A stretch of DNA of 64,000 nucleotides from Enchytraeus crypticus (taxonomy: Eukaryota > Annelida > Clitellata > Enchytraeida > Enchytraeidae). Under the pieces are notes generated by a model, which was not told where the DNA came from, made no database searches, and saw only the letters and a program-made list of their open reading frames with translations. Location: NCBI GenBank assembly GCA_905160935.1, contig CAJHZI010000276.1:430001-494000 (forward strand). Direction: 5' to 3'. The translations under genes were made by a program, and so were the position numbers. Position 1 is the stretch's first letter. Each line of letters opens with the position of its first letter. This document shows positions 1-64,000 of this stretch, in pieces.

Positions 1-1531
1 TCGATGTTAAGGGTTTCATACAGAAGAGGGGAAATAATCCTTTCTTTGTCATAATGTATATGCGTGATCAACTGCAGTTGCTGCATGGACATGCACCAAT
101 TCTTTATTTGGATGCGACAGGCTCAATTTTTAAGAAATGGCAAGGCATTGACAAAAAAATGCTTTTATATTCTCTTGTTTTGCCAAATATAAGAAGAAAT
201 GAACCCTGCGTTCCTGTTTGCGAAATGATCTGTTCTGAACATAAGACTGAAATGATCAGCCACATGTTGTTCAGTTGTTTCAGAATGGATTTCAATAGAT
301 TAAATATACAGGGTGTCCATTCATCGAATTTTCCATGCAAATTAATCGTTACAGACTTTTCCTGGGCATCAATTCATTCAGTTTTGCATTCCTTCAGCCG
401 AACCAGTGATATTGAAAGCTATTTGCAAAATATGTATGAATCAATAGTATGCAATAAAGTTTGGAAGTAGACAGTTGGTATATTTATTTGTTCAAACCAT
501 GCGGTACATATTGTGGCTAGGTATTTGGCCAATTTGAAATTCAATTATGTATATAAGAGAGAATTTTTGCATAGCTTTGTTCTTCTTCAGTATAGCAAGA
601 CTTTTCCTAATGCTATAAGTACTCTTTCATTAATTTTCAATGTTTTTGGAGAAATGTTTGAGACGAAGATTGTTAAAAAGGCTAAACAGCAGTTGCTTAA
701 TAACATAAAGAATTGGAAAATTAAAGGAACCGAGTCTGATGAGATTGATCGTGACAGTGACCTTCACAATGTCAGTGATAGAAATGTGGGAAAGAAGCTG
801 CAGAAAGCTATTCGTGCCAGTTCACCTTGGTTGAAATATTTTAACGAAAGAAGATGTCAGACACAGAAGATCAATGAGATTGAAATTGATTGTATTGGCA
901 GTTCAAAGAAGTTAAATAAGTTCTATTCAGAAGCCTTGACTGGCTACTTAATACGTCACTGGCTGTCTTCAAAGTCACAAAGTTCATAAATAAACAACGT
1001 GAAAATATAAAAAAACGCCTACTACGTTTCAAACTTGCAGAGTCAAGACCTACAAAGAGACGTGGCTTAGGCACTGATATTCATGAAGCAGAAGAAAAAT
1101 GGGGGAAGAAACGTGCGAAATATGTGAAGACTTCCACGGCTTCAATGGAAACATTATTTAAAAGAATTACATTATTTAAATGTAATTCTTCGTCATCGTC
1201 TATCTCCATTACGTCCCATAATTGTGACAATATTGCAGGTGTAGTCTCGTCCAGTGGAGAAATAAATTTATCTGCGACATCAAGTGTTGTTCCTAATTCT
1301 TTTAATAATGACAATATTGCTAGTGTAAATCCAATATCTTATGAAGTTACGACCTCGAATTTTGAATCAAGTGCAAGTGACAATAACGAGCAAATTGCTG
1401 TTGTGCAAGCCAAGCGTTTAGCAAGTGCAAGTATCATAAGCATTTCAACTGTGGATGGTACGACTCAAGCAGTTACGACTGATTTTGCAAGCAAAACTCA
1501 AGCAGTGAAAGAGCCTAGCTTAAAGCTGTAA
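1..1531 (+). pseudogene. MULE-like DDE transposase, decayed, 5' end outside window
   Basis: The frame is open from the window edge. Segment 54-470 holds a first catalytic-Asp candidate in LDATG (about nt 111-125), followed by a beta-strand-rich stretch, then a second in VTDFSWASIHSV (about nt 346-381). An in-frame stop lies at 468-470, after which the same frame continues with a Cys/His motif ICSNHAVHI (about nt 485-511), and ORF 513-989 follows. This D...D...CxxH order fits MULE-type DDE transposases that are fused to Ulp1-like proteases in invertebrates. A frameshift near 960-990 moves the frame; a basic stretch and a low-complexity Ser/Thr-rich linker follow to a stop at 1531. With at least one stop and one frameshift it is not functional. 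The superfamily call is inference from motif order; a KDZ or other DDE family is possible. Confidence 0.5.
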
Positions 1532-1534
1532 TTC

Positions 1535-2036
1535 ATGATTCGGAGTGGTAGGCGAATGACCCTGAATGACAAAGAATCTGTTTTGCCTGAAGGAGAATGG
1601 CTGGAAGCAAATGTTGTTTATGGTTTTCTAGATTGCTTTCAATCAGAGAAGTGCTCCATGTGGACTGATGCAGACGTTAAATATCAAGCATCCTATGCAG
1701 AGGGATGGATCGAGCTGCGGAATATTGATATCTTTGTTTGGCAAGTATATGGCTGAAGGCCTTAGCATTGAAGGAGTTCCAACAGATGCTGTCAGCATGA
1801 AAGCTGCAATAATGGAAATCTGGGATACTCTCGTTCAAAATAAAGATACTGAAAGATGTTGCGCGTGCAGAAATAAAGAAGACTTGCGCCCCAATACGCT
1901 TAACCTAGACCGATGGCTAGTCTGCTCCCTTTGTGACAATTATTTTCATTTTGCCAGTGCAAATAAGGAATGTAATGTTACTGGTGTTGATAATAGGAAA
2001 AAATGGCTATGTAGTTATTGTAAATATGCCATATAA
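1535..2036 (+). pseudogene. Ulp1/SENP-like (C48) protease remnant plus Cys-rich zinc-binding tail of the same element
   Basis: ORF 1535-1756 contains the start of a Ulp1 fold (EWLEANVVYGFLDCF, about nt 1598-1642). A second frame (1668-2036) contains HPMQRDGSSCGILIS, the Gln...DGSSCG catalytic-Cys segment of C48 proteases. The part that should carry the catalytic His (HW-type motif) lies between these and is missing, so the domain has an internal deletion plus a frameshift. The C-terminal part (about nt 1855-2025) has paired cysteines in a PHD/RING-like spacing: CCAC, CSLCDNYFH, C, CSYC, ending at a stop at 2036. Ulp1 domains are often carried by MULE and related transposons, which links this to the upstream transposase. 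Protease identity is moderately sure; activity is excluded by the breaks. Confidence 0.55.
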
Positions 2037-2189
2037 ACTTTTATTTCAATTTTGAAATGTAATTTATAAAAAGATTTGTAAACCTTAAAATAATTATATG
2101 TAATTTAAAATCCGATAAAAATAAAAATTTCATTCTAATATTATTGTACTACAGTAAGCTTTTATTAAATTTTATATTAAAGAAATGAC

Positions 2190-3415
2190 TGACAATTTCT
2201 GCAAGTCCCACTTTTGTTGGAGTTCATTCTGCCAATTGTGGAGATATTATTGTGCAAATGCACCAGATTGTAGATGGATAGTGTTCATTTTGTCAGTAAT
2301 TAAAATGATGCACAGATTCTATCAGCACTTTTTTCTGTGCACTTGAAAATGTCTGTTTTGCAGTGAAAAATACCAGAGAATCTCTGCCAGTCCCACTTTT
2401 ATTGGAGATTATTCGTCCAATTGTGGAGATATTACTGTGAAAATGCACCAGATTGTAGCTGGATGGTATTCATTTTGAATACTATTGAAATGGTGCACAG
2501 ATTCTATCTGTACTTTTTTCTGTGCACTTCGAAATGTGTGTTTTGCAGTGAAAATTACCTGAAAATCTCTACCAGTCCCACTTTTATTAGAGATTATTCG
2601 TCCAATTGTGGAGATATTACTGTGAAAATGCACCAGATTGTAGCTGGATAGTGTTCATTTTGTATACTATTGCAATGGTGCACAGATTCTATCTGCACTT
2701 TTTTCTGTGCACTTCGAAATCTGTGTTTTGCAGTGAAAAGTACCTGAAAATCTCTACTAGTCCCACTTTTATTGGAGATTAATCGGCCATTGTGCAGAAA
2801 TTACTGTGCAAATGCACTAGATTGTAGATGGATAGTGTTCATTTTGAATAGTATTGAAATGGTGCACAGATTCTATCTGCACTTTTTTCTGTGCACTTCG
2901 AAATGTGTGCTTTGCAGTGAAAAATACCTGAAAATCTCTACCAGTCCCACTTTTATTGGAGATTATGCGGCCATTTGTGCAGAAATTACTGTGCAAATGC
3001 ACCAGATTGTAGCTGGATAGTGTTCATTTTGTGTGCAATTAAAATGGTGCACAGATTCTATCTGCACTTTTTTCTGTGCACTTCGAAATGTCTGTTTATA
3101 GTGAAAAATACCTGAAAATCTCTACCAGTCCCACTTTTATTGGAGATTATGCGGCCATTTGTGGAGATATTACTGTGCAAATGCACCAGATTGTAGCTGG
3201 ATAGTGTTCATTTTGTATACTATTGCAATGGTGCACAGATTCTATCTGCTCTTTTTTCTGTGCACTTCGAAATGTGTGTATTGCAGTGAAAAATACCTGA
3301 AAATCTCTACCAGTCCCACTTTTATTGGAGATTATTCGGCCAATTGTGGAGATATTACTGTGAAAATGCACCAGATCGTAGCTGGATAGTGTTCATTTTG
3401 TGTGCAATTCAATTT
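2190..3415. repeat. Tandem satellite array, about 185 bp unit, about 6.6 copies
   Basis: The landmark CACCAGATTGTAG recurs at about 2261, 2446, 2631, 2815 (variant), 3000, 3184 and 3369, giving steps of 184-185 bp. Each unit also has a GGTGCACAGATTCTATCTGC segment and a short inverted pair around GTGCAC...GTGCAC. Units are highly similar, differing by point changes and 1-2 bp indels. Short ORFs of 61-82 codons recur in every unit on both strands and are a by-product of the repetition. The array starts about 150 bp after the last codon of the Ulp1-bearing relic, so it may be its terminal or subterminal repeat. Confidence 0.9.
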
Positions 3416-4275
3416 GTGCATTTCGGATTCCTAGTTTAACCTAAGTATGGTTTTGAATTTTAATTTTAGAAAAAACACCTTAATTTCGAATGTGAATGTC
3501 AATGTGAATGTCAAACTAGAATACAGGACATCATTTGTTATTGTTGTATATAATTTATGACTTAGACGAGGTTAGGCCTAATATTAGACTATGTAGGTCT
3601 ACAAATAGGGTTATAGAGTAATATCATGATAGGGTTATGATAATATTTTCAGGGTTGGCTCCTAAGGTCATTAGAGTATTCTTAAGGTCTCAAAAGCCAC
3701 CGATGGGTCCAGAAGAAAAATAAGCTGTTACTGTATTTGCATATAACAGCATTTAAAAATGGCATCGAATTACTAGTTCTATTACTCTCGAATCTCTCGA
3801 TGAAGAAAATTGTAGACTAGCGAGCCACAAAACTACTTAAAATATATTGTAGATTGACATGTCTAGCATGTCATCTATGAAAATATAAAAATAAATAAAT
3901 ACATAGTACAGGTACAAAATGTGCCAACAGTAATTTCTATTTATCATAATACTAAACCGGAATATTGAAGTTATTGTATAATTATAATAGAATTATGCAT
4001 AGACTTGCCGTTAGATATCTGATTTACTGAAATATACATTGTTTAAAAAGTCTATATACCTAAATTCACATCAAGTAACGTTTAGATTCTAATGTATTAA
4101 AACTGGACTATGTTATTAAGTATTAAGCTAGAATCATTTGTTCAACATAAATAATGAAGAAATTCGGACAGTACAGAAAATATACACTCTAACTTGAAAT
4201 ACATTATATTAGTCTCCACCAGCCCCATTATTTAGACACCACCACAAGCTGTACACTTAATAATACCAAATACAA
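3416..4275. other. AT-rich non-coding stretch, 3' flank of UBL4A
   Basis: No credible coding region or recognised repeat. It lies between the satellite array and the UBL4A stop codon (minus strand), so part is probably UBL4A 3' UTR. I could not fix a polyadenylation site. Confidence 0.5.
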
Positions 4276-7200
4276 CTACTTCTGCAGATTCGCTCTAGCA
4301 ATGCGTTCAATATCATCTAGACTTAGCCGACTAATCTGATTTCGTAATTCCTGAAACATAACAAATATAGCCACACATGAACATTTTAAATTAACTCTTT
4401 TTCGGTGTTATAGCAATGTAATGCATGTTAGAATATAGTATCTATTATCCACAATGCAAGTTAGAATACAGTATCTATCAATTATCTACGATGCAACTTA
4501 CAATACAATACATACAGTACATTGGGAGAGTACTCAAAAGACCACGCACGAAAGCTTGCCCATTAAAACAGTAAAAAATGTCATAATCTAGATGCAAACT
4601 GTAAAATTTACCCTTTTTAAACTTTTTATTTAATTTGCACTGGGCACATCATCTAGAAGTGCCCTAGGCCTAGTGCAGACAACTTGAACAAATAGGTATT
4701 TTTGCAAAGCTATAAAAGGTAGTAGAGTTGCAAATTAAAATAAAAAATTAGAATTCAAACTTTTTTGCAATTAAAATGAAAATCCTGTTTTAGTTTCTTG
4801 ACATACGCAATTATATTAAGCATTTTTGGGCGCATACCGTAAACAACAATTGCCGTCAAAAAATTAAAAGTACTGAATAAAATAAATATACCATTGTTTT
4901 CAGTCCTATGTCTGATTATATTACAATTATTCAGGATTTAAATAGTATGATGACGGCACAGTACATGTACATTCTTCTGAAACGTTTTCTGTGTGTTTTT
5001 TGATAAATCATTCTCTTATAACCCATCCAACACATAGCATTATAATTAAGAATCTGTGAAAATTAACTCAAATTAAAGATTAATTAATCATAAAATTTCT
5101 GAAATTTAACTATTAAAAATGTTCCAACGTCAGAAAGGGCATTCGGTTGGCGAGCGCTAAGGCTCTAGAAATTGCTACAACAATTTAAACGAATGGAATG
5201 GTCATATTGTGACTGGTGTGGGACAGTGAGGATAGGAGAAGATCTATTCCTTTACCAACCCTGGTTAAACTGGGATTCAAGGGAAGATGATGATGATGAA
5301 CTATTAAAAATGTTAATTGTTAGGAGTCCTAATAAAAATAAAATGTGGCCTACTTCGAAAATACTAAGTCACAGTGGAACTCAGACCATAGCATTTCAAT
5401 GAGAATACACTCGCAACATTCTAAATATAAAAGTGTTTTTCGTATCTATGGTCTGATAGCACTTGCGGCTACGCATAATAAACTCAATGGGCATCGGCGT
5501 TTATTTACTAAGTAGGCAACACTGATAGGGCAATGATTAGCCTCACGTCAGCAGTGCTACAAATGGCCGAAGCCAATGAAAGCATGTATAAAATTAATTG
5601 ACTAAATGTAAAACCTTCTTTTATTGGCTTACTATATCGTCAACAGAAAAAGAGTGGCTCCTTTGATTTACTTGGCAACATAGTAAACAAAAATATTGCA
5701 GCTTTATAAATTATAGGTTATTGTAGTTTTATAGATTTAACTCAAGTATACTTGCTTGAATTTAAAAAAATTGTCTACTCTAGAGATTAAAGTGAATAAG
5801 CGAAATCTTATCTAACGAATATGGAAGTGAATAGTGATGATCTTGCTGATTTTGTCCAAAATCGATCAGGTTATTATAAATCTTATTACTATTAAGAAAA
5901 GTATATACATATTTACTTCTTATATGAGTAGGGTTTTTATAATATGTTATAGGTAAGTTTTATTGTACTTATTGATCGTATGAGTCAGTGCGTCACTAGT
6001 AAATTTTATTAGGGGATTTACTAAAGCTATAATTGAGAAATAGTCAAAATACATATAATAAAAAATTTTAAATATTGTAAAAATAAAAAATAATTATGAT
6101 AATATTGGTTAGGACCTTAGGGTGATTTTCTTAGTCCATGCAATTTTATTCAAATTTTAATAAGTGATGGCACTAGCTTCCAAGGAAGCAGATTTACTTA
6201 AAGATTTACAGAAGATATCACACTTATTGGAATAGAAATGGATACAAACAAAATAATGATATAAGTAGGTCAACAATTTTGCAGATGACATACTATAATT
6301 GTTTTGCCTTTTTCTTACAGTTAGGCCTAAGGTATCTAATCAAACGAAACGTCATAAAGGAGCAACATGTGACAGCTGTGAACAAGAATTCACTAGACGC
6401 TATGATATGCTGCGCCACAAAGGAACACATCATCAACAAGGTGTGAAGATGTATTATTTACTTGTAATTTTTTTCTTCTAATGAACATGTATAGTAATTG
6501 TAAAAAAATTTAGGCGTCTAATATTTTGTCTCATCAGATTGAACAAATGTCATACATAGATTTAAATTTTATCACTACTTAAAACTAACATACCAAAATG
6601 CTCATTTTGATTCTTATCTTAACCTTGAATTTAATACTTAAATTCAGTTTCCATTGGAATATTTCTGGATATTATATAACATAATCAAGTGCTTATTTCA
6701 GGTAAATTGTGGTTTCTAGTTTGTCTGTTGGGAGTGTCTATTGTAGCCCTGACTTGTTTGAGAATCTCTATTAACCTATTAAAGCATAAACTGCTATGGT
6801 TAATTAAATGTGAAATATAGGATTGAAGTTGATAAATTAACGAAGAATCGCTATTGGATAACCAACTCTTGTTGTGAGGACTAATAATTTCTTAGTTACT
6901 TCTAATTATTTGTGAACCATTCTGAGTTTTTCAGTACTGCATCTCATATCATTTGAAAATATAGGCAGTTATTATTTATTGATAGTTGTTTAAACCAAAA
7001 ATATTGCCAAGTACCGTTCTGACTATATGATCATCTTATCAATAGTAAATGTTTTGAAAAAATATTTTCATCTACATTTCCTATTCAACTACTAGGCATT
7101 ATATTATGAAAATAATATTTTTCAGGTACTGTTAATAGAATCATCTGTCCTAGTTGCAGTGCCTCGTATTCTCGCAAGGACTATCTAGTGGCACACATGA

Positions 7201-10200
7201 AACGGTTTGGGCATGGAAGTAAGAATTTATTTATTGAACTAAATTATTTTTACTATAAAACGTTCCCTTTTTACTAGAAAAAAGTCAACTTTTTACTGGA
7301 AAAATATTGATATTTATATTAATATATATAAAAAAGCTAAAGTTAACGTCAATTTCCTATATACAGAAATATACCATTTCCTATACGAGCGGCAATACAT
7401 GCTGAATCACTGCTCAGCTATTCCAGGTCATCAAGCGGCTTAGAAGAATTGCTGAAGCGGACTGTATGAAATATTTGCCAAGTCATGGAAAGCCTTTATC
7501 ATTATTATTACTATTATTATGGTTATCATTATTACAATTTTTATTATTATTATCATTATTATTCCTTTGACTTCCTAACTTACAAAGAATATTAAATAAA
7601 TTAGTACGATAATCAAAGTTACATTTGAAATATGTTATTGTATAAAAGAATATTATATATTAATTGTTGAAAGAATAAAAGAATATTAATTGTTATTGTA
7701 CCAAGAATAATAAAGAAATGAGTACGTTTATCATTGTTATATTTTGAAATGTGTTATTGTATAGGTTTTCGAGCGCAGAGGTCGGTTCTGGAGAGCAAGC
7801 AACCAGTTATGCCATCAGCTGCCACTGTAGATACTTCCAAGAAACAATTTTCGTGTGATACCTGCAACAAGAAGTATGCATCTAAGAAAGGTTTGCGCGT
7901 CCACTGCATTGTTAAGCATAATAAGCTAGTGAAGCATCACAACGTCAGATGTTCTATAGAAACTTGTAACTTCTCTTGTACAAGTATGAACAATCTCAAT
8001 GTTCATCTCAGCTCTAGACACAATATTAATATTACAGCTGAAAGTCTTCAATTCAATTCAATCAGCGAGTTTGATGACTGGAAACAAAAAGTTGAGGATG
8101 AAACACCGTGTAGATTTGTAAGGAGGGGATGTAGAAGCTCTACGGTAGGATCAACTCATTACTATTACTGCAGCAGAAGCGGATTTTATCAGCCTAAAAT
8201 TCAGCGCAAACGGTTTTTGAAATTGCAAGGATCGCGAAAGATTCAGCGAACTTGTCCTGCTCAAATAGTTGTAAGAACTTCTGATTGTAGTGACATTAAA
8301 GTACAAGTGAAATTTGTTAATAATCACTTGTGTCATTCCAGTGCATATGAACAACTGTGCCACATTCCTCTGTCTCGTTCCAACAGAACACAGCTAGCTG
8401 GCAGACTTGTGCAGCAGGTGCCGTTCAACGCAGTACTGCAGGAACTACGTAGCAGTATGGACGGTAGACTGACTCGACTGCACTTGTTGACTAGAAAGGA
8501 TCTGAGAAATGTGATGAAGTCATATCATTTGAACCTCTCAGAGCGATTTCATGATAATGATTATGCCAGTGTTGACGGTATTGTCCAAGGACTCAAGTTA
8601 CAACATAAATCTCCAGTCCTTCTACACAAGCGTCAGGGTGATCAAACCTTCGATATAGGTGATCCCGATATTGATTTGACTGCTTGCGAAAAGGAAGATT
8701 TTTTGTTGGGCCTTATGGATGATGCTCAGTGTAAGATGCTGCAGCAGTTTGGTACAGGAGATATGAGTGTTGCATGTGCAGACTCAACCCATGGCACAAA
8801 TGGGTATGGATTCCTCTTGGCAACTCTCATGGTGTTGGATGAGAACAGAGAAGGCTATCCGGTCGCCTTTCTCTTCACAAATAGAGAGACGGAGGCAGTA
8901 CTGAAGATTTTCTTTAGCTTCGTTAGGCAGAGGTCTGGCATTATAAATGCCAATGCATTCATGAGTGACATGGCCCCTCAGTTTTTTAATGCATGGCAGG
9001 CTGTGATGGGACCATCTGCACGACATCTATACTGTTCCTGGCATGTTGATAAAGCGTTCAGAGAGTGCCTGCATCGTCATATCATGGGACAAGATGAACT
9101 GCACTCAACTCTATATAAGCAGCTTAGGGCACTAATGGAAGAAGGAGATGTGACTACCTTTGAAGCGCAGTTGCCTTGCTTCAAGGCGAACATTAATAAA
9201 ACTCAACACTCCGGAGAATTTGCAGATTTCTTTGCTAAGAATTATGAGAAATCTGCGAATAAGTGGGCTTACTGTTACAGAACAAGTTGTGGTGTAAATA
9301 CCAACACGAGCCTGGAGCGGATGCATGGACGATTAAAGTACGATTATCTGGGTGGTAAAAAAACAAGCGGATGGATCGTGCGGTGAGTCATGTTATCCGT
9401 TTCATGTGTGACAAGCACTTCGAGAAAGTGATTTCTCTAGTGAAGGGAAAATACACTCCAAAACTCTTGGCCCTGCGTAGAAGGCACAAACATAGCCTAG
9501 GAATGAAGGAAACTGTTGCTGAGAGTCAGGTTGGAAGAGAATGGTGTGTGCAGTCAGAGACAAACACTGATGAAATGTATACAGTGATAAGAGTTAAAGA
9601 AAACTGTCTGTGTAACCTGATCTGCACGGAATGTAGGGCATGCATTCACATGTTCAAGTGTACATGCATTGATCAGGCGGTACGCTTCAACATGTGTAAG
9701 CATATTCATCTGGTGTGTAGTCAGTACCCTGTCGTTCATCAGTCTGCAGTAGAGAATAGTGACGATGTGGATGAGAGTCTGGTGATTGCTGAGGAAACGG
9801 AGGAGCAAATACAGCGATCAGATCAACTAACTGCTCACCTTGAACAGCTCGCTCAGCCAACAACTGAAGTGCATAAAGAGCGCAGAACAGCACTACAGAT
9901 GTGTAGTGCGATTGCTGCTCTAGTTGAAGCTACAGGGGATCTTGATCAGTTGAAAACAATCAGTGATACGCTGAAATCTATTCTGCCGAAAGTTGAAGCG
10001 CTGAAAGCCAGTCAGTGTAATGAATTTGTGTGTTTAGAGGGTGCTGAACGGGAACCTTCAAATAAAGGTTTGGTTAAACAGCGAAGGTTTGTGAGCACTC
10101 AAAAGAAAAGAATAACCAAGAAACTATCCTTGTCTAAGCCAACTTCGGATGAGAGGAGATCTTTTCAACTGCAATGGGCTGAAGATGATTTAGTTCGCCA

Positions 10201-10814
10201 ATCACCACTTTATCAGGAACATCCTACAGATATACCTGGGATGTCTCATGTTGAACATTAACCTGCATAGAGTTGTTTTCAATTAGAAATCTTTGTCCTC
10301 TGTTTTCCTGAAAGAGAAACTGAAATTCAAAATTGTTGTGTCCATTCTTTTCCCCGTGTTGTGTCCCGGTTGTTTGAAGAATTGACCAACCGGTGACTGC
10401 ATGTGTCATAGAAGGTGGCTAAAGCACTAAGATCCATACCAACGTCAGATAGGGCATTTGGCTGATTAGCGCCTAGGCTCCAGAAATTGCTACAAAAATG
10501 GAAACTAATTGAAAAATCTCAAATAGGGGATTGGCTAGTGGAGTGGTGTAGGAGAGACAGGATTTGAGACAGTCTAATGCTTAAGCCTACTTTGAACGTT
10601 TGTACTAATTAATTAGGCACTACACTTGTTTCATTGTAAGTTCTTTTCCTGTTTCATTTTATTTTCTTCGTACTCTAAAGTTTATTTTAGTTAGTTTTTT
10701 TTTTTTTTTTTATATGAAAGTTGTTTACTTGTTTTAAACTTTTAATAATTTAGTGGAAGGCAGAGAAGAGTGGAGGCGTTATGTACCATGGACCTGCTAG
10801 TAGGCATTGAACTA

Positions 10815-10873
<59 letters not shown>

Positions 10874-13800
10874 ATTGAATATTATGCAATAGTTAGCTGG
10901 TCAATTCAAATGTTCGAATATTAATTAAGGTCACGAAAATCAATTATATCTTCACTTGGACTGCTATGTAGTAAATACATCTGCCACTGATATTTGTATT
11001 TGTGCTGGATGTTATACATAACGGCACACTGGGTCAGAAAGCACAGATGCTTGTTTAATGCCCATTTCCTCCTTCCTCTCCATGGTTATTAGTAATCTTT
11101 ACCTTTTATAGCGCATCATTTGCAGCCTGCGAAGATTTAAGAATAACCTTCCATCACTCTGGGATTTTTCCTTCCTAAGCTGTCAGCACTCGGTCTTCCA
11201 AGGTGGTCACACACAAAGCACTAACCGAGGTCGATGTAGCTTAACTTCGATAATTGACGCGCAACTCAACCTATTATATATATATATTGTATGTTTCAGT
11301 TTAGTATTTGTAATATGGACAGCTGTATCTGACATAAATGAGTGATGAATAAATTTCATTTTCATCTTTAGATAAGTAATTTTTAACTTGACAACTTAAC
11401 AAATTGTTAAAAACAACTTCAGATAATTAATTTTGATATATTTACGTCAGTTTCATCTCATGACAGTGACATCAATTACAGGCGAGATTAGGATTTGAAC
11501 CCCGTACATACTGATCCACAGTCTGATATCTTACTGATATCGCCTCGGCTCTGTCGAATAGGCTAGCATTGTCAGTAATAGCTCCTATGTGAGAATTCTT
11601 GATAATTATACGAGGATCTTATACAATCATATTCATGCTCAAGGAGTAATTTTTCGCTATATTAAATATTTCACAATAATTTATTTAATAAATAATAAAT
11701 TTAAAAATTAACACTACATTTAGTATTTAATATTTTATACGTAATATAGCCTACATTCACTGTATTTGGAAGAGATAATTTTTTAAATTCCCGGGTTTTC
11801 CCTTTGACTACTTTCTACAATAAGAGGTAAGTAGGTCGTGTTTAAGGGGAGGAGCTGACCTATAAGTAGCCAATCATATAACGGTCCACGTAATGTCAAC
11901 CGCCGACGCCGATGCCTTGAGGTAATATTATCTGTAGCCGCAAGTCTGATGGCGGCGTCCATAAAAATAAATAAACAAATATTAAAGTAAGAATTTATCA
12001 GCCTATTTTGGCTAGTACTATAGTTTTTTAGTACAATTAGACCATAATGCAATATACTTGTCAAGGAAGACCTGATGGCCCATGTCCTAATATTGGAAGA
12101 GTCAGTTCAACTCTCAACACGCAATACGACTTATATCTATGCCCTGATTGCCTGATTTTTCGTGAGTCGCTAGGAGGCGACAGTGTGGATATCAGCTTGA
12201 TCATTTCTGAGCCTGAAGGCCCGATTAGCTCTGAGCCGGCAGGCCTGTTGTCTGATGCAGTGGAGGCTCTCAACCCGTGTCGCAACGAACTGCTGTGTTT
12301 CGTTTTGGATAAATGCAACGTGGTAGCTGCCGAACAGTTGTCTAAACTATGTTGTGACTGCTATAAGAAGGAAGAAATAGTTGCTGCTAAGTCATTATTG
12401 GATTCAACCCTTGGTTATAAAACTAAGAGTCGTAAGGGTGCTCAGAAATGTCGCGCTACGATGGATGACATCATCAAGTGCTGTCTGAACCCAAGGGTAA
12501 TTCTGCCACAGTTTTATGCTGTGGACTTTTCACGTCTGCCACCTGTGGATGTGAAAAACATTGACATGTCTGCGGTTCTTAAGGAGCTGCAATATCTCCG
12601 TGCTGAAGTGAGGGAGATGCAAACTTTGAAGCACGAATTAGACGTTCTAAAGCAGGAGATGGAGAAATTTCACATATCCAGTCGACCATGTCCCACTGAA
12701 ATGTCTAGTAGGCCTACTCCTACTTCTACGCATCCCTCATCTGCTACTGGATGGGGTGTGAATTTTCCATGTCTTCCCCAGGCTGGCGATTTGCAGCAAC
12801 TCAGACCTCCACTGCCATTACTCAGAGGAGCCTTGTTACCGATGACGAGGCGTCCAACCAGGCTTCTTTCACTCTTGTAGAAGGAAGGAAGAAACATAAG
12901 AATAAAAACAAGCCTAATGTTGGGTCATCCGAAACTCAAAAGAACAATAGAAGATCTGTTGTCGGAATATCTACCTCCAATACTACTGTCAAGGCAGCGG
13001 CAACTACTGTTGACGAGTTGTCGATGTGCGTGAATGAAATTAAGGGTGATGTAAATGTTGTTGATGTCGTTTGTAACAAACTTCAGTCTAAACATGAACA
13101 TCTTTACTCGTCGTATCATGTATCTATTCGTGTGGATATTGCTCACATGAGCAAAGCCATAGAGCTATTCATGTCCAAGGATCCTTGGCCACAAGGGGTA
13201 TTTGTTAAGAGATATTTTAATCCCAGTAATGGAAAATCCCAGTAAGAATATTACACTTTGTACATTCAATTGTAGATCGGTCAAAAGCTCGACAACTGAA
13301 ATTAGTTCCATATGTGATCAATGTGATATATTATTTTTACAAGAACATTGGCTACTTCCTAATGAAATTAATTTTTTATCAAGTCTTCATTATAATTTTT
13401 TAGCAATGGGAAGTTCTGCTGTTGATGTTACATCCGATGTTCTTATTGGTAGGCCATATGGAGGCACTGGTATTCTGTATAATAAGAGGCTTAGTCCTTT
13501 CATCACTCATATTCCTACTAATAATTCTAGATTGTCTGCTTTGATTTTGAGTACTATATTAGGACCAACATTAGCTGCAAACTTTTATATGCCCACTGAT
13601 TACATTGAAGATTATATTGAAGTGTGCTCTTCTATTACAACATTGTACACTGAATGCGATGCAGTTCAACTCATAATTGCTGGTGATTTTAATTGCCAGT
13701 ACGGTTCAAGATGTTTCCCTTTGTTTATTAATCTTGTTACTGAAAATAATTTAGTCCTAACCGATTTAAATAAATTATCTGATGCGTTTATTTACAGTAA

Positions 13801-16800
13801 CATTGATAATAATAGTTTTACATGGATTGATCATGTAGTATGTAGTTCTGCTCTTGATAATATAGTTGAATCTTGTGAAATTAAATATGAATATATTAGC
13901 TCAGACCATAAACCGTTGTTTGTAAGATTTATAGATTTGCTACCAGTTATTCCAACTGGTAGTCACTTTTCTTCATCTATTCCTACTACAGTTCCTAATT
14001 GGTCAGGTGCGGATGATGTATGTATTCGTAAATATCAATCTGTACTATGTGACGAGCTTAGCAAACTTTGTATTCCTAAGTGGTGTTTTGATAAAGGCCT
14101 ATTATCTGTCTCCCCACCTAGGGATGGTGCCAGAGAAGTCAATAGTGATAGAAGCAGTTGTATTGATGCTGTTGATGAGTACTATAAATCAGATATTTCT
14201 TGTATACAGTATGCATGTAACGCTTGTATCCCAATGAAAACTATTGCAAGTAAAGACTATGTTGTGCCAGGTTGGAATGATTATGTTAGAGAATCCCATG
14301 TTCATGCAAGAGCAACTTTCTTAGATTGGATAAATGCAGGAAGGCCTCGAAGTGGCGTATTATTTGAGTCCATGAAGAAATCTAGGGCTCAATTTAAGCT
14401 GGCATTGCGATATTGTAAGAAGCATGAGGCCACTCTGAGAGCAGATGCTCAGGCTAATTCTCTGTCTAAGAACGATTACAGTGGTTTTTGGAAGCAATTA
14501 TCCAAGGTCAGCAACAGTAATGTCAGTAAGCATACTAATGTAATTGACGGTTGTTTCGGTGATGACGCCATTGTGGAGCGTCGGCGTACTCATTTTGAGC
14601 ATCTTTATAATGATTGCGCCGTAGGAATCAATGAATATAATGCTGATAAAAATGCATTTTTGGATCGCCTTAACTCCTAAGAATGATTTTGTCATTTCTG
14701 TTAGTAACATTATAGATATGTGTAGATTGCAAAAGCATGGGAAATCTCCTGGACCAGATGGCATTTCCATGGAGGCCATTTCATTCGCGTGTCCTAGTCT
14801 CTACGTTCATTTAAACATGTTGTATAATTTGTTTCTACAACATAGTCATTTGCCTAATTCATTTATGCAATCTGTAATTATACCTCTAGTTAAGAATAAA
14901 TCTGGCGATTTATCTGACCTTAATAATTACAGAGCAATTGCAATTTCTAATGTATTATCTAAATTGTTTGAATCCCTCATTGCGCAATCTATACATAGCC
15001 TTTCTGATTATGATAATTTTCAGTTTGGGTTTAAGTCTGGCCATTCAACCGGATTATGTACTCATGTACTAAAGCAGACTATCGAGTATTATAGACATCA
15101 TGGAAGTCATGTTTTTACCTGTTTTGTTGATTTCAGTAAAGCTTTCGATAAAGTTAATTACTGGAAATTGTTTGGAAAATTACTAGACGATAACATTAAC
15201 ATCAGTATTATATTTATTCTTGCATTCTGGTATTCTAAACAGCAATGCTTTGTTCGATGGCGTAATTCTGTTTCTACTTGTTTTCACATTGGAAATGGTA
15301 CACGTCAGGGAAATGTACTTTCACCGTATTTTTTCTCTAGATATATACGCGATATGGTTAGAGCTGTAGTAGATACAGGGATTGGTTGTACAATTAATAA
15401 TAGATTAATTAACATTCTTGCATATGCTGATGATATCGTTCTTATTGCTCCTTCGTGGAGAGCTTTACAGTATTTAATTGATGTGCTTCAGTTTAACGCT
15501 AAAGTTATTAACATGTCTTTTAATATTAGTAAAACTGTCGCCATGATATTTGCTCCTACGGATCGAAATTGGAGTGTATTGGAGGAATTTCCAAGATTTA
15601 AGTTGGATAATTCTTTCATTAATTATGTAACGCAGTTTAAATATTTAGGTCATATTATAACCAATGATGGTCGTGATAATAACGATATACAGCGTGAAAT
15701 ACGTGGTATGTTTATGCGTACGAATATATTAAAGCGTAGATTTGCTTATTGCTCTCTTAATGTTAAGAAGGTCCTGTTCAAATCCTATTGTATGTGCTTC
15801 TATGATGTGGCACTATGGTCGTCGTTTACAATAGGTTCAATAGAGAAGTTTCGATCTTGCTATAATAAATGTATTAAAATATTTTTTGGATACAAACGTT
15901 ACAGCAGCCTAACCATCGCGCTGCTAGAAACTGGATTGCCTAGTTTTGATACTATCCTTTCAAATTACAGATTAAAGTTTAGAATGTGCTTGCTGGATAA
16001 TGCTAATATGCTAGTTAAGTGTTTTGACGTTCTGAGCCTATTATAGCCTTGTATGCCTAATTCTATAAGTAATTGTTTTAGGCCTATAGCGCAATTTATG
16101 AGGAGACTATTTGCTTTTCTGGTTTTTGTTGCATTGTTCTATGTGTAAGATTCATGTATGGGTTTTTACGCCTGAAATAAAGCAATAAATAAATAAATAA
16201 ATAAAAAGAAATAGGAAAACTTACCTTAAGAAATTCATCAGCAATTTTTTCAGTATCAGACTGAGAGTAATGTCTGCGCAGAAGAGCAACCAATCTCTGA
16301 CGCAGATGAGACTTGGAGTTGTTGGGCGGAGCAGATGTGTCGCTTGCTTGTGCTTCACTCGCTATCGTTTCTCTAAGAGACAGAATGACTTTACTTCCAT
16401 TCGTTAATCCGCATTGCTTCAGGGTCATATGATCTGCAAGGTTACACACAATACAGATAGACTTGTAAAACTAACAAAAAAAAGTTTAAAATGCCAATCG
16501 ATATCAAATCTGCAGAAGACATAAGTCAATTATATAATTATATCATGCATACTAAATAACCAACTTAATGATGTGGGCAGCACTAATTTTAGAGACCGGT
16601 TCAAATTGTGCTCATTATCACTTCACTTCAGCCAAACACTTAATGTATCTTATTAAAATGTTATACAGATATTTTCAGTTCGTATTGTGCATTGCAGAAG
16701 TTGATGAAGTTCAAATTTGAATTTATATAGAATATCATATACCTTTTTTGTAAATATTTTAGTTGATAAGTTTCAAAGATGGTATCTGCATGCATTTGCT

Positions 16801-19800
16801 AGGCTTTATAATTTCTAACTTTTCATTGTTAAATCCTTCCTTTTTCGGACATGTATTTGCCTTTAAAATACAAACAAGGAAACCAACTCAGCAGTATGAA
16901 TAATTCACCTGACAGAGATCATATAACATGTCCGCGGTGCTGGAACCATAAGCTGCAAGCTACCAGCTGTAAGCTGGAACCTAGGCTGACGAGGCTTTGA
17001 TTAGAAGTCTCTAAGACTCAAATAGAAATATGAATTCAAACCCAGGTTTCTTTACCTACTAACTACAAAGCCAAACGTTAGCTACACTGCAACCAAAGCC
17101 TGTCAATACGAACCTATAGCCATAACATAACAGATTATCTCGGCTCAAGAAACAATATGAGCTTACAGATATCATTACAAAATTTCTGAAGTTCAAGACA
17201 CATTTTCTAAATGAATTTCAGAGATAAACTTGCTATTTACCTTGCAATGGCTTTCCTTTAAACATTAGACGTTGTTTCTCTGTGGGAACGTTCATTTCCA
17301 CCATTATGTTAGACTTCAGTTCTGATACTTTAGTCTCCTCACTAACCTGTATTATAATAATACGCAGAAATTTAGATTTCAAAGAATCCAACAATAAACA
17401 TAGGGAATACCAAATTGGAGAATGTAAAAAAGAAAATAAATAAGAATCACAAGGTTCACAACAGTCTTTGAACAAACTAAGAAAGTAACTTTAATCATTA
17501 ATCATTATTTTATATATATTAAGATTTATTTAGCCAAATATCAATGCACATTCACTTTATATACTAGACTAAGCTTTACTATCAATCTAGCTGTATGCTG
17601 ATGAATCTAGCATTTGCCTATAGATTGAACAAAAGAATCAGCTCTGTCCAGTGATTATTTGCTTAAGCAAAAGTAAAAGAAAAAGTAAAATTAATATTGA
17701 TAAGCAAAAGTCTAAGTAAGTCAAAATAATTTTAGTAAGTAAAAGCATAAGTAAAAGTAAAACTATGTTGTTAAGTCAAATATTTTATTTAAGAAATATT
17801 GGTAACTTCAGCAACTTTGAAATTAATGGTAACACTGATGTTTAGAACAAGATCATTGTTTCAAATGAGGAGTAGGGAGTAAGAGTGTCATCATTGTCTT
17901 TCAGCACATAGTTTGTTAACGTTGAAGCATTGTGAACACAGATTTAAGTTCTATTCAATTTTAAAACCTTAGCATATAATATGGCGAGTATGGCAAAATC
18001 AGTAGCAGGAAGAAAGAGAGATAGCAGTGTTTGGGATTATTTTGAATTTATTTCTAGTGAAAATCATAGCCAATGTAAGGTAGTAAATGATAAAGGTGAA
18101 AATGCGGTCAGGAACTTGCAGGAAAGAAGACTAGTAATTTGAAAATGCACATAAAGTCTAAGCATTTAGAAATATGTAAACTAATTGAAGAAGCGGAGCA
18201 GGAAAGAGATTTGTAAAGAGAAAGATGGTGTACAGAGATAAATGAAGTCGTAGTTTAACGTCGATCTCTGCGGACGATGATGATGTCGCTGGGGTAACTA
18301 ACGGTAGATGTCTGGTACGGGTGATCTGCTTTCATTAAGCCAGATAGACCGCTGATAATGTGAGAGACGTGAAAGTAACACACTTGGCGCGAGAGAATGA
18401 CGCGAGAGAAAAGTTATTATTCCTTTGTTATTTTATTGTATTACTTCACCATTAATCTTAATAAGTTACATTACTATAAAGAAAATACGCGCTGATAGTT
18501 ACTTTCTGCCCTAAGCCCGAAGGCTACGCCTTCAAGCGGCCACAAACTACAACGAACTATTCCATCGCTTTAATAGTACAAGTGCGCTCAGAGTTAGTCT
18601 GCAATATGATTATATAGAAACTTTCTGCAACATCCGACATACAGCAACCAATAGCACTGCTGCAACATTACGATATAACTAATAATAGGAATCATTCGAA
18701 CAATTGTTCAAACATCACCTCATACAGTAGGCCTACACAACTACGCATTTTCCAGAAAGTATTCAGTGTTCTAAACAACTTGATAAACTTACAGCACTAC
18801 ATGCTAATCCAATATATTCCACATTCCTTACACTCCTACAGATTCCACGGATAGAAAGGGTCAGCAGCCAATACAATGGAAAAGAGTTCGTGATCAAGAT
18901 AATTGCGAAACAGGTGAGTGATTCTTTATATGTTCTCTTATCGTTTGAGAATTGTGTATGAGACTGAATGGCTGAGTTGAGTTTAAATTTTGAAGCCTAC
19001 AGGTTTTGTTGTGTATGTAAGATTTTTGTAATATTGTAGGCCTACTATTATACTTTTAAAAGTAAACTGTTAAGTGTTTCTACTGTTAAGATGCTATTTT
19101 TTGCTATTATAATTATAAATTATTTATTATTAAAAAATTATTAAGAAGACTGACTTTTGAATTTTGATGCATTGCGTGATGGTCTGAAACCATTAAACTT
19201 TAGCTTTCGAACAGGATTGATGAGCGTACTTAGTTGTGTGCTAATATTTTAATGGCACAGAGTTTATGTATAATTTTAATGAATATTTTAAGTTTTTGCC
19301 ATGTTGTTGTTTGAATAGAGTCGGGAGAAGCCAGTAAGAGAATTTGCACAGCAACACTTACACAGCAAGCTGATAGATCACAAAACCAAAGTTTGGCAGC
19401 TTGTCTGGAAGCTCGTTCTCACTATGCAAAAGGTTCAATTGAGTACAACAGAAGAATTGGTGCTTTGCAGAATATGTTAATCAGTACTGTAAGCACAGTT
19501 TCATTGATTAGCCATCCGGATTTTGTAGAAATGTGTCAAACTCTTGATCCAAAATTTAGACATCCAGGTATACTATATAATTTCCTATTACCTAGCTTTA
19601 ACATGGTTCAATGATATTTGTGTCATTTTATCATTCTGTATTTCCTCTTTCGCTGAAACTTTTAATGTTAATTAACATGCTCATGAAATTAGACTATTTT
19701 GTACAGTATTATAACTATTATTATGATTTGTAGAGAATGTAGGCCTATAATGAAAGGGTGAATCTGGTTGTACGAAAGTGGTTCTTCCTCCCATAAGAAA

Positions 19801-22800
19801 TGGAATGGTAAGTGGAACAATAAGTGACATTATAAAACTTAATAAAATTTAGAGTTATAGTTGTTTATAAAACTAATCAATTTTGGCATGTTAAAAGGGC
19901 TTGACCTCTTGAGATTAAAATAAATTCATATTTCAATAAATAGCGAAAAAATTATATTATACAGCTCCAGAAACAGTTAACAACATGTTGAAAGACAACT
20001 GGGAAAATGGCAAGAAAATTCTTAAAGAATTAGTAAAGACAGCTCGGAAAGTTGTAATCTGTTTAGATTCCTGGTCCAAAAAGAGCCTTTCCAGTTGCTT
20101 TTTAGGAATCTCAGCCTGCTTCAATGATCCTAATGCAGAAATTAGTCGTCATGTCACCCTTGATTTGAAACAGCTGCAACACCCTCACACCGGGCAAAAT
20201 ATAGCTGATGCGTTGACTGCAACTCTGATAGACTGGGATATACCAGTTGAAAAAATTGCATTGCTTATCACAGATAATGGAGCGAATATGGTGAAGGCTA
20301 TAAGATTACTTGGGGAGCCATCTCAACTCCTGGAAGATAAGGCAGAAAGCGATGCAGAATCAGAAGATGAAGAGGAGGGAGAGTCAGATACAGATATTGA
20401 TTTACCAACAGAAGTTCCATATAGACGTATGCAGTGCTTGGCCCATACACTGCAACTGATGGTTAAAAAGCCTACTCACATTATCAATCAGTTACTTTGA
20501 AAGCCAAAGCCATAGTGTCAAGAATTAGAAAGTCTTCTATTGCAGTGCAAATGCTTATTGATAAAGCTGGGAAGTCGCTCATCACAGATAATTCTACTCG
20601 GTGGAACAGCACGTTTTATATGGTGAAGCGATTGATTGAGATCAAACCCGCGGTCAATGAAGTTCTCGACGTTATTAAAGTGGATACGTTGATGGTCAGT
20701 GAATGGGGTCAACTAGAGATTCTGATGAACCTGCCAGAACCATTTGCACAGCAAACTAATATCCTACAAAGTGACACTATGTCCATGTCAGCAGTTATAC
20801 CCTTTCTGTTAGACTTGCAGTGTCATCTACAGCAGTTTTCTTATGCAAAAACATTGGCCACTGCAATGCTTACAGATATGCATAGAAGATTTGAAGATGT
20901 TTTGAATCCATCGTTTCCACGATTCAATCCAATACCTGCTGCAGTTTGCTTAGTGGATCCTAATCTTGCGCCAATTCTTTTTACACCTGATGCAAGACAA
21001 CTAGTTGAACCAGGAAGGACATATCTCTTGCGAGAGGTAAGCTTAAGTTTATTAGATACTACTTCTGGACTGCTTTCGTAGCATTAACATAAAATATTTG
21101 TAACCACAGCCTCTTTATGTTTTTTGTTCTTTTTGTATTTCTTGTTGCATATTTTATGTTGGGATATGGCAACATAGAGCTACTGATCCTTTAATATTTG
21201 TGTTTTATTCCTGCAGATGAGCAACAGTTGTTCTAAAGGCAGGCACGACTCTGCTAGTAACGAAACACCTGCAGTCGTCATTAACCTTCCTCCATCACTG
21301 CAGCGCTTCAAATTTATTGCTAGCAGAATTACCTGTCCTAGCTCAACATTTCCTGCAGAGTACATCGAAGTTAGTCGTCAAATTGACGACCACATAAAGA
21401 CTATTGAGAGCGTTTCAACCGGTAATGGGGTTAGCAGATCAGGTCTGGACTTCTGGAGGGAACGAGTTCCAGTGTATGATAAACTGGCACCTATTGCTAT
21501 AGACCTTCTGGCAGCTCCAGCTTCCCAGGCGTATGTTGAAAGAATATTTTCAGTATGCGGCATTCTCACATCTGGGAGAAGAAATCGCATGAACTCATCT
21601 CTTGCAATGAGAGCCAGTCTGAAACTGAATCATAATGTGTTAGAGTCACTTAGAAATTGACTGGTCTGTAAAGTTATAAATATAATTGTAATTACAGTTA
21701 CATTATACAACTATTTAGTCGTATCAATGTATTAAGATATATGTGTATTGTACTAATTATTACGCTTGCTCATGACATTGACAGACAGGATAGAGTGATT
21801 AATGGCTTAGGCCTAAACTTGTATAATTGTACTATTGGTTACACATGTATGTATCAAGCTATTGATTCGTAAGTAAAAGTCTAAGTAAGTCAAATTATTA
21901 TTTTTTAAGTAAAAGTCTAAGTAAAAGTAAAATTATCTTCAAAAGCATAAGTAAAAGTAAGTCAAAATATTTGTTGGTGAGTAAAAGTAAAAGTTAAAAT
22001 ATTTCTTTAAGTCAAATAGGACAGAGCCTCTGTCCTAGACATTAGCAATATCGATGCGGTGAGTTCAGTACCATCTTTTAAAATCATACACTGCATACTT
22101 TATTTCCATTGCATTGCCACATAACAGGTTCAACATAACTAACAACAGTGTATTGCCTTAATCGCTTCAAGACCTTTTGTATAATTAAGCTCAAATTCAG
22201 AAACAGTTGAACTCTGTAATTCCAGAGTGACAGGAAAAACAGATCTGTAATTGGAGTTGGATAGAACTGGAAAATAGACCTGGAGATTGCGTGGGATAGA
22301 ACTGGCATGTAGACTGGTAGATCAAGTTTGATAGAACTAGAATGTTGACCTAATGGTCAAGAGTTTGACAGAAATGGATTATAGATGAGATGGGCATAAT
22401 TGCAATAGAGCACATGAATAAGGGACCCAAAATTCACTAGCCTAGTAAAGTTGAGTTTAATACCTGATTCGTTACTACAAGGGTACTTGTTAGACGCGGT
22501 CCAGCTGTGATGCAAACTAGTTGCCTACTAAATTGATCAGACTAGTGTGTTTCTAACTTTGTCGTCCATCCAGTAACAATTGTAGAAAATATATTTTAAA
22601 TGGCAAGGAATAGAATGTCCCTTAGACAAAAAACAAAATGTCAATACAAATATGGATAAGTTGGTAGCACATAAGTATGGCGCGGAGTACAGGATTAAAA
22701 TCCAGAGCTCGTCCCATAACTGATATGCTTTCCTGACAGGAAACTGACGTTAAACTAGGCTGTAATAGGTAATGGTTTCCTTTCTTCTGGCTATGCTTGT

Positions 22801-23368
22801 AAGCAGTCGTACCTTGATCATCTGTGATCCTTAAACCATTACATCCAAATAAAAGATTACAAAACTATTAAGTCTACCACAGAAGGCACACAGGTATCTA
22901 TCCCACAAACACAGCACTAGGCAAATATACAATAGGATTAATAGTAGAAGTTACAACAACTGGTCATTAAATGATAATTACACATGTAACAAAAAGAGTT
23001 TATATGTGACACATTAAAAAATCTAGCTATTTCCACGTTATACAGAAATGAAATATTGACTGATTTAATATTTCAAGCTTTACATAGTGCAGAAGCATAA
23101 ATTATCATTGATTGCCTGGATGCATGTTTAGGTAATTTGATATAGACATTTATCAATATTACTTGACATGCATCCATTCCAATATAATAGAGATATTCAT
23201 AACCTAATTTACTGCTTAACAGTTTGTTGCTAATAAGTTATGAGTAAACCATTATTATTTGCATAAGCACTTTGGTAGCTTTGAAATTACACAGGGATCC
23301 ATTTAAAGCAAAGAACATACCACTGGAGAGCATTCACCTCCATTCAGTATCTTCACATTAATTTTCAT
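4276..23368 (-). CDS. UBL4A: Ubiquitin-like protein 4A (UBL4A/Get5 orthologue), four coding exons
   Basis: UBL4A is a subunit of the cytosolic BAG6-UBL4A-GET4 complex, which hands tail-anchored proteins to GET3/TRC40 for ER insertion. Minus-strand exons: 23368-23321 (MKINVKILNGGECSPV, matching the family's N-terminus), 17346-17241, 16433-16225 and 4350-4276. Phases join cleanly (48, 106, 209, 75 nt) to give 145 aa; the human protein is 157. Residues 1-75 form the ubiquitin-like fold, with EKQRLMFKGKPLQ (about 38-50) typical of UBL cores. The C-terminal TUGS/Get5-C helices include LRQRLVALLRRHYS and end in SRLSLDDIERIARANLQK, the BAG6-binding segment. All junctions have GT donors and AG acceptors. 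Introns 1 and 3 (6.0 and 11.9 kb) are swollen by a hAT, a LINE and a MULE in the opposite orientation. Orthology is strongly supported by both ends and the middle. Confidence 0.93.
4351..5127. other. UBL4A intron 3, distal part; no feature seen
   Basis: AT-rich sequence with no recognisable coding segment. A pair of short similar stretches near 4435-4500 (around TAGAATATAGTATCTAT) suggests a small local duplication. Confidence 0.4.
5128..5320 (+). repeat. Dispersed repeat with (GAT)n tail, partial copy
   Basis: Matches 10340-10590 and 50095-50375 through shared blocks such as CCAACGTCAGAAAGGGCATT and GAAATTGCTACA, ending in GATGATGATGATGA. A trinucleotide tail of this sort is usual for RTE-class LINE 3' ends and SINEs that use them. 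The spurious 76-codon ORF 5172-5402 lies in it. Family assignment is inference. Confidence 0.6.
5821..10261 (+). CDS. C2H2 zinc-finger MULE transposase with SWIM domain, four exons, one frame break
   Basis: Mutator-like cut-and-paste transposase. Predicted exons: 5821-5869 (start MEVNSDDLADFV), 6321-6440, 7126-7218 and 7765-10261, all in phase and with GT-AG borders. Exons 2-4 carry C2H2 fingers: CDSCEQEF...H, CPSCSASYS...H, then CDTCNKKYA...H and a further C/H pair. The catalytic core has the first Asp in CADSTHGTNGYGF (about nt 8776-8814), the second in FMSDMAPQFF with downstream CSWHV (about 8959-9044), and a Glu candidate in SLERMHGRLKYD (about 9310-9345). A SWIM motif, CTC...CKH, follows at about 9661-9702. 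The frame breaks once, in an A7 run at 9357-9363: translation must move -1 to continue (stop at 9386, next frame to 10261). Otherwise it is intact over about 919 aa, suggesting a young element or recent domestication. No terminal repeats were found. Confidence 0.82.
7498..7562. repeat. (ATT)n microsatellite, imperfect
   Basis: Runs of TTATTATTA with interruptions, inside the last intron of the MULE gene. Confidence 0.8.
10340..10590 (+). repeat. Dispersed repeat (GAT-tail family), near-complete copy lacking tail
   Basis: Shares long blocks with 50095-50375: GAATTGACCAACC, GCATGTGTCATAGAAGG, AAGCACTAAGATCCATACCA and CTCAAATAGGGGATTGGCT. It lies about 80 bp after the MULE stop codon. A second copy (5128-5320) in the same orientation lies before that gene, so the MULE gene is bracketed by direct copies. 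Confidence 0.7.
10817..10869. repeat. (AT)n microsatellite
   Basis: About 26 uninterrupted AT dinucleotides in UBL4A intron 3. Confidence 0.95.
11017..11272 (-). repeat. 5S rRNA-derived SINE (SINE3-type), copy 1
   Basis: Read on the minus strand it begins with a 5S-like head containing ATCGAAGTTAAGC, a GGTTAGT block and GGTGACCACC (here slightly diverged), as in the 3' half of 5S rRNA with its internal promoter. It continues into a shared body (AATCCCAG, GGAAGGTTATTCTTAA) and ends with CCAGTGTGCCGTTATG. Copies 2 and 3 are at 24518-24786 and 28010-28135. Confidence 0.8.
11442..11556 (-). repeat. tRNA-derived SINE, family A
   Basis: On the minus strand it reads as a tRNA-like head with a B-box GGTTCAAATCC-type motif (here GGGGTTCAAATCCTAA), preceded by GATATC...AAGATATCAGAC, and followed by a tail including GTCACTG and GAAACTGACG. 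The same arrangement recurs at 26893, 28142, 39781 and 43157. Confidence 0.7.
12047..13245 (+). pseudogene. LINE ORF1: Cys-rich (PHD-like) N-terminus, coiled coil, C-terminal domain
   Basis: ORF1 proteins of this group bind RNA and chaperone nucleic acids. The N-terminus has a zinc-ligand-like Cys set (CQGRPDGPCP...CPDC, residues about 5-40) and more paired Cys (CCDC). Residues about 180-210 form a heptad-rich coiled coil (LKELQYLRAEVREMQ...). The reading frame shifts between about 12760 and 12880. The second part (frame of 12751-13245) is basic and Ser/Thr-rich, and ends in a conserved block (KAIELFMSKDPWPQGVFVKR) found at the C-terminus of PHD-type LINE ORF1s. The stop at 13243-13245 overlaps the ORF2 start by 17 nt. 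Confidence 0.7.
13229..16046 (+). pseudogene. LINE ORF2: APE endonuclease and reverse transcriptase, one frameshift
   Basis: The protein nicks target DNA and copies LINE RNA by target-primed reverse transcription. I take the ATG at 13229 (MENPSKNITLCTFNCRS) because the endonuclease starts right there. The APE endonuclease shows TFNCRS, LQEHW, AGDFNCQYG and SSDHKPLF. The reverse transcriptase shows KSPGPDGIS, NNYRAIAISN, FGFKSGHST, VDFSKAFDKV, GTRQGNVLSP and the catalytic AYADDIVL (about nt 15418-15441). A single frameshift near 14680 separates the endonuclease and linker (to 14680) from the RT (14631-16046). All catalytic residues checked are present. CR1/Jockey-group placement is from the APE plus RT motif style; the exact clade is not resolved. 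Confidence 0.9.
16434..17240. other. UBL4A intron 2; no feature seen
   Basis: No recognisable coding segment or repeat. The borders match the GT-AG rule on the minus strand. Confidence 0.5.
17660..17785 (+). repeat. Subterminal AAGTAAAAG motif array, left end of the hAT
   Basis: Irregular tandem copies of AAGTAAAAG, AAGTCTAAGTAAGTCAAA and related words. The same words recur at 21868-22015 near the other end. Subterminal repeats of this sort are usual transposase-binding regions in hAT elements. Confidence 0.7.
17981..21660 (+). pseudogene. hAT transposase (BED finger, RNase H-like core, hAT-C dimerisation), multi-exon, decayed
   Basis: Likely exons: 17981-about 18217 (BED finger), about 18846-18913, 19318-19568, 19965-21036 and 21217-21660. 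The BED finger, with TSNLKMHIKSKH at about 18135-18170, is split by a frameshift near 18100. Exon 4 has the first catalytic Asp region (ICLDSWSKKSL), LITDNGANMVKA (second Asp) and MQCLAHTLQL, then a frameshift near 20500 before DNSTRWNSTFYMVKRL. The last exon carries the hAT-C block: PASQAYVERIFSVCG and RRNRMNSSLAMRASLKLNHN. Two frameshifts make it a pseudogene, although each fragment is well kept. It lies in UBL4A intron 1, opposite in sense to that gene. Confidence 0.85.
21868..22015 (+). repeat. Subterminal AAGTAAAAG motif array, right end of the hAT
   Basis: Counterpart of the left array (17660-17785), in direct rather than inverted orientation. Confidence 0.7.
22033..23320. other. UBL4A intron 1, proximal part
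   Basis: Contains a degenerate tandem of about 38 bp units with GATAGAACT words (about 22255-22390) and an eroded family A tRNA-SINE (about 22650-22780, tail word GGAAACTGACGTTAAAC). Nothing else is recognisable. Confidence 0.45.
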
Positions 23369-24517
23369 TCTGGAACACAAATAGTCAGCTACGGGTGTTT
23401 ACACAACAGGAGACAGCTACTACACTGCAACTACAGTATACAACATAATGGTGTTATCAGTACTTAGGCAAAGATTTAATTTTAGTAGTGGTAGTGCTAG
23501 TAACAATAGTGCTATTAGCAGTTAGGCAAATACTTACTTTTAGCATTAGCCTAAATGTAAAACATTTAGCATTTTTTAAGAAATAAATATGATTAGACAG
23601 AGCCAAATTTGTTTATTTGTCAAAAACATAAATAATACAGACACGTAATTAGTTTCGAAACAAAACTGGTAAAGTATACTTTTAATTTTTTCCTATCACA
23701 ATATTTCAACATTAAATTTTTTTTGGTCTCCAAAGATCCAACAGTTTATTATAGCTATATAGTATAGATATATATGAATTAATTCTTTATAAATTCTTAA
23801 TGTTTATTGTGCTTTCTCACCGAGCCTATAAGTCACCACTTATAGTCATCACTTTTATCTAACTGATTAGCGGTCTCAAAGACCGGACCCCAGCCATGAC
23901 ACAGCTATAGAAATTGTTGGAGGTTATTATTATTATTATTACAGCCTATATTTTCTCCTTAATTATTCATTTCCTTTGTGCCTACTTTACTACACAGGAA
24001 ACAATATATTCCTTGCTCTTGCAGAAATTCTGCATTGCACACAAGTTACAAAACTGTAATACAACATTGTAATCTATATGTATGTTTTGAAAAAGACTTT
24101 CTAGTAAATATTTTAAACTTAACAATGATTTAAATTTATCACAATTCATCAATATTATAAAAAATGTGCATAGCCATTATTAATAGTATGGCTGAATGGC
24201 TGGCATAAATTTCTAGTTCTTCTTGGGGTTACTCAAGAGAAACTTAAAAAAGGGTAAAATGTTGAAATTGTCTAGAGTCTAGACCAGTGCTGGATGCCTG
24301 TGTGGTGCTCTTCTGCAAATTATGCATCAAATTGTGGATGGAAGAGTGCCCTATGTCACAGCTCGCTGGTGATTTGGCTCATCACTGTTGATGAAGTCGC
24401 TAAACAATGGTTGAATGAGTGTGTCCTATACTAAGAAGAAGAAGACTAGAGCCTATACTCAATTTCAATTACAATATTAAACGAATGCAAATATTAATAT
24501 CTTTGTAGACAACAAGC
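23369..24517. other. Intergenic, upstream of UBL4A
   Basis: Should hold the UBL4A promoter and 5' UTR (minus strand). I see no TATA box or other element I would defend. AT-rich, with a short (ATT)n run near 23927-23942. Confidence 0.35.
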
Positions 24518-24786
24518 TCACTTTGTTTAGTTGCGTGTCAATTATCGAAGTTAAGCTGCATCGACCTCGGTTAGTACTTTGTGGGTGACCACCTTGGAAG
24601 GCCGAGTTTTGGTAAAAGCTTAGGAAGGAAAAAATCCCAGGGTGATGGAAGGTTATTCTTAAATCAGCGCCGGCTGCAACTGATGCGCCATCAAAAGGCA
24701 ACGATTACTAATAACCATGGAGTGGAAGGAGGAAATGGGTCTTAAACAAGCATCTTTGCTTCCTGACCCAGTGTGCCGTTATGTTA
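24518..24786 (+). repeat. 5S rRNA-derived SINE, copy 2 (best preserved)
   Basis: Positions 24544-24599 follow the 3' half of 5S rRNA: ATCGAAGTTAAGC, CTCGGTTAGTACTT, then GGGTGACCACCTTGGAA. These include the internal control region (box A/IE/box C) used by RNA polymerase III. The body and tail match copy 1 in reverse, ending CCCAGTGTGCCGTTATG. Confidence 0.85.
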
Positions 24787-24994
24787 AGTTTATGAATACA
24801 AATAATCAATGATTATTAATTAAAATAATAAAGTCTATGACATTTTACTTTACATTCAAATTGCATTTTGAAATATGAACTAAACCATTTGCTAATTTGA
24901 TATTACAATTTTACTATTCCTAATTATTTCAACTTGATTTCTTTTTGATTTTACTGTTCCTAATTATTTCAATTTTATTTTCAAATCAAGGTTG

Positions 24995-25480
24995 CTAAAT
25001 AAGTGATCCCAAAAATGGGGCTTAGAATTCAAAGTGGATGGGGCTTAGAATTCAAAGTGGATAAGTGTAAGGTAATTCACTTCGGTAAAAAATAATCCTA
25101 ATAAAGAATATGTTGTAAATAATCAGATACTGCAGGTAGTGAGTGAGGAGAAGGATTTAGGGGCAATATTTAGCCAGGGCCTCAATGTGAGGATACAATC
25201 TACTGTGGCTGTTAAAGCAGCCAATAAGACTTAGGGCTAATAAAGAGAACATTCAAAAGTAGAGAACTTCCTGAACCCGTATAATTAATTTACTAGAATT
25301 TATCAGAACTGCTACCATCTTTCGCAATTCCTATTCTTCTTCAAACTTTGGTAGCAGGAGCAACGGAAGAAAGCCAAATTTAAGTGAAAAAATTTTGACT
25401 CTACCTACGCCAAGAGAGAATGGAACAGTTGTAGAGCTAATGGAGACAGCTCATTTTAGCAACAGAAAGTAAAAAGCTTT
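24995..25480 (+). pseudogene. LINE reverse-transcriptase relic
   Basis: Broken frames still read KCKVIHFGK, then VSEEKDLGAIF and, after further stops, KRTFKSRE. This is the KCKV.H.G ... EEKDLG ... R.F order of the RT thumb region in Jockey/CR1-type LINEs. Several stops and indels; heavily decayed. Not the same copy as 11775-16205. Confidence 0.65.
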
Positions 25481-26194
25481 ATAATTAAATTAACAAACCC
25501 TTAAGATTATTTCTTTTTATTTGGTATTACTATACACCCACTACAGACTCTACATTAAATCTTTATATTATCGTTCTTAAAAACAAAAATAATAGATAAG
25601 CCAAGTAGCTGCTTAAACTACACCAGTATATCCATCATCATCATCATAATAGCCGAACACCCGTTTCCTAAGTAAAGCCTTCTTAGCTGTCGATGCACAA
25701 TGCAGAAGCATACGTCAGAGAAATAGAAGGACGAGAATGAGCGCCAACTATGATGAAATGACCAGCAGATTTGAACCCATAATTTAACTCTTATTGGCCT
25801 ACCGCAAATCCATGCATGGACTTAAAGAATTTCGATGCCCTTCTTACATTGACGTTAAACCCACATCATCATCATATCATTTGAATGGAAATTGAACTTC
25901 AGATCATCTTAATGATCTAATTAATTAATACTTATTTTATCATACAAATTTTTGAATTAAATTTGATTTATGAATCGAATTTGCTTTCTGCAACTTCGAA
26001 CCTCTGGAAGCTCATTAATACATATGACCAATCTCTAGTTATACATGGGCTGATACATGGGTATATGCATGGGTATGCCTGCATCAAATGGAATCAAACA
26101 ATTAAATTTTCTGTAAATTGAAATGATACATATGTATATAAATAAATATTGTAAATTCGTAAATAGCACGCACGAATATTAATTTATATGTCTA
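25481..26194. other. Intergenic stretch, nothing recognised
   Basis: AT-rich; contains short CATCATCATC runs near 25632 and 25864 that may be remnants of trinucleotide-tailed repeats. Confidence 0.35.
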
Positions 26195-26668
26195 AAGAGA
26201 GTAGGGGTAACGTCATGAAGTTTTAAATGACAAATCTTGAGGTAATTTGAATCCTCATGAGTTGAATCCCGGCCGCGCTGATCTGAGAGTAAAATCTCGG
26301 ACATTCACTGGACTGGTTATACGGAAAATGGTCTAAATTGCCTAACGGATTAAACATGTGGTTTTAAAAGTGATAGATATCAACCTAGTTGATTATTCAC
26401 TATAATGCGTGTTTACTTTATAGCGAAATGATCAAAGTTAAAAAGTAAACACGCATTATAGTGAAATGATCAACTATGTTAATATGTATCACTTTTTAAT
26501 ACTACATGTTTAAACCGTAAGGCAATTTAGACCATTTTCCGTATAACCAGTCCAGTGAACGTCCGAGATTTTACTCGCAGATCAACGCGGCTGGGATTCG
26601 AACCCATGCGGGTTCAATTCACCTCAGGATCTGTCATTTAGAACTTCATGACGTTACCCTACGCTATT
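26195..26668. repeat. Two family B tRNA-SINE copies in inverted, tail-to-tail arrangement
   Basis: The left arm (plus, about 26195-26430) and right arm (minus, about 26430-26668) are near-reverse complements. Shared words include GTAGGGGTAACGTCATGAAG, GGTTATACGGAAAATGGTCT and GTAAACACGCATTATAG. Each arm has a B-box-like GGGTTC/GATTCGAACCC stretch near its outer end. Single copies of the same unit are at 47864-48098, 53748-53945 (minus) and, eroded, 34725-34920 (minus). Confidence 0.85.
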
Positions 26669-26708
26669 AAGACATTCAATGTTATGTTGGTTGTTATGTT
26701 AAATTCTA

Positions 26709-26845
26709 ACATAACAACAATTAGAGTGCTACAGTCATCAATGACAGCATCGAACACTATTGATCCAGACAAAATCAAGTTGGTGAACAAAAATGTTTAA
26801 AAAACCGGTTCAAAATCCAAAAATCCAGAAAATCAGCCTGAATTA
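26709..26845 (-). repeat. CR1-type LINE 3' end fragment
   Basis: On the plus strand it starts AACAACAATTAGAGTGCTAC and ends AAAATCCAGAAAATCAG. The same unit terminates the minus-strand CR1 fragment at 54975-55738, which identifies it as that family's 3' end. Other copies are at 27045-27165, 47255-47325 and 52050-52185. Confidence 0.65.
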
Positions 26846-26892
26846 AGTTAAATTTATATTAAATTAATAGCCGTTAAGTTATGCATAATTTG

Positions 26893-27040
26893 AAGCCTGA
26901 ACCCAGTGCGACGTCGGTAAGATACTCGATCGATCGCGGATTACTAAGTGTGGGGTTCAAATCCTAACTGGGCTCGCCCGTCACTGACATCGCTTAATTT
27001 CGAGTGAGGAAACTGACGTTAACATTAATTAGCTTTACCA
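26893..27040 (+). repeat. tRNA-derived SINE, family A
   Basis: Tracks the family: GGTAAGATACTCGATCG, TGGGGTTCAAATCC (B box), CCCGTCACTGACATCG and GAGTGAGGAAACTGACGTTA, followed directly by another LINE 3'-end fragment (27045-27165). Confidence 0.75.
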
Positions 27041-27044
27041 GCTT

Positions 27045-27225
27045 TTTATCATCGAGCACTATTGAAACAAAATCAAGCCGGCGAGCAAAAAGAAGGTCCA
27101 AAAACGGTTCAAATTCAAAAATCCAGAAAATCAGTCTAATTAAGTAACATAGCATAACATAGCATAACATAATATAACATAACATAACGGCACACTGGGT
27201 CAGGAAGCACAAGTGCTTGTTTAAG
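27045..27225 (-). repeat. LINE 3' end fragment (27045-27165), then a 5S-SINE tail fragment (27184-27225)
   Basis: The first part matches 54995-55150 (GAGCACTATTGA, GCGAGCAAAAAGAAG, CCAGAAAATC). An (ACATA)n-like run follows. Then AACGGCACACTGGGTCAGGA, the minus-strand tail of the 5S-derived SINE. Confidence 0.65.
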
Positions 27226-27372
27226 TTAAGCATCTATATTTTATTTTTATGCAGATGTAATCAATGGGCGTTTCTGGGTGCACTAAATTCCAAGAAGGCA
27301 TCGAATCAAGGTCTTCACAAATCAAACAGGTAAATCAGTTACAGTTTAGTGGACAACGAGCTCGTGCTCGAG

Positions 27373-27454
27373 CCAATGGATGAGAACCACACGTTCTAAA
27401 TTTCGTGGTCCACAGTGATTGGTTAACCACGAGCACGTGCGGGTCTCTGATTGG
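27373..27454 (+). promoter_or_regulatory. Cluster of three ER stress response elements upstream of HSP90B1
   Basis: The ERSE consensus is CCAAT-N9-CCACG. Site 1, 27373-27391, plus: CCAAT, nine bases, CCACA (one mismatch). Site 2, 27404-27422, minus: CGTGG, nine bases, ATTGG, an exact match. Site 3, 27436-27454, minus: CGTGC, nine bases, ATTGG (one mismatch). Spacing is exactly nine in all three. ERSEs bind NF-Y with ATF6/XBP1 and drive ER-chaperone genes in the unfolded protein response. Placement about 1 kb before the HSP90B1 ATG, with a spliced 5' UTR between, fits. A TATA-like TATAAAA lies at 27540-27546. Confidence 0.85.
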
Positions 27455-28009
27455 CTAGAGTTGACCTAGTTCTATGGAGTCTTTAAAGAGCCGGTAGTCG
27501 TGTCATCGTTAGATGGTAGAAGATACTAGATTATTTTTGTATAAAACACCGTTATTACGCCTCTAAATGCTTACTTACCTCAGTGCTCCTTATCATATCT
27601 TCTATTAGTACTGTACTATAGTGTACTTATTCTCTTTAAGTAATAGTCTAATAATTACGTAACGAAGAATAAATGCTAATCAGTCAAATGCAAAGTCGAT
27701 TTGGGATTGTTATGTACTGATTCTAGAGTTAATTGTTATTTTTTGAAGCACAACTGAGAAATATCCTATAATTTCTAATAGATTTCAATTCTGACAAAAT
27801 GTAGCAATGCCTGCAATAGTTCACAGGCGCTTTTAAAGATTCAATCCAAAAATGTTAAATAACATTGACACTTAAGTGTTCAGTATTGCATTGTTAGTTT
27901 TTTATTTTCATGTTTCTAAAATTTTTAAGAAAATTAAAGTAATGTTTGATTTGTTTAAATTTTTTGATTTGAAAATAATTTTGATCTGATGGTGGGATTT
28001 AGCGTGCTT

Positions 28010-28135
28010 GGTTTAGTTGGGCGTCAATAATCGAAGTTAAGTTACATTGGCTCGATTAGTACATGGTTGGGTGACCACCTTGGAAGACTGTGTGTTGACA
28101 GCTTCGAATGAAAAAATCCCAGGGTGTTGGAATAG
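28010..28135 (+). repeat. 5S rRNA-derived SINE, copy 3 (head only)
   Basis: Contains ATCGAAGTTAAGTTACATT, CGATTAGTACATGG and TTGGGTGACCACCTTGGAA, then AAAAAATCCCAGGGTG. A family A tRNA-SINE replaces the tail. Confidence 0.8.
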
Positions 28136-28141
28136 AAGTTT

Positions 28142-28275
28142 AGGTTGGCTGGAGCCAGTGGTGAAGTCGGTATGATATTCGACTTCGGATCAGTAGATGC
28201 GGGATTCAAATCCTGCTCTCACCCTTGACTGACATCGTTTTCGAGTGAGGAAAATGAGGTTAACCTTAGCTCTTT
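28142..28275 (+). repeat. tRNA-derived SINE, family A
   Basis: GGAGCCAGTGGTGAAGTCGG at the start, B-box-like GGGATTCAAATCC, and the family tail (TGACATCG, GAGTGAGGAAAATGAGG). Confidence 0.75.
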
Positions 28276-28492
28276 TTTTTACCCTGAATATTTTTTACTT
28301 GGGTTGGCATTTGTTGAATGATACTAATTTCACTCTTCTGATATTGTCTAAAATGCTTTATCTGTAGAATATGCATTTCAAATATATACTGACATAGCCT
28401 TTAAATCAATATTGTATTGTTGTTTCAGAGAGTTCCTGAAAGAGATATCATTTTGTTAAAATTGTTGTTTGAATCCATCAATTTGTGAGAAG

Positions 28493-29295
28493 ATGGCCGG
28501 TTATAACCGACGACTGGCACTTGTATTACTCTTTGCACTCTTCTCGCTATCAGGTGTGTACAAGTAATTATTTATATATATATGTAAGCATTGTCTAGGG
28601 AAAACTAGTTGCCAATGCAGAACGATAGTTCTTCAGTGTAGCCATTCTTGATTGTCTTTGTTGTCTACTGAGTTCAGTATGAACTATTCAGTATGAAGTT
28701 CAGTAATCCTATGCTGCATGGCATCATGATCCTGTTGCATTTTTACTGTGATTTTTTACGGTGAAGAGATTGCTTACGTATTGTAATGATCTAAGTAGTA
28801 ATCGTGTATGCAATTAACATTTACTAACTATAATTACTGTTGATAATTCATTTATTTTATATTTTTAAAAGTGATATTTTTCATAAGCACATTTGACCTT
28901 CAGCTAGAATCTTCGTAGAGCGATCTATGGCATGTGCTATGGAAACTTATTTATAATTAATAAATGTTGTATTTAGATTCTTAGATTGACTCTGTATTAA
29001 AAATTACAGTGAGTAAATATTTAGTGATGTAGTTAGTGTGTGACCTGATTAAGAGTGTGATATTGAATTTGGTTATATTGTAGCAATTATATCTTTACAT
29101 GTATTTATGTTTATATAGCTCTTTCAGTGGCAAGAGCTGATGATAAAAAAGATGCTGAAGATGTGACAATAGATGAAGATATTGGTAAGAGTAGGGATGG
29201 GTCAAGAACTGACGATGAAGCTGTGAAAAGGTTTGTTTTAATCAGAGCTCTCAGATCAACTATGTAGGTAGCCTAATAATTTTATATATGTTATA

Positions 29296-29344
<49 letters not shown>

Positions 29345-32300
29345 ATATATTAATTAATTGATTGATTGCTTGATTGATTGTAGAGAGGAGGAAGCAATTA
29401 AGTTGGATGGACTGAGTGTGGCTCAGATGAAGGAACTTAAGGAGAGCTCAGAGAAGCATGTGTTCCAGGCAGAAGTGGATAGAATGATGAAGCTTATCAT
29501 TAACTCTCTGTACAAGAACAAGGAGATCTATCTGCGTGAGCTCATCTCTAATGCTTCTGATGCTCTCGACAAGATTCGCTTCCTCTCGCTCACTGATACT
29601 AAAGCTTTAGCTGCGACTGATGAACTATCCATTAAGATAAAGGTATATTATAAATATTTTTTTCAGTTGAAGTTTTATTCTGTAATACTGATAAGTAACA
29701 ATACTGGCATACTAATTGATGCTGCTATTGATATTCTACTTTTTTGTTGTGGCTTATTTTTCTAACTTGAATGAAAATGATCGTGTTAGAAATGAAATTA
29801 TCTGAAATGAATCTAGACTTGGATGAAGGCTTTGTAAATTTAAAAATACCAATTGATACTGTTCGTTAAGATGTGCAATAATTCAAGTGTTTTTTATCAT
29901 CATTATCATCAGTTTGTTACATTCTGAAAGGAACATTAAAATCTTTACTGTTATATAAATATTTTTAAAGCTATGAAAATGCAATCAGTTTATGTTTGTA
30001 ATCAATTCACTTAAATCTCTGTATTGACAGGTATATTCTTCAAAATTTTATATAAATTAATTGCAATATTTCTGCTGTTTTGGTGCTTTTCTTCTATTTA
30101 AAAAATTGCAACATTTTTCATTTAGTGCATTTGTCATGTAATTTTGAACAGGCTGATAAAGATGCTCATGCGCTGCATATAACTGATACCGGTATCGGCA
30201 TGACTAAAGAAGACCTGGTTAAGAATCTCGGCACTATAGCCAAGTCTGGCACGAGTGAATTCTTACAGAGGATGTCAGATGCATCCACTGCGCAGGAATC
30301 TAGTGATCTCATTGGACAGTTTGGTGTTGGTTTCTACTCTGCTTTCCTGGGTCAGTATTGCTCTGTGTTATGGCTTTATGCAGTAAAAGTAATTATTACG
30401 TGCTGGTTTTTTCATTTCGATTGTGTTGACTGAGATATTGGAACAAGTTCAAACATAATTGTACAAGTAAAAACATAATGCTATTTTAAAGGAATTATGC
30501 TAAAAATTTGCTCAGTTTTTCTTTTGTTTATTGGTGTATATTTTTAAATATTATAAAAATTACAGTGAAATTTACTTTGAATACACTTGGCTCAGTTCAA
30601 CTTTCATTATAATTATATGAATAATATTTGAGTATCTGAGTATGAAAACCGCTATCCTATCTTATATAAACTTAATGGTTTAGTTTGTTTTATATTTTAT
30701 TATAATATTGAAGTAATGTTAAATCTTAAATGTAAGAATATTTAGAAGTACTTTAGCTAATTATTTAGGTCCTGCTCTAAATTGATTGTTAATTTAAAAA
30801 TTATGTTGTATTGTATGAACAGTTGCTGACCGTGTGGTTGTGACATCTAAGAACAACGATGATGAGCAGTATATCTGGGAGTCTGATGCCAGCACATTCT
30901 CTGTGGTAAAGGATCCACGCGGAAACACGCTAGGTCGTGGTACGACCATCAGGTGTGTGGAATGTTTGATGTAGTAATGACAAGACATTAATGATGCAGG
31001 GTAAAGGTTATTGATACTATTATTGTTGTCAATTAGTAATGATACTGGTTGTATCATTATTGAAATCCATCTACAAACTACTATAATTTGCTAACCAAGT
31101 TGGAATATTGCAACTTTTGAGGTCGTAGTTTATGATGAAAATTTCGCTGCCAGTTTGTTTTTAGCGGCAATATATGAAGTACAGTTCGATTATATAATTA
31201 CGTTTATCTGGTATCAATGTTTAACCCATTCCTTGGCGTTGATGTTCTTAATTTTTAATGTATTATCTCATTATTGTGTACAAATCAGATTTAAACTTGT
31301 AGCTTTGTCAAAATCAGTCATAATTATAATTAATTCTCAAGTCAGTCAACCTTAATAAGCAATTGATTGTCCTTTTTTTCTATGAGTATTCTGTTAGCCC
31401 TTTACTACAATTTTAATATAGATGCTAAGTAGTTTATGGAGTGGTGCAATATCAAATGCAAAATTCTTGTAATTGAATACATTTGCTAAATCAATGTTCA
31501 TTTATCATTGCAAGATGTAGATTACTATAGTGGATATGGTATAGTTGTAGGGCTGTGACAATAGTTTATAGGCTGATCCAGTGGCATATCGGTAAAATGT
31601 CTGTCTGTGTATTAGTAGGGGCCAAAATCAATTTCAGTGTTTGTCTTGTCACCGATGTGTCTTCAAGAAAGGAAACTGACCATTAAACTTGGCTTTAGCT
31701 TTAGATTTTAGGGTGTACTTACTTTGAAGCACGAAAGGTTCTGCAGCTGTGGTGGATACATCAGTCTAATTTGTGGGAGCTAATTCAAGCTTTGATTATT
31801 GGTATTGTTTGAAATCTGTTTTCTATTACTGAAACTTCAACTAGTTGTTTGAAATAATTGAAACAGTATGTGACTTGTAGCATCTCTAGGTCATCAGCAA
31901 TGGCTGCAATGTTTCTTTTGTAGTTTATTCCTGAAAGAGGAAGCTCACGACAATTTGGAGCAGCACAGGATTAAAGATCTAGTCAAAAAGTACAGCCAGT
32001 TCATTAATTTCCCGATATATCTTTGGGACAGCAGGGTAAGGTTTTTACAGTTATATTCTGGCATTTTATTTGGTACTAGAAAGTACCTGTATGCAAAAAT
32101 GCACATTGCACACATCTAGGAAAAATGTTCAATTTTAACTGAAACTGTATTTGAATTCTAACCTTTCACTCCTAAGGAGACATTCTACTAATATAGCATA
32201 CAACTCACTATAAATCAATATCTAAAAATTTCTTATATATGAAAAAATGATTTCGATATAGGCCTGTGTAAGTTGAATAGAATTGGTCATATTAATAAAT

Positions 32301-35300
32301 AACACAAATTCTCTATTTTTAACCTTAATATATTTAGGACTGAAAAATAAGATGTTGCGAAAAATCTTGATGTATACAAAAAATAGAAAATATTTAGAAA
32401 GAAACTGGGATTTAAAGGAAGATGATGATTATGATGATATAGAAAGATATAGTCGACAAATGAGAGAGTTGATAGTGAACAAATGTCAGAGCTGTAATTA
32501 GCGGAACTATTAAAGAATTATAGATATGACTATGACTTTATGACGCTCAGCATTACTTCAGACAGACATATAGAACTAAAAGCTGGTAAAGCTAATTAAT
32601 GTTAATGTCAATTTCCTCACTTGAAAGCGATGACAGTAATATGTAGAACTGGCTTATTATATTAGATGCATAGTACTATGGAGTCTAGTGAATTAAATCA
32701 ACTCTACCTATGTGGACAAAGATCCTGCGACATTTCTAGACTATTTCTGAATGCCTGTGTTACTTGTGTACTTTATTAGTTCAAATCAGTTTAATGATTA
32801 GAGAGAATTTATTAAATCCTTTACTTGAGTATATGCCCAGCTCTTCTATACTAATTCTTATTCTATGCAACTATTTCTTTGGTTAGTGATTTGTGGATTA
32901 TTAATTGAATTCAAATGTTTAATTTTAATGTTAGAATTATAATCCATTCTGCTGTGTTGTCCCAACCTTCTTGCGTAATATTTTTAGATACAGTTGAATG
33001 TTTGTACAATATACTTGTAGGTAGAGAAAGTGGAGGAAGCAGATGAAGAGGAAGAAGAAACCAAGACTGAGGATTCCACCGATGATGAGGATGGAAAGGT
33101 TGAAGAAGAAGAAGAAAAGAAGCCCAAAAAGAAGGAAGTGGAGAAAACAGTCTGGGACTGGGTTCTCATCAATGAAAACAAGCCAATCTGGACTAAAAAG
33201 TAAGTTACTTGTTCCTGAAATCTATTTGTAGTGATAAAGCAAATAGATTAGGATAAAGTGTCTATTTATCTTTTTATTTTGTCACAAATTACCATTCTAA
33301 AAGTGAAAAACATAATTATTATTGAGATTGCCACTATAATGACTGGACTGAAGATCAGTTACTGTAGATTTCAAAGTCAGTGCCTACCAATCATTGATAT
33401 CATTTTGAGTAATTCTGATGTAAACTTGACCAGTATGACGTAGTTGATCAGTTAAACTAATCAGGTAGTTATGATATCTGTTTTTTAATATTATTAAAAT
33501 ATAACATTTTTGAAATTATAACTACCTGATGTACAATATACAATATGCACATGAATATCCTAATAATTATATCATTACTGTAAAGTATTAATATCATTAC
33601 AGACAGACAAACAGAGTTAGATACACACATACATGCATACATACAAACGATGTATGATAAACGATATTAAGAGAAGAATTGTTACTTTTAGACCCGCTGA
33701 CGTCACGGATGAGGAGTATAATGAATTCTACAAGCAGTTCTCAAAGGACAGTGAGACGCCACTCGCTCACACTCACTTCACTGCTGAGGGTGAGGTCACA
33801 TTCAAGTCAATACTTTTCATCCCGAAGGCTTCACCACAGGACATGTTTCAAAACTATGGCAAGCGACTTGATCAGATTAAGATGTTTGTTCGTCGTGTCT
33901 TCATCACTGATAACTTTGAAGATATGATGCCCAAATATCTGTCATTTGTTCGTGGAGTGGTAAGTACTTGGAATTACATTCTTTTTCTTTAATTTTTAAT
34001 CAGTCAAAGAAGTTTTTTTTATTTAAATATGCTTTGTCTTTACAACACTTATAGCGACAATTTTCTAGCTTTATAATCTTTATAAGCTAGTCTTGGTTTA
34101 TTGAATCAAGACTGTAATTAATGGTGGTTGGCTTTGCCATATATCGATAAGTTAAATTATATACTTAACTTTGCCATTGATTTTGAAAATTTGATCAAGA
34201 TCTTTTTAATCATTGCTAATAAAACTAAATAATGAGAACATTTAGCCATGCATTTTTGAAGCATTAGACAGGTTAATTTAAGGAATTTGAGGATTGTGTT
34301 TCTAAAGTATCATGCAGTTATCTTAAAAAAGAGCATTTCAGCTACTGAGCTGTTTAGAGATTTAATTGCGAAACTTGCTTAGAATGGCTTATCTTATAAC
34401 TTAGTTTTCGTAAGTATTACTTGTGTTGTGAACATAGAAAGACTCTGTGAACTTTTGTGTCTGAAAGTGTTGTAACTTGTGAGTTCATGTGTGTACAAAA
34501 AGATAAACTCCTTTTTCATATTAATTAATTATCCGTCTTACCACTTGTGAGTTGCGACATGACTTGTCACTGAATTAGTGTCATGTATTGTTTGCATAGC
34601 AAGTAAATAAAGCAAATAAATTCTGATATATTTCATTGAAAATGTCTTTTCTTAGAGAAGCACTTGTAATTTTTGAATATATGTGTGCGTATCTATATTT
34701 TGATATCTGTGGTAAGTTTAAAAAAGTTAAAACATACATTATAGTGAAATAATCTTTTGTGATTATATCTCTCACTTTTAATACACAAGCTTAACCATTG
34801 GGCAGATTTGTCAATTATCCATTTTACCAGACCTGTGAATGTCCAATATTTTACTCTCTGGTCAGATCTATCACGACTTTATAATAGGACTCGGAACAGC
34901 CAATTAAAATTTTGTATGTTACCACTTATACACTGACCTATTTATTCATTTTACTTGTATGATTTAACAATGTATATGTATGCTGGTTATGTGTTTTACG
35001 ATGTGTATGTATGCAGGTTGTGTACATTTACATGTGTGTTTATGCGTATGTGTGTATGTACAGGTGGACTCAGATGACCTGCCTCTGAATGTGTCTCGTG
35101 AAACTCTACAACAGCATAAGCTGCTCAAAGTTATCAAAAAGAAGCTTGTGCGCAAGACTCTAGACATGATCAAGAAGATCAGCGATGAGGACTTCAAAAC
35201 TTTCTGGAAGGAGTATAGCACCAAGTAAGTCAGACTGTGATGCGTAGTGTGTTTTTTATACTGTGTTGCAAATTCTTGCTTTGTTTTAAAAGTCAGAATC

Positions 35301-38300
35301 AACTTGAATCTTTTTGTATGAATGACATTGGCGCCAGTCTTTCTGGTTATGATACATGTTATTTAGGTAATTCACTATTTTAATGATGATCAGACTGTAT
35401 GATTTTTCATACATCCTGATTTTGTGTGCTGATATGAGTATTGCGGCCTTTAAGGTAATGATGTTATGTATGCATTGATAGATTACACTTTTGGTGATAT
35501 CATAGCTTAAAAATGGCTGATAATAATAAGCATATGCTCTAATGATAATATAAAACTGGCTGTATTAATAGTTTCTAATTATACTTAAGTGGACTTATTT
35601 ATTTTTTGCTTAGAGTGGGCACACTAGATTCGTTATATGTGTTCTGAAAGTATACTGTTGTGATAGATTTTGTCGGTTTCTAATGCCCTTTAGTAAATTT
35701 GCATTTAAATTTGCAATTACATATATATAGCATCAAGCTAGGAGTTATGGAAGATCATTCTAACAGAACTCGTTTGGCTAAGCTTCTTCGTTTCTACTCG
35801 TCCAACTCTGATACAGAGACAACTTCCCTTGCAGAGTATGTGGAGCGTATGAAGGAGAAACAAGAGCACATCTATTTCATCGCTGGTGGCAGCAGAGCTG
35901 AAGTTGAGAAATCTCCATTCGTTGAGAGGCTGTCTAAGAAAGGCTATGAGGTTTCATTTGTCAACTGTGTATTTATTTGTTTCTCTGTTATATTAAGCCA
36001 AATGGCCCCTCAATGCCTTACATTTATGGACCTGCTTCCATCGTCTAAGGCGTCTATCACTTCTTCAGGACTGTGTCTTTTGCTAACCTTGATGTAATTG
36101 TAGCTTGTAAAATATGGATACTGGGATAGTTTGCCAATGCTATCTGTAGTTCCTTGTGAAACTATATTAATCATACATTCTCCTCCAGTATTATGAGTAA
36201 GCAGACAACGACTGTTTAGTTAATGGCTCTTTATATTGAACACAATGCTTTACTAGATCTTGAAAAGACTAGTTTAGGAATACTGATGCTAAGCTAATCA
36301 ATATGAAAAACATTGATTGTACTAGATGCATATCTGAGTTAAACACTTATCTATAAGATGAGCCACAGGATTGACTTGCTGCTGGACTAGTATACTATCA
36401 TTTTGCTTAAATTCTTCTTTTTCTAAATTAGTCTTTAGGATAAGATTTTTCCATAATGAAGTTCACTGGGAAAGGCTAAAATGCTCTGATTATTACAATA
36501 ATATTTAATTGCCATCACTAATAATACTTGATTGCCATCAAGGAAGTGCTGAAATTGTTCGTTATAATTACTAGCGTGATCTTTTCATATTTATTATTGT
36601 CTCTTTTTATTATGTTATATAGATTCTCTATCTGGTCGAGGCCATTGACGAGTACTGTATTCAGTCCCTACCTGAGTTTGAAGGCAAGAAGTTTCAGAAT
36701 GCAGCTAAGGAAGGTTTGAAGCTTGATGCCTCAGAGAAGGCCAAGGAACGCAAGGAAGCTCTAGAGAAAGCCTATGAGCCGCTGCTGACATGGATGAAGG
36801 ACGATGCCCTCAAGGATAAGGTAGGCGTGCTAAATATTGCATAATTTATTTGTGTCATCATGCGAGAACTAATAATTATGCCTCGATGTAGTCATCTGAT
36901 TTTGAAAGGGGCGAAAGAGTATCCTTTTAGATATATGTTTTTAATGTTTATCAAATTTATTGAAGAGTCAGCTGCATTCTAATTGGGTAGTTGCATATAT
37001 TTTGGATGTAGCAAGTAGTCATAGGTTATACTTTAAATTTATGATTCATGATTAGGTCATGATTGTGCTACATCTTGTTGATTCAAATGCGCCAGTTGCG
37101 CCGTGTTGAAATTTAAAAGCTCAATTTATTTTACTGATACAATCTTGATTTATGAGATATGATGTATTTTATTATACTTTTCTACTTTAAGAATGTATTA
37201 TTTTTTAATGACACTTATGCTTCTTCTAGCATTTATTGTGCTTAAAGCTAAACTTTCAATAAATTTGATGTACATTTCATGGGTGCTTTCAGATTTTGTG
37301 ATATCACTGATATGTATTGCTTAGTTATTCTAAATAAGTTTCACGATTGAAGTTTCTATCATGTTTTACTGAGCGTTATGTAGACGTATTTGATATTAGG
37401 AACGTGACAAATATTTATCTTTTTACTTTTTTAAGTTTATACTTCAATCAAATAGATTCAAATTTTAAGCTACCTGCCACATTGATATAAATTTAGTTCC
37501 AAGTTACCTTATACATTAACATAACAATTTAGAATCCTGGAGCTACTCAATTATGCACCACAACCAACTTTTATTAAAAGCTAGTAAGTTGAGCTAACTT
37601 TAGTACTTGATGTTATCTTAGGAAATGCGGTTAAGACAATAATAGTTGGGCACATTTTCCGTATCCTCTGTATATTTTTAATGAAATGTGTTATATCAGA
37701 GTTATGTACAGTAATCGTGTAAATCTGTCTGTACAGTATTTTGGTGGCACCTAGCATCGATCATTATTGTATGGCGGTTGTTTTTGTTATATTGTCAGAT
37801 TGAGAAGGCTGTTATCTCAGAGCGTCTGACTACATCACCTTGTGCTCTTGTTGCTAGCTCATTTGGCTGGTCAGGTAACATGGAGCGTATCATGAAGGCA
37901 CAAGCTTACCAGAAAGCTAATGATCCTAACAACCAGTTAGTGTTATCACTTAGAATTGTATACTACTTACATGGTCAAAATTTGGTTATTTCTTCCTTGG
38001 TTTATTTTATCTGCGCCCTGTGCTATCACTTACAATTGTATGCTACTTATATGGTCAAAATTTGGTTATTTTCGTCCTTGGTTTATTTTATCTGCGCCAA
38101 AATTGCCACACCATCATTTAACTAGCAAGTGTAAATTAAAACATTCAACATATGATTGAAAATGTGTGTAAGACATGCTATGTCATATTTTACTTATTTT
38201 TCCTTTCCTTTCATGTACATTGTTAGCAATAAGCCCTAGTAATGTATATTTTACAGTTAGATGTGCATGGTGTGCCTTAATTATATACTCTCCCTCTTAG

Positions 38301-40322
38301 TGCACGGTATATCAAATTAATTGTACACATACTATTTAAATTAATAATTATAAATCATGATCTATTATAAATAATTAATAAATTATAAATAAAACTAGTA
38401 ATGATTTATTTTAATTAAAATCAAACTTTGGTGTGGTCTAAAGTAATTTACCTTATTCACTAACAGTTTCTGTTTCTTTCAACATCAATGAATCTCTTAA
38501 CTATAAATTTTTTGTGCAAAGTTTTGACTTTTATATTATTTGGCATTTATATAAATCTCATCAAAGAAAATTTTGTGAGTGCACCATAAATATATGTTTA
38601 TAGAAGCTATGTCACTACAAGTTATTTGTTTCCTATGCATTTTAGTGTACTACATGTATATTCTACATCTTCTTCTCTAAGTGCCGTGCCTGTTCCAAGC
38701 CTGGTCAGTCATGGTCATATTTCTCCATATGTCTCTGTTCATTGTACTACACTAGTTATTTTTAAATATCGTGCAATTTTTTTCAGATACTATGCGACGC
38801 AGAAGAAGACTCTAGAAGTGAATCCTCGTCACCCGCTGGTGAAGGAGCTGAGACGGAGAGTGGAGACAGCTAAGGAAGATCAGACAACCAAAGATCTTGC
38901 TGTAGTTTTGTTTGAGACAGCCACGCTCAGGTCTGGATACTTCCTGCCTGACACGGCCGAATTCGCAGGTCGTGTAGAGCGTATGCTGCGTCTAAGCATG
39001 GACGTCTCTCTGGACGAAAAGGTAAAGTTGATAGTGACTGCCTCTATCACTCTACTGAAATTCAATTAGGTTAATGAAAATTATTCTGTGCTACTAAAAT
39101 TAAACTGGGGATTGATATTGTTGTTGCGTTACTGTCAGCTGTGACTGGAATTAGTAACGTACATTGGAGATGACATGATGTTAAAAATTACTAATAGTAT
39201 ACAATTGTGACCTTAAGTATTATATTGTTACTATGCAGTGTAGTACTACTGTTGTTGTCAGATGATGAACAGTAAAGCCACGTTGTATTGCATGCCGTAT
39301 TGTTTGATGTGCTGAGTAGGTAGATGAAGAACCAGAGGAAGAGGAAGAGGAAGCGAGTGAGGAAAGTAAGGAGGAGGAAGAGGAGGAGGAAGATGAGGAA
39401 GAATCCTCATCAGAGACGAAAAAGCAATCTGATGATGGCTCCGATCATAAGGTAACTTCTGCCTTGTACTATTTATTTGAAAGTGTTTAAACTACCTTGT
39501 GCAAAATTGATTTCTTATATGAATTTCCATTACTTTACATTGTAAAGCATTTACAATTCTTACTAGTTCATGGAATGAGGTGTCTCTTGTATTTTGCTAT
39601 TGATGATGTAATATACTGTATCTTCTTCCATTGCGCTGCTTAATGGCCGGTACATAGTGTATAACACTTCCAATTACTTCTATCCTCAGCCTTCCTTTTC
39701 ATCTCTTTGTATGAATTTGTTGTCATCCAACATCCAATGTCTTGATCTGCCTCTGACGCATTTCCCTTGCATTTAACATTAGCGCATTCGAGCCAGTGGC
39801 GATATCGATAAGATATTCGATCGCGGATCAGTATGTGTGGGGTTCAAATCCTGGACTCGCCCGTCACTGACATCGGTTTCGAGTGAGGAAACTGACGTTA
39901 ACATTAACTTTTTACATTTGTCTATTACATCCTTCAGCAAACCATCCCCTTTATAATGTGTCCTATTCATATTTTCTGTAATAATATACTATTTTTATAT
40001 ATCAGATAAATTAAAATATAATGTAGTGCTATCTTAACCCCTATTTTTTATTTATTTTTATGTATTTTATGTATTTTGTATTATTATATATTTTATTATT
40101 TATTTATTATTTATTATTTAGTATATTTTGTATTTTGTATTTTTTATGTATTTTATGCATTTTGAGTTGTGCCACCCCTCCAACATACTGTATGTGATAT
40201 CTGTCCCTCAGGAAGAGGAATTACCAGCATTTGTATCCACTGCTTTAATGTATTATTGGATAGTGATTATGTTTTATTGTGTTATATTGCAGGATCATCC
40301 ACCACATGGAGGTGAGCTGTGA
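28493..40322 (+). CDS. HSP90B1: Endoplasmin (HSP90B1/GRP94), complete, 15 coding exons, 810 aa
   Basis: ER-lumenal HSP90 chaperone for secreted and membrane proteins. Exons: 28493-28553, 29119-29230, 29384-29642, 30152-30350, 30823-30952, 31924-32035, 33021-33199, 33692-33959, 35064-35224, 35731-35950, 36623-36820, 37799-37935, 38787-39021, 39320-39451, 40293-40322. They sum to 2433 nt with every phase matching and GT-AG borders. Human is 803 aa. The N-terminus is a signal peptide ([13 protein letters not shown], cleavage likely after ARA). The ATPase domain has [24 protein letters not shown] and [11 protein letters not shown]. Exon 7 is the acidic charged linker. The middle domain has [15 protein letters not shown] and [13 protein letters not shown]. 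The C-terminal domain has [18 protein letters not shown] and ends in an acidic tail. The last four residues are GGEL, not the KDEL/HDEL expected for ER retrieval. Confidence 0.96.
29304..29350. repeat. (AT)n microsatellite in HSP90B1 intron 2
   Basis: Uninterrupted AT dinucleotides, about 35-80 bases before exon 3. Confidence 0.9.
31570..31710 (+). repeat. Eroded family A tRNA-SINE in HSP90B1 intron 5
   Basis: GATCCAGTGGCATATCGGTAA at the head and AGGAAACTGACCATTAAAC in the tail follow the family; the B box is lost. Confidence 0.5.
32583..32640 (-). repeat. Family A SINE tail fragment
   Basis: GCTGGTAAAGCTAATTAATG followed by CAATTTCCTCACTTGAAAGC is the reverse complement of the family tail. 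Lies in HSP90B1 intron 6. Confidence 0.55.
34725..34920 (-). repeat. Eroded family B tRNA-SINE in HSP90B1 intron 8
   Basis: Contains ACATTATAGTGAAATAATC, CCATTTTACCAGACC, GTGAATGTCCAATATTTTAC and a diverged acceptor end, in the order of the minus-strand family B copies at 26430-26668 and 53748-53945. Confidence 0.55.
37941..38098. repeat. Tandem duplication, two copies of about 79 bp, at the start of HSP90B1 intron 12
   Basis: Copies begin at about 37941 and 38021 and share GTTATCACTTA, ATGGTCAAAATTTGG and TTGGTTTATTTTATCTGCGCC. The first starts within 5 bp of the exon 12 donor. Confidence 0.8.
39781..39920 (+). repeat. tRNA-derived SINE, family A, in HSP90B1 intron 14
   Basis: GAGCCAGTGGCGATATCG at the head, TGTGGGGTTCAAATCCTGG (B box), CGCCCGTCACTGACATCGG, GAGTGAGGAAACTGACGTTA. 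Confidence 0.8.
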
Positions 40323-41584
40323 GTTCACATCAAAACAGTAGATTAGCATCTTACTTTTACACGAGTATTTGGTTCATAATGAAGAACAGTGTCGCTATGT
40401 GTGCGCGTGTGAGAGGTTATATAATTATTCATGTGTGATGAGAAAATGTGATGAACATAAAATGTTATAGTAATCTATAACATTTGCTCACACTAATGAT
40501 CATGGATTAGAAGCAGTCTTATCCTACCTAATAATTCATCCTCACCCATTGTCTTTCCTTAGCCTGACCATTCTTCTAAGTGTTTGATGGATTGATTTAG
40601 ATAGGATGAAATCTGTATTCTAATCATTGATTATATATGTAACCAGCATTTCTCAAAGACTATTGGTGCCTCCTTTTATTTATAGGAGCTGTGTATAGCG
40701 CAGTTGGCCTAATATTACATTTAGTGTATCTTAAAATTGCAAGTTCTGTTTTGCTTTGTTCAGTTTTTGTTAGTATTAGGCTTGGTTACATGAAGGCTAT
40801 GATCCGGTACTGGATTAATTACATAGTTCATATAATGGATTAAATTGATACATTTTGCAAGATGCTGTCAAAATTATTTTAGATTTAGTTGTTTAAATAG
40901 GTTGCTACTATTGCAATATTTGAATAGTAATTATTCATGATAATCATCTTCCCTTTAATCCCAGTTTAACTAGGGTCGGGATACGAATAGTATTTGAATA
41001 GTAATTATAAATTTTATAATTTTGTTTTATTGCAATGTACTTATGGTTTTTGTGTCTGTAATAGGCTTACATTCATGTGTGTTAAAGTGTTTCTTTACTT
41101 TGAAATGTTCCACTCTTCTCTTAGTATATTTACAGAAGCTAACTTTTTGCATGTAAATTAAATAGAATTTTATATATTATTATCTGAGATCAAACATAAA
41201 AGATGCTTGAAATATTACTCGCGTCGCTGACACTTAAGCTTATAGGGCGTAACTTTTATGATAAAGTTGATGATAATGAGTGGATGGATCTCTTTTGTAA
41301 CTTCTTCATTTGTCCTTTCTGATATTTTCTTAATAGCAGTGATATTTTATGTTTACAGTTGTTATTAAGAATTAACTTCCTTGCCAATTAAAGTGTATCT
41401 TTAAGTTTAGAATTGGTTTTTCTTTGTTAGGCTATTAACCTCTTAACCTCCGTTTCATATAGTGTTGTTGTTGATCGATGTACGTTCTGCGTTTAAAGCA
41501 TTTCTTGTTTGCAGTTATATGAGTAAAGAATTGATGAGAAAGTAATGGTTGTTAAGTTGTACAGAATTATTAGCCTGCTACCAC

Positions 41585-41642
<58 letters not shown>

Positions 41643-41657
41643 GTGGTAGTAGGCTAA

Positions 41658-41712
<55 letters not shown>

Positions 41713-41930
41713 ATAATAGAAGTGCTTAATGCTAGGATTTTTATGAGATGTCATGTGACGAAGTTAATAGTCTTTGAAATCATTCCCTTGTCGCGGCAAG
41801 ACATGACGCTGGGGTATGATGACTATGCTGTCTGTAGTTAATGTTTTCTAAGTTACTAGTGTCAAGTGTCATTTTTTGAGTGTTTGTGTAAATATATCAA
41901 CGTATGTAATAAAGAAAGTTGTCTTTTATT
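40323..41930 (+). other. Presumed HSP90B1 3' UTR
   Basis: No coding sequence; AATAAA at 41908-41913 is the first well-placed polyadenylation signal I would pick, though nearer ones are possible. It contains a (GAT)-tail repeat fragment on the minus strand (about 40935-40990) and a TA-rich hairpin (41566-41661). Confidence 0.5.
41566..41709. repeat. Inverted repeat around (TA)n, followed by a second (TA)n
   Basis: The left arm ATTATTAGCCTGCTACCACA (from 41566) and right arm TGTGGTAGTAGGCTAATAAT (to 41661) are reverse complements with one mismatch. The loop is almost pure TA, so the whole can fold as one long hairpin. A further (TA)n runs 41662-41709. Confidence 0.85.
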
Positions 41931-41939
41931 TTATATTTT

Positions 41940-43156
41940 GTATTGCTTTGTATTATATTTTATATGAATTTGTCTAGATTTCAGGCGGAGTCGATATTGT
42001 CTCTCGTTTGTTTTACATACTAGTAACCAGCAAATCATGTTGAGCCAATTCTAAGATCTTAGCCATTAGAATAATTTCATGTCATATATTATATTTTCAG
42101 TTGATTTCATCAGTATTTCCATTTAATCACGCCTAACAGTAGGCCCATGGATAAGTACGCTCTCTACTTTTAGTTAATGATCCAGATGAAAATTAGTTGT
42201 TGTTATAAATAACATCACCTAATTTTCATATTAATTTTCGTCCGTAACATGGACGATAAATAGGTTTAAATGAATTTTAGCTAGATATCCTAGTTATTGA
42301 GCAAAGGCACTAACCGAATGCCGTTTCTGTGGTTGGAGACAATATAATCTTCATTTAACAAAACTAATACACACGACGAGGGCAATTTCAAAATTTCATT
42401 CATGAATAGCATTTAAAATACACACTTTAATAGCAATATTTTATCTTGAAAAAATATTAAAATACGAAATTTCAAATTGCATTGCAAAACTAATGTTATA
42501 TAATAAATAGTTTATTACAACTAAGTGATAAAACGATGTCTACAAATTTTATACAATTCGGTAAAGGTTATACGTGAATCAAGGTACTTTAAATATATTA
42601 CAACTTACTACTTTGCATTAAATTTAAAATCATCAGCTTATGACGATATTAAAAATATCATAAGAATTATATTGCTTAAAATATATTGTTATTCGATACG
42701 GTTTACTTTACTCCAAGTTGACTTATTAATTTCAAATCGAGTCTGGTTCAACTAGCTTAGACAAGTCTAAATACTATAATTAAGAATTAATTCTATAACT
42801 TATGATGATCATACGATTACGATACGATACGTGTATGATTAAGATACTGAATTCTTGATAAAAACAAAGCGACAACTGACAGATTAATCCATAATATAAT
42901 TATCCAATGACTTACGAAAGCAATAAATGCATAGTAAAATGATTTATGGCTATTTCTAGTTGTGTATGATATGACTAAAGTTCTTAGAATGACCCTCCCC
43001 CCGCTAATATAATAATGTATAATAATGTTAATGTAAAGTCCCGTAATGTTGTAATAGTAGTTGCAACACAATATAAGACATATAATGCTGCATTAAATGC
43101 GATGTACAATCTCCTTCTCACTCTCGCTCTCCCGATCTATCTCTAGAACGTTCTGG
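41940..43156. other. Intergenic, nothing recognised
   Basis: AT-rich sequence between HSP90B1 and a SINE; no ORF with family motifs on either strand. Confidence 0.4.
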
Positions 43157-43300
43157 TAAAAAAGCTGGTAAAGCCAAGGTTAACGTCAGTTTCCTCACTC
43201 GAAAGCGATGTCAGTGACGGGTGAGCCCAGGATTTGAACCCGCACCATCAGATCCGCGGTCGAGTATCTTACCGACTTACCACTGGCTCCAGCCAGTTGC
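43157..43300 (-). repeat. tRNA-derived SINE, family A (best preserved copy)
   Basis: On the minus strand: GGAGCCAGTGGTAAGTCGGT, AAGATACTCGACCGCGGATC, GCGGGTTCAAATCCTGGGC (B box), CACCCGTCACTGACATCGC, then GAGTGAGGAAACTGACGTTA and a T-rich end. Confidence 0.85.
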
Positions 43301-45437
43301 AAGTGGCAGTTCCAATGTACATATTCTCACACAGGCTGCTTCACACTCACCAAAGACACTCTTCTATTAACCAATAATTACGAATTGATAGTTATAAAGG
43401 CTAAACTTTCAATAGACTATAACGCATCTTTAATAATTTTAATTCCATTCACAAAAGTAAAACCTTGCTTGATTGGCTATAAAATTAACGCTAAAAATTC
43501 TTTATAACTATAAAATAACTGTAGGCTATAACTATACTTTTATAACTAAAATTAAAATACAAATAACTCCGAAAATATAATTTCGGAGGTGCTTTTTCGT
43601 TGCTTTTAGCTTAGTCGCTTCTTACAACAAGCACGCATACAGTTGTTATATTCTTCAGTGGCCAGGATATACGCATTACATAATAATTACAAAATAACAA
43701 TAAGTTGGATTTGTCGTTAAAGTGTAGGTGAGATACCTTTCTACGAGAGCTACAGTAATAAATAAATACGTGAAGTTTAATTTCGGTTCCTATTGCAATG
43801 GGTAACAACTCTAAGACACGGTGCTTGCGGGACTAATTTGTAGCTTCCTACTAAGAAAATTTTGCTAAAAGATTAGATTAAATGACTTTTACAAAACTGA
43901 TGTGCGTAGACATTAGGCGCCAAATTTGAAAACCTCCAAAATGATTCATATAAGTAATCTATACAGATTTGTACACAATGATGTTCCTAGAAGATACACT
44001 GATAATCAGCGATGATACAATGATGACTCTAGATGATTCAATTACTTAATACCTGCATACAATCGTATGAAAATCCATCAATGGAAAGCATACAGTAGCT
44101 ATATGACAAACTATTGTCATAAGAAATTGACATCTAAAACGTGTTGCCTACAATTTAAATATTTCTTTTTGTCTGGTTACCTGAAACACAGCTAAAATGT
44201 CAAGCTCACAGTCCTCAGCAGTAAGTGTAATGATTACATTTATCTACTTGTGACATGAAGTGATACAGTGTCACAACCTTTAAAATAATGAGATAAACAC
44301 AACGCAGAATCATTCAAAACACTTGTAGTGTATGTCATAATCTACATCTAAATCTTCTTAGAATTTTGATATATTCTCTTAATAAATAACAAGCAAGTGG
44401 GACATTAACTAACTTGTCCATCATATTTATATTTATTTATACATTATTGAAATATTCTATATTCAATGATAGGTGCTGTACGAACTATGTTTGCAATCCA
44501 TACGATAAATTTTAATTTTATTTTAATTTTGTTTTTATTATAATTGAACTCTCTCTCTCTGTAAAGTAGCCTCCAAGACAGATTTTGGTCACAACACTGC
44601 TATATAAGTTTTCATTGTTAATAATAATAATTCCAAAGTGACAAGCGACATATTAAATTTAGTGGATCATACACAGTATGCAGCAGAAATAAACCTCTTT
44701 TATTCAACGTAAGATCAGTCTACACTTCTTAATAAATTTAGCCAACCAGACGGCCTACAATATACATTGCAAATAAAAATGGAATTTCATGGAACAGCAG
44801 GATACTTCATCAAATTCTAAAGTTATTGATGCACTAGTGTTGTTGAGCTTAAGTGTCATGTGTCTATGTCACTGTCGAATAGATTAACCATTTACTGTGC
44901 ATGTTATGAGGCAACTAAGCAATAACTGAAGAAGATAATTGGACATACTTCAAAGGCTATATTTGTCCACGTTAAAGGCTAAATATAAGGAAAGGTAACT
45001 TAGGCAATGCCTTCGAGCAGGAATAAACTGGTTAGTTGATGGAATACTCAACAAGAAATTAAGTGATGTAAACATTTCATGTTTCCTATCAAAACTTAGC
45101 AGAATTTTCTAAAAGCCATCACCAATTACTGGCTAATTTGATTTGAATTGGATAATTGAAGTCAACATTTTACTTAGCGAAATTAAATAATAATAGGCCT
45201 AGCACTGGTAGTCTACACAAGACCTTTCTTAGTGCTATAAATAATAATTTCACTAATAAAAACCACAGTTCACAATGGTGTTAAATGAAGTAGTTAGGTG
45301 AAAGTGCAGAAAAGACAATAGACAAAGATACACAGAATACCTACACAACAGACGTAAGTAACATTTGTCAATACATACGGCGAATTATACATGATTGATG
45401 AATAAAACCAGACTAAAGTAGACATAGTTCGCGAACG
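43301..45437. other. Intergenic and possible ARL6 3' UTR
   Basis: No coding segment or repeat recognised. ARL6 ends at 45438 on the minus strand, so the right part may be its 3' UTR. Confidence 0.35.
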
Positions 45438-45989
45438 TTATCTCTTCCTGGTCACCATCGTACCCTTTATTTGATCTGTTAGCCATCCAATTCCCTCATC
45501 CAAACCTTCCCCTGTTATCCCATTGGTCCCACAGATATGCCAGGGCTTACTGTTGACCTTCGACAGCTCTAGGATGGCACTGCACTTGCTGCTTGACACT
45601 GCTTCTCTCACGTCCATCTTGTTGGCCAGCAGCAGCAGCGGTACTCGCCTGTCTCGAATGTCGGCATGTGTCAGCAGCTGATCCAGCTCGTCCTTAGCGA
45701 CGGCAAGCCTCAGCTGATCAGAGCTGTCGATGACAAATATCACTCCATGACAGTCGCGATAGTAGTGTTCCCATAGGTTCCTGTACCGACCCTGACCAGA
45801 CATATCAAACGCTGTCATATTTAGAGATCTTGCTTTGAACTTTTCAACTGTGAATCCAATCGTTGGCACTATATCGGCTTGCTGTGTTTCAGATGGTTTC
45901 AGTTTATTGATTATTGTTGTCTTACCGCTGTTGTCCAAACCAACTACAATTACATTGGCGACACTACTTTTACCTGCCGAGGAGCCCAT
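45438..45989 (-). CDS. ARL6: ADP-ribosylation factor-like 6 (ARL6/BBS3), intronless, 183 aa
   Basis: Small GTPase that recruits the BBSome coat for membrane-protein traffic to cilia. G1 is GLDNSGKTT (residues about 17-25), switch I has [11 protein letters not shown]3 is [16 protein letters not shown] (an ARL6 hallmark; most ARFs have DVGGQ), G4 is NKMD and the G5 region is PWHICGTNG. Length is close to human (186). The start at 45989 gives Gly at position 2 (MGSSAGKSS), a possible myristoylation site. The stretch before G1 is about seven residues shorter than in vertebrates and lacks the amphipathic Leu-rich helix. Vertebrate ARL6 is split by several introns; this frame has none and no breaks. 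It could be a functional retrogene, or the lineage may have lost introns. I saw no adjacent poly(A) tract or target duplication. Confidence 0.93.
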
Positions 45990-47198
45990 TTTTGTATTTT
46001 CTGTCTAACTAAATGTTTAAAGAGATGAATGACTGCAGAAATGATTAGAAATCCTCAGAGTGAATCCTGTGTGTGAAATATTAAAGAATTGATAAAAGAT
46101 TATTGCAGGTGTAAATGTAGTCCACTGGTTAGATATTTTGATCTGATTCAAGTTTAGTAAACTAAAATTGTGAATGAAAGTTTTCTGATTTAAACATACA
46201 CAAAGATCATAGCTTATCTATAGTATTTAGTCAATATTATATTAGAATAAAAAAATTTATGTACACTTCATGTCTTTTATAACTAACGCCCCATATGCTA
46301 TTACAATGTCTCGTTATGCCTATAACAAGTTGACGGATGCTTTTGAACTTCACAGGACTTGACCAGCAGTCAATATCTGCTCTCGATTGAATGCGACTAT
46401 TTATATTATTAATAAGATCTTCGAGATATAGTTATTAAAGCATTTGTTTTATAACCACAATTCTCCAGCAAAGCTTTTTAAGACAATTGGGATCATTTCT
46501 GACATCGCTTGGTAGTCTTCTGCAAACTACTTGTACATTTCTGTATATATTTCCCCATACTTCCTTGTTGAGTGCTTCTTCATCGAACATTTTTAAAACA
46601 TGTTATTCCATCGTAACTACACAGTGGCCCATAAAAAATTAGACAAGTCTTAAATGCTAATATCTCCATCTTGATGAAAGTAAATTGAACCACATTATAG
46701 ATTTTATTAAATATGTATATGGAATAGAAAATTTGTTGATGATATCTACAATGGTTGTTAAGCTATAGTGTTTATGTTGTATGTACCCAACTTCAGGCGC
46801 TCTTAACATGGCAGCGTTATTATTAATATATTATTATTATATTATTATTATTATATATTATTATTATTATATATTATTATTATTATATATTATTATTATT
46901 ATATATTATTAACGTCATTATTGGCTTTCTAACATAACCACAGATATTCTGTGCATGACGCGCTTTAGGCCTACGCTTTAATTTTTCAATTCTATGACTT
47001 TACGTACTGCTGACATGTCAAGAATGCCTGAATTTGGGTATTTACACCCGAAACGCTATAACTTCGCAACTGTTGCAAATATCATCACCAAATTTTCCCA
47101 ATTTCTATTTAAAATATGTATTTAATTAAATGCTAACTTCAGATAAAAATTTGCCTTTTTCATGCCGGAGATAGATATTATTGTTCAAACTTATATAT
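45990..47198. other. Upstream of ARL6; AT-rich, with microsatellite
   Basis: Should contain the ARL6 promoter (minus strand); none defined. A (TATTA/ATT)n run occupies 46815-46913. A stretch starting CAGTGGCCCATAAAAAATTA (46622) resembles the end of a DNA transposon, but I found no partner end. Confidence 0.4.
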
Positions 47199-47345
47199 AT
47201 GTGTGTGTGTGTGTGCGTGTGTGTGTGTATGTGTGTGTGTGCGTGTACATCTATGTATAATAACAACAGAATTAGAGTGCTACTGTCGTCCATGACAACA
47301 TTGAGCAGTATGGTACCAAATCCATATACCTATATCCAAATATAT

Positions 47346-47376
<31 letters not shown>
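47199..47376. repeat. (GT)n (47199-47246), LINE 3'-end fragment (about 47255-47325), (TA)n (47343-47376)
   Basis: Simple repeats around a short AACAACAGAATTAGAGTGCT fragment of the CR1-family 3' end. The 68-codon ORF here is low complexity. Confidence 0.75.
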
Positions 47377-47383
<7 letters not shown>

Positions 47384-47399
47384 GTAAATATAGGGAATT

Positions 47400-47656
47400 A
47401 TATAGGGAAGATCACAAAGCAAAGGTTGTCATACTTTGGACATGTCATGCGGGCGAGTTCAATTGAGAAATCAATTATGTTAGGACAGGTCAGTGGAAAA
47501 AGAAGGAAAGGTCGTCATAGAACGCGTTGGTTTGATACTGTAGAATTTGACCTCAACACCAGTATAGCGGATTTGAGGGAGGCAGTAAGAAATTGTGATA
47601 CATGGAGACAGATAGTTCATAAAGTGTCCAAGAGTCGGCTTCGACTGAATGGATAA
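47400..47656 (+). pseudogene. RTE-type LINE ORF C-terminus, fragment
   Basis: Reads SYFGHVMRASSIEKSIML, GKRRKGRHRTRWFDTV, LREAVRNCDTW and ends KSRLRLNG at a stop. The YFGH..R...EK...LG...GKR..GR.RTRW order, ending in a KSR.RL motif, is the familiar C-terminus of RTE/BovB-class LINE proteins. Only this end is present, as expected from 5' truncation. Confidence 0.8.
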
Positions 47657-47863
47657 CTCATCATACATGCTTAACATACTATTATATACAGTTTGTATAT
47701 GTAATATATATTCTGAAAAAATAAGGAATACCTAATCGAGTAATAGATTCATTTAATCAATCAATATCTTGATCAAAAACACGCAAAAGTAATTTATAAC
47801 AAACCATAATAATAATGTGTAGCATATTATTAAAGCTTTAATAATTAATCAATTATAAATGTC

Positions 47864-48098
47864 ATAATAGCGTAGGGGTAACGTCATGAAGTTTTAAATG
47901 ACAGATCCTGAGGTGAATTGAACTCTCGTGGGTTCAAATCCCAGACGCGCTTTTCTGCGAGTGAAATCTCGGACATTCACTGGACTGGTTATACGGAAAA
48001 TGGTCTAAATTACCCAACGGTTTAAACATGTGGTATTAAAAAGTGATATATATGAACATAGTTGATCATTGCATTATAATGCGTGTATACTTTAAATG
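47864..48098 (+). repeat. tRNA-derived SINE, family B (single copy)
   Basis: GCGTAGGGGTAACGTCATGA, a B box in GTGGGTTCAAATCCCAGA, then ATTCACTGGACTGGTTATAC and ATTATAATGCGTG. The unit equals one arm of the inverted pair at 26195-26668. Confidence 0.8.
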
Positions 48099-48599
48099 CC
48101 TAAGGTTCATGGGATACATTCCTTCTTCATTTCCCAATCCCTGTTTAGTTACACTTCCACATATTAGACAAAAAGCTCTGTAGAGCTTTCTGAGTGAGTG
48201 TAAAACCAGACTGTGAGTACGATTATGTACCTCGAACGTGTCAGTTCGACAAACACCAGAAAGGGCACAAATTTTCAGTTTTTATTTAATTTAAAATTCG
48301 TATAATTTTACTGTAAAAGCCAAAACGTTTAACCGATACATAAACATTACAATTAAGTTAGACTTATTTTGACTAGCCTCTAAAATAACATTAAAATGAA
48401 TGTTTACAAAATTTAAAGTATTTTTCACAAAAATGCAATATTTACTCTTGTAGCCATTAGCAACTAATCAGTAACCTATTACATTAGCGCTAGACTAAAC
48501 TCTTCATAATTACAAATTTTTCTTAAACTTGAAAGGTCAATTGTATTTGATAAATCTAACTTTACAACCCTCTGAAATACTAAAAATCAAAGATCTTTA
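48099..48599. other. AT-rich stretch, nothing recognised
   Basis: No coding or repeat signal that I can support. Confidence 0.35.
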
Positions 48600-49895
48600 A
48601 AATAAGGTAGATATGGCATGACTGTTGTTTCAGCGAGACCAGTTTTAGAACAAGAGCGACTTGATTCCCAGCTTGTTCCACTTCTTCGAGTGGAAAACAA
48701 AGCATCTTTGTCCGATGTATTGTTAATAGTAATTTGTGTAATTAAGTTTAATTTAACGCTAATCGATCTCTAAACGGTTTTAAGATAAAGTATTGTTGCG
48801 CATTTGGATGTACAAATGCGAGTAATCCGGAAGCTACGGCACGAGGGATATCCTTTTATAGGTTGGAAATCATATTTTATATTAACAATTTATACCAAAA
48901 ATTAATAGGACTAGTCCTATGTTTTTAATAATTTCTTTTGTCAAGACGCTATAATTATATGAGTTGGCTTTATACTGTGTAAAGCAAATTAGGCATGTAC
49001 AAAATTTACCGACATGTTATGGATGTATTTTAAGCTATATTTTTGCTATCTTTTAAATGTTACTTTAGGCTACTAGTTAATTCTTGATAACGCCAAAGCT
49101 TCCATGAACACTTCACAGGCATGTTTCTTCCAAAACCGTGTTCTTAGGCGAATATTCCGATTCGTTGAGCTGGTTTTCTGAAGTTTAGGAGTTGTAGTTT
49201 TGGACCTATATTTTTGTTCATTGGCTTAGATTTGATTCGGCCTTTATGCAAAGGACTATCATTGATTCGATTGGATGCAAATGCCGTGTAATTTCTTGCA
49301 ATACTTCAGTCTAATTTTACCTAGTAAGTAGTGCATTACTATTATTGTGCTACTCATATACATGAAACATTCTTTATTATTAGGGCTATTTTGAAGTAGC
49401 TAAACTATAGAATTGCTTAATTACATGAATGCATAACAAATTCAACTATATAATTTTGATAAGTCATACTTTTGAATTGTTGACAAAGTTGTATAGTTTT
49501 TTCGAACTCAAATAATTATAATAAGTACGTATTCTATATAATTGTATATTATACTACTGTGATGTAATTACAAATTTACGGACTTTGAGAGTTTAATATC
49601 TTACTGGTTTATATGTTTAAAATTAATTTAATTGTTGCTAAGACAAAGTAATTTTAACATTATGTTAAAAATTAGTTAGCCACATATATTAGCTGCTTTA
49701 AAGTAATTATATAATTATATGTAATTAAAGATAAATTACCTAAGAGTACTTATATGTCTCTCTGGGCCTTTTATGTTGACTGGAATAGTGAACCTCTAAA
49801 TTAAATAAGGTTAAATATTTGTATATTACTTTTGTGGATGTTTATGTTACAGGTTTCCAAACAAGCCAGATCTACTGAGGCAGTGGGTTATCAAG
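48600..49895 (+). pseudogene. THAP-domain 5' end of a gene or P-like transposon, copy 1
   Basis: THAP domains are C2CH zinc fingers that bind DNA and sit at the N-terminus of P-element-type transposases and several host factors. Exon 1 (about 48792-48861) reads YCCAFGCTNASNPE...GISFYR; an in-phase exon 2 (49853-49895) reads FPNKPDLLRQWVIK. Together they give the C-x4-C, the F..FP turn and the conserved Trp of THAP. The start codon expected from copy 2 (ATGATG before TATTGTTGC) is mutated to ATAAAG here. About 190 bp of 5' flank are shared with 54299-54480. A duplicated flank plus coding start favours a transposon over a host gene. Downstream exons were not found. Confidence 0.55.
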
Positions 49896-50094
49896 GTTTG
49901 ATGAGTGGAAGGTATGCCATTGAGTTTAATCAGCCAATGTCCTGATGAGGCAAAAACAGATCAAACTACCAGAATTTCTGGAGCTCTGTTAGAAGTACTT
50001 ATGTTTTTAAAATACTGCTTTTCTCTATGCACTAAATGTAAAATTTATTTATTAGCTTACAAAAATATTAAGATTTAGTAATTATTAATTACAT

Positions 50095-50375
50095 TCTCCC
50101 CATGTTGTGTCCGGCTGCTTTAAAGAATTGACCAACCAGTGGCTGCATGTGTCATAGAAGGCAACTAAAGCACTAAGATCCATACCAACGTTAGAAAGGG
50201 CATTCGGGTGGTAAGCGGCTAGGCTCCTGAAATTGCTACACAAATTTAAAAGAATGGAAAAGTCTCAAATAGGGGATTGGCTGGTGGTGAGATGTAGGAC
50301 AGAGAGGATTTGAGACAGTCTATTCGTATCCCGACCATAGTTAAACTGGGATTTAAGGGCGAATGATGATGATGA
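50095..50375 (+). repeat. Dispersed repeat with (GAT)n tail, most complete copy
   Basis: Runs from ATGTTGTGTCCGGCTGCTTT to GGCGAATGATGATGATGAT, with all blocks seen in 10340-10590 and 5128-5320. The tail suggests mobilisation by an RTE-class LINE. Confidence 0.75.
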
Positions 50376-50990
50376 TTTCTTACATCTGCTACTCTATTCT
50401 TTAATTTCCTTTTTTTCTGCATTTCTTTATGTCAGCTTGATCGCTGTTCTAAAACAACTTGCCATCTTTCTCAAATTAAAATGCGGTTACTTTTGTTGCT
50501 TATGGGTTTTACTCAGTTTTTTTCAGTTTAAATAATGCCCACATCTACTTGACCGGGCAAAGCAAGTTTTACCTATTCAAATGCACCATCATGCTAATAA
50601 TAATAAGTAGAATAGTTACTGTAGACATGGAATGGATAGTTAATCCTATGCAATGGGATAAACTTTTGGATTCATTGTCGATTAAATTATGCTATATAAT
50701 AGTTTTCATTTGTGTTAATTGTTCAAGTCTCTTTTAAGCATTAATTTATATTTTATTTAATTATTGCAGGAACATAACTACACGGTATTTACTTCTCGAA
50801 AGTGGAAGTATTGATCACTGTATTTGTCGAGTATGAAGAAGAAGCATACAGCTGAAAATTACAAGACATTGTGAAAAGCGTCTTAAGGTGGAAGATCGTG
50901 CATCCCTCAATCAATCCCTCCAGCAGTGGAGGCAGCTCTCCAGGCACAAGGTCTTCGGACCTTGTTTTAAATATAATAACGCAAACTCAG

Positions 50991-51066
50991 AGTCTTCGCT
51001 GGAGCTAAAGAAGCAACAAGATGCAGCCTACTATTTGATGAGGATGAAAGCATGAGGAGGGAGGAG
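50991..51066 (+). CDS. Possible internal exon of the unidentified gene at 51 kb
   Basis: Acceptor AACTCAG before 50991 and donor GAG-gtacct at 51066. In the frame that joins the next exon at phase 0 it reads FDEDESMRREE, giving a charged run into AKLKLKSEEQERD. A second open stretch just upstream (about 50876-50950, with LNQSLQQWRQLSRHK) looks coding but does not join in phase. Exon-level certainty is low. Confidence 0.35.
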
Positions 51067-51247
51067 GTACCTACAGGGGGGATATGATCTTATCTGTGAG
51101 CGACAATACAAGGTTAATAGAGAGGCGAGTAAAGAGGCGAGAAATAGCGAGATTAAGTTACGTAATGAGTCAAATTGTTTAACAACAATCAATCAATTTT
51201 TCACACAGCACACCAACTAGTTCTAAATTTTCGCGTCTTCGTCTCAG

Positions 51248-51715
51248 GCCAAACTGAAACTGAAATCAGAGGAACAAGAACGGGACTCTAAAGATGTCGT
51301 ATCAGAGGACTCTACTCTCACAGATGCTGAGGCTGGGTCACCTAAGTCACGTGACCGACTCTCCAAATCCAGCCTGCCAGCAGCTTCCAGCTCGTCGTGG
51401 AGTCCTGGTGCGCAGCCAAGGACGCTCGTAATGCCTCTCTGTCTCTTCACCCACTCCAAACAGAACAGAGGACCAAAACGGGGCCAGTCCTCAGAGAGCA
51501 TTCCCGAGACAGCCGAGCAGTGTGAAGAGGATGAGGCACTGGGTGCAGCTGGGTCTCTTCTCCACCGAGACTGTGTCCAGAGTGGACCCAGTACAAGGAG
51601 GTCCAGTCTGGGAGCCAGGCCTCCGCGCCCCTCCTCTGAGAGAGCCAAGAGAGATGCGTTCATACACAGGCACAATCTGACTGAGATCAGCTCGGGGCGT
51701 ACTGATGGCTACTGA
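51248..51715 (+). CDS. Terminal exon of an unidentified protein-coding gene
   Basis: An acceptor (CGTCTCAG) precedes an open frame of 155 codons ending at TGA 51713-51715. It is clearly richer in G+C than the surrounding AT-rich DNA, which argues for real coding sequence. The protein is hydrophilic: a charged N-terminal part (KLKLKSEEQERD), Ser-rich middle with likely phosphorylation sites, several RxxS-type motifs (STRRSSLG), and a C-terminus HRHNLTEISSGRTDGY. No transmembrane segment, no domain that I recognise. It may be the disordered tail of a signalling or cytoskeletal protein. It could also be a fragment of a gene disrupted by the repeats around it. Confidence 0.5.
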   Translation, partial: AKLKLKSEEQERDSKDVVSEDSTLTDAEAGSPKSRDRLSKSSLPAASSSSWSPGAQPRTLVMPLCLFTHSKQNRGPKRGQSSESIPETAEQCEEDEALGAAGSLLHRDCVQSGPSTRRSSLGARPPRPSSERAKRDAFIHRHNLTEISSGRTDGY

Positions 51716-53229
51716 TCTTATAGTGCCTAGGTGATAGCTACTTATAATTATCATTATACTAGATTAGTTAAGCCCAGGACTTGTTGAATTTATATTAATA
51801 ATCATTTCACATCTGCTCTTGGTCATGTTAGCATCAGTTTAATATTTTGAATTTAATATTTTGAGGTTTGATTCCATTAGCGGACTCATGTGAATGTCGC
51901 TAAATCAATGAACAATCAATCCAGATCGAGTCCTTATGGCTTTTCCTATGTGTTCTATTAGAGGCAAAACACGTGATTGTAGAAACGAAGAGTCACTATG
52001 TCTATGTTACCATTCTAATTGGCTGTGAGTTTTCAGTGTGATCCTAGTAATTCCCTTTACTTTGGGCTGATCTTCTGGATTTTGCACTGTTTTTGGAACT
52101 TTCATTTTGCTTGCCGACTTGATTTTGACTCAATAGTGCTCGATGTTGTCATTGATGACTGCAGCACTCTAATTGTTGTTATTATTGTCAAAAGCTCAAT
52201 CAGCAACGTCAAATATTATCGCGGCATCATTTTGATAATCCCTCAGTATTAATGCTAAATCACTGTAATTTGCTGAGTATAAATTTGTGGTGTGTATATA
52301 TTTAAATTTTTTCTAATTCTTAAATATTAACCATAATTACAGCTCTGTCATCTGTCCACTTTAAATTTGGCATATTTCTAATTTCTAATTAAACACTTTT
52401 CCTATATAATAACCTTTTTATTTATCTATTTCTATTAATGAGGTAATCCCTTCACAAATGGCAATGCCTTATCCACGCCTTAATGTTGCTTATAACTTGG
52501 TATTAATATGGCTTCTGAGGTGGTTTCCCATTGACTTCCTCAGTTAATAAAACTATATTGGAATAACTTGAATTTTGTTTTGTCTACTGGAATGCTGTGC
52601 AAACTCATATTTAAAATTCAAGAATCACAAAATGCTTATTTGATGGTGCTATTTTATGTTCTACAAATATAAAAGTCATAACCTGTTCGATATTGGTATT
52701 TGTTGTATTACAATTGTTTAAATAATGTTTTTTAATATTTTCTATCATTGATACGATTACATCCTTATCCTAACTATGATGTAGCCTTTAGCTTGCAAGA
52801 AATTTGGCTTATGAAGTGGTTTGCCTTTGCCTTCCTCAGTTCCTGCCTAGTTGCTTCTTATAACACTCAAGATTACACTTGTTTTATTCTTCAGTGACCC
52901 AGTACATTTTACTATCAGATCAGCACGGCTCGGATTAGAATAGAATAGAAAATATGTTTATTTTTTCAGCAAAGACACAAAATTCATGATCGACATACAA
53001 TGGCTCAACAGCAATTACTTCATCTATAGGGAGAAAAAATGTGTCGTCAGTTGAGATACAGAGTATCTTATCTAGCTGATTGCGGTGATAATTATGCTGC
53101 TTACAGTTCTTAATAAAGATAGTATTAGTTCGCAGTTCATAATACATATAAAGTTGAACCTATAATCTACATGTGTAAGCAGAGCTAAATGACTAATAGG
53201 CCTAAAATAAAAATGAACACCCAATAAAA
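51716..53229. other. Intergenic; includes a CR1 3'-end fragment at 52050-52185
   Basis: 52050-52185 reads, on the plus strand, TCTTCTGGATTTTG, CGACTTGATTTTGACTCAAT, AGTGCTCGATGTTGTCATTG and CACTCTAATTGTTGTTATT, the sense strand of the family's 3' end. The rest shows nothing I can name. Confidence 0.5.
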
Positions 53230-53320
53230 ATGCAATTCGAACCCACGAGGATTAAATTCACCTTGGGATATGTCATTTAAAACTTCATGACACTACACCT
53301 GCGCTAATAAGACATTCTAC
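53230..53320 (-). repeat. Family B SINE fragment, followed by (AT)n at about 53328-53368
   Basis: AATTCGAACCCACGAGG, AAACTTCATGACACTAC and GCGCTAATAAGACATTC match the outer end of the minus-strand unit. Confidence 0.6.
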
Positions 53321-53747
53321 ATACATATATATATATAATATATATATATATATAATATATATATATATGTATATTTCTTTTCTACACTTCCATTTGATTG
53401 AAAGAAGATATTTACAGAAGTATGAAAAAAGCTTTTAAAATTACAAATTTCACACAATTCTTTCATAAAATTTCGATGCTACTGCATGTAAATGAAGCCA
53501 GAACAGTACATACTTAAGGTGAATATTAATAAGTTTTCTATAATGTATTGCATAAATTTTATGTATACATTTTGACAGCTCGGCCGGGAATCAAACGTAG
53601 GGGCTTTATAATACACAGCAGAACTTGTCATGTCAAATTTCACTATTGTAACAGACCACTCACCACAGTGAGCTGTTTGAAAATTCTAAGAAATAATAGG
53701 TTGCAGTTATAAAAAAGCTACATGCTTAAAGAGATTATGGCTATCAA

Positions 53748-53945
53748 GATTAAAGTAAACACGCATAATAGTGAAATGATCAACTTCGTTGATATCTATC
53801 ACTTTTAACACCATATGTTTAATCTGTTAGGCAATTTAATCCATTTTCCGTATAACCAGTCCAGTGAATGTCCGAGATATTTCTCTCAGATCAGCGCGGC
53901 TGGGATTCGAACCCACGAGGGTTCAATTCACCTCAGGAAATAGAG
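53748..53945 (-). repeat. tRNA-derived SINE, family B
   Basis: AGTAAACACGCATAATAG, TTTTCCGTATAACCAGTCCA, then GGGATTCGAACCCACGAGGG; the reverse complement of 47864-48098. Confidence 0.8.
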
Positions 53946-54298
53946 CGAGCAATTTAAGTAATTTAAACATACAAGACAGAGCGAGAAATTTAAGTAAATT
54001 AAATATATAAGACAACAAACAAGTCTACTGTCAAGTGATTTTTGTTCATCCTAATAATCAGACAGATCATATATGTGCTGGTAAATTATTTCATTTCAGT
54101 TGAAAAACTTTTAAATTAGTTAAGAACTTCATTTTTTATACCTTTAAATAGCTATCAACTGATATTGTTTTCCACTGGTGATCATCACCATGGTGATGCA
54201 ATACAAAATTGGTTGTTGGCATCTGTGCAAGTCTTGAACTTAATGTTTACAATTGTTGAGATAGCCTTTGCCACTTCTATTATTTTTCAATATTCTAT

Positions 54299-54566
54299 GA
54301 TATGGCATGACCGTTGTTTCAGCGATACCAGTTTTGTAACAAGAGCGACTTGATTTCCAGCATTCTCCACTTAATCGAAAGGGTAAACAAAGCCCCTTTG
54401 ACATATGTGTATTTAATAGTAATTTCCGTATTTTCAGATTTATTTCATGATATTCGGTCTTTAAACGGTTTGAATATGATGTATTGTTGCGCAATTTGGT
54501 ATACAAATTCCAGAAATCCGGAACTAAAGAACGGGGGAATATCCTTTAAGAGATTTGAAATAGAAT
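54299..54566 (+). pseudogene. THAP-domain 5' end, copy 2
   Basis: Shares its 5' flank with 48610-48790 (GATATGGCATGAC, GTTGTTTCAGCGA, AGAGCGACTTGAT). The start ATGATG is kept, but the second zinc-ligand Cys is changed (CCAIWYTNS against CCAFGCTNA in copy 1), so the finger is broken. No second exon was found before the CR1 fragment. A direct repeat of about 75 bp flanks this region (54145-54230 and 54735-54812). Confidence 0.5.
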
Positions 54567-54974
54567 TTGTTTGCACTTTGCATTATAAAAATATACATCC
54601 ATTTAATAGGAATTCGTTTCAAATAATTTTTTGTCATAACGATATGTTGGATAGATGTGACGATAAATGTGCTCCTAAAGTGTTTCATTATCGTTCAAAA
54701 GATTTAAAAATGTTCAAAAAATACATTATTTTATGCCTTTAAATAACTATCAGCTGATATTGTTACCTCCGGCTACCAAAATTAGTTGTTGGCATCTGTG
54801 CAAAGTTTCTATTTTCTCACCCGGTTGAGAAAGATCATGAGCACACGACCTGTAATCCTTTAAGATAAATTATCTTACAACTGAGATACAGTTAGATCAA
54901 GTGACAGCTCCTTCAGTAGGCCCTACATGCTGTCCAGAGCGACACAACACACGAAAACTAACAATGGGAATGTT

Positions 54975-55738
54975 AACTTAACCACACAATAACGATAGAG
55001 AGTGATAACATAACAACAATTAGAGTACTACAGTCATCAATGAATACATCGAGCACTATTGAGACAAAATCAAGACGGCTAGCAAAAAGAAGTTCCAAAA
55101 ACCGCGCAAATTCCAAAATCCAGAAAATCCGTCCAAAGATAAGGCAATTAAAGAAAAGAAGGTTTAGGCACTGGTCGCAACTCATGGACACCAGACGGAA
55201 AAGAGAGATGGAAAAGATAGGTCTGCAACTGTCTATCTAGAACTGCTCACAGGAAAGCAAAGGCCGATGTGATTCAAACGAAGATTTCCTACGATTGGAT
55301 GGTAGAGAATTCCAGATCTGCGGAGCAGCATGCTGGAAAGAACGATTAGATAGCTTAGAGCGCGAAGGTAAGCTAGGTCTCACAAGAGAAATTAATTTAG
55401 AAGACCGAATAACAGCAGGCTGCATCAATTAAATCAAGTGAGACATACAAGTTTGTCCAGGGATGGTGATGGACTTATAGGTTAACGAAGCTGCTTTGTA
55501 AATGATACGCTCTTTAATCTTTAGCCAGTGCAAAGACTTTAATATGGGCATAATATGTGAGCACTTGGAACTACAAAAAATTGCTCGCGCAAGAGAATTC
55601 TGAATAAACTTTTCAATCGATCAATCTCACAGCCAGAGAGATTTAAAAACAGGGAATTGCAGTAGTCCAATTTCGATTGCACAATGGCAGCATTAATTGT
55701 AGCAGCTGTCTCACGTGACAAATATGGAAGTAAGTACT
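54975..55738 (-). pseudogene. CR1-type LINE, 3' part of reverse transcriptase plus 3' UTR, cut by the PolB element
   Basis: Minus strand: LKYLLPYLSRETAATINAA, SKLDYCNSLFLNLSG, then in another frame RSFQHAAPQIWNSLPSN, the usual C-terminal order of CR1/Jockey-group ORF2. The 3' UTR (about 55150-54995) is the unit scattered elsewhere in the window. Coding homology stops at the outer end of the 8.2 kb palindromic element, showing that the LINE was there first. Confidence 0.8.
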
Positions 55739-58140
55739 TTAGTAACCCCAATACTGGAACAAGCCCAGCTACGGTTTAGCCTATTAGCGTATAGCCTAGC
55801 AGCTGCTAGCAGCAGCTGCTGCGGCGGTGGCGCGTTGCTGCTGCGGGTCGTCGCGTTGTTGCGAGCGCGTTGCTGTAAGCGGCGGCGCTGCTGTGGGGGA
55901 GGATGACGCGGTGAGGGGTGATGACGCACTACCGGGCGGCTCTGCAGCGGCTTGTCTAGACAAGTCTGCGATCACAACGGTTCCACTTGATGAAAAACAG
56001 ATGTGACGTGAAGCAACCTTGACGCGGTTAGAGAATGTTCTAGAGTTTCAAAACAAACATATTACGTAGTTGCACACGTATAGTCAAGTCTGCAATTATA
56101 CATTGTGGTGAAACCGTTCATTCTTAATTAGCTGTCCTATTTATTGCGCAGCGTTTAGAAATGTGCAATAGATACGTACGCTGTCTGTATGCACCGCATC
56201 TGTTGTTATGATGTATGCAAATTGTAAAGACTTTTTCAGTTAGATGTCTCTAAGTGTTAACATGAAGTGTTTATAAACAGTAAGCACTTTTCCAACAAGG
56301 CATCTTTATCAACTTTAAATTTACCAAGACGTATTTCTATCAACATTAACTTTACCAAGCCATGTTTTTATCAACTTTAACATTAGCAAGTTATGTTTAT
56401 TTTATAAAATTTATTATCACGAAGACATGCTTTTATCATCTTTAAATACACCAAGGCATCTTTTTACCAACTTTAACTTTAACAAGTTACGCTTTTATCA
56501 ATTTTAAATTTATCAAATCTTATTTTTATCAAATTTAAATTTAGCAAGTTAATTTGCTACCAAATTTAAATTTATCATGTCATCTTTTTATTAACTTTAA
56601 CTAGAGCAAGTTAAGTTTTTATCAATTTGAAATTTATCAGATGACCTGCGCAATAATAGCTGCGTTGTGCAGCCTAAAAGCTAGTGATGACGCACTATCA
56701 GATGACCCAAGCAACCTAAGGAGGGACACACTGATCTATACTGCGCAATAACAGCTGCTGCATGCGGCTGTGGGCAGCGGCGGGCAGCGACGCGCTTCTG
56801 CGGTAGACAGCTTCTGCGGCGGCGAGCTTCTGAGGCGGCGCGCTGCTGCGCACAGCCTAGAATGATGACTCATTCTCACGCGCACAATTGTTATTTTAAC
56901 CTAGTAAGCTTGACGTAAACATGATGACTTATTCGCACGCGCACAATTGTTATTTTAACCTAGTAAGCTGGGCGTAAACATGATACCTAAATCTCACGCT
57001 CAGAATTGTTATTTTGACCTACTAAGCTCGACGTAAACACGATGACTCTTTCAAGTCATATTTTTTATCAACCTTAACTTTAACAAGTGAAGTTTTTGTC
57101 AATTTTAAATTTATCAGGTCATCTTTTTTATCATCTTTAACTTTAAGTAGTTAAGTTTTTATCATCATTAACTTTACCAAGGTGTGTTTAAACCAAATTT
57201 ATTATAATGAAGGTGTGTTTTTATCAACTGTAACTTTAGCAAGTCATGTTTTTATCAAATTTAACTTTATTAAGGTGTGATTTTATCAACTTTAATTTTT
57301 AGCAAGTAAAGTTTTTATCAAGTGTAGCTTTACCAAATCATTTTTCTATCAATTTTAATTTTAAAAAGTTATGTTTTTATCAATTTTATTATTTTGGGGA
57401 TGTGATTCTATCAACATTAACTATACAAAGTCATGTCTTTATCAACTTTAACTTTACTAAGGCGTGTTTTTATCATCCGTAAATTTATCAAGGTGTGTTT
57501 TTATCAACTTTAATTTACCAAGTTATCTTTTTCATGAACTTTAACTTTACCCAGTCATCTTTTTATCAACCTTAACTTTAACAAGTTAAATTTATATCAA
57601 TTTGAAATTTATCAGATCATCTTTTTTATCATCATTAACTTTATCAAGATGTGTTTTAAATAAAATTTATTATAATGAAGGTGTGTTTTTATCAACTGTA
57701 ACTTTAGCAAGTCATGTTTCATCAAGTTTAACTTTATTAAGGTGTGATTTTATCAACTTTAATTTTAGCAAGTTAAGTTTTTATCAAGTGTAGCTTTACC
57801 AAGTCATATTTCTATCAACTTTAATTTTAACAAGATTTTTTTCAAATTTATTATCATGATGGACTGTTTTTATCAATTTTAAATTTAGCAAGTTAAGTTT
57901 TTGTCAAGCGTAACTTTATCAAGCCATATTTTTTATCAACTTTAACATTAACAAGTTATGTTTTTATAAAATTTATTATCATGAAGGTGTGTTTTTATCA
58001 ATTTTAAATTTTGCAAGTTAAGTTTTTATCCACTATAATTTTATCAAGTCATCTTTTTATCAACTTTAACTTTAACAAGTTATGTTTTTTTTCTAAAATT
58101 TATTATTTTGAAGGTGTGCTTCTATCAACATTAACTTAGT
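55738..58140 (+). repeat. Left inverted arm of the PolB element
   Basis: Outer GC-rich block with CAGCTGCTAGCAGCAGCTGC-type palindromes (55795-55975), then linker (to about 56290). About 31 bp units built on TTTTTATCAACTTTAACTTTA occupy 56290-56640 and 57045-58140 (about 45 units). A GC-rich block (56640-56865) and three copies of an about 55 bp unit with CTCACGCGCACAATTGTTAT (56870-57045) sit between the two runs. Confidence 0.85.
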
Positions 58141-58142
58141 AT

Positions 58143-61098
58143 TTGAATTCCAGCCGTCCATACCATTATTACCCACATCTAGAAAAATTTAATACCACCG
58201 GCATCCAGTACCCTGTCCATATCGACAAAATCTCCAAATTCGAAAAACAAAATCCTGATATAAGCATAGATGTCCTTAGTTATATCGAAATTGACGAAGA
58301 AATATATGGCCCAACACTGGTACCAATATACATGTCCAAAGACCAAGTTTGTCCACACCTTGTCAACCTTCTTCTTATAGCCGGTGCAGACAAACCAGGC
58401 AACCAAATAAGACATTATGCTTTAATAAAAAATTTACGTAGGCTACTTTTCGATGCCAGAAATCACCAGCATAATATCTTTCCCTGTAGATATTGCCTCC
58501 ACCGCTTTTCTTCCGAAAAACTCCAAATCGATCATCAACGAGACTGCGGGAGGAAACCTGCACTAGCTATTAGCTTTCTTCTCAACAAGTTACAGTCAGA
58601 GGCTAGAGATAAAGAATTAGAACATTTTTATGCTAGTCTAGATAGTCTTGCTGATAGGTTGCATGAGCTAGAAGGTTCCGAACGTCGTCTCGTTGAGGAT
58701 ATGATTAAACAGTCCACGGATCTAGACCCGCCCAACATATTGAAATTAAAAAATATCCACAAGCAATTCAAAGTCCCTTTTGTCCTTTATTGCGATTTTG
58801 AATCATTCATTTCCGAAAACGACGAAATACATACACCCAGCGGCTTTTTGCATCTTACGTGTATGTTGCTACAAAAATGTAGCATGTAAAATAGCATACA
58901 CGTGCAGCGGTGCAAACGTGATGGAAAAGTTTTACGCCAAGCTGCATGAGATCGATGAAGAAGTTTATGATTTACTAAAAGAAGTTGTCCCCATGAAAAG
59001 AACGAGCAAAGATGCACTTCGACAGTATCGTAACTCTGTCTGCACCTTCTGTAGAAAACCATTTGTACGGAAGGTCAGGCATCACGATCACGTTACTGGC
59101 GATTTCATCGCAGCTTGTTGCAACAGCTGCAATCTAAAACTAGAACCCCGCAAATTTAATTCGAGGGGTTGGGACAAGAAAAAGAAGAATACAAAGAATG
59201 AAATATAAGTTGAGGGAATACCTGGGGAAGGATGCTATGTAGATGGGAATGCGGACGAAGAGGACGAGGAGACGAGATACTTTATCCCGGTCATATTTCA
59301 CAATTCAAAAAATTACGACACCCACCACTTTTTGAAATTTTTACAAACGGATTCGTTAGCCGAAATGGATAAAATTCGTGTAATAGCTAACATTTCCGAA
59401 AAATTTATTTCCGTCCAAATAGGGAATCTAAGAATCTTAGATTCCTGCCAATTCCTCCCCGGTTCTCTAGATTCGCTGGTTGAAAGCCACAAGAAAGATG
59501 ACGAGTCCAAATTAGTCCACACTCGTCGTCATTTTCCAGACCCTGTCAAAAGATCTTGAGGAAGGGAGTTTATCTCTACGAGTACATGAGCTCTAGGGAT
59601 AAATTTGACGAAAAACAACTTCCCCCAATCCAAATTTTTTACAGTAAACTCACCGAATCGGAATGTTCGAAAGAAGATTACGAGCATGCTCAGTTGGTTT
59701 GGAGATCGTTCGATGTGCAGGATATGCGAGGGTATCATGACCTCTACCTGCTCAAGGACGTTCTTTTGCTCGCTGACGTGTTCGAAAACTTTCGAAAATT
59801 TTCGATGAAAAATTACTCTCTCGACGCTGCACATTACTACACCAGCCCTGGTCTCTCATTTGATGCACTCTCAAAGATGACCGAGGCAAAGCTCGAACTC
59901 TTGACAGAGTCCGATCATCTCCTCTTTTTTGAGTCTGCTCTTCGCGGCGGCGTATCGATGATCACTCATCGGTATGTCGAAGCAAATAATCCTCATCTAC
60001 ATAGCTACGACCCCAAGGTAGCCCATTCGTACATCCAATATTATGACGCGCATAATCTGTACGGGTGGGTCATGTCCCAACCCCTCCCCACTGAAAATTT
60101 CAAATTTTTAACTAGGGAAGAAATTGGGTCCATCGATTTCATGCAGATCCCGGAAGATGCAGATACCGGTTTCATGCTGGAGGTAGATTTTGAATACCCC
60201 GACGAGCTACACGAGCATCACAACGACCTGCCCCTAGCCCCTAAAAGAATTTCCATCCCCGAATCCTACCTCTCCCCTTATCAGCAGGAACTTTTGCAAA
60301 CATTGGGGGGAAAACAAGATTCAAAAATTGAAAAGTCGGTGCCAAATTTCTTGCCAAAGTCCCGATACGTACTACACTACAGAAATTTTCAGTACTATTT
60401 GCAGAAGGGTATGATCTGCAAACATATACATCGTGTAATGAGTTTCACACAAATGGCATGGATCGAACCCTACATACGTTTCAACACCATTCAACGTCAA
60501 AAAGCAAAATCCCCATCAGAAAAGAACTTTTTTAAATTTCTAAACAATGCAATATTCGGCAAAACAATCCAAAATTTGAGAAAACAGACAGACATAAAAT
60601 TGAGCGCATCGGACAAACAGGCAAGGAATTTGGTAGCCAAACCTAATTATCAATCCTTTCACAAAATTAATGAAACTCTTGTAGCCGTCCAGATGAATCA
60701 GGTACACGTCTTCTGGTGCTTGTATTCTCGATTTGTCAAAATTACACCTTTTTAAATTCCATTACGATGTGATAAAGACGAGGTACGGTAACAAAGCACA
60801 GCTGTTGTTCACCGACACCGACTCGCTCTATTATCACATCGTAACGGACCACTTGTACAAAGACATGTTAGAGTTTGTTGACCACATGGACACATTCAAC
60901 TTCCCTCCCTGCAACGCATGTTTTAGTAAAGTCAGCGACAGAAAATTGGGATTTTTCAAAGACGAGTGCGAAGGGCTGCAACCACTCGCGTTTGTAGGAC
61001 TGAGGGCAAAAATGTATAGTCTCCAACTCCCCAAGGGTAATAAGTCCACTGCGAAAGGGATTCAGTACGTGTGTACGATTGTGTACGTAAAGAACTAA
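58143..61098 (+). pseudogene. Protein-primed family B DNA polymerase with endonuclease VII-like HNH insert, decayed
   Basis: Family B polymerases of this type copy linear DNA from a terminal protein. In order: C2H2-type CRYCLHRFSSEKLQIDH (58485-58537); Exo I YCDFES (58789-58806); HNH/endonuclease VII motif CTFC...HHDHVTGDF...CCNSCN (about 59041-59135); Exo II FHNSKNYD (about 59296-59319); Exo III YLLKDVLLLADVFENFR (about 59743-59793); Pol A YYDAHNLYGW (about 60040-60069); Pol B NNAIFGKT (60543-60566); Pol C TDTDSL (60811-60828); then VGLRAKMYSLQL and a shortened C-terminus. Breaks: frameshift about 58850-58920, stop at 59206-59208, frameshifts near 59550 and 60715. All catalytic motifs survive in the pieces. 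The architecture is that of the PolB widely found in invertebrate genomes and linked to Polintons. Confidence 0.9.
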
Positions 61099-61469
61099 AT
61101 GTAAATAAAGAGTTGTAGAGTCATAAAGACTCATGTAATAAAAATGAGTTGTTTCTATAAAAATTCAAACCACAAAGAATTTACTATTATGCTATATATA
61201 GTAAGACAAGATTTCAAAGCTAATTCTTCACTCGTTACTAACTCATCCTCTACAAAGCATTTTATCAACACACATGTATTAACAACGATCGTTTCATGGA
61301 ATGTTTACTCGTTGTAAGTCAATTAGATAGTTTGGAAAAAGGCACCATGCACTCACAACAGATGATCCTGTGCATGATATAAATTGAAATGACAAATCAG
61401 CACTTACAAAGTGCATCAATATTAAAATGTTCAGACACAATCGAAGTATGAAATTGACACACAGATGTC
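61099..61469. other. Spacer between the polymerase relic and the right arm
   Basis: No coding sequence seen. An AATAAA at 61137-61142 region (ATGTAATAAAAATGAG) could serve as polyadenylation signal for the polymerase gene. Confidence 0.4.
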
Positions 61470-63969
61470 TTGATGAAGTTGTGGTTGATAAAAATATGAC
61501 TTGTTAAAGTTCAAATAATCAAAACATGCCTTAAAAATATCGAAAGTTAATAAAACACGCCGCGATAAAGTTAAAAATGATAAAAGCATAAAACGTGAAG
61601 TTATATTTTTGATAAAAAGATGACTTTAAAAAATAAAAGGTGTGTCACGATAAAGTTAAAGTTGATAAAAACACACCTTGATAAAATTACAATTGATAAA
61701 AAAACACAACTTCATAATAAACATTTTATAAAAACATAACTTGTTAAAGTTAAAGTTGATGAAAACATGACTTGGTAGAGTTACAGTTGATAAAAACACA
61801 CCTTCATTATAATACATTTGGTTTAAAACACACCTAGATAATGTTAATCATGATAAAAACTTAACTTGTTAAAGTTAAAGTTGATAAAAAAAGATGACCT
61901 GATAAATTTAAAATTGATAAAGACTTCACTTGTTAAAGTTAAGGTTGATAAAAAGACGACTGGATAAAGTAAAAGTTGTTAAAAAAGATAACTTGGTAAA
62001 TTTAAAGTTGATAAAATCACACCCTGATATATATATATATACGGTTGATAAAAACACGCCTTGATAAAGTTAAAGTTGATAAAGACATGACTTGGTAAAG
62101 TTAATCTTGATAGAAACACACCTTCAAAATAATAAAATTGATATAAAATACATCTTGATAAAGTTAATGTTGATAAAAGTACACCTCATAATAATAAATT
62201 TTATGAAAACATAACTTGATAAATTTAAAATTGATAAAAACTTAACTTATTAAAGTAAAAGTTGATAAAAGGATGCCTTGATACATTTAATATTGATAAA
62301 AAAACATGCCTTGTTAAATTTAAAATTGATAAAAACATAACTTGTTAAAGTTAAAGTTGATAAAAATATGCCTTGATAAAGACATGTTACAAATGATAAA
62401 GACACATCTTCATACTAATAAATTTTATAAAAACTTAACTTGTTAAAGTTGATAACAAGGGCGAATTGATAAAATTAAAGTTGATGTAAAAATAAGCTTT
62501 GATAAAGTTAATGTTGATGTAACACACTTTGATACAGTTAATGTTAATAAAAATATGCTTTGAATTTAGTAGGTCAAAATAATAGTTGTGCGCGTGAGAA
62601 TGAGTCATCATGTTTACGTCGAGCTTAGTAGGTTAAAATAACAATTGTGAGCGTGAGAATGAGTCATCATTTTTACGTCGAGCTTAGGAGGTCAAAATAA
62701 CAATTGTGAGCGTGAGAATGAGTCATCATGTTCACGTCGAGCTAAGGAGGTCAAAGTAACAAATATGGGCGTGATTATGAGTCATCATGTCTAGGCTGAG
62801 CGCAGCAGCACGCCGTCTCAGAAGCTCGCCGCCGCAGAAGCTGTCTTCCGCAGAAGCTCGCCGCTGCCCACCGCTGTCTGTAGTGGCACGCAGCAGCCGT
62901 TATTGCGCAGTATAGGTCAGTGTGTCCCTCCTTAGGTTGCTTGGGTCATCTGATAGTGCGTCATCACTAGCTTTTAGGCTGCACAACGCAGCTATTATTG
63001 CGCAGGTCATCTGATAAATTTCAAATTGATAAAAACTTAACTTGTTATAGTTAAAGTTAATAATAAGATGACATGATAAATTTTAATGTGATAAAAATAA
63101 GATTTGATAAATTTAAAATTGATAGAAGCTTAACTTGATAAAGTTGATAAAAAGATGCCTTGGTATATTTAAAGTTGATAAAAGCATGTCTTCATGATAA
63201 TAAATTTTATAAAAAACATAATCTGTTATGCATCAATATTAATAATGAATTATTAATAAATAATTAATAATAAATCAATATTAATAGTAATGTTAAAGTT
63301 GATAAAAACATGACTTCGTAAAGTTAATGTTGATAGAAACACGCCTTGGTAAATTTAAAGTTGATAAAATGCCTTGTCGGAAAAGTGCTTACTGTTTATA
63401 AACACTTAATGTTAACACTTAGAGACATCTAACTGAAAAAGTGTTTACAATTTCCATACATCAGAACAGCAGTTGGGGTGCATACAGACAGCGTACGTAT
63501 CTATTGCATATTTCTAAACGCTGCGCAATAGGTAGGACAGCTAATTAAGAATCAACGGCTTCGCCACAATGTGTAATTGCAGACTTGACTATACGTGTTC
63601 GACTACGTAATAAGTTTGTTTTGAAATTCTAGAACATTCCCTAACCGCGTCAAGGTGGCTTCACGTCATATCTGTTTTCATCAAGTGGAACCGTTGTGAT
63701 CGCTGACTTGTCTAGACAAGCTGCTGCGGAGCCGCCCGGTAGTGCGTCATCACCCCTCACCGCGTCATCCTCCCCCACAGCAGCGCCGCCGCTTACAGCA
63801 ACGCGCTCGCAACAACGCGACGACCCGCAGCAGCAACGCGCCACCGCAACAGCTGCTAGCAGCTTGCTAGGCTATAGGCTAGCAGCTGCTAGGCTATAGG
63901 CTAGCAGATGCTAGCCTATAGGCTAATAGGCTAAACCGTAGCTGGGCTATTCCAGTATTGGGGTTACTA
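61470..63969 (-). repeat. Right inverted arm of the PolB element
   Basis: Mirror of the left arm. About 31 bp units (AAAGTTAAAGTTGATAAAAA) run 61470-62560 and 63010-63390. The about 55 bp unit (GAGCGTGAGAATGAGTCATC) occurs four times in 62570-62790. The GC-rich block is 62795-63010, the linker 63390-63690, and the outer GC-rich end 63690-63969 with extra GGCTAGCAGCTGCTAGGCTA copies. Arm-to-arm identity looks higher in the GC blocks than in the AT-rich tandem part. Confidence 0.85.
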
Positions 63970-64000
63970 CACTACTGACGTATTCGACGAAGATCTCGGA

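Follow-up and report, generated by a model that had tools for sequence, protein, structure and literature searches.

A foldback-like, internally deleted Polinton derivative in the genome of Enchytraeus crypticus

Protein-primed linear plasmids carry PolB, a DNA polymerase, between terminal inverted repeats (TIRs). Long TIRs with internal repeats are described in the available text of PMC3573991 for Galileo, a Drosophila element of the P superfamily. Deletion derivatives and two-TIR copies of Galileo occur, its chimeric copies have no target duplication, and its TIRs were proposed to grow by the copying of inner DNA from end to end (PMC3573991). Inverted-repeat expansion in Polintons has already been reported according to the same text. 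Tetris of Drosophila virilis is described in the available part of PMC4079207 as a non-autonomous foldback element with tandem repeats inside its TIRs. A phrase search for non-autonomous Polintons/Mavericks and for Polinton or Maverick derivatives found no papers in the literature covered, which lacked most subscription papers.

The element and its arms

The window is a stretch of 64,000 nucleotides of Enchytraeus crypticus DNA. The element occupies 55741-63968 (8,228 bp) and reads 5'-AGTAACCCC...GGGGTTACT-3'. Mirrored arms of 2.4-2.9 kb with 31-bp and 59-bp tandem repeats flank a single PolB remnant. The original prediction described mirrored arms of about 2.4 kb and 5'-AG...CT-3' ends; both were confirmed, with the end positions refined to 55741 and 63968. 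Both arms were delimited by repeat search and arm alignment. The left arm (55741..58139, plus strand) is an expanded TIR of 2,399 bp with the tip 5'-AGTAACCCCAATACTGG. TRF placed three plus-strand arrays in it: an outer 31-bp array (56305..56639), a 59-bp array of 3.2 copies (56862..57047) and an inner 31-bp array of ~33 copies (57052..58089), the last also seen by repeat search and alignment. The right arm (61078..63968, minus strand) measures 2,891 bp including an inner non-array stretch. Its 31-bp array of ~23 copies (61649..62381) and 59-bp array of 3.8 copies (62566..62790) were also found by TRF on the minus strand. The right-arm arrays start ~375-585 bp past the last PolB base (at 61440 or 61649 in two repeat listings). 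Long TIRs with internal tandem repeats are a structural trait of foldback elements.

The repeat search of the window gave four inverted pairs (I1-I4) with 85-97% complementarity between 55814-57052 and 62598-63857. In the arm alignment the outer 1 kb was 92-99% identical in 11 of 11 intervals, the left and right 59-bp arrays were 84-87% identical, and identity was 87-90% over one inner stretch where the arms are collinear (57407-57765 with 62114-61715). When inverted, the right array is collinear with part of the left inner array, and the remaining inner arrays aligned poorly (42-86%). The best arm-to-arm score was 1862 bits compared to a maximum of 31.9 bits in 20 letter-shuffled controls. 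Mis-joined reads can produce mirrored arms, and an assembly-made palindrome was among the outcomes named in the original prediction as fatal to it. However, the palindrome is imperfect: the Kimura distance between the arms is 6.1% over 958 sites, which makes an assembly-made fold unlikely, and indels separate the outer arms in addition to this divergence. The DNA outside the left end is unlike that outside the right end, and the same arms, with the junction described below, occur at other loci. An assembly palindrome is extremely improbable and was ruled out by the 6% divergence of the outer arms.

The arm family was found at at least about 40 places in the genome (best 40 of 196 candidates). 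Nine inverted arm pairs, with 0.85-13 kb between the outer arm matches, were present among the matches listed. Seven of the nine had no counterpart among the PolB matches listed, and most arm elements were therefore seen without PolB. Dispersed copies with a variable or absent core are a further foldback trait.

The 6-base flanks of the window copy agree at 1 of 6 positions, and a target duplication is therefore missing. This would fit a chimera in which ectopic recombination had joined the ends of two arm-family insertions around a PolB fragment; chimeric Galileo copies likewise lack matching flanks in the available text of PMC3573991. The left arm is also up to 96% identical to arms elsewhere (among the matches listed), compared to 94.3% when the same 470 bases are aligned with the right arm of the window copy. 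That contrast is not significant, however (p=0.11, with 19 and 31 differences entered by hand), and is weaker still with the measured 26 mismatches and one gap. In addition, AGTAACCCCAATACTGG stands at both tips of the window element and is unlike the tips of the related loci C419 and C284. A chimeric origin is possible but rather doubtful.

The PolB remnant and the shared junction

The core between the arms (58140..61065, plus strand) was identified as a PolB remnant by tblastn, Pfam and alignment. With an intact relative as the tblastn query, residues 142-1117 of 1197 were recovered in four frame pieces. The Pfam scan of the window element covered these frame pieces and predicted an Endonuclease VII-like domain (PF02945) at 59002..59139 on the plus strand (E=2e-5, above cut-off). 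A protein-primed, Polinton-type PolB is present in the window copy as a frame-broken remnant. The intact Polinton relative has 11 further proteins, and none of them, its integrase (L036), ATPase, protease, capsid candidate and PC4 included, had a match in the window (tblastn, E<=1e-3). The predicted absence of other Polinton genes was thus borne out (0/11). The single polymerase gene predicted between the arms is the sole Polinton protein matched, but it is a remnant in four pieces and not a gene.

Compared to the intact relative, the window PolB has three internal frame-shifting indels besides its missing ends, and the C419 PolB has ten; these counts omit indels at alignment ends (four of seven for the window, one of 11 for C419). 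Changes private to the window PolB are even across codon positions (22/39/35, p=0.58) and its distance to C284 is 6.6%, near the 6.1% between the window arms, as expected of decay in place. The window copy is a dead, internally deleted Polinton derivative with a broken PolB piece between its arms.

A junction segment in which the PolB 3' flank is joined to arm DNA lies at 61078..61440 (plus strand, locus comparison). It occupies the place of the ATPase gene in C284 and L036. The segment is common to at least six loci, the window, C746, C765, C419, C330 and C293, and in the five others it is 85-92% identical to the window (best 40 of 70 candidates scored). C236 may be a seventh such locus. Locus comparison also located a scar at 61065..61078 (plus strand), where ~600 bp comprising the PolB C-terminus and following DNA were deleted. 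C419 and C284 retain this DNA, and its presence in C765, C330 and C293 was deduced from spacing. The PolB 3' piece adjoins the junction in the window and lies 634-706 bp before it in four other loci; C746 had no PolB 3' piece before the junction among the matches listed. In C765 the distance from the junction to the right arm is ~7.6 kb. At all six junction loci, capsid matches were absent within 20 kb (among the rows used) and integrase matches within 300 kb (among the matches listed; best 113 of 911 candidates scored).

C419 shares the junction and has 1.1-kb TIRs that are 98.5% alike, with flanks ATAGGA and ATAGGC (5/6 positions equal). PolB is broken in both junction copies aligned base by base (window and C419). 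The original prediction had offered a distinct minimal lineage that copies itself with PolB and borrows integration functions. In this reading the element would have lost the capsid, ATPase and integrase genes and replicated with a PolB that still worked, much like a satellite of Polintons that carries PolB. Such a lineage would fit the junction behind PolB at six or more loci and the PolB DNA of C419, which runs through the PolB end and also keeps a small upstream ORF in related form. PolB changes private to C419 concentrate at the third codon position (48/34/68, p=0.0018), which suggested selection on PolB after the deletion. This suggestion was weakened by the non-coding junction, which is no more diverged between the window and C419 (K 0.066-0.083) than PolB (0.092). 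The frame-shifting indels in both copies and the seven of nine arm pairs without a listed PolB match also argue against a minimal lineage, which we consider quite unlikely. Its multi-locus character stands, in the six junction loci and the dispersed arms; self-copying with its own PolB stays hypothetical, and the window and C419 PolBs are broken. It is similarly improbable that a PolB-bearing satellite lineage, reduced by one deletion to PolB and repeat-rich foldback arms, replicated its own DNA from the arms, took integration from full Polintons and seeded the arm-only foldbacks. A self-standing PolB plasmid, for which the layout was the sole support, was rejected.

Full Polintons and the derivation of the element

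Stop-free PolB frames of 1197-1199 aa were found at at least eight places, 80-81% identical to the window piece (best 100 of 775 candidates scored). Among the matches listed, the closest intact PolBs are in the same 524-Mb animal genome. ARL6, with a best database match of 80%, marks this genome as animal-like. One intact relative at C377, read in parts (L039-L036-L040), is a Polinton of ~14.5 kb with AG...CT ends and CAGCTA on both flanks, a 6-bp target duplication. It encodes an A32-like ATPase and an rve+chromodomain integrase (L036, Pfam) and also carries PC4. A 155-aa ORF is a C5-like protease candidate (Peptidase_C5 E=0.0047, below the Pfam cut-off). A 448-aa ORF is a jelly-roll-like capsid candidate (DJR-like domain E=0.015, below cut-off) with no match in PDB sequences or PHROGs. 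The L036 PolB was assigned by homology, Pfam DNA_pol_B_2 not being reached.

The ATPase region lies directly behind PolB in 11 of the 14 PolB relatives fetched (L022-L035), beyond which L031 and L034 keep other downstream pieces. Among the matches listed, the 30 PolB 3' pieces that lie outside the window divide into 16 followed at 2-6.5 kb by a capsid-candidate match, ten that have neither this match nor the junction, and four that have the junction and no capsid-candidate match (best 94 of 442 candidates; 72 of 108 rows used, second pieces of one place omitted). No inverted arm match was found within 12 kb on the downstream side of the 16 capsid-bearing loci (among the matches listed), and therefore an autonomous parent with these arms was not found. 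These absences are soft because the searches scored only the best candidates. A search for relatives in viral contigs gave one pattern match and none confirmed.

C284 was nearest to the window among the loci compared (PolB 92.6% at the nucleotide level), and every protein of the C377 Polinton except a 106-aa ORF has a match there (11/12). The ends of C284 are unlike, the left window-type and the right L036-type, and C284 may therefore be chimeric and represent the parent poorly. The arm listing (best 40 of 196) omits its left tip, though that tip exists. Third-position divergence between C284 and L036 is 27-36% outside PolB and 34-49% in PolB, which together with the unlike ends weakened C284 as a clean parent. 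A quartet count placed the window PolB with C284 at 26 sites compared to 14 with C419 (chi-square p=0.11, not significant). Without recombination, this tilt is hard to reconcile with the junction that the window and C419 have in common.

Because full relatives with integrase, ATPase and a capsid candidate were found, the other option in the original prediction, a trimmed Polinton, stands. Gene-complete relatives of which the window copy is an internal deletion, named there as the result that would speak against a separate lineage, were looked for and found, with the capsid as a sub-cut-off candidate. We consider it very likely that the element is a deleted Polinton derivative that spread in trans, had its right end copied over its left and decayed without selection. 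A full Polinton would have lost the genes from the ATPase to the right end, leaving PolB beside an arm with abundant tandem repeats of 31 bp and 59 bp. The shortened form may then have reached several loci, with full Polintons providing the transposition enzymes in trans. The junction common to six loci and the dispersed arm family indicate that the trimmed form was itself mobile. In the window line the right end would have been copied inversely over the left end, as the partly collinear arrays suggest, replacing the PolB N-terminus and giving two mirrored 2.4 kb arms, and the copy would then have decayed without selection. Against this account stand the missing target duplication of the window copy and the lack of collinearity over much of the inner arrays.

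Comparison with known systems

The window element shares a homologous PolB and AG...CT ends with the C377 Polinton, and a sister Polinton (L037) has a short related 31-bp array in or next to its left TIR, in opposite orientation. The window element has a clear Endonuclease VII-like domain, of which L036 shows no more than a hint (E=0.09). The element differs from the C377 Polinton in its size (8.2 compared to ~14.5 kb), its expanded arms, its missing target duplication and the absence of integrase, ATPase, protease, capsid-candidate and PC4 matches. It resembles protein-primed linear plasmids in having TIRs around PolB; unlike them, it lies in a chromosome and has a broken PolB, and the nearest relatives listed for it are Polintons. 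The foldback form and tandem-repeat TIRs recall Tetris, although the Tetris repeats are ~220 bp and the available text of PMC4079207 mentions no PolB remnant. The element would work like a foldback-type non-autonomous transposon with a Polinton as its autonomous partner, and a foldback-like, non-autonomous Polinton lineage has spread, probably by means of full-Polinton enzymes. As several loci share one deletion junction, maintenance of a Polinton derivative by PolB alone becomes testable.

The likeness to Galileo, as far as the available text of PMC3573991 goes, extends to long repetitive TIRs, deletion derivatives, TIR expansion and copies without target duplication. The Galileo transposase belongs to the P superfamily, whereas the coding remnant in the window is a Polinton PolB. 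The left arm of the window copy resembles an inverted duplicate of its right arm, as in the TIR expansion proposed for Galileo. This suggests that Polintons may take the path of Galileo, through deletion derivatives and expanding tandem-repeat TIRs to foldback multiplication. Such copies, if known by their arms alone, would be classed as foldback elements or satellites.

The element and its polymerase remnant

The element occupied positions 55741-63968 of the window (8,228 bp), and an identical tip sequence was present at both ends: AGTAACCCCAATACTGG. In a single arm-to-arm alignment the outer 1 kb was 92-99% identical in 11/11 alignment windows. The 59-bp arrays of the left and right arms were 84-87% identical in the same alignment. 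The inner 31-bp arrays were 87-90% identical in their collinear part and 42-86% in the remainder. Approximately 33 copies made up the left 31-bp array and about 23 the right one, with shorter 31-bp arrays further out.

The left array adjoined PolB directly, at about residue 142. The window PolB comprised residues 142-1117 of one intact relative of the same genome, in four pieces. The 11 other proteins of the intact relative had no match anywhere in the window. Pfam predicted an endonuclease VII domain in the PolB frame pieces (E=2e-5) and a sub-threshold DNA_pol_B_2 domain (E=4e-4). A VSR-like endonuclease insertion within PolB is described for group I Mavericks in the available text of PMC10328495. 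A 417-aa PolB piece matched 4,405 database proteins, the best at 52% identity. Many of the named proteins among the 120 matches listed were from marine animals, and some carried PF03175 or PF02945. The nearest intact PolBs were from the same genome, with frames of 1197-1199 aa and 80-81% identity, eight being stop-free among the matches listed.

Elsewhere in the window a tandem array was located at 2189-3420 (185-bp unit, 6.6 copies, 91% matches). A MULE-type transposase frame (7722-9386; PF10551, E=4.5e-12) and a hAT-like transposase end (21187-21660; PF05699, E=1.5e-7) were predicted. Non-LTR retrotransposon-like frames at 13163-16046 contained an endonuclease domain (PF03372) and a reverse transcriptase domain (PF00078). 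Host genes included an HSP90-family exon (38590-39069) and an intronless-looking ARL6 frame (45438-46004) with a top database match of 80%.

Full-length relatives and the shared deletion junction

The relative at C377 was a complete-looking Polinton of approximately 14.5 kb. It encoded PolB, an A32-like ATPase, an rve and chromodomain integrase and PC4. Its capsid and protease were candidates only, both under the Pfam cut-off. Its ends were AGTAGTATAATAAGG and it was flanked by CAGCTA left and right. An ATPase region lay immediately 3' of PolB in 11 of 14 fetched relatives. Based on 72/108 capsid rows, 16 of the 30 listed PolB 3' pieces outside the window had a capsid-candidate match 2-6.5 kb downstream. 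Four had the window-type junction without such a match and 10 had neither, including that at C238 (94% identity). The five top-scoring junction-less pieces (93-97% identity) all had a capsid match. Other Polinton families (loci L011-L020) were present in many copies in the genome; their open PolB frames measured about 1350 and 1420 aa. At locus L014, ATPase, phospholipase A2-like and integrase frames adjoined PolB, the phospholipase A2-like domain lying in an ORF at L014:8381-8944 (PF08398, E=4.4e-10).

The PolB at C284 (92.6% identity to the window) ran on into the ATPase gene. After PolB, the window and C419 (PolB 89.7%) shared approximately 250-300 bp of other DNA followed by arrays. This junction segment was found at six loci including the window, among the matches listed. 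No capsid candidate lay within 20 kb of any of the six in the rows used, and no integrase was seen by eye within 300 kb among the matches listed. The PolB 3' piece preceded the junction segment by 634-706 bp in C419, C765, C330 and C293 but adjoined it directly in the window, which has thus lost a further 600 bp or so. Near the C746 junction segment the matches listed included no PolB 3' piece. At C236:21511-21779 a PolB 3' piece led straight into a 70% match (E=2e-7) to the inner junction segment, possibly a seventh, older copy.

Dispersed arms, decay and conflicting signals

The 571-bp arm end had at least 79 matches in the genome (best 40 of 196 candidates scored). Arm places were taken as 41 rows, counting the window's two and excluding tips and small pieces. 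Among the rows used at least nine inverted arm pairs were present, including the window's, with outer-match distances of 0.85, 2.2, 4.2, 4.6, 6.1, 6.9, 8.2, 10.4 and 13.0 kb. None of the nine contained a capsid row among those used, and two contained PolB among the matches listed (window and C419). At C202:369722-370576 two inversely oriented arm ends occupied a span of 0.85 kb, a foldback with almost no core. No window-type arm was found within 12 kb on the downstream side of the 16 capsid-bearing loci in the rows used. The direct parent of the element is missing among the loci compared.

The window PolB was closer to C284 (6.6% distance) than to C419 (9.2%), as was a 54-bp left-TIR stretch. 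The junction shared with C419 is at odds with this closeness. The quartet count was 26:14:16 (p=0.11). Recombination between elements is likely, since the left end of C284 is of the window type and its right end of the L036 (C377 Polinton) type, and simple trees may therefore mislead.

The two arms of the window element were at a distance of 6.1% from each other, against 1.7% for those of C419. Private PolB changes were even across codon positions in the window (22/39/35), nearly even in C284 (22/27/34, p=0.17) and uneven in C419 (48/34/68, p=0.0018). The C419 PolB had 10 internal frame-shifting indels (alignment end effect excluded) whereas its TIRs differed by no more than 18 substitutions and three gaps. 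This hints that the C419 PolB was already broken at insertion, unless the TIRs were homogenised later. K between the window and C419 was 0.066-0.083 for the junction segment, 0.092 for PolB and 0.14-0.16 for the TIRs; PolB thus evolved no slower than adjacent non-coding DNA, but slower than the TIRs. On these comparisons selection on PolB after the deletion is unproven.

Origin of the mirrored arms

The 59-bp and inner 31-bp arrays were on both sides of the window element, inversely oriented and partly collinear, whereas in C419 the 59-bp and long inner 31-bp arrays were seen on the right side only. The 1.1-kb TIRs of C419 had a short outer 31-bp array as their sole array. The simplest reading of this difference is that the right end of the window element was copied over its left end. 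None of the titles and abstract openings listed by literature searches on Polintons and foldbacks dealt with foldback-like Polinton derivatives, and an exact-phrase search of the available literature on Polinton derivatives and non-autonomous Polintons found no paper. Expansion of inverted repeats has already been reported for Polintons, according to the available text of PMC3573991. The TIR1-F1-F1-TIR2 scheme proposed there for Galileo is the same as the copying we infer for the window element.
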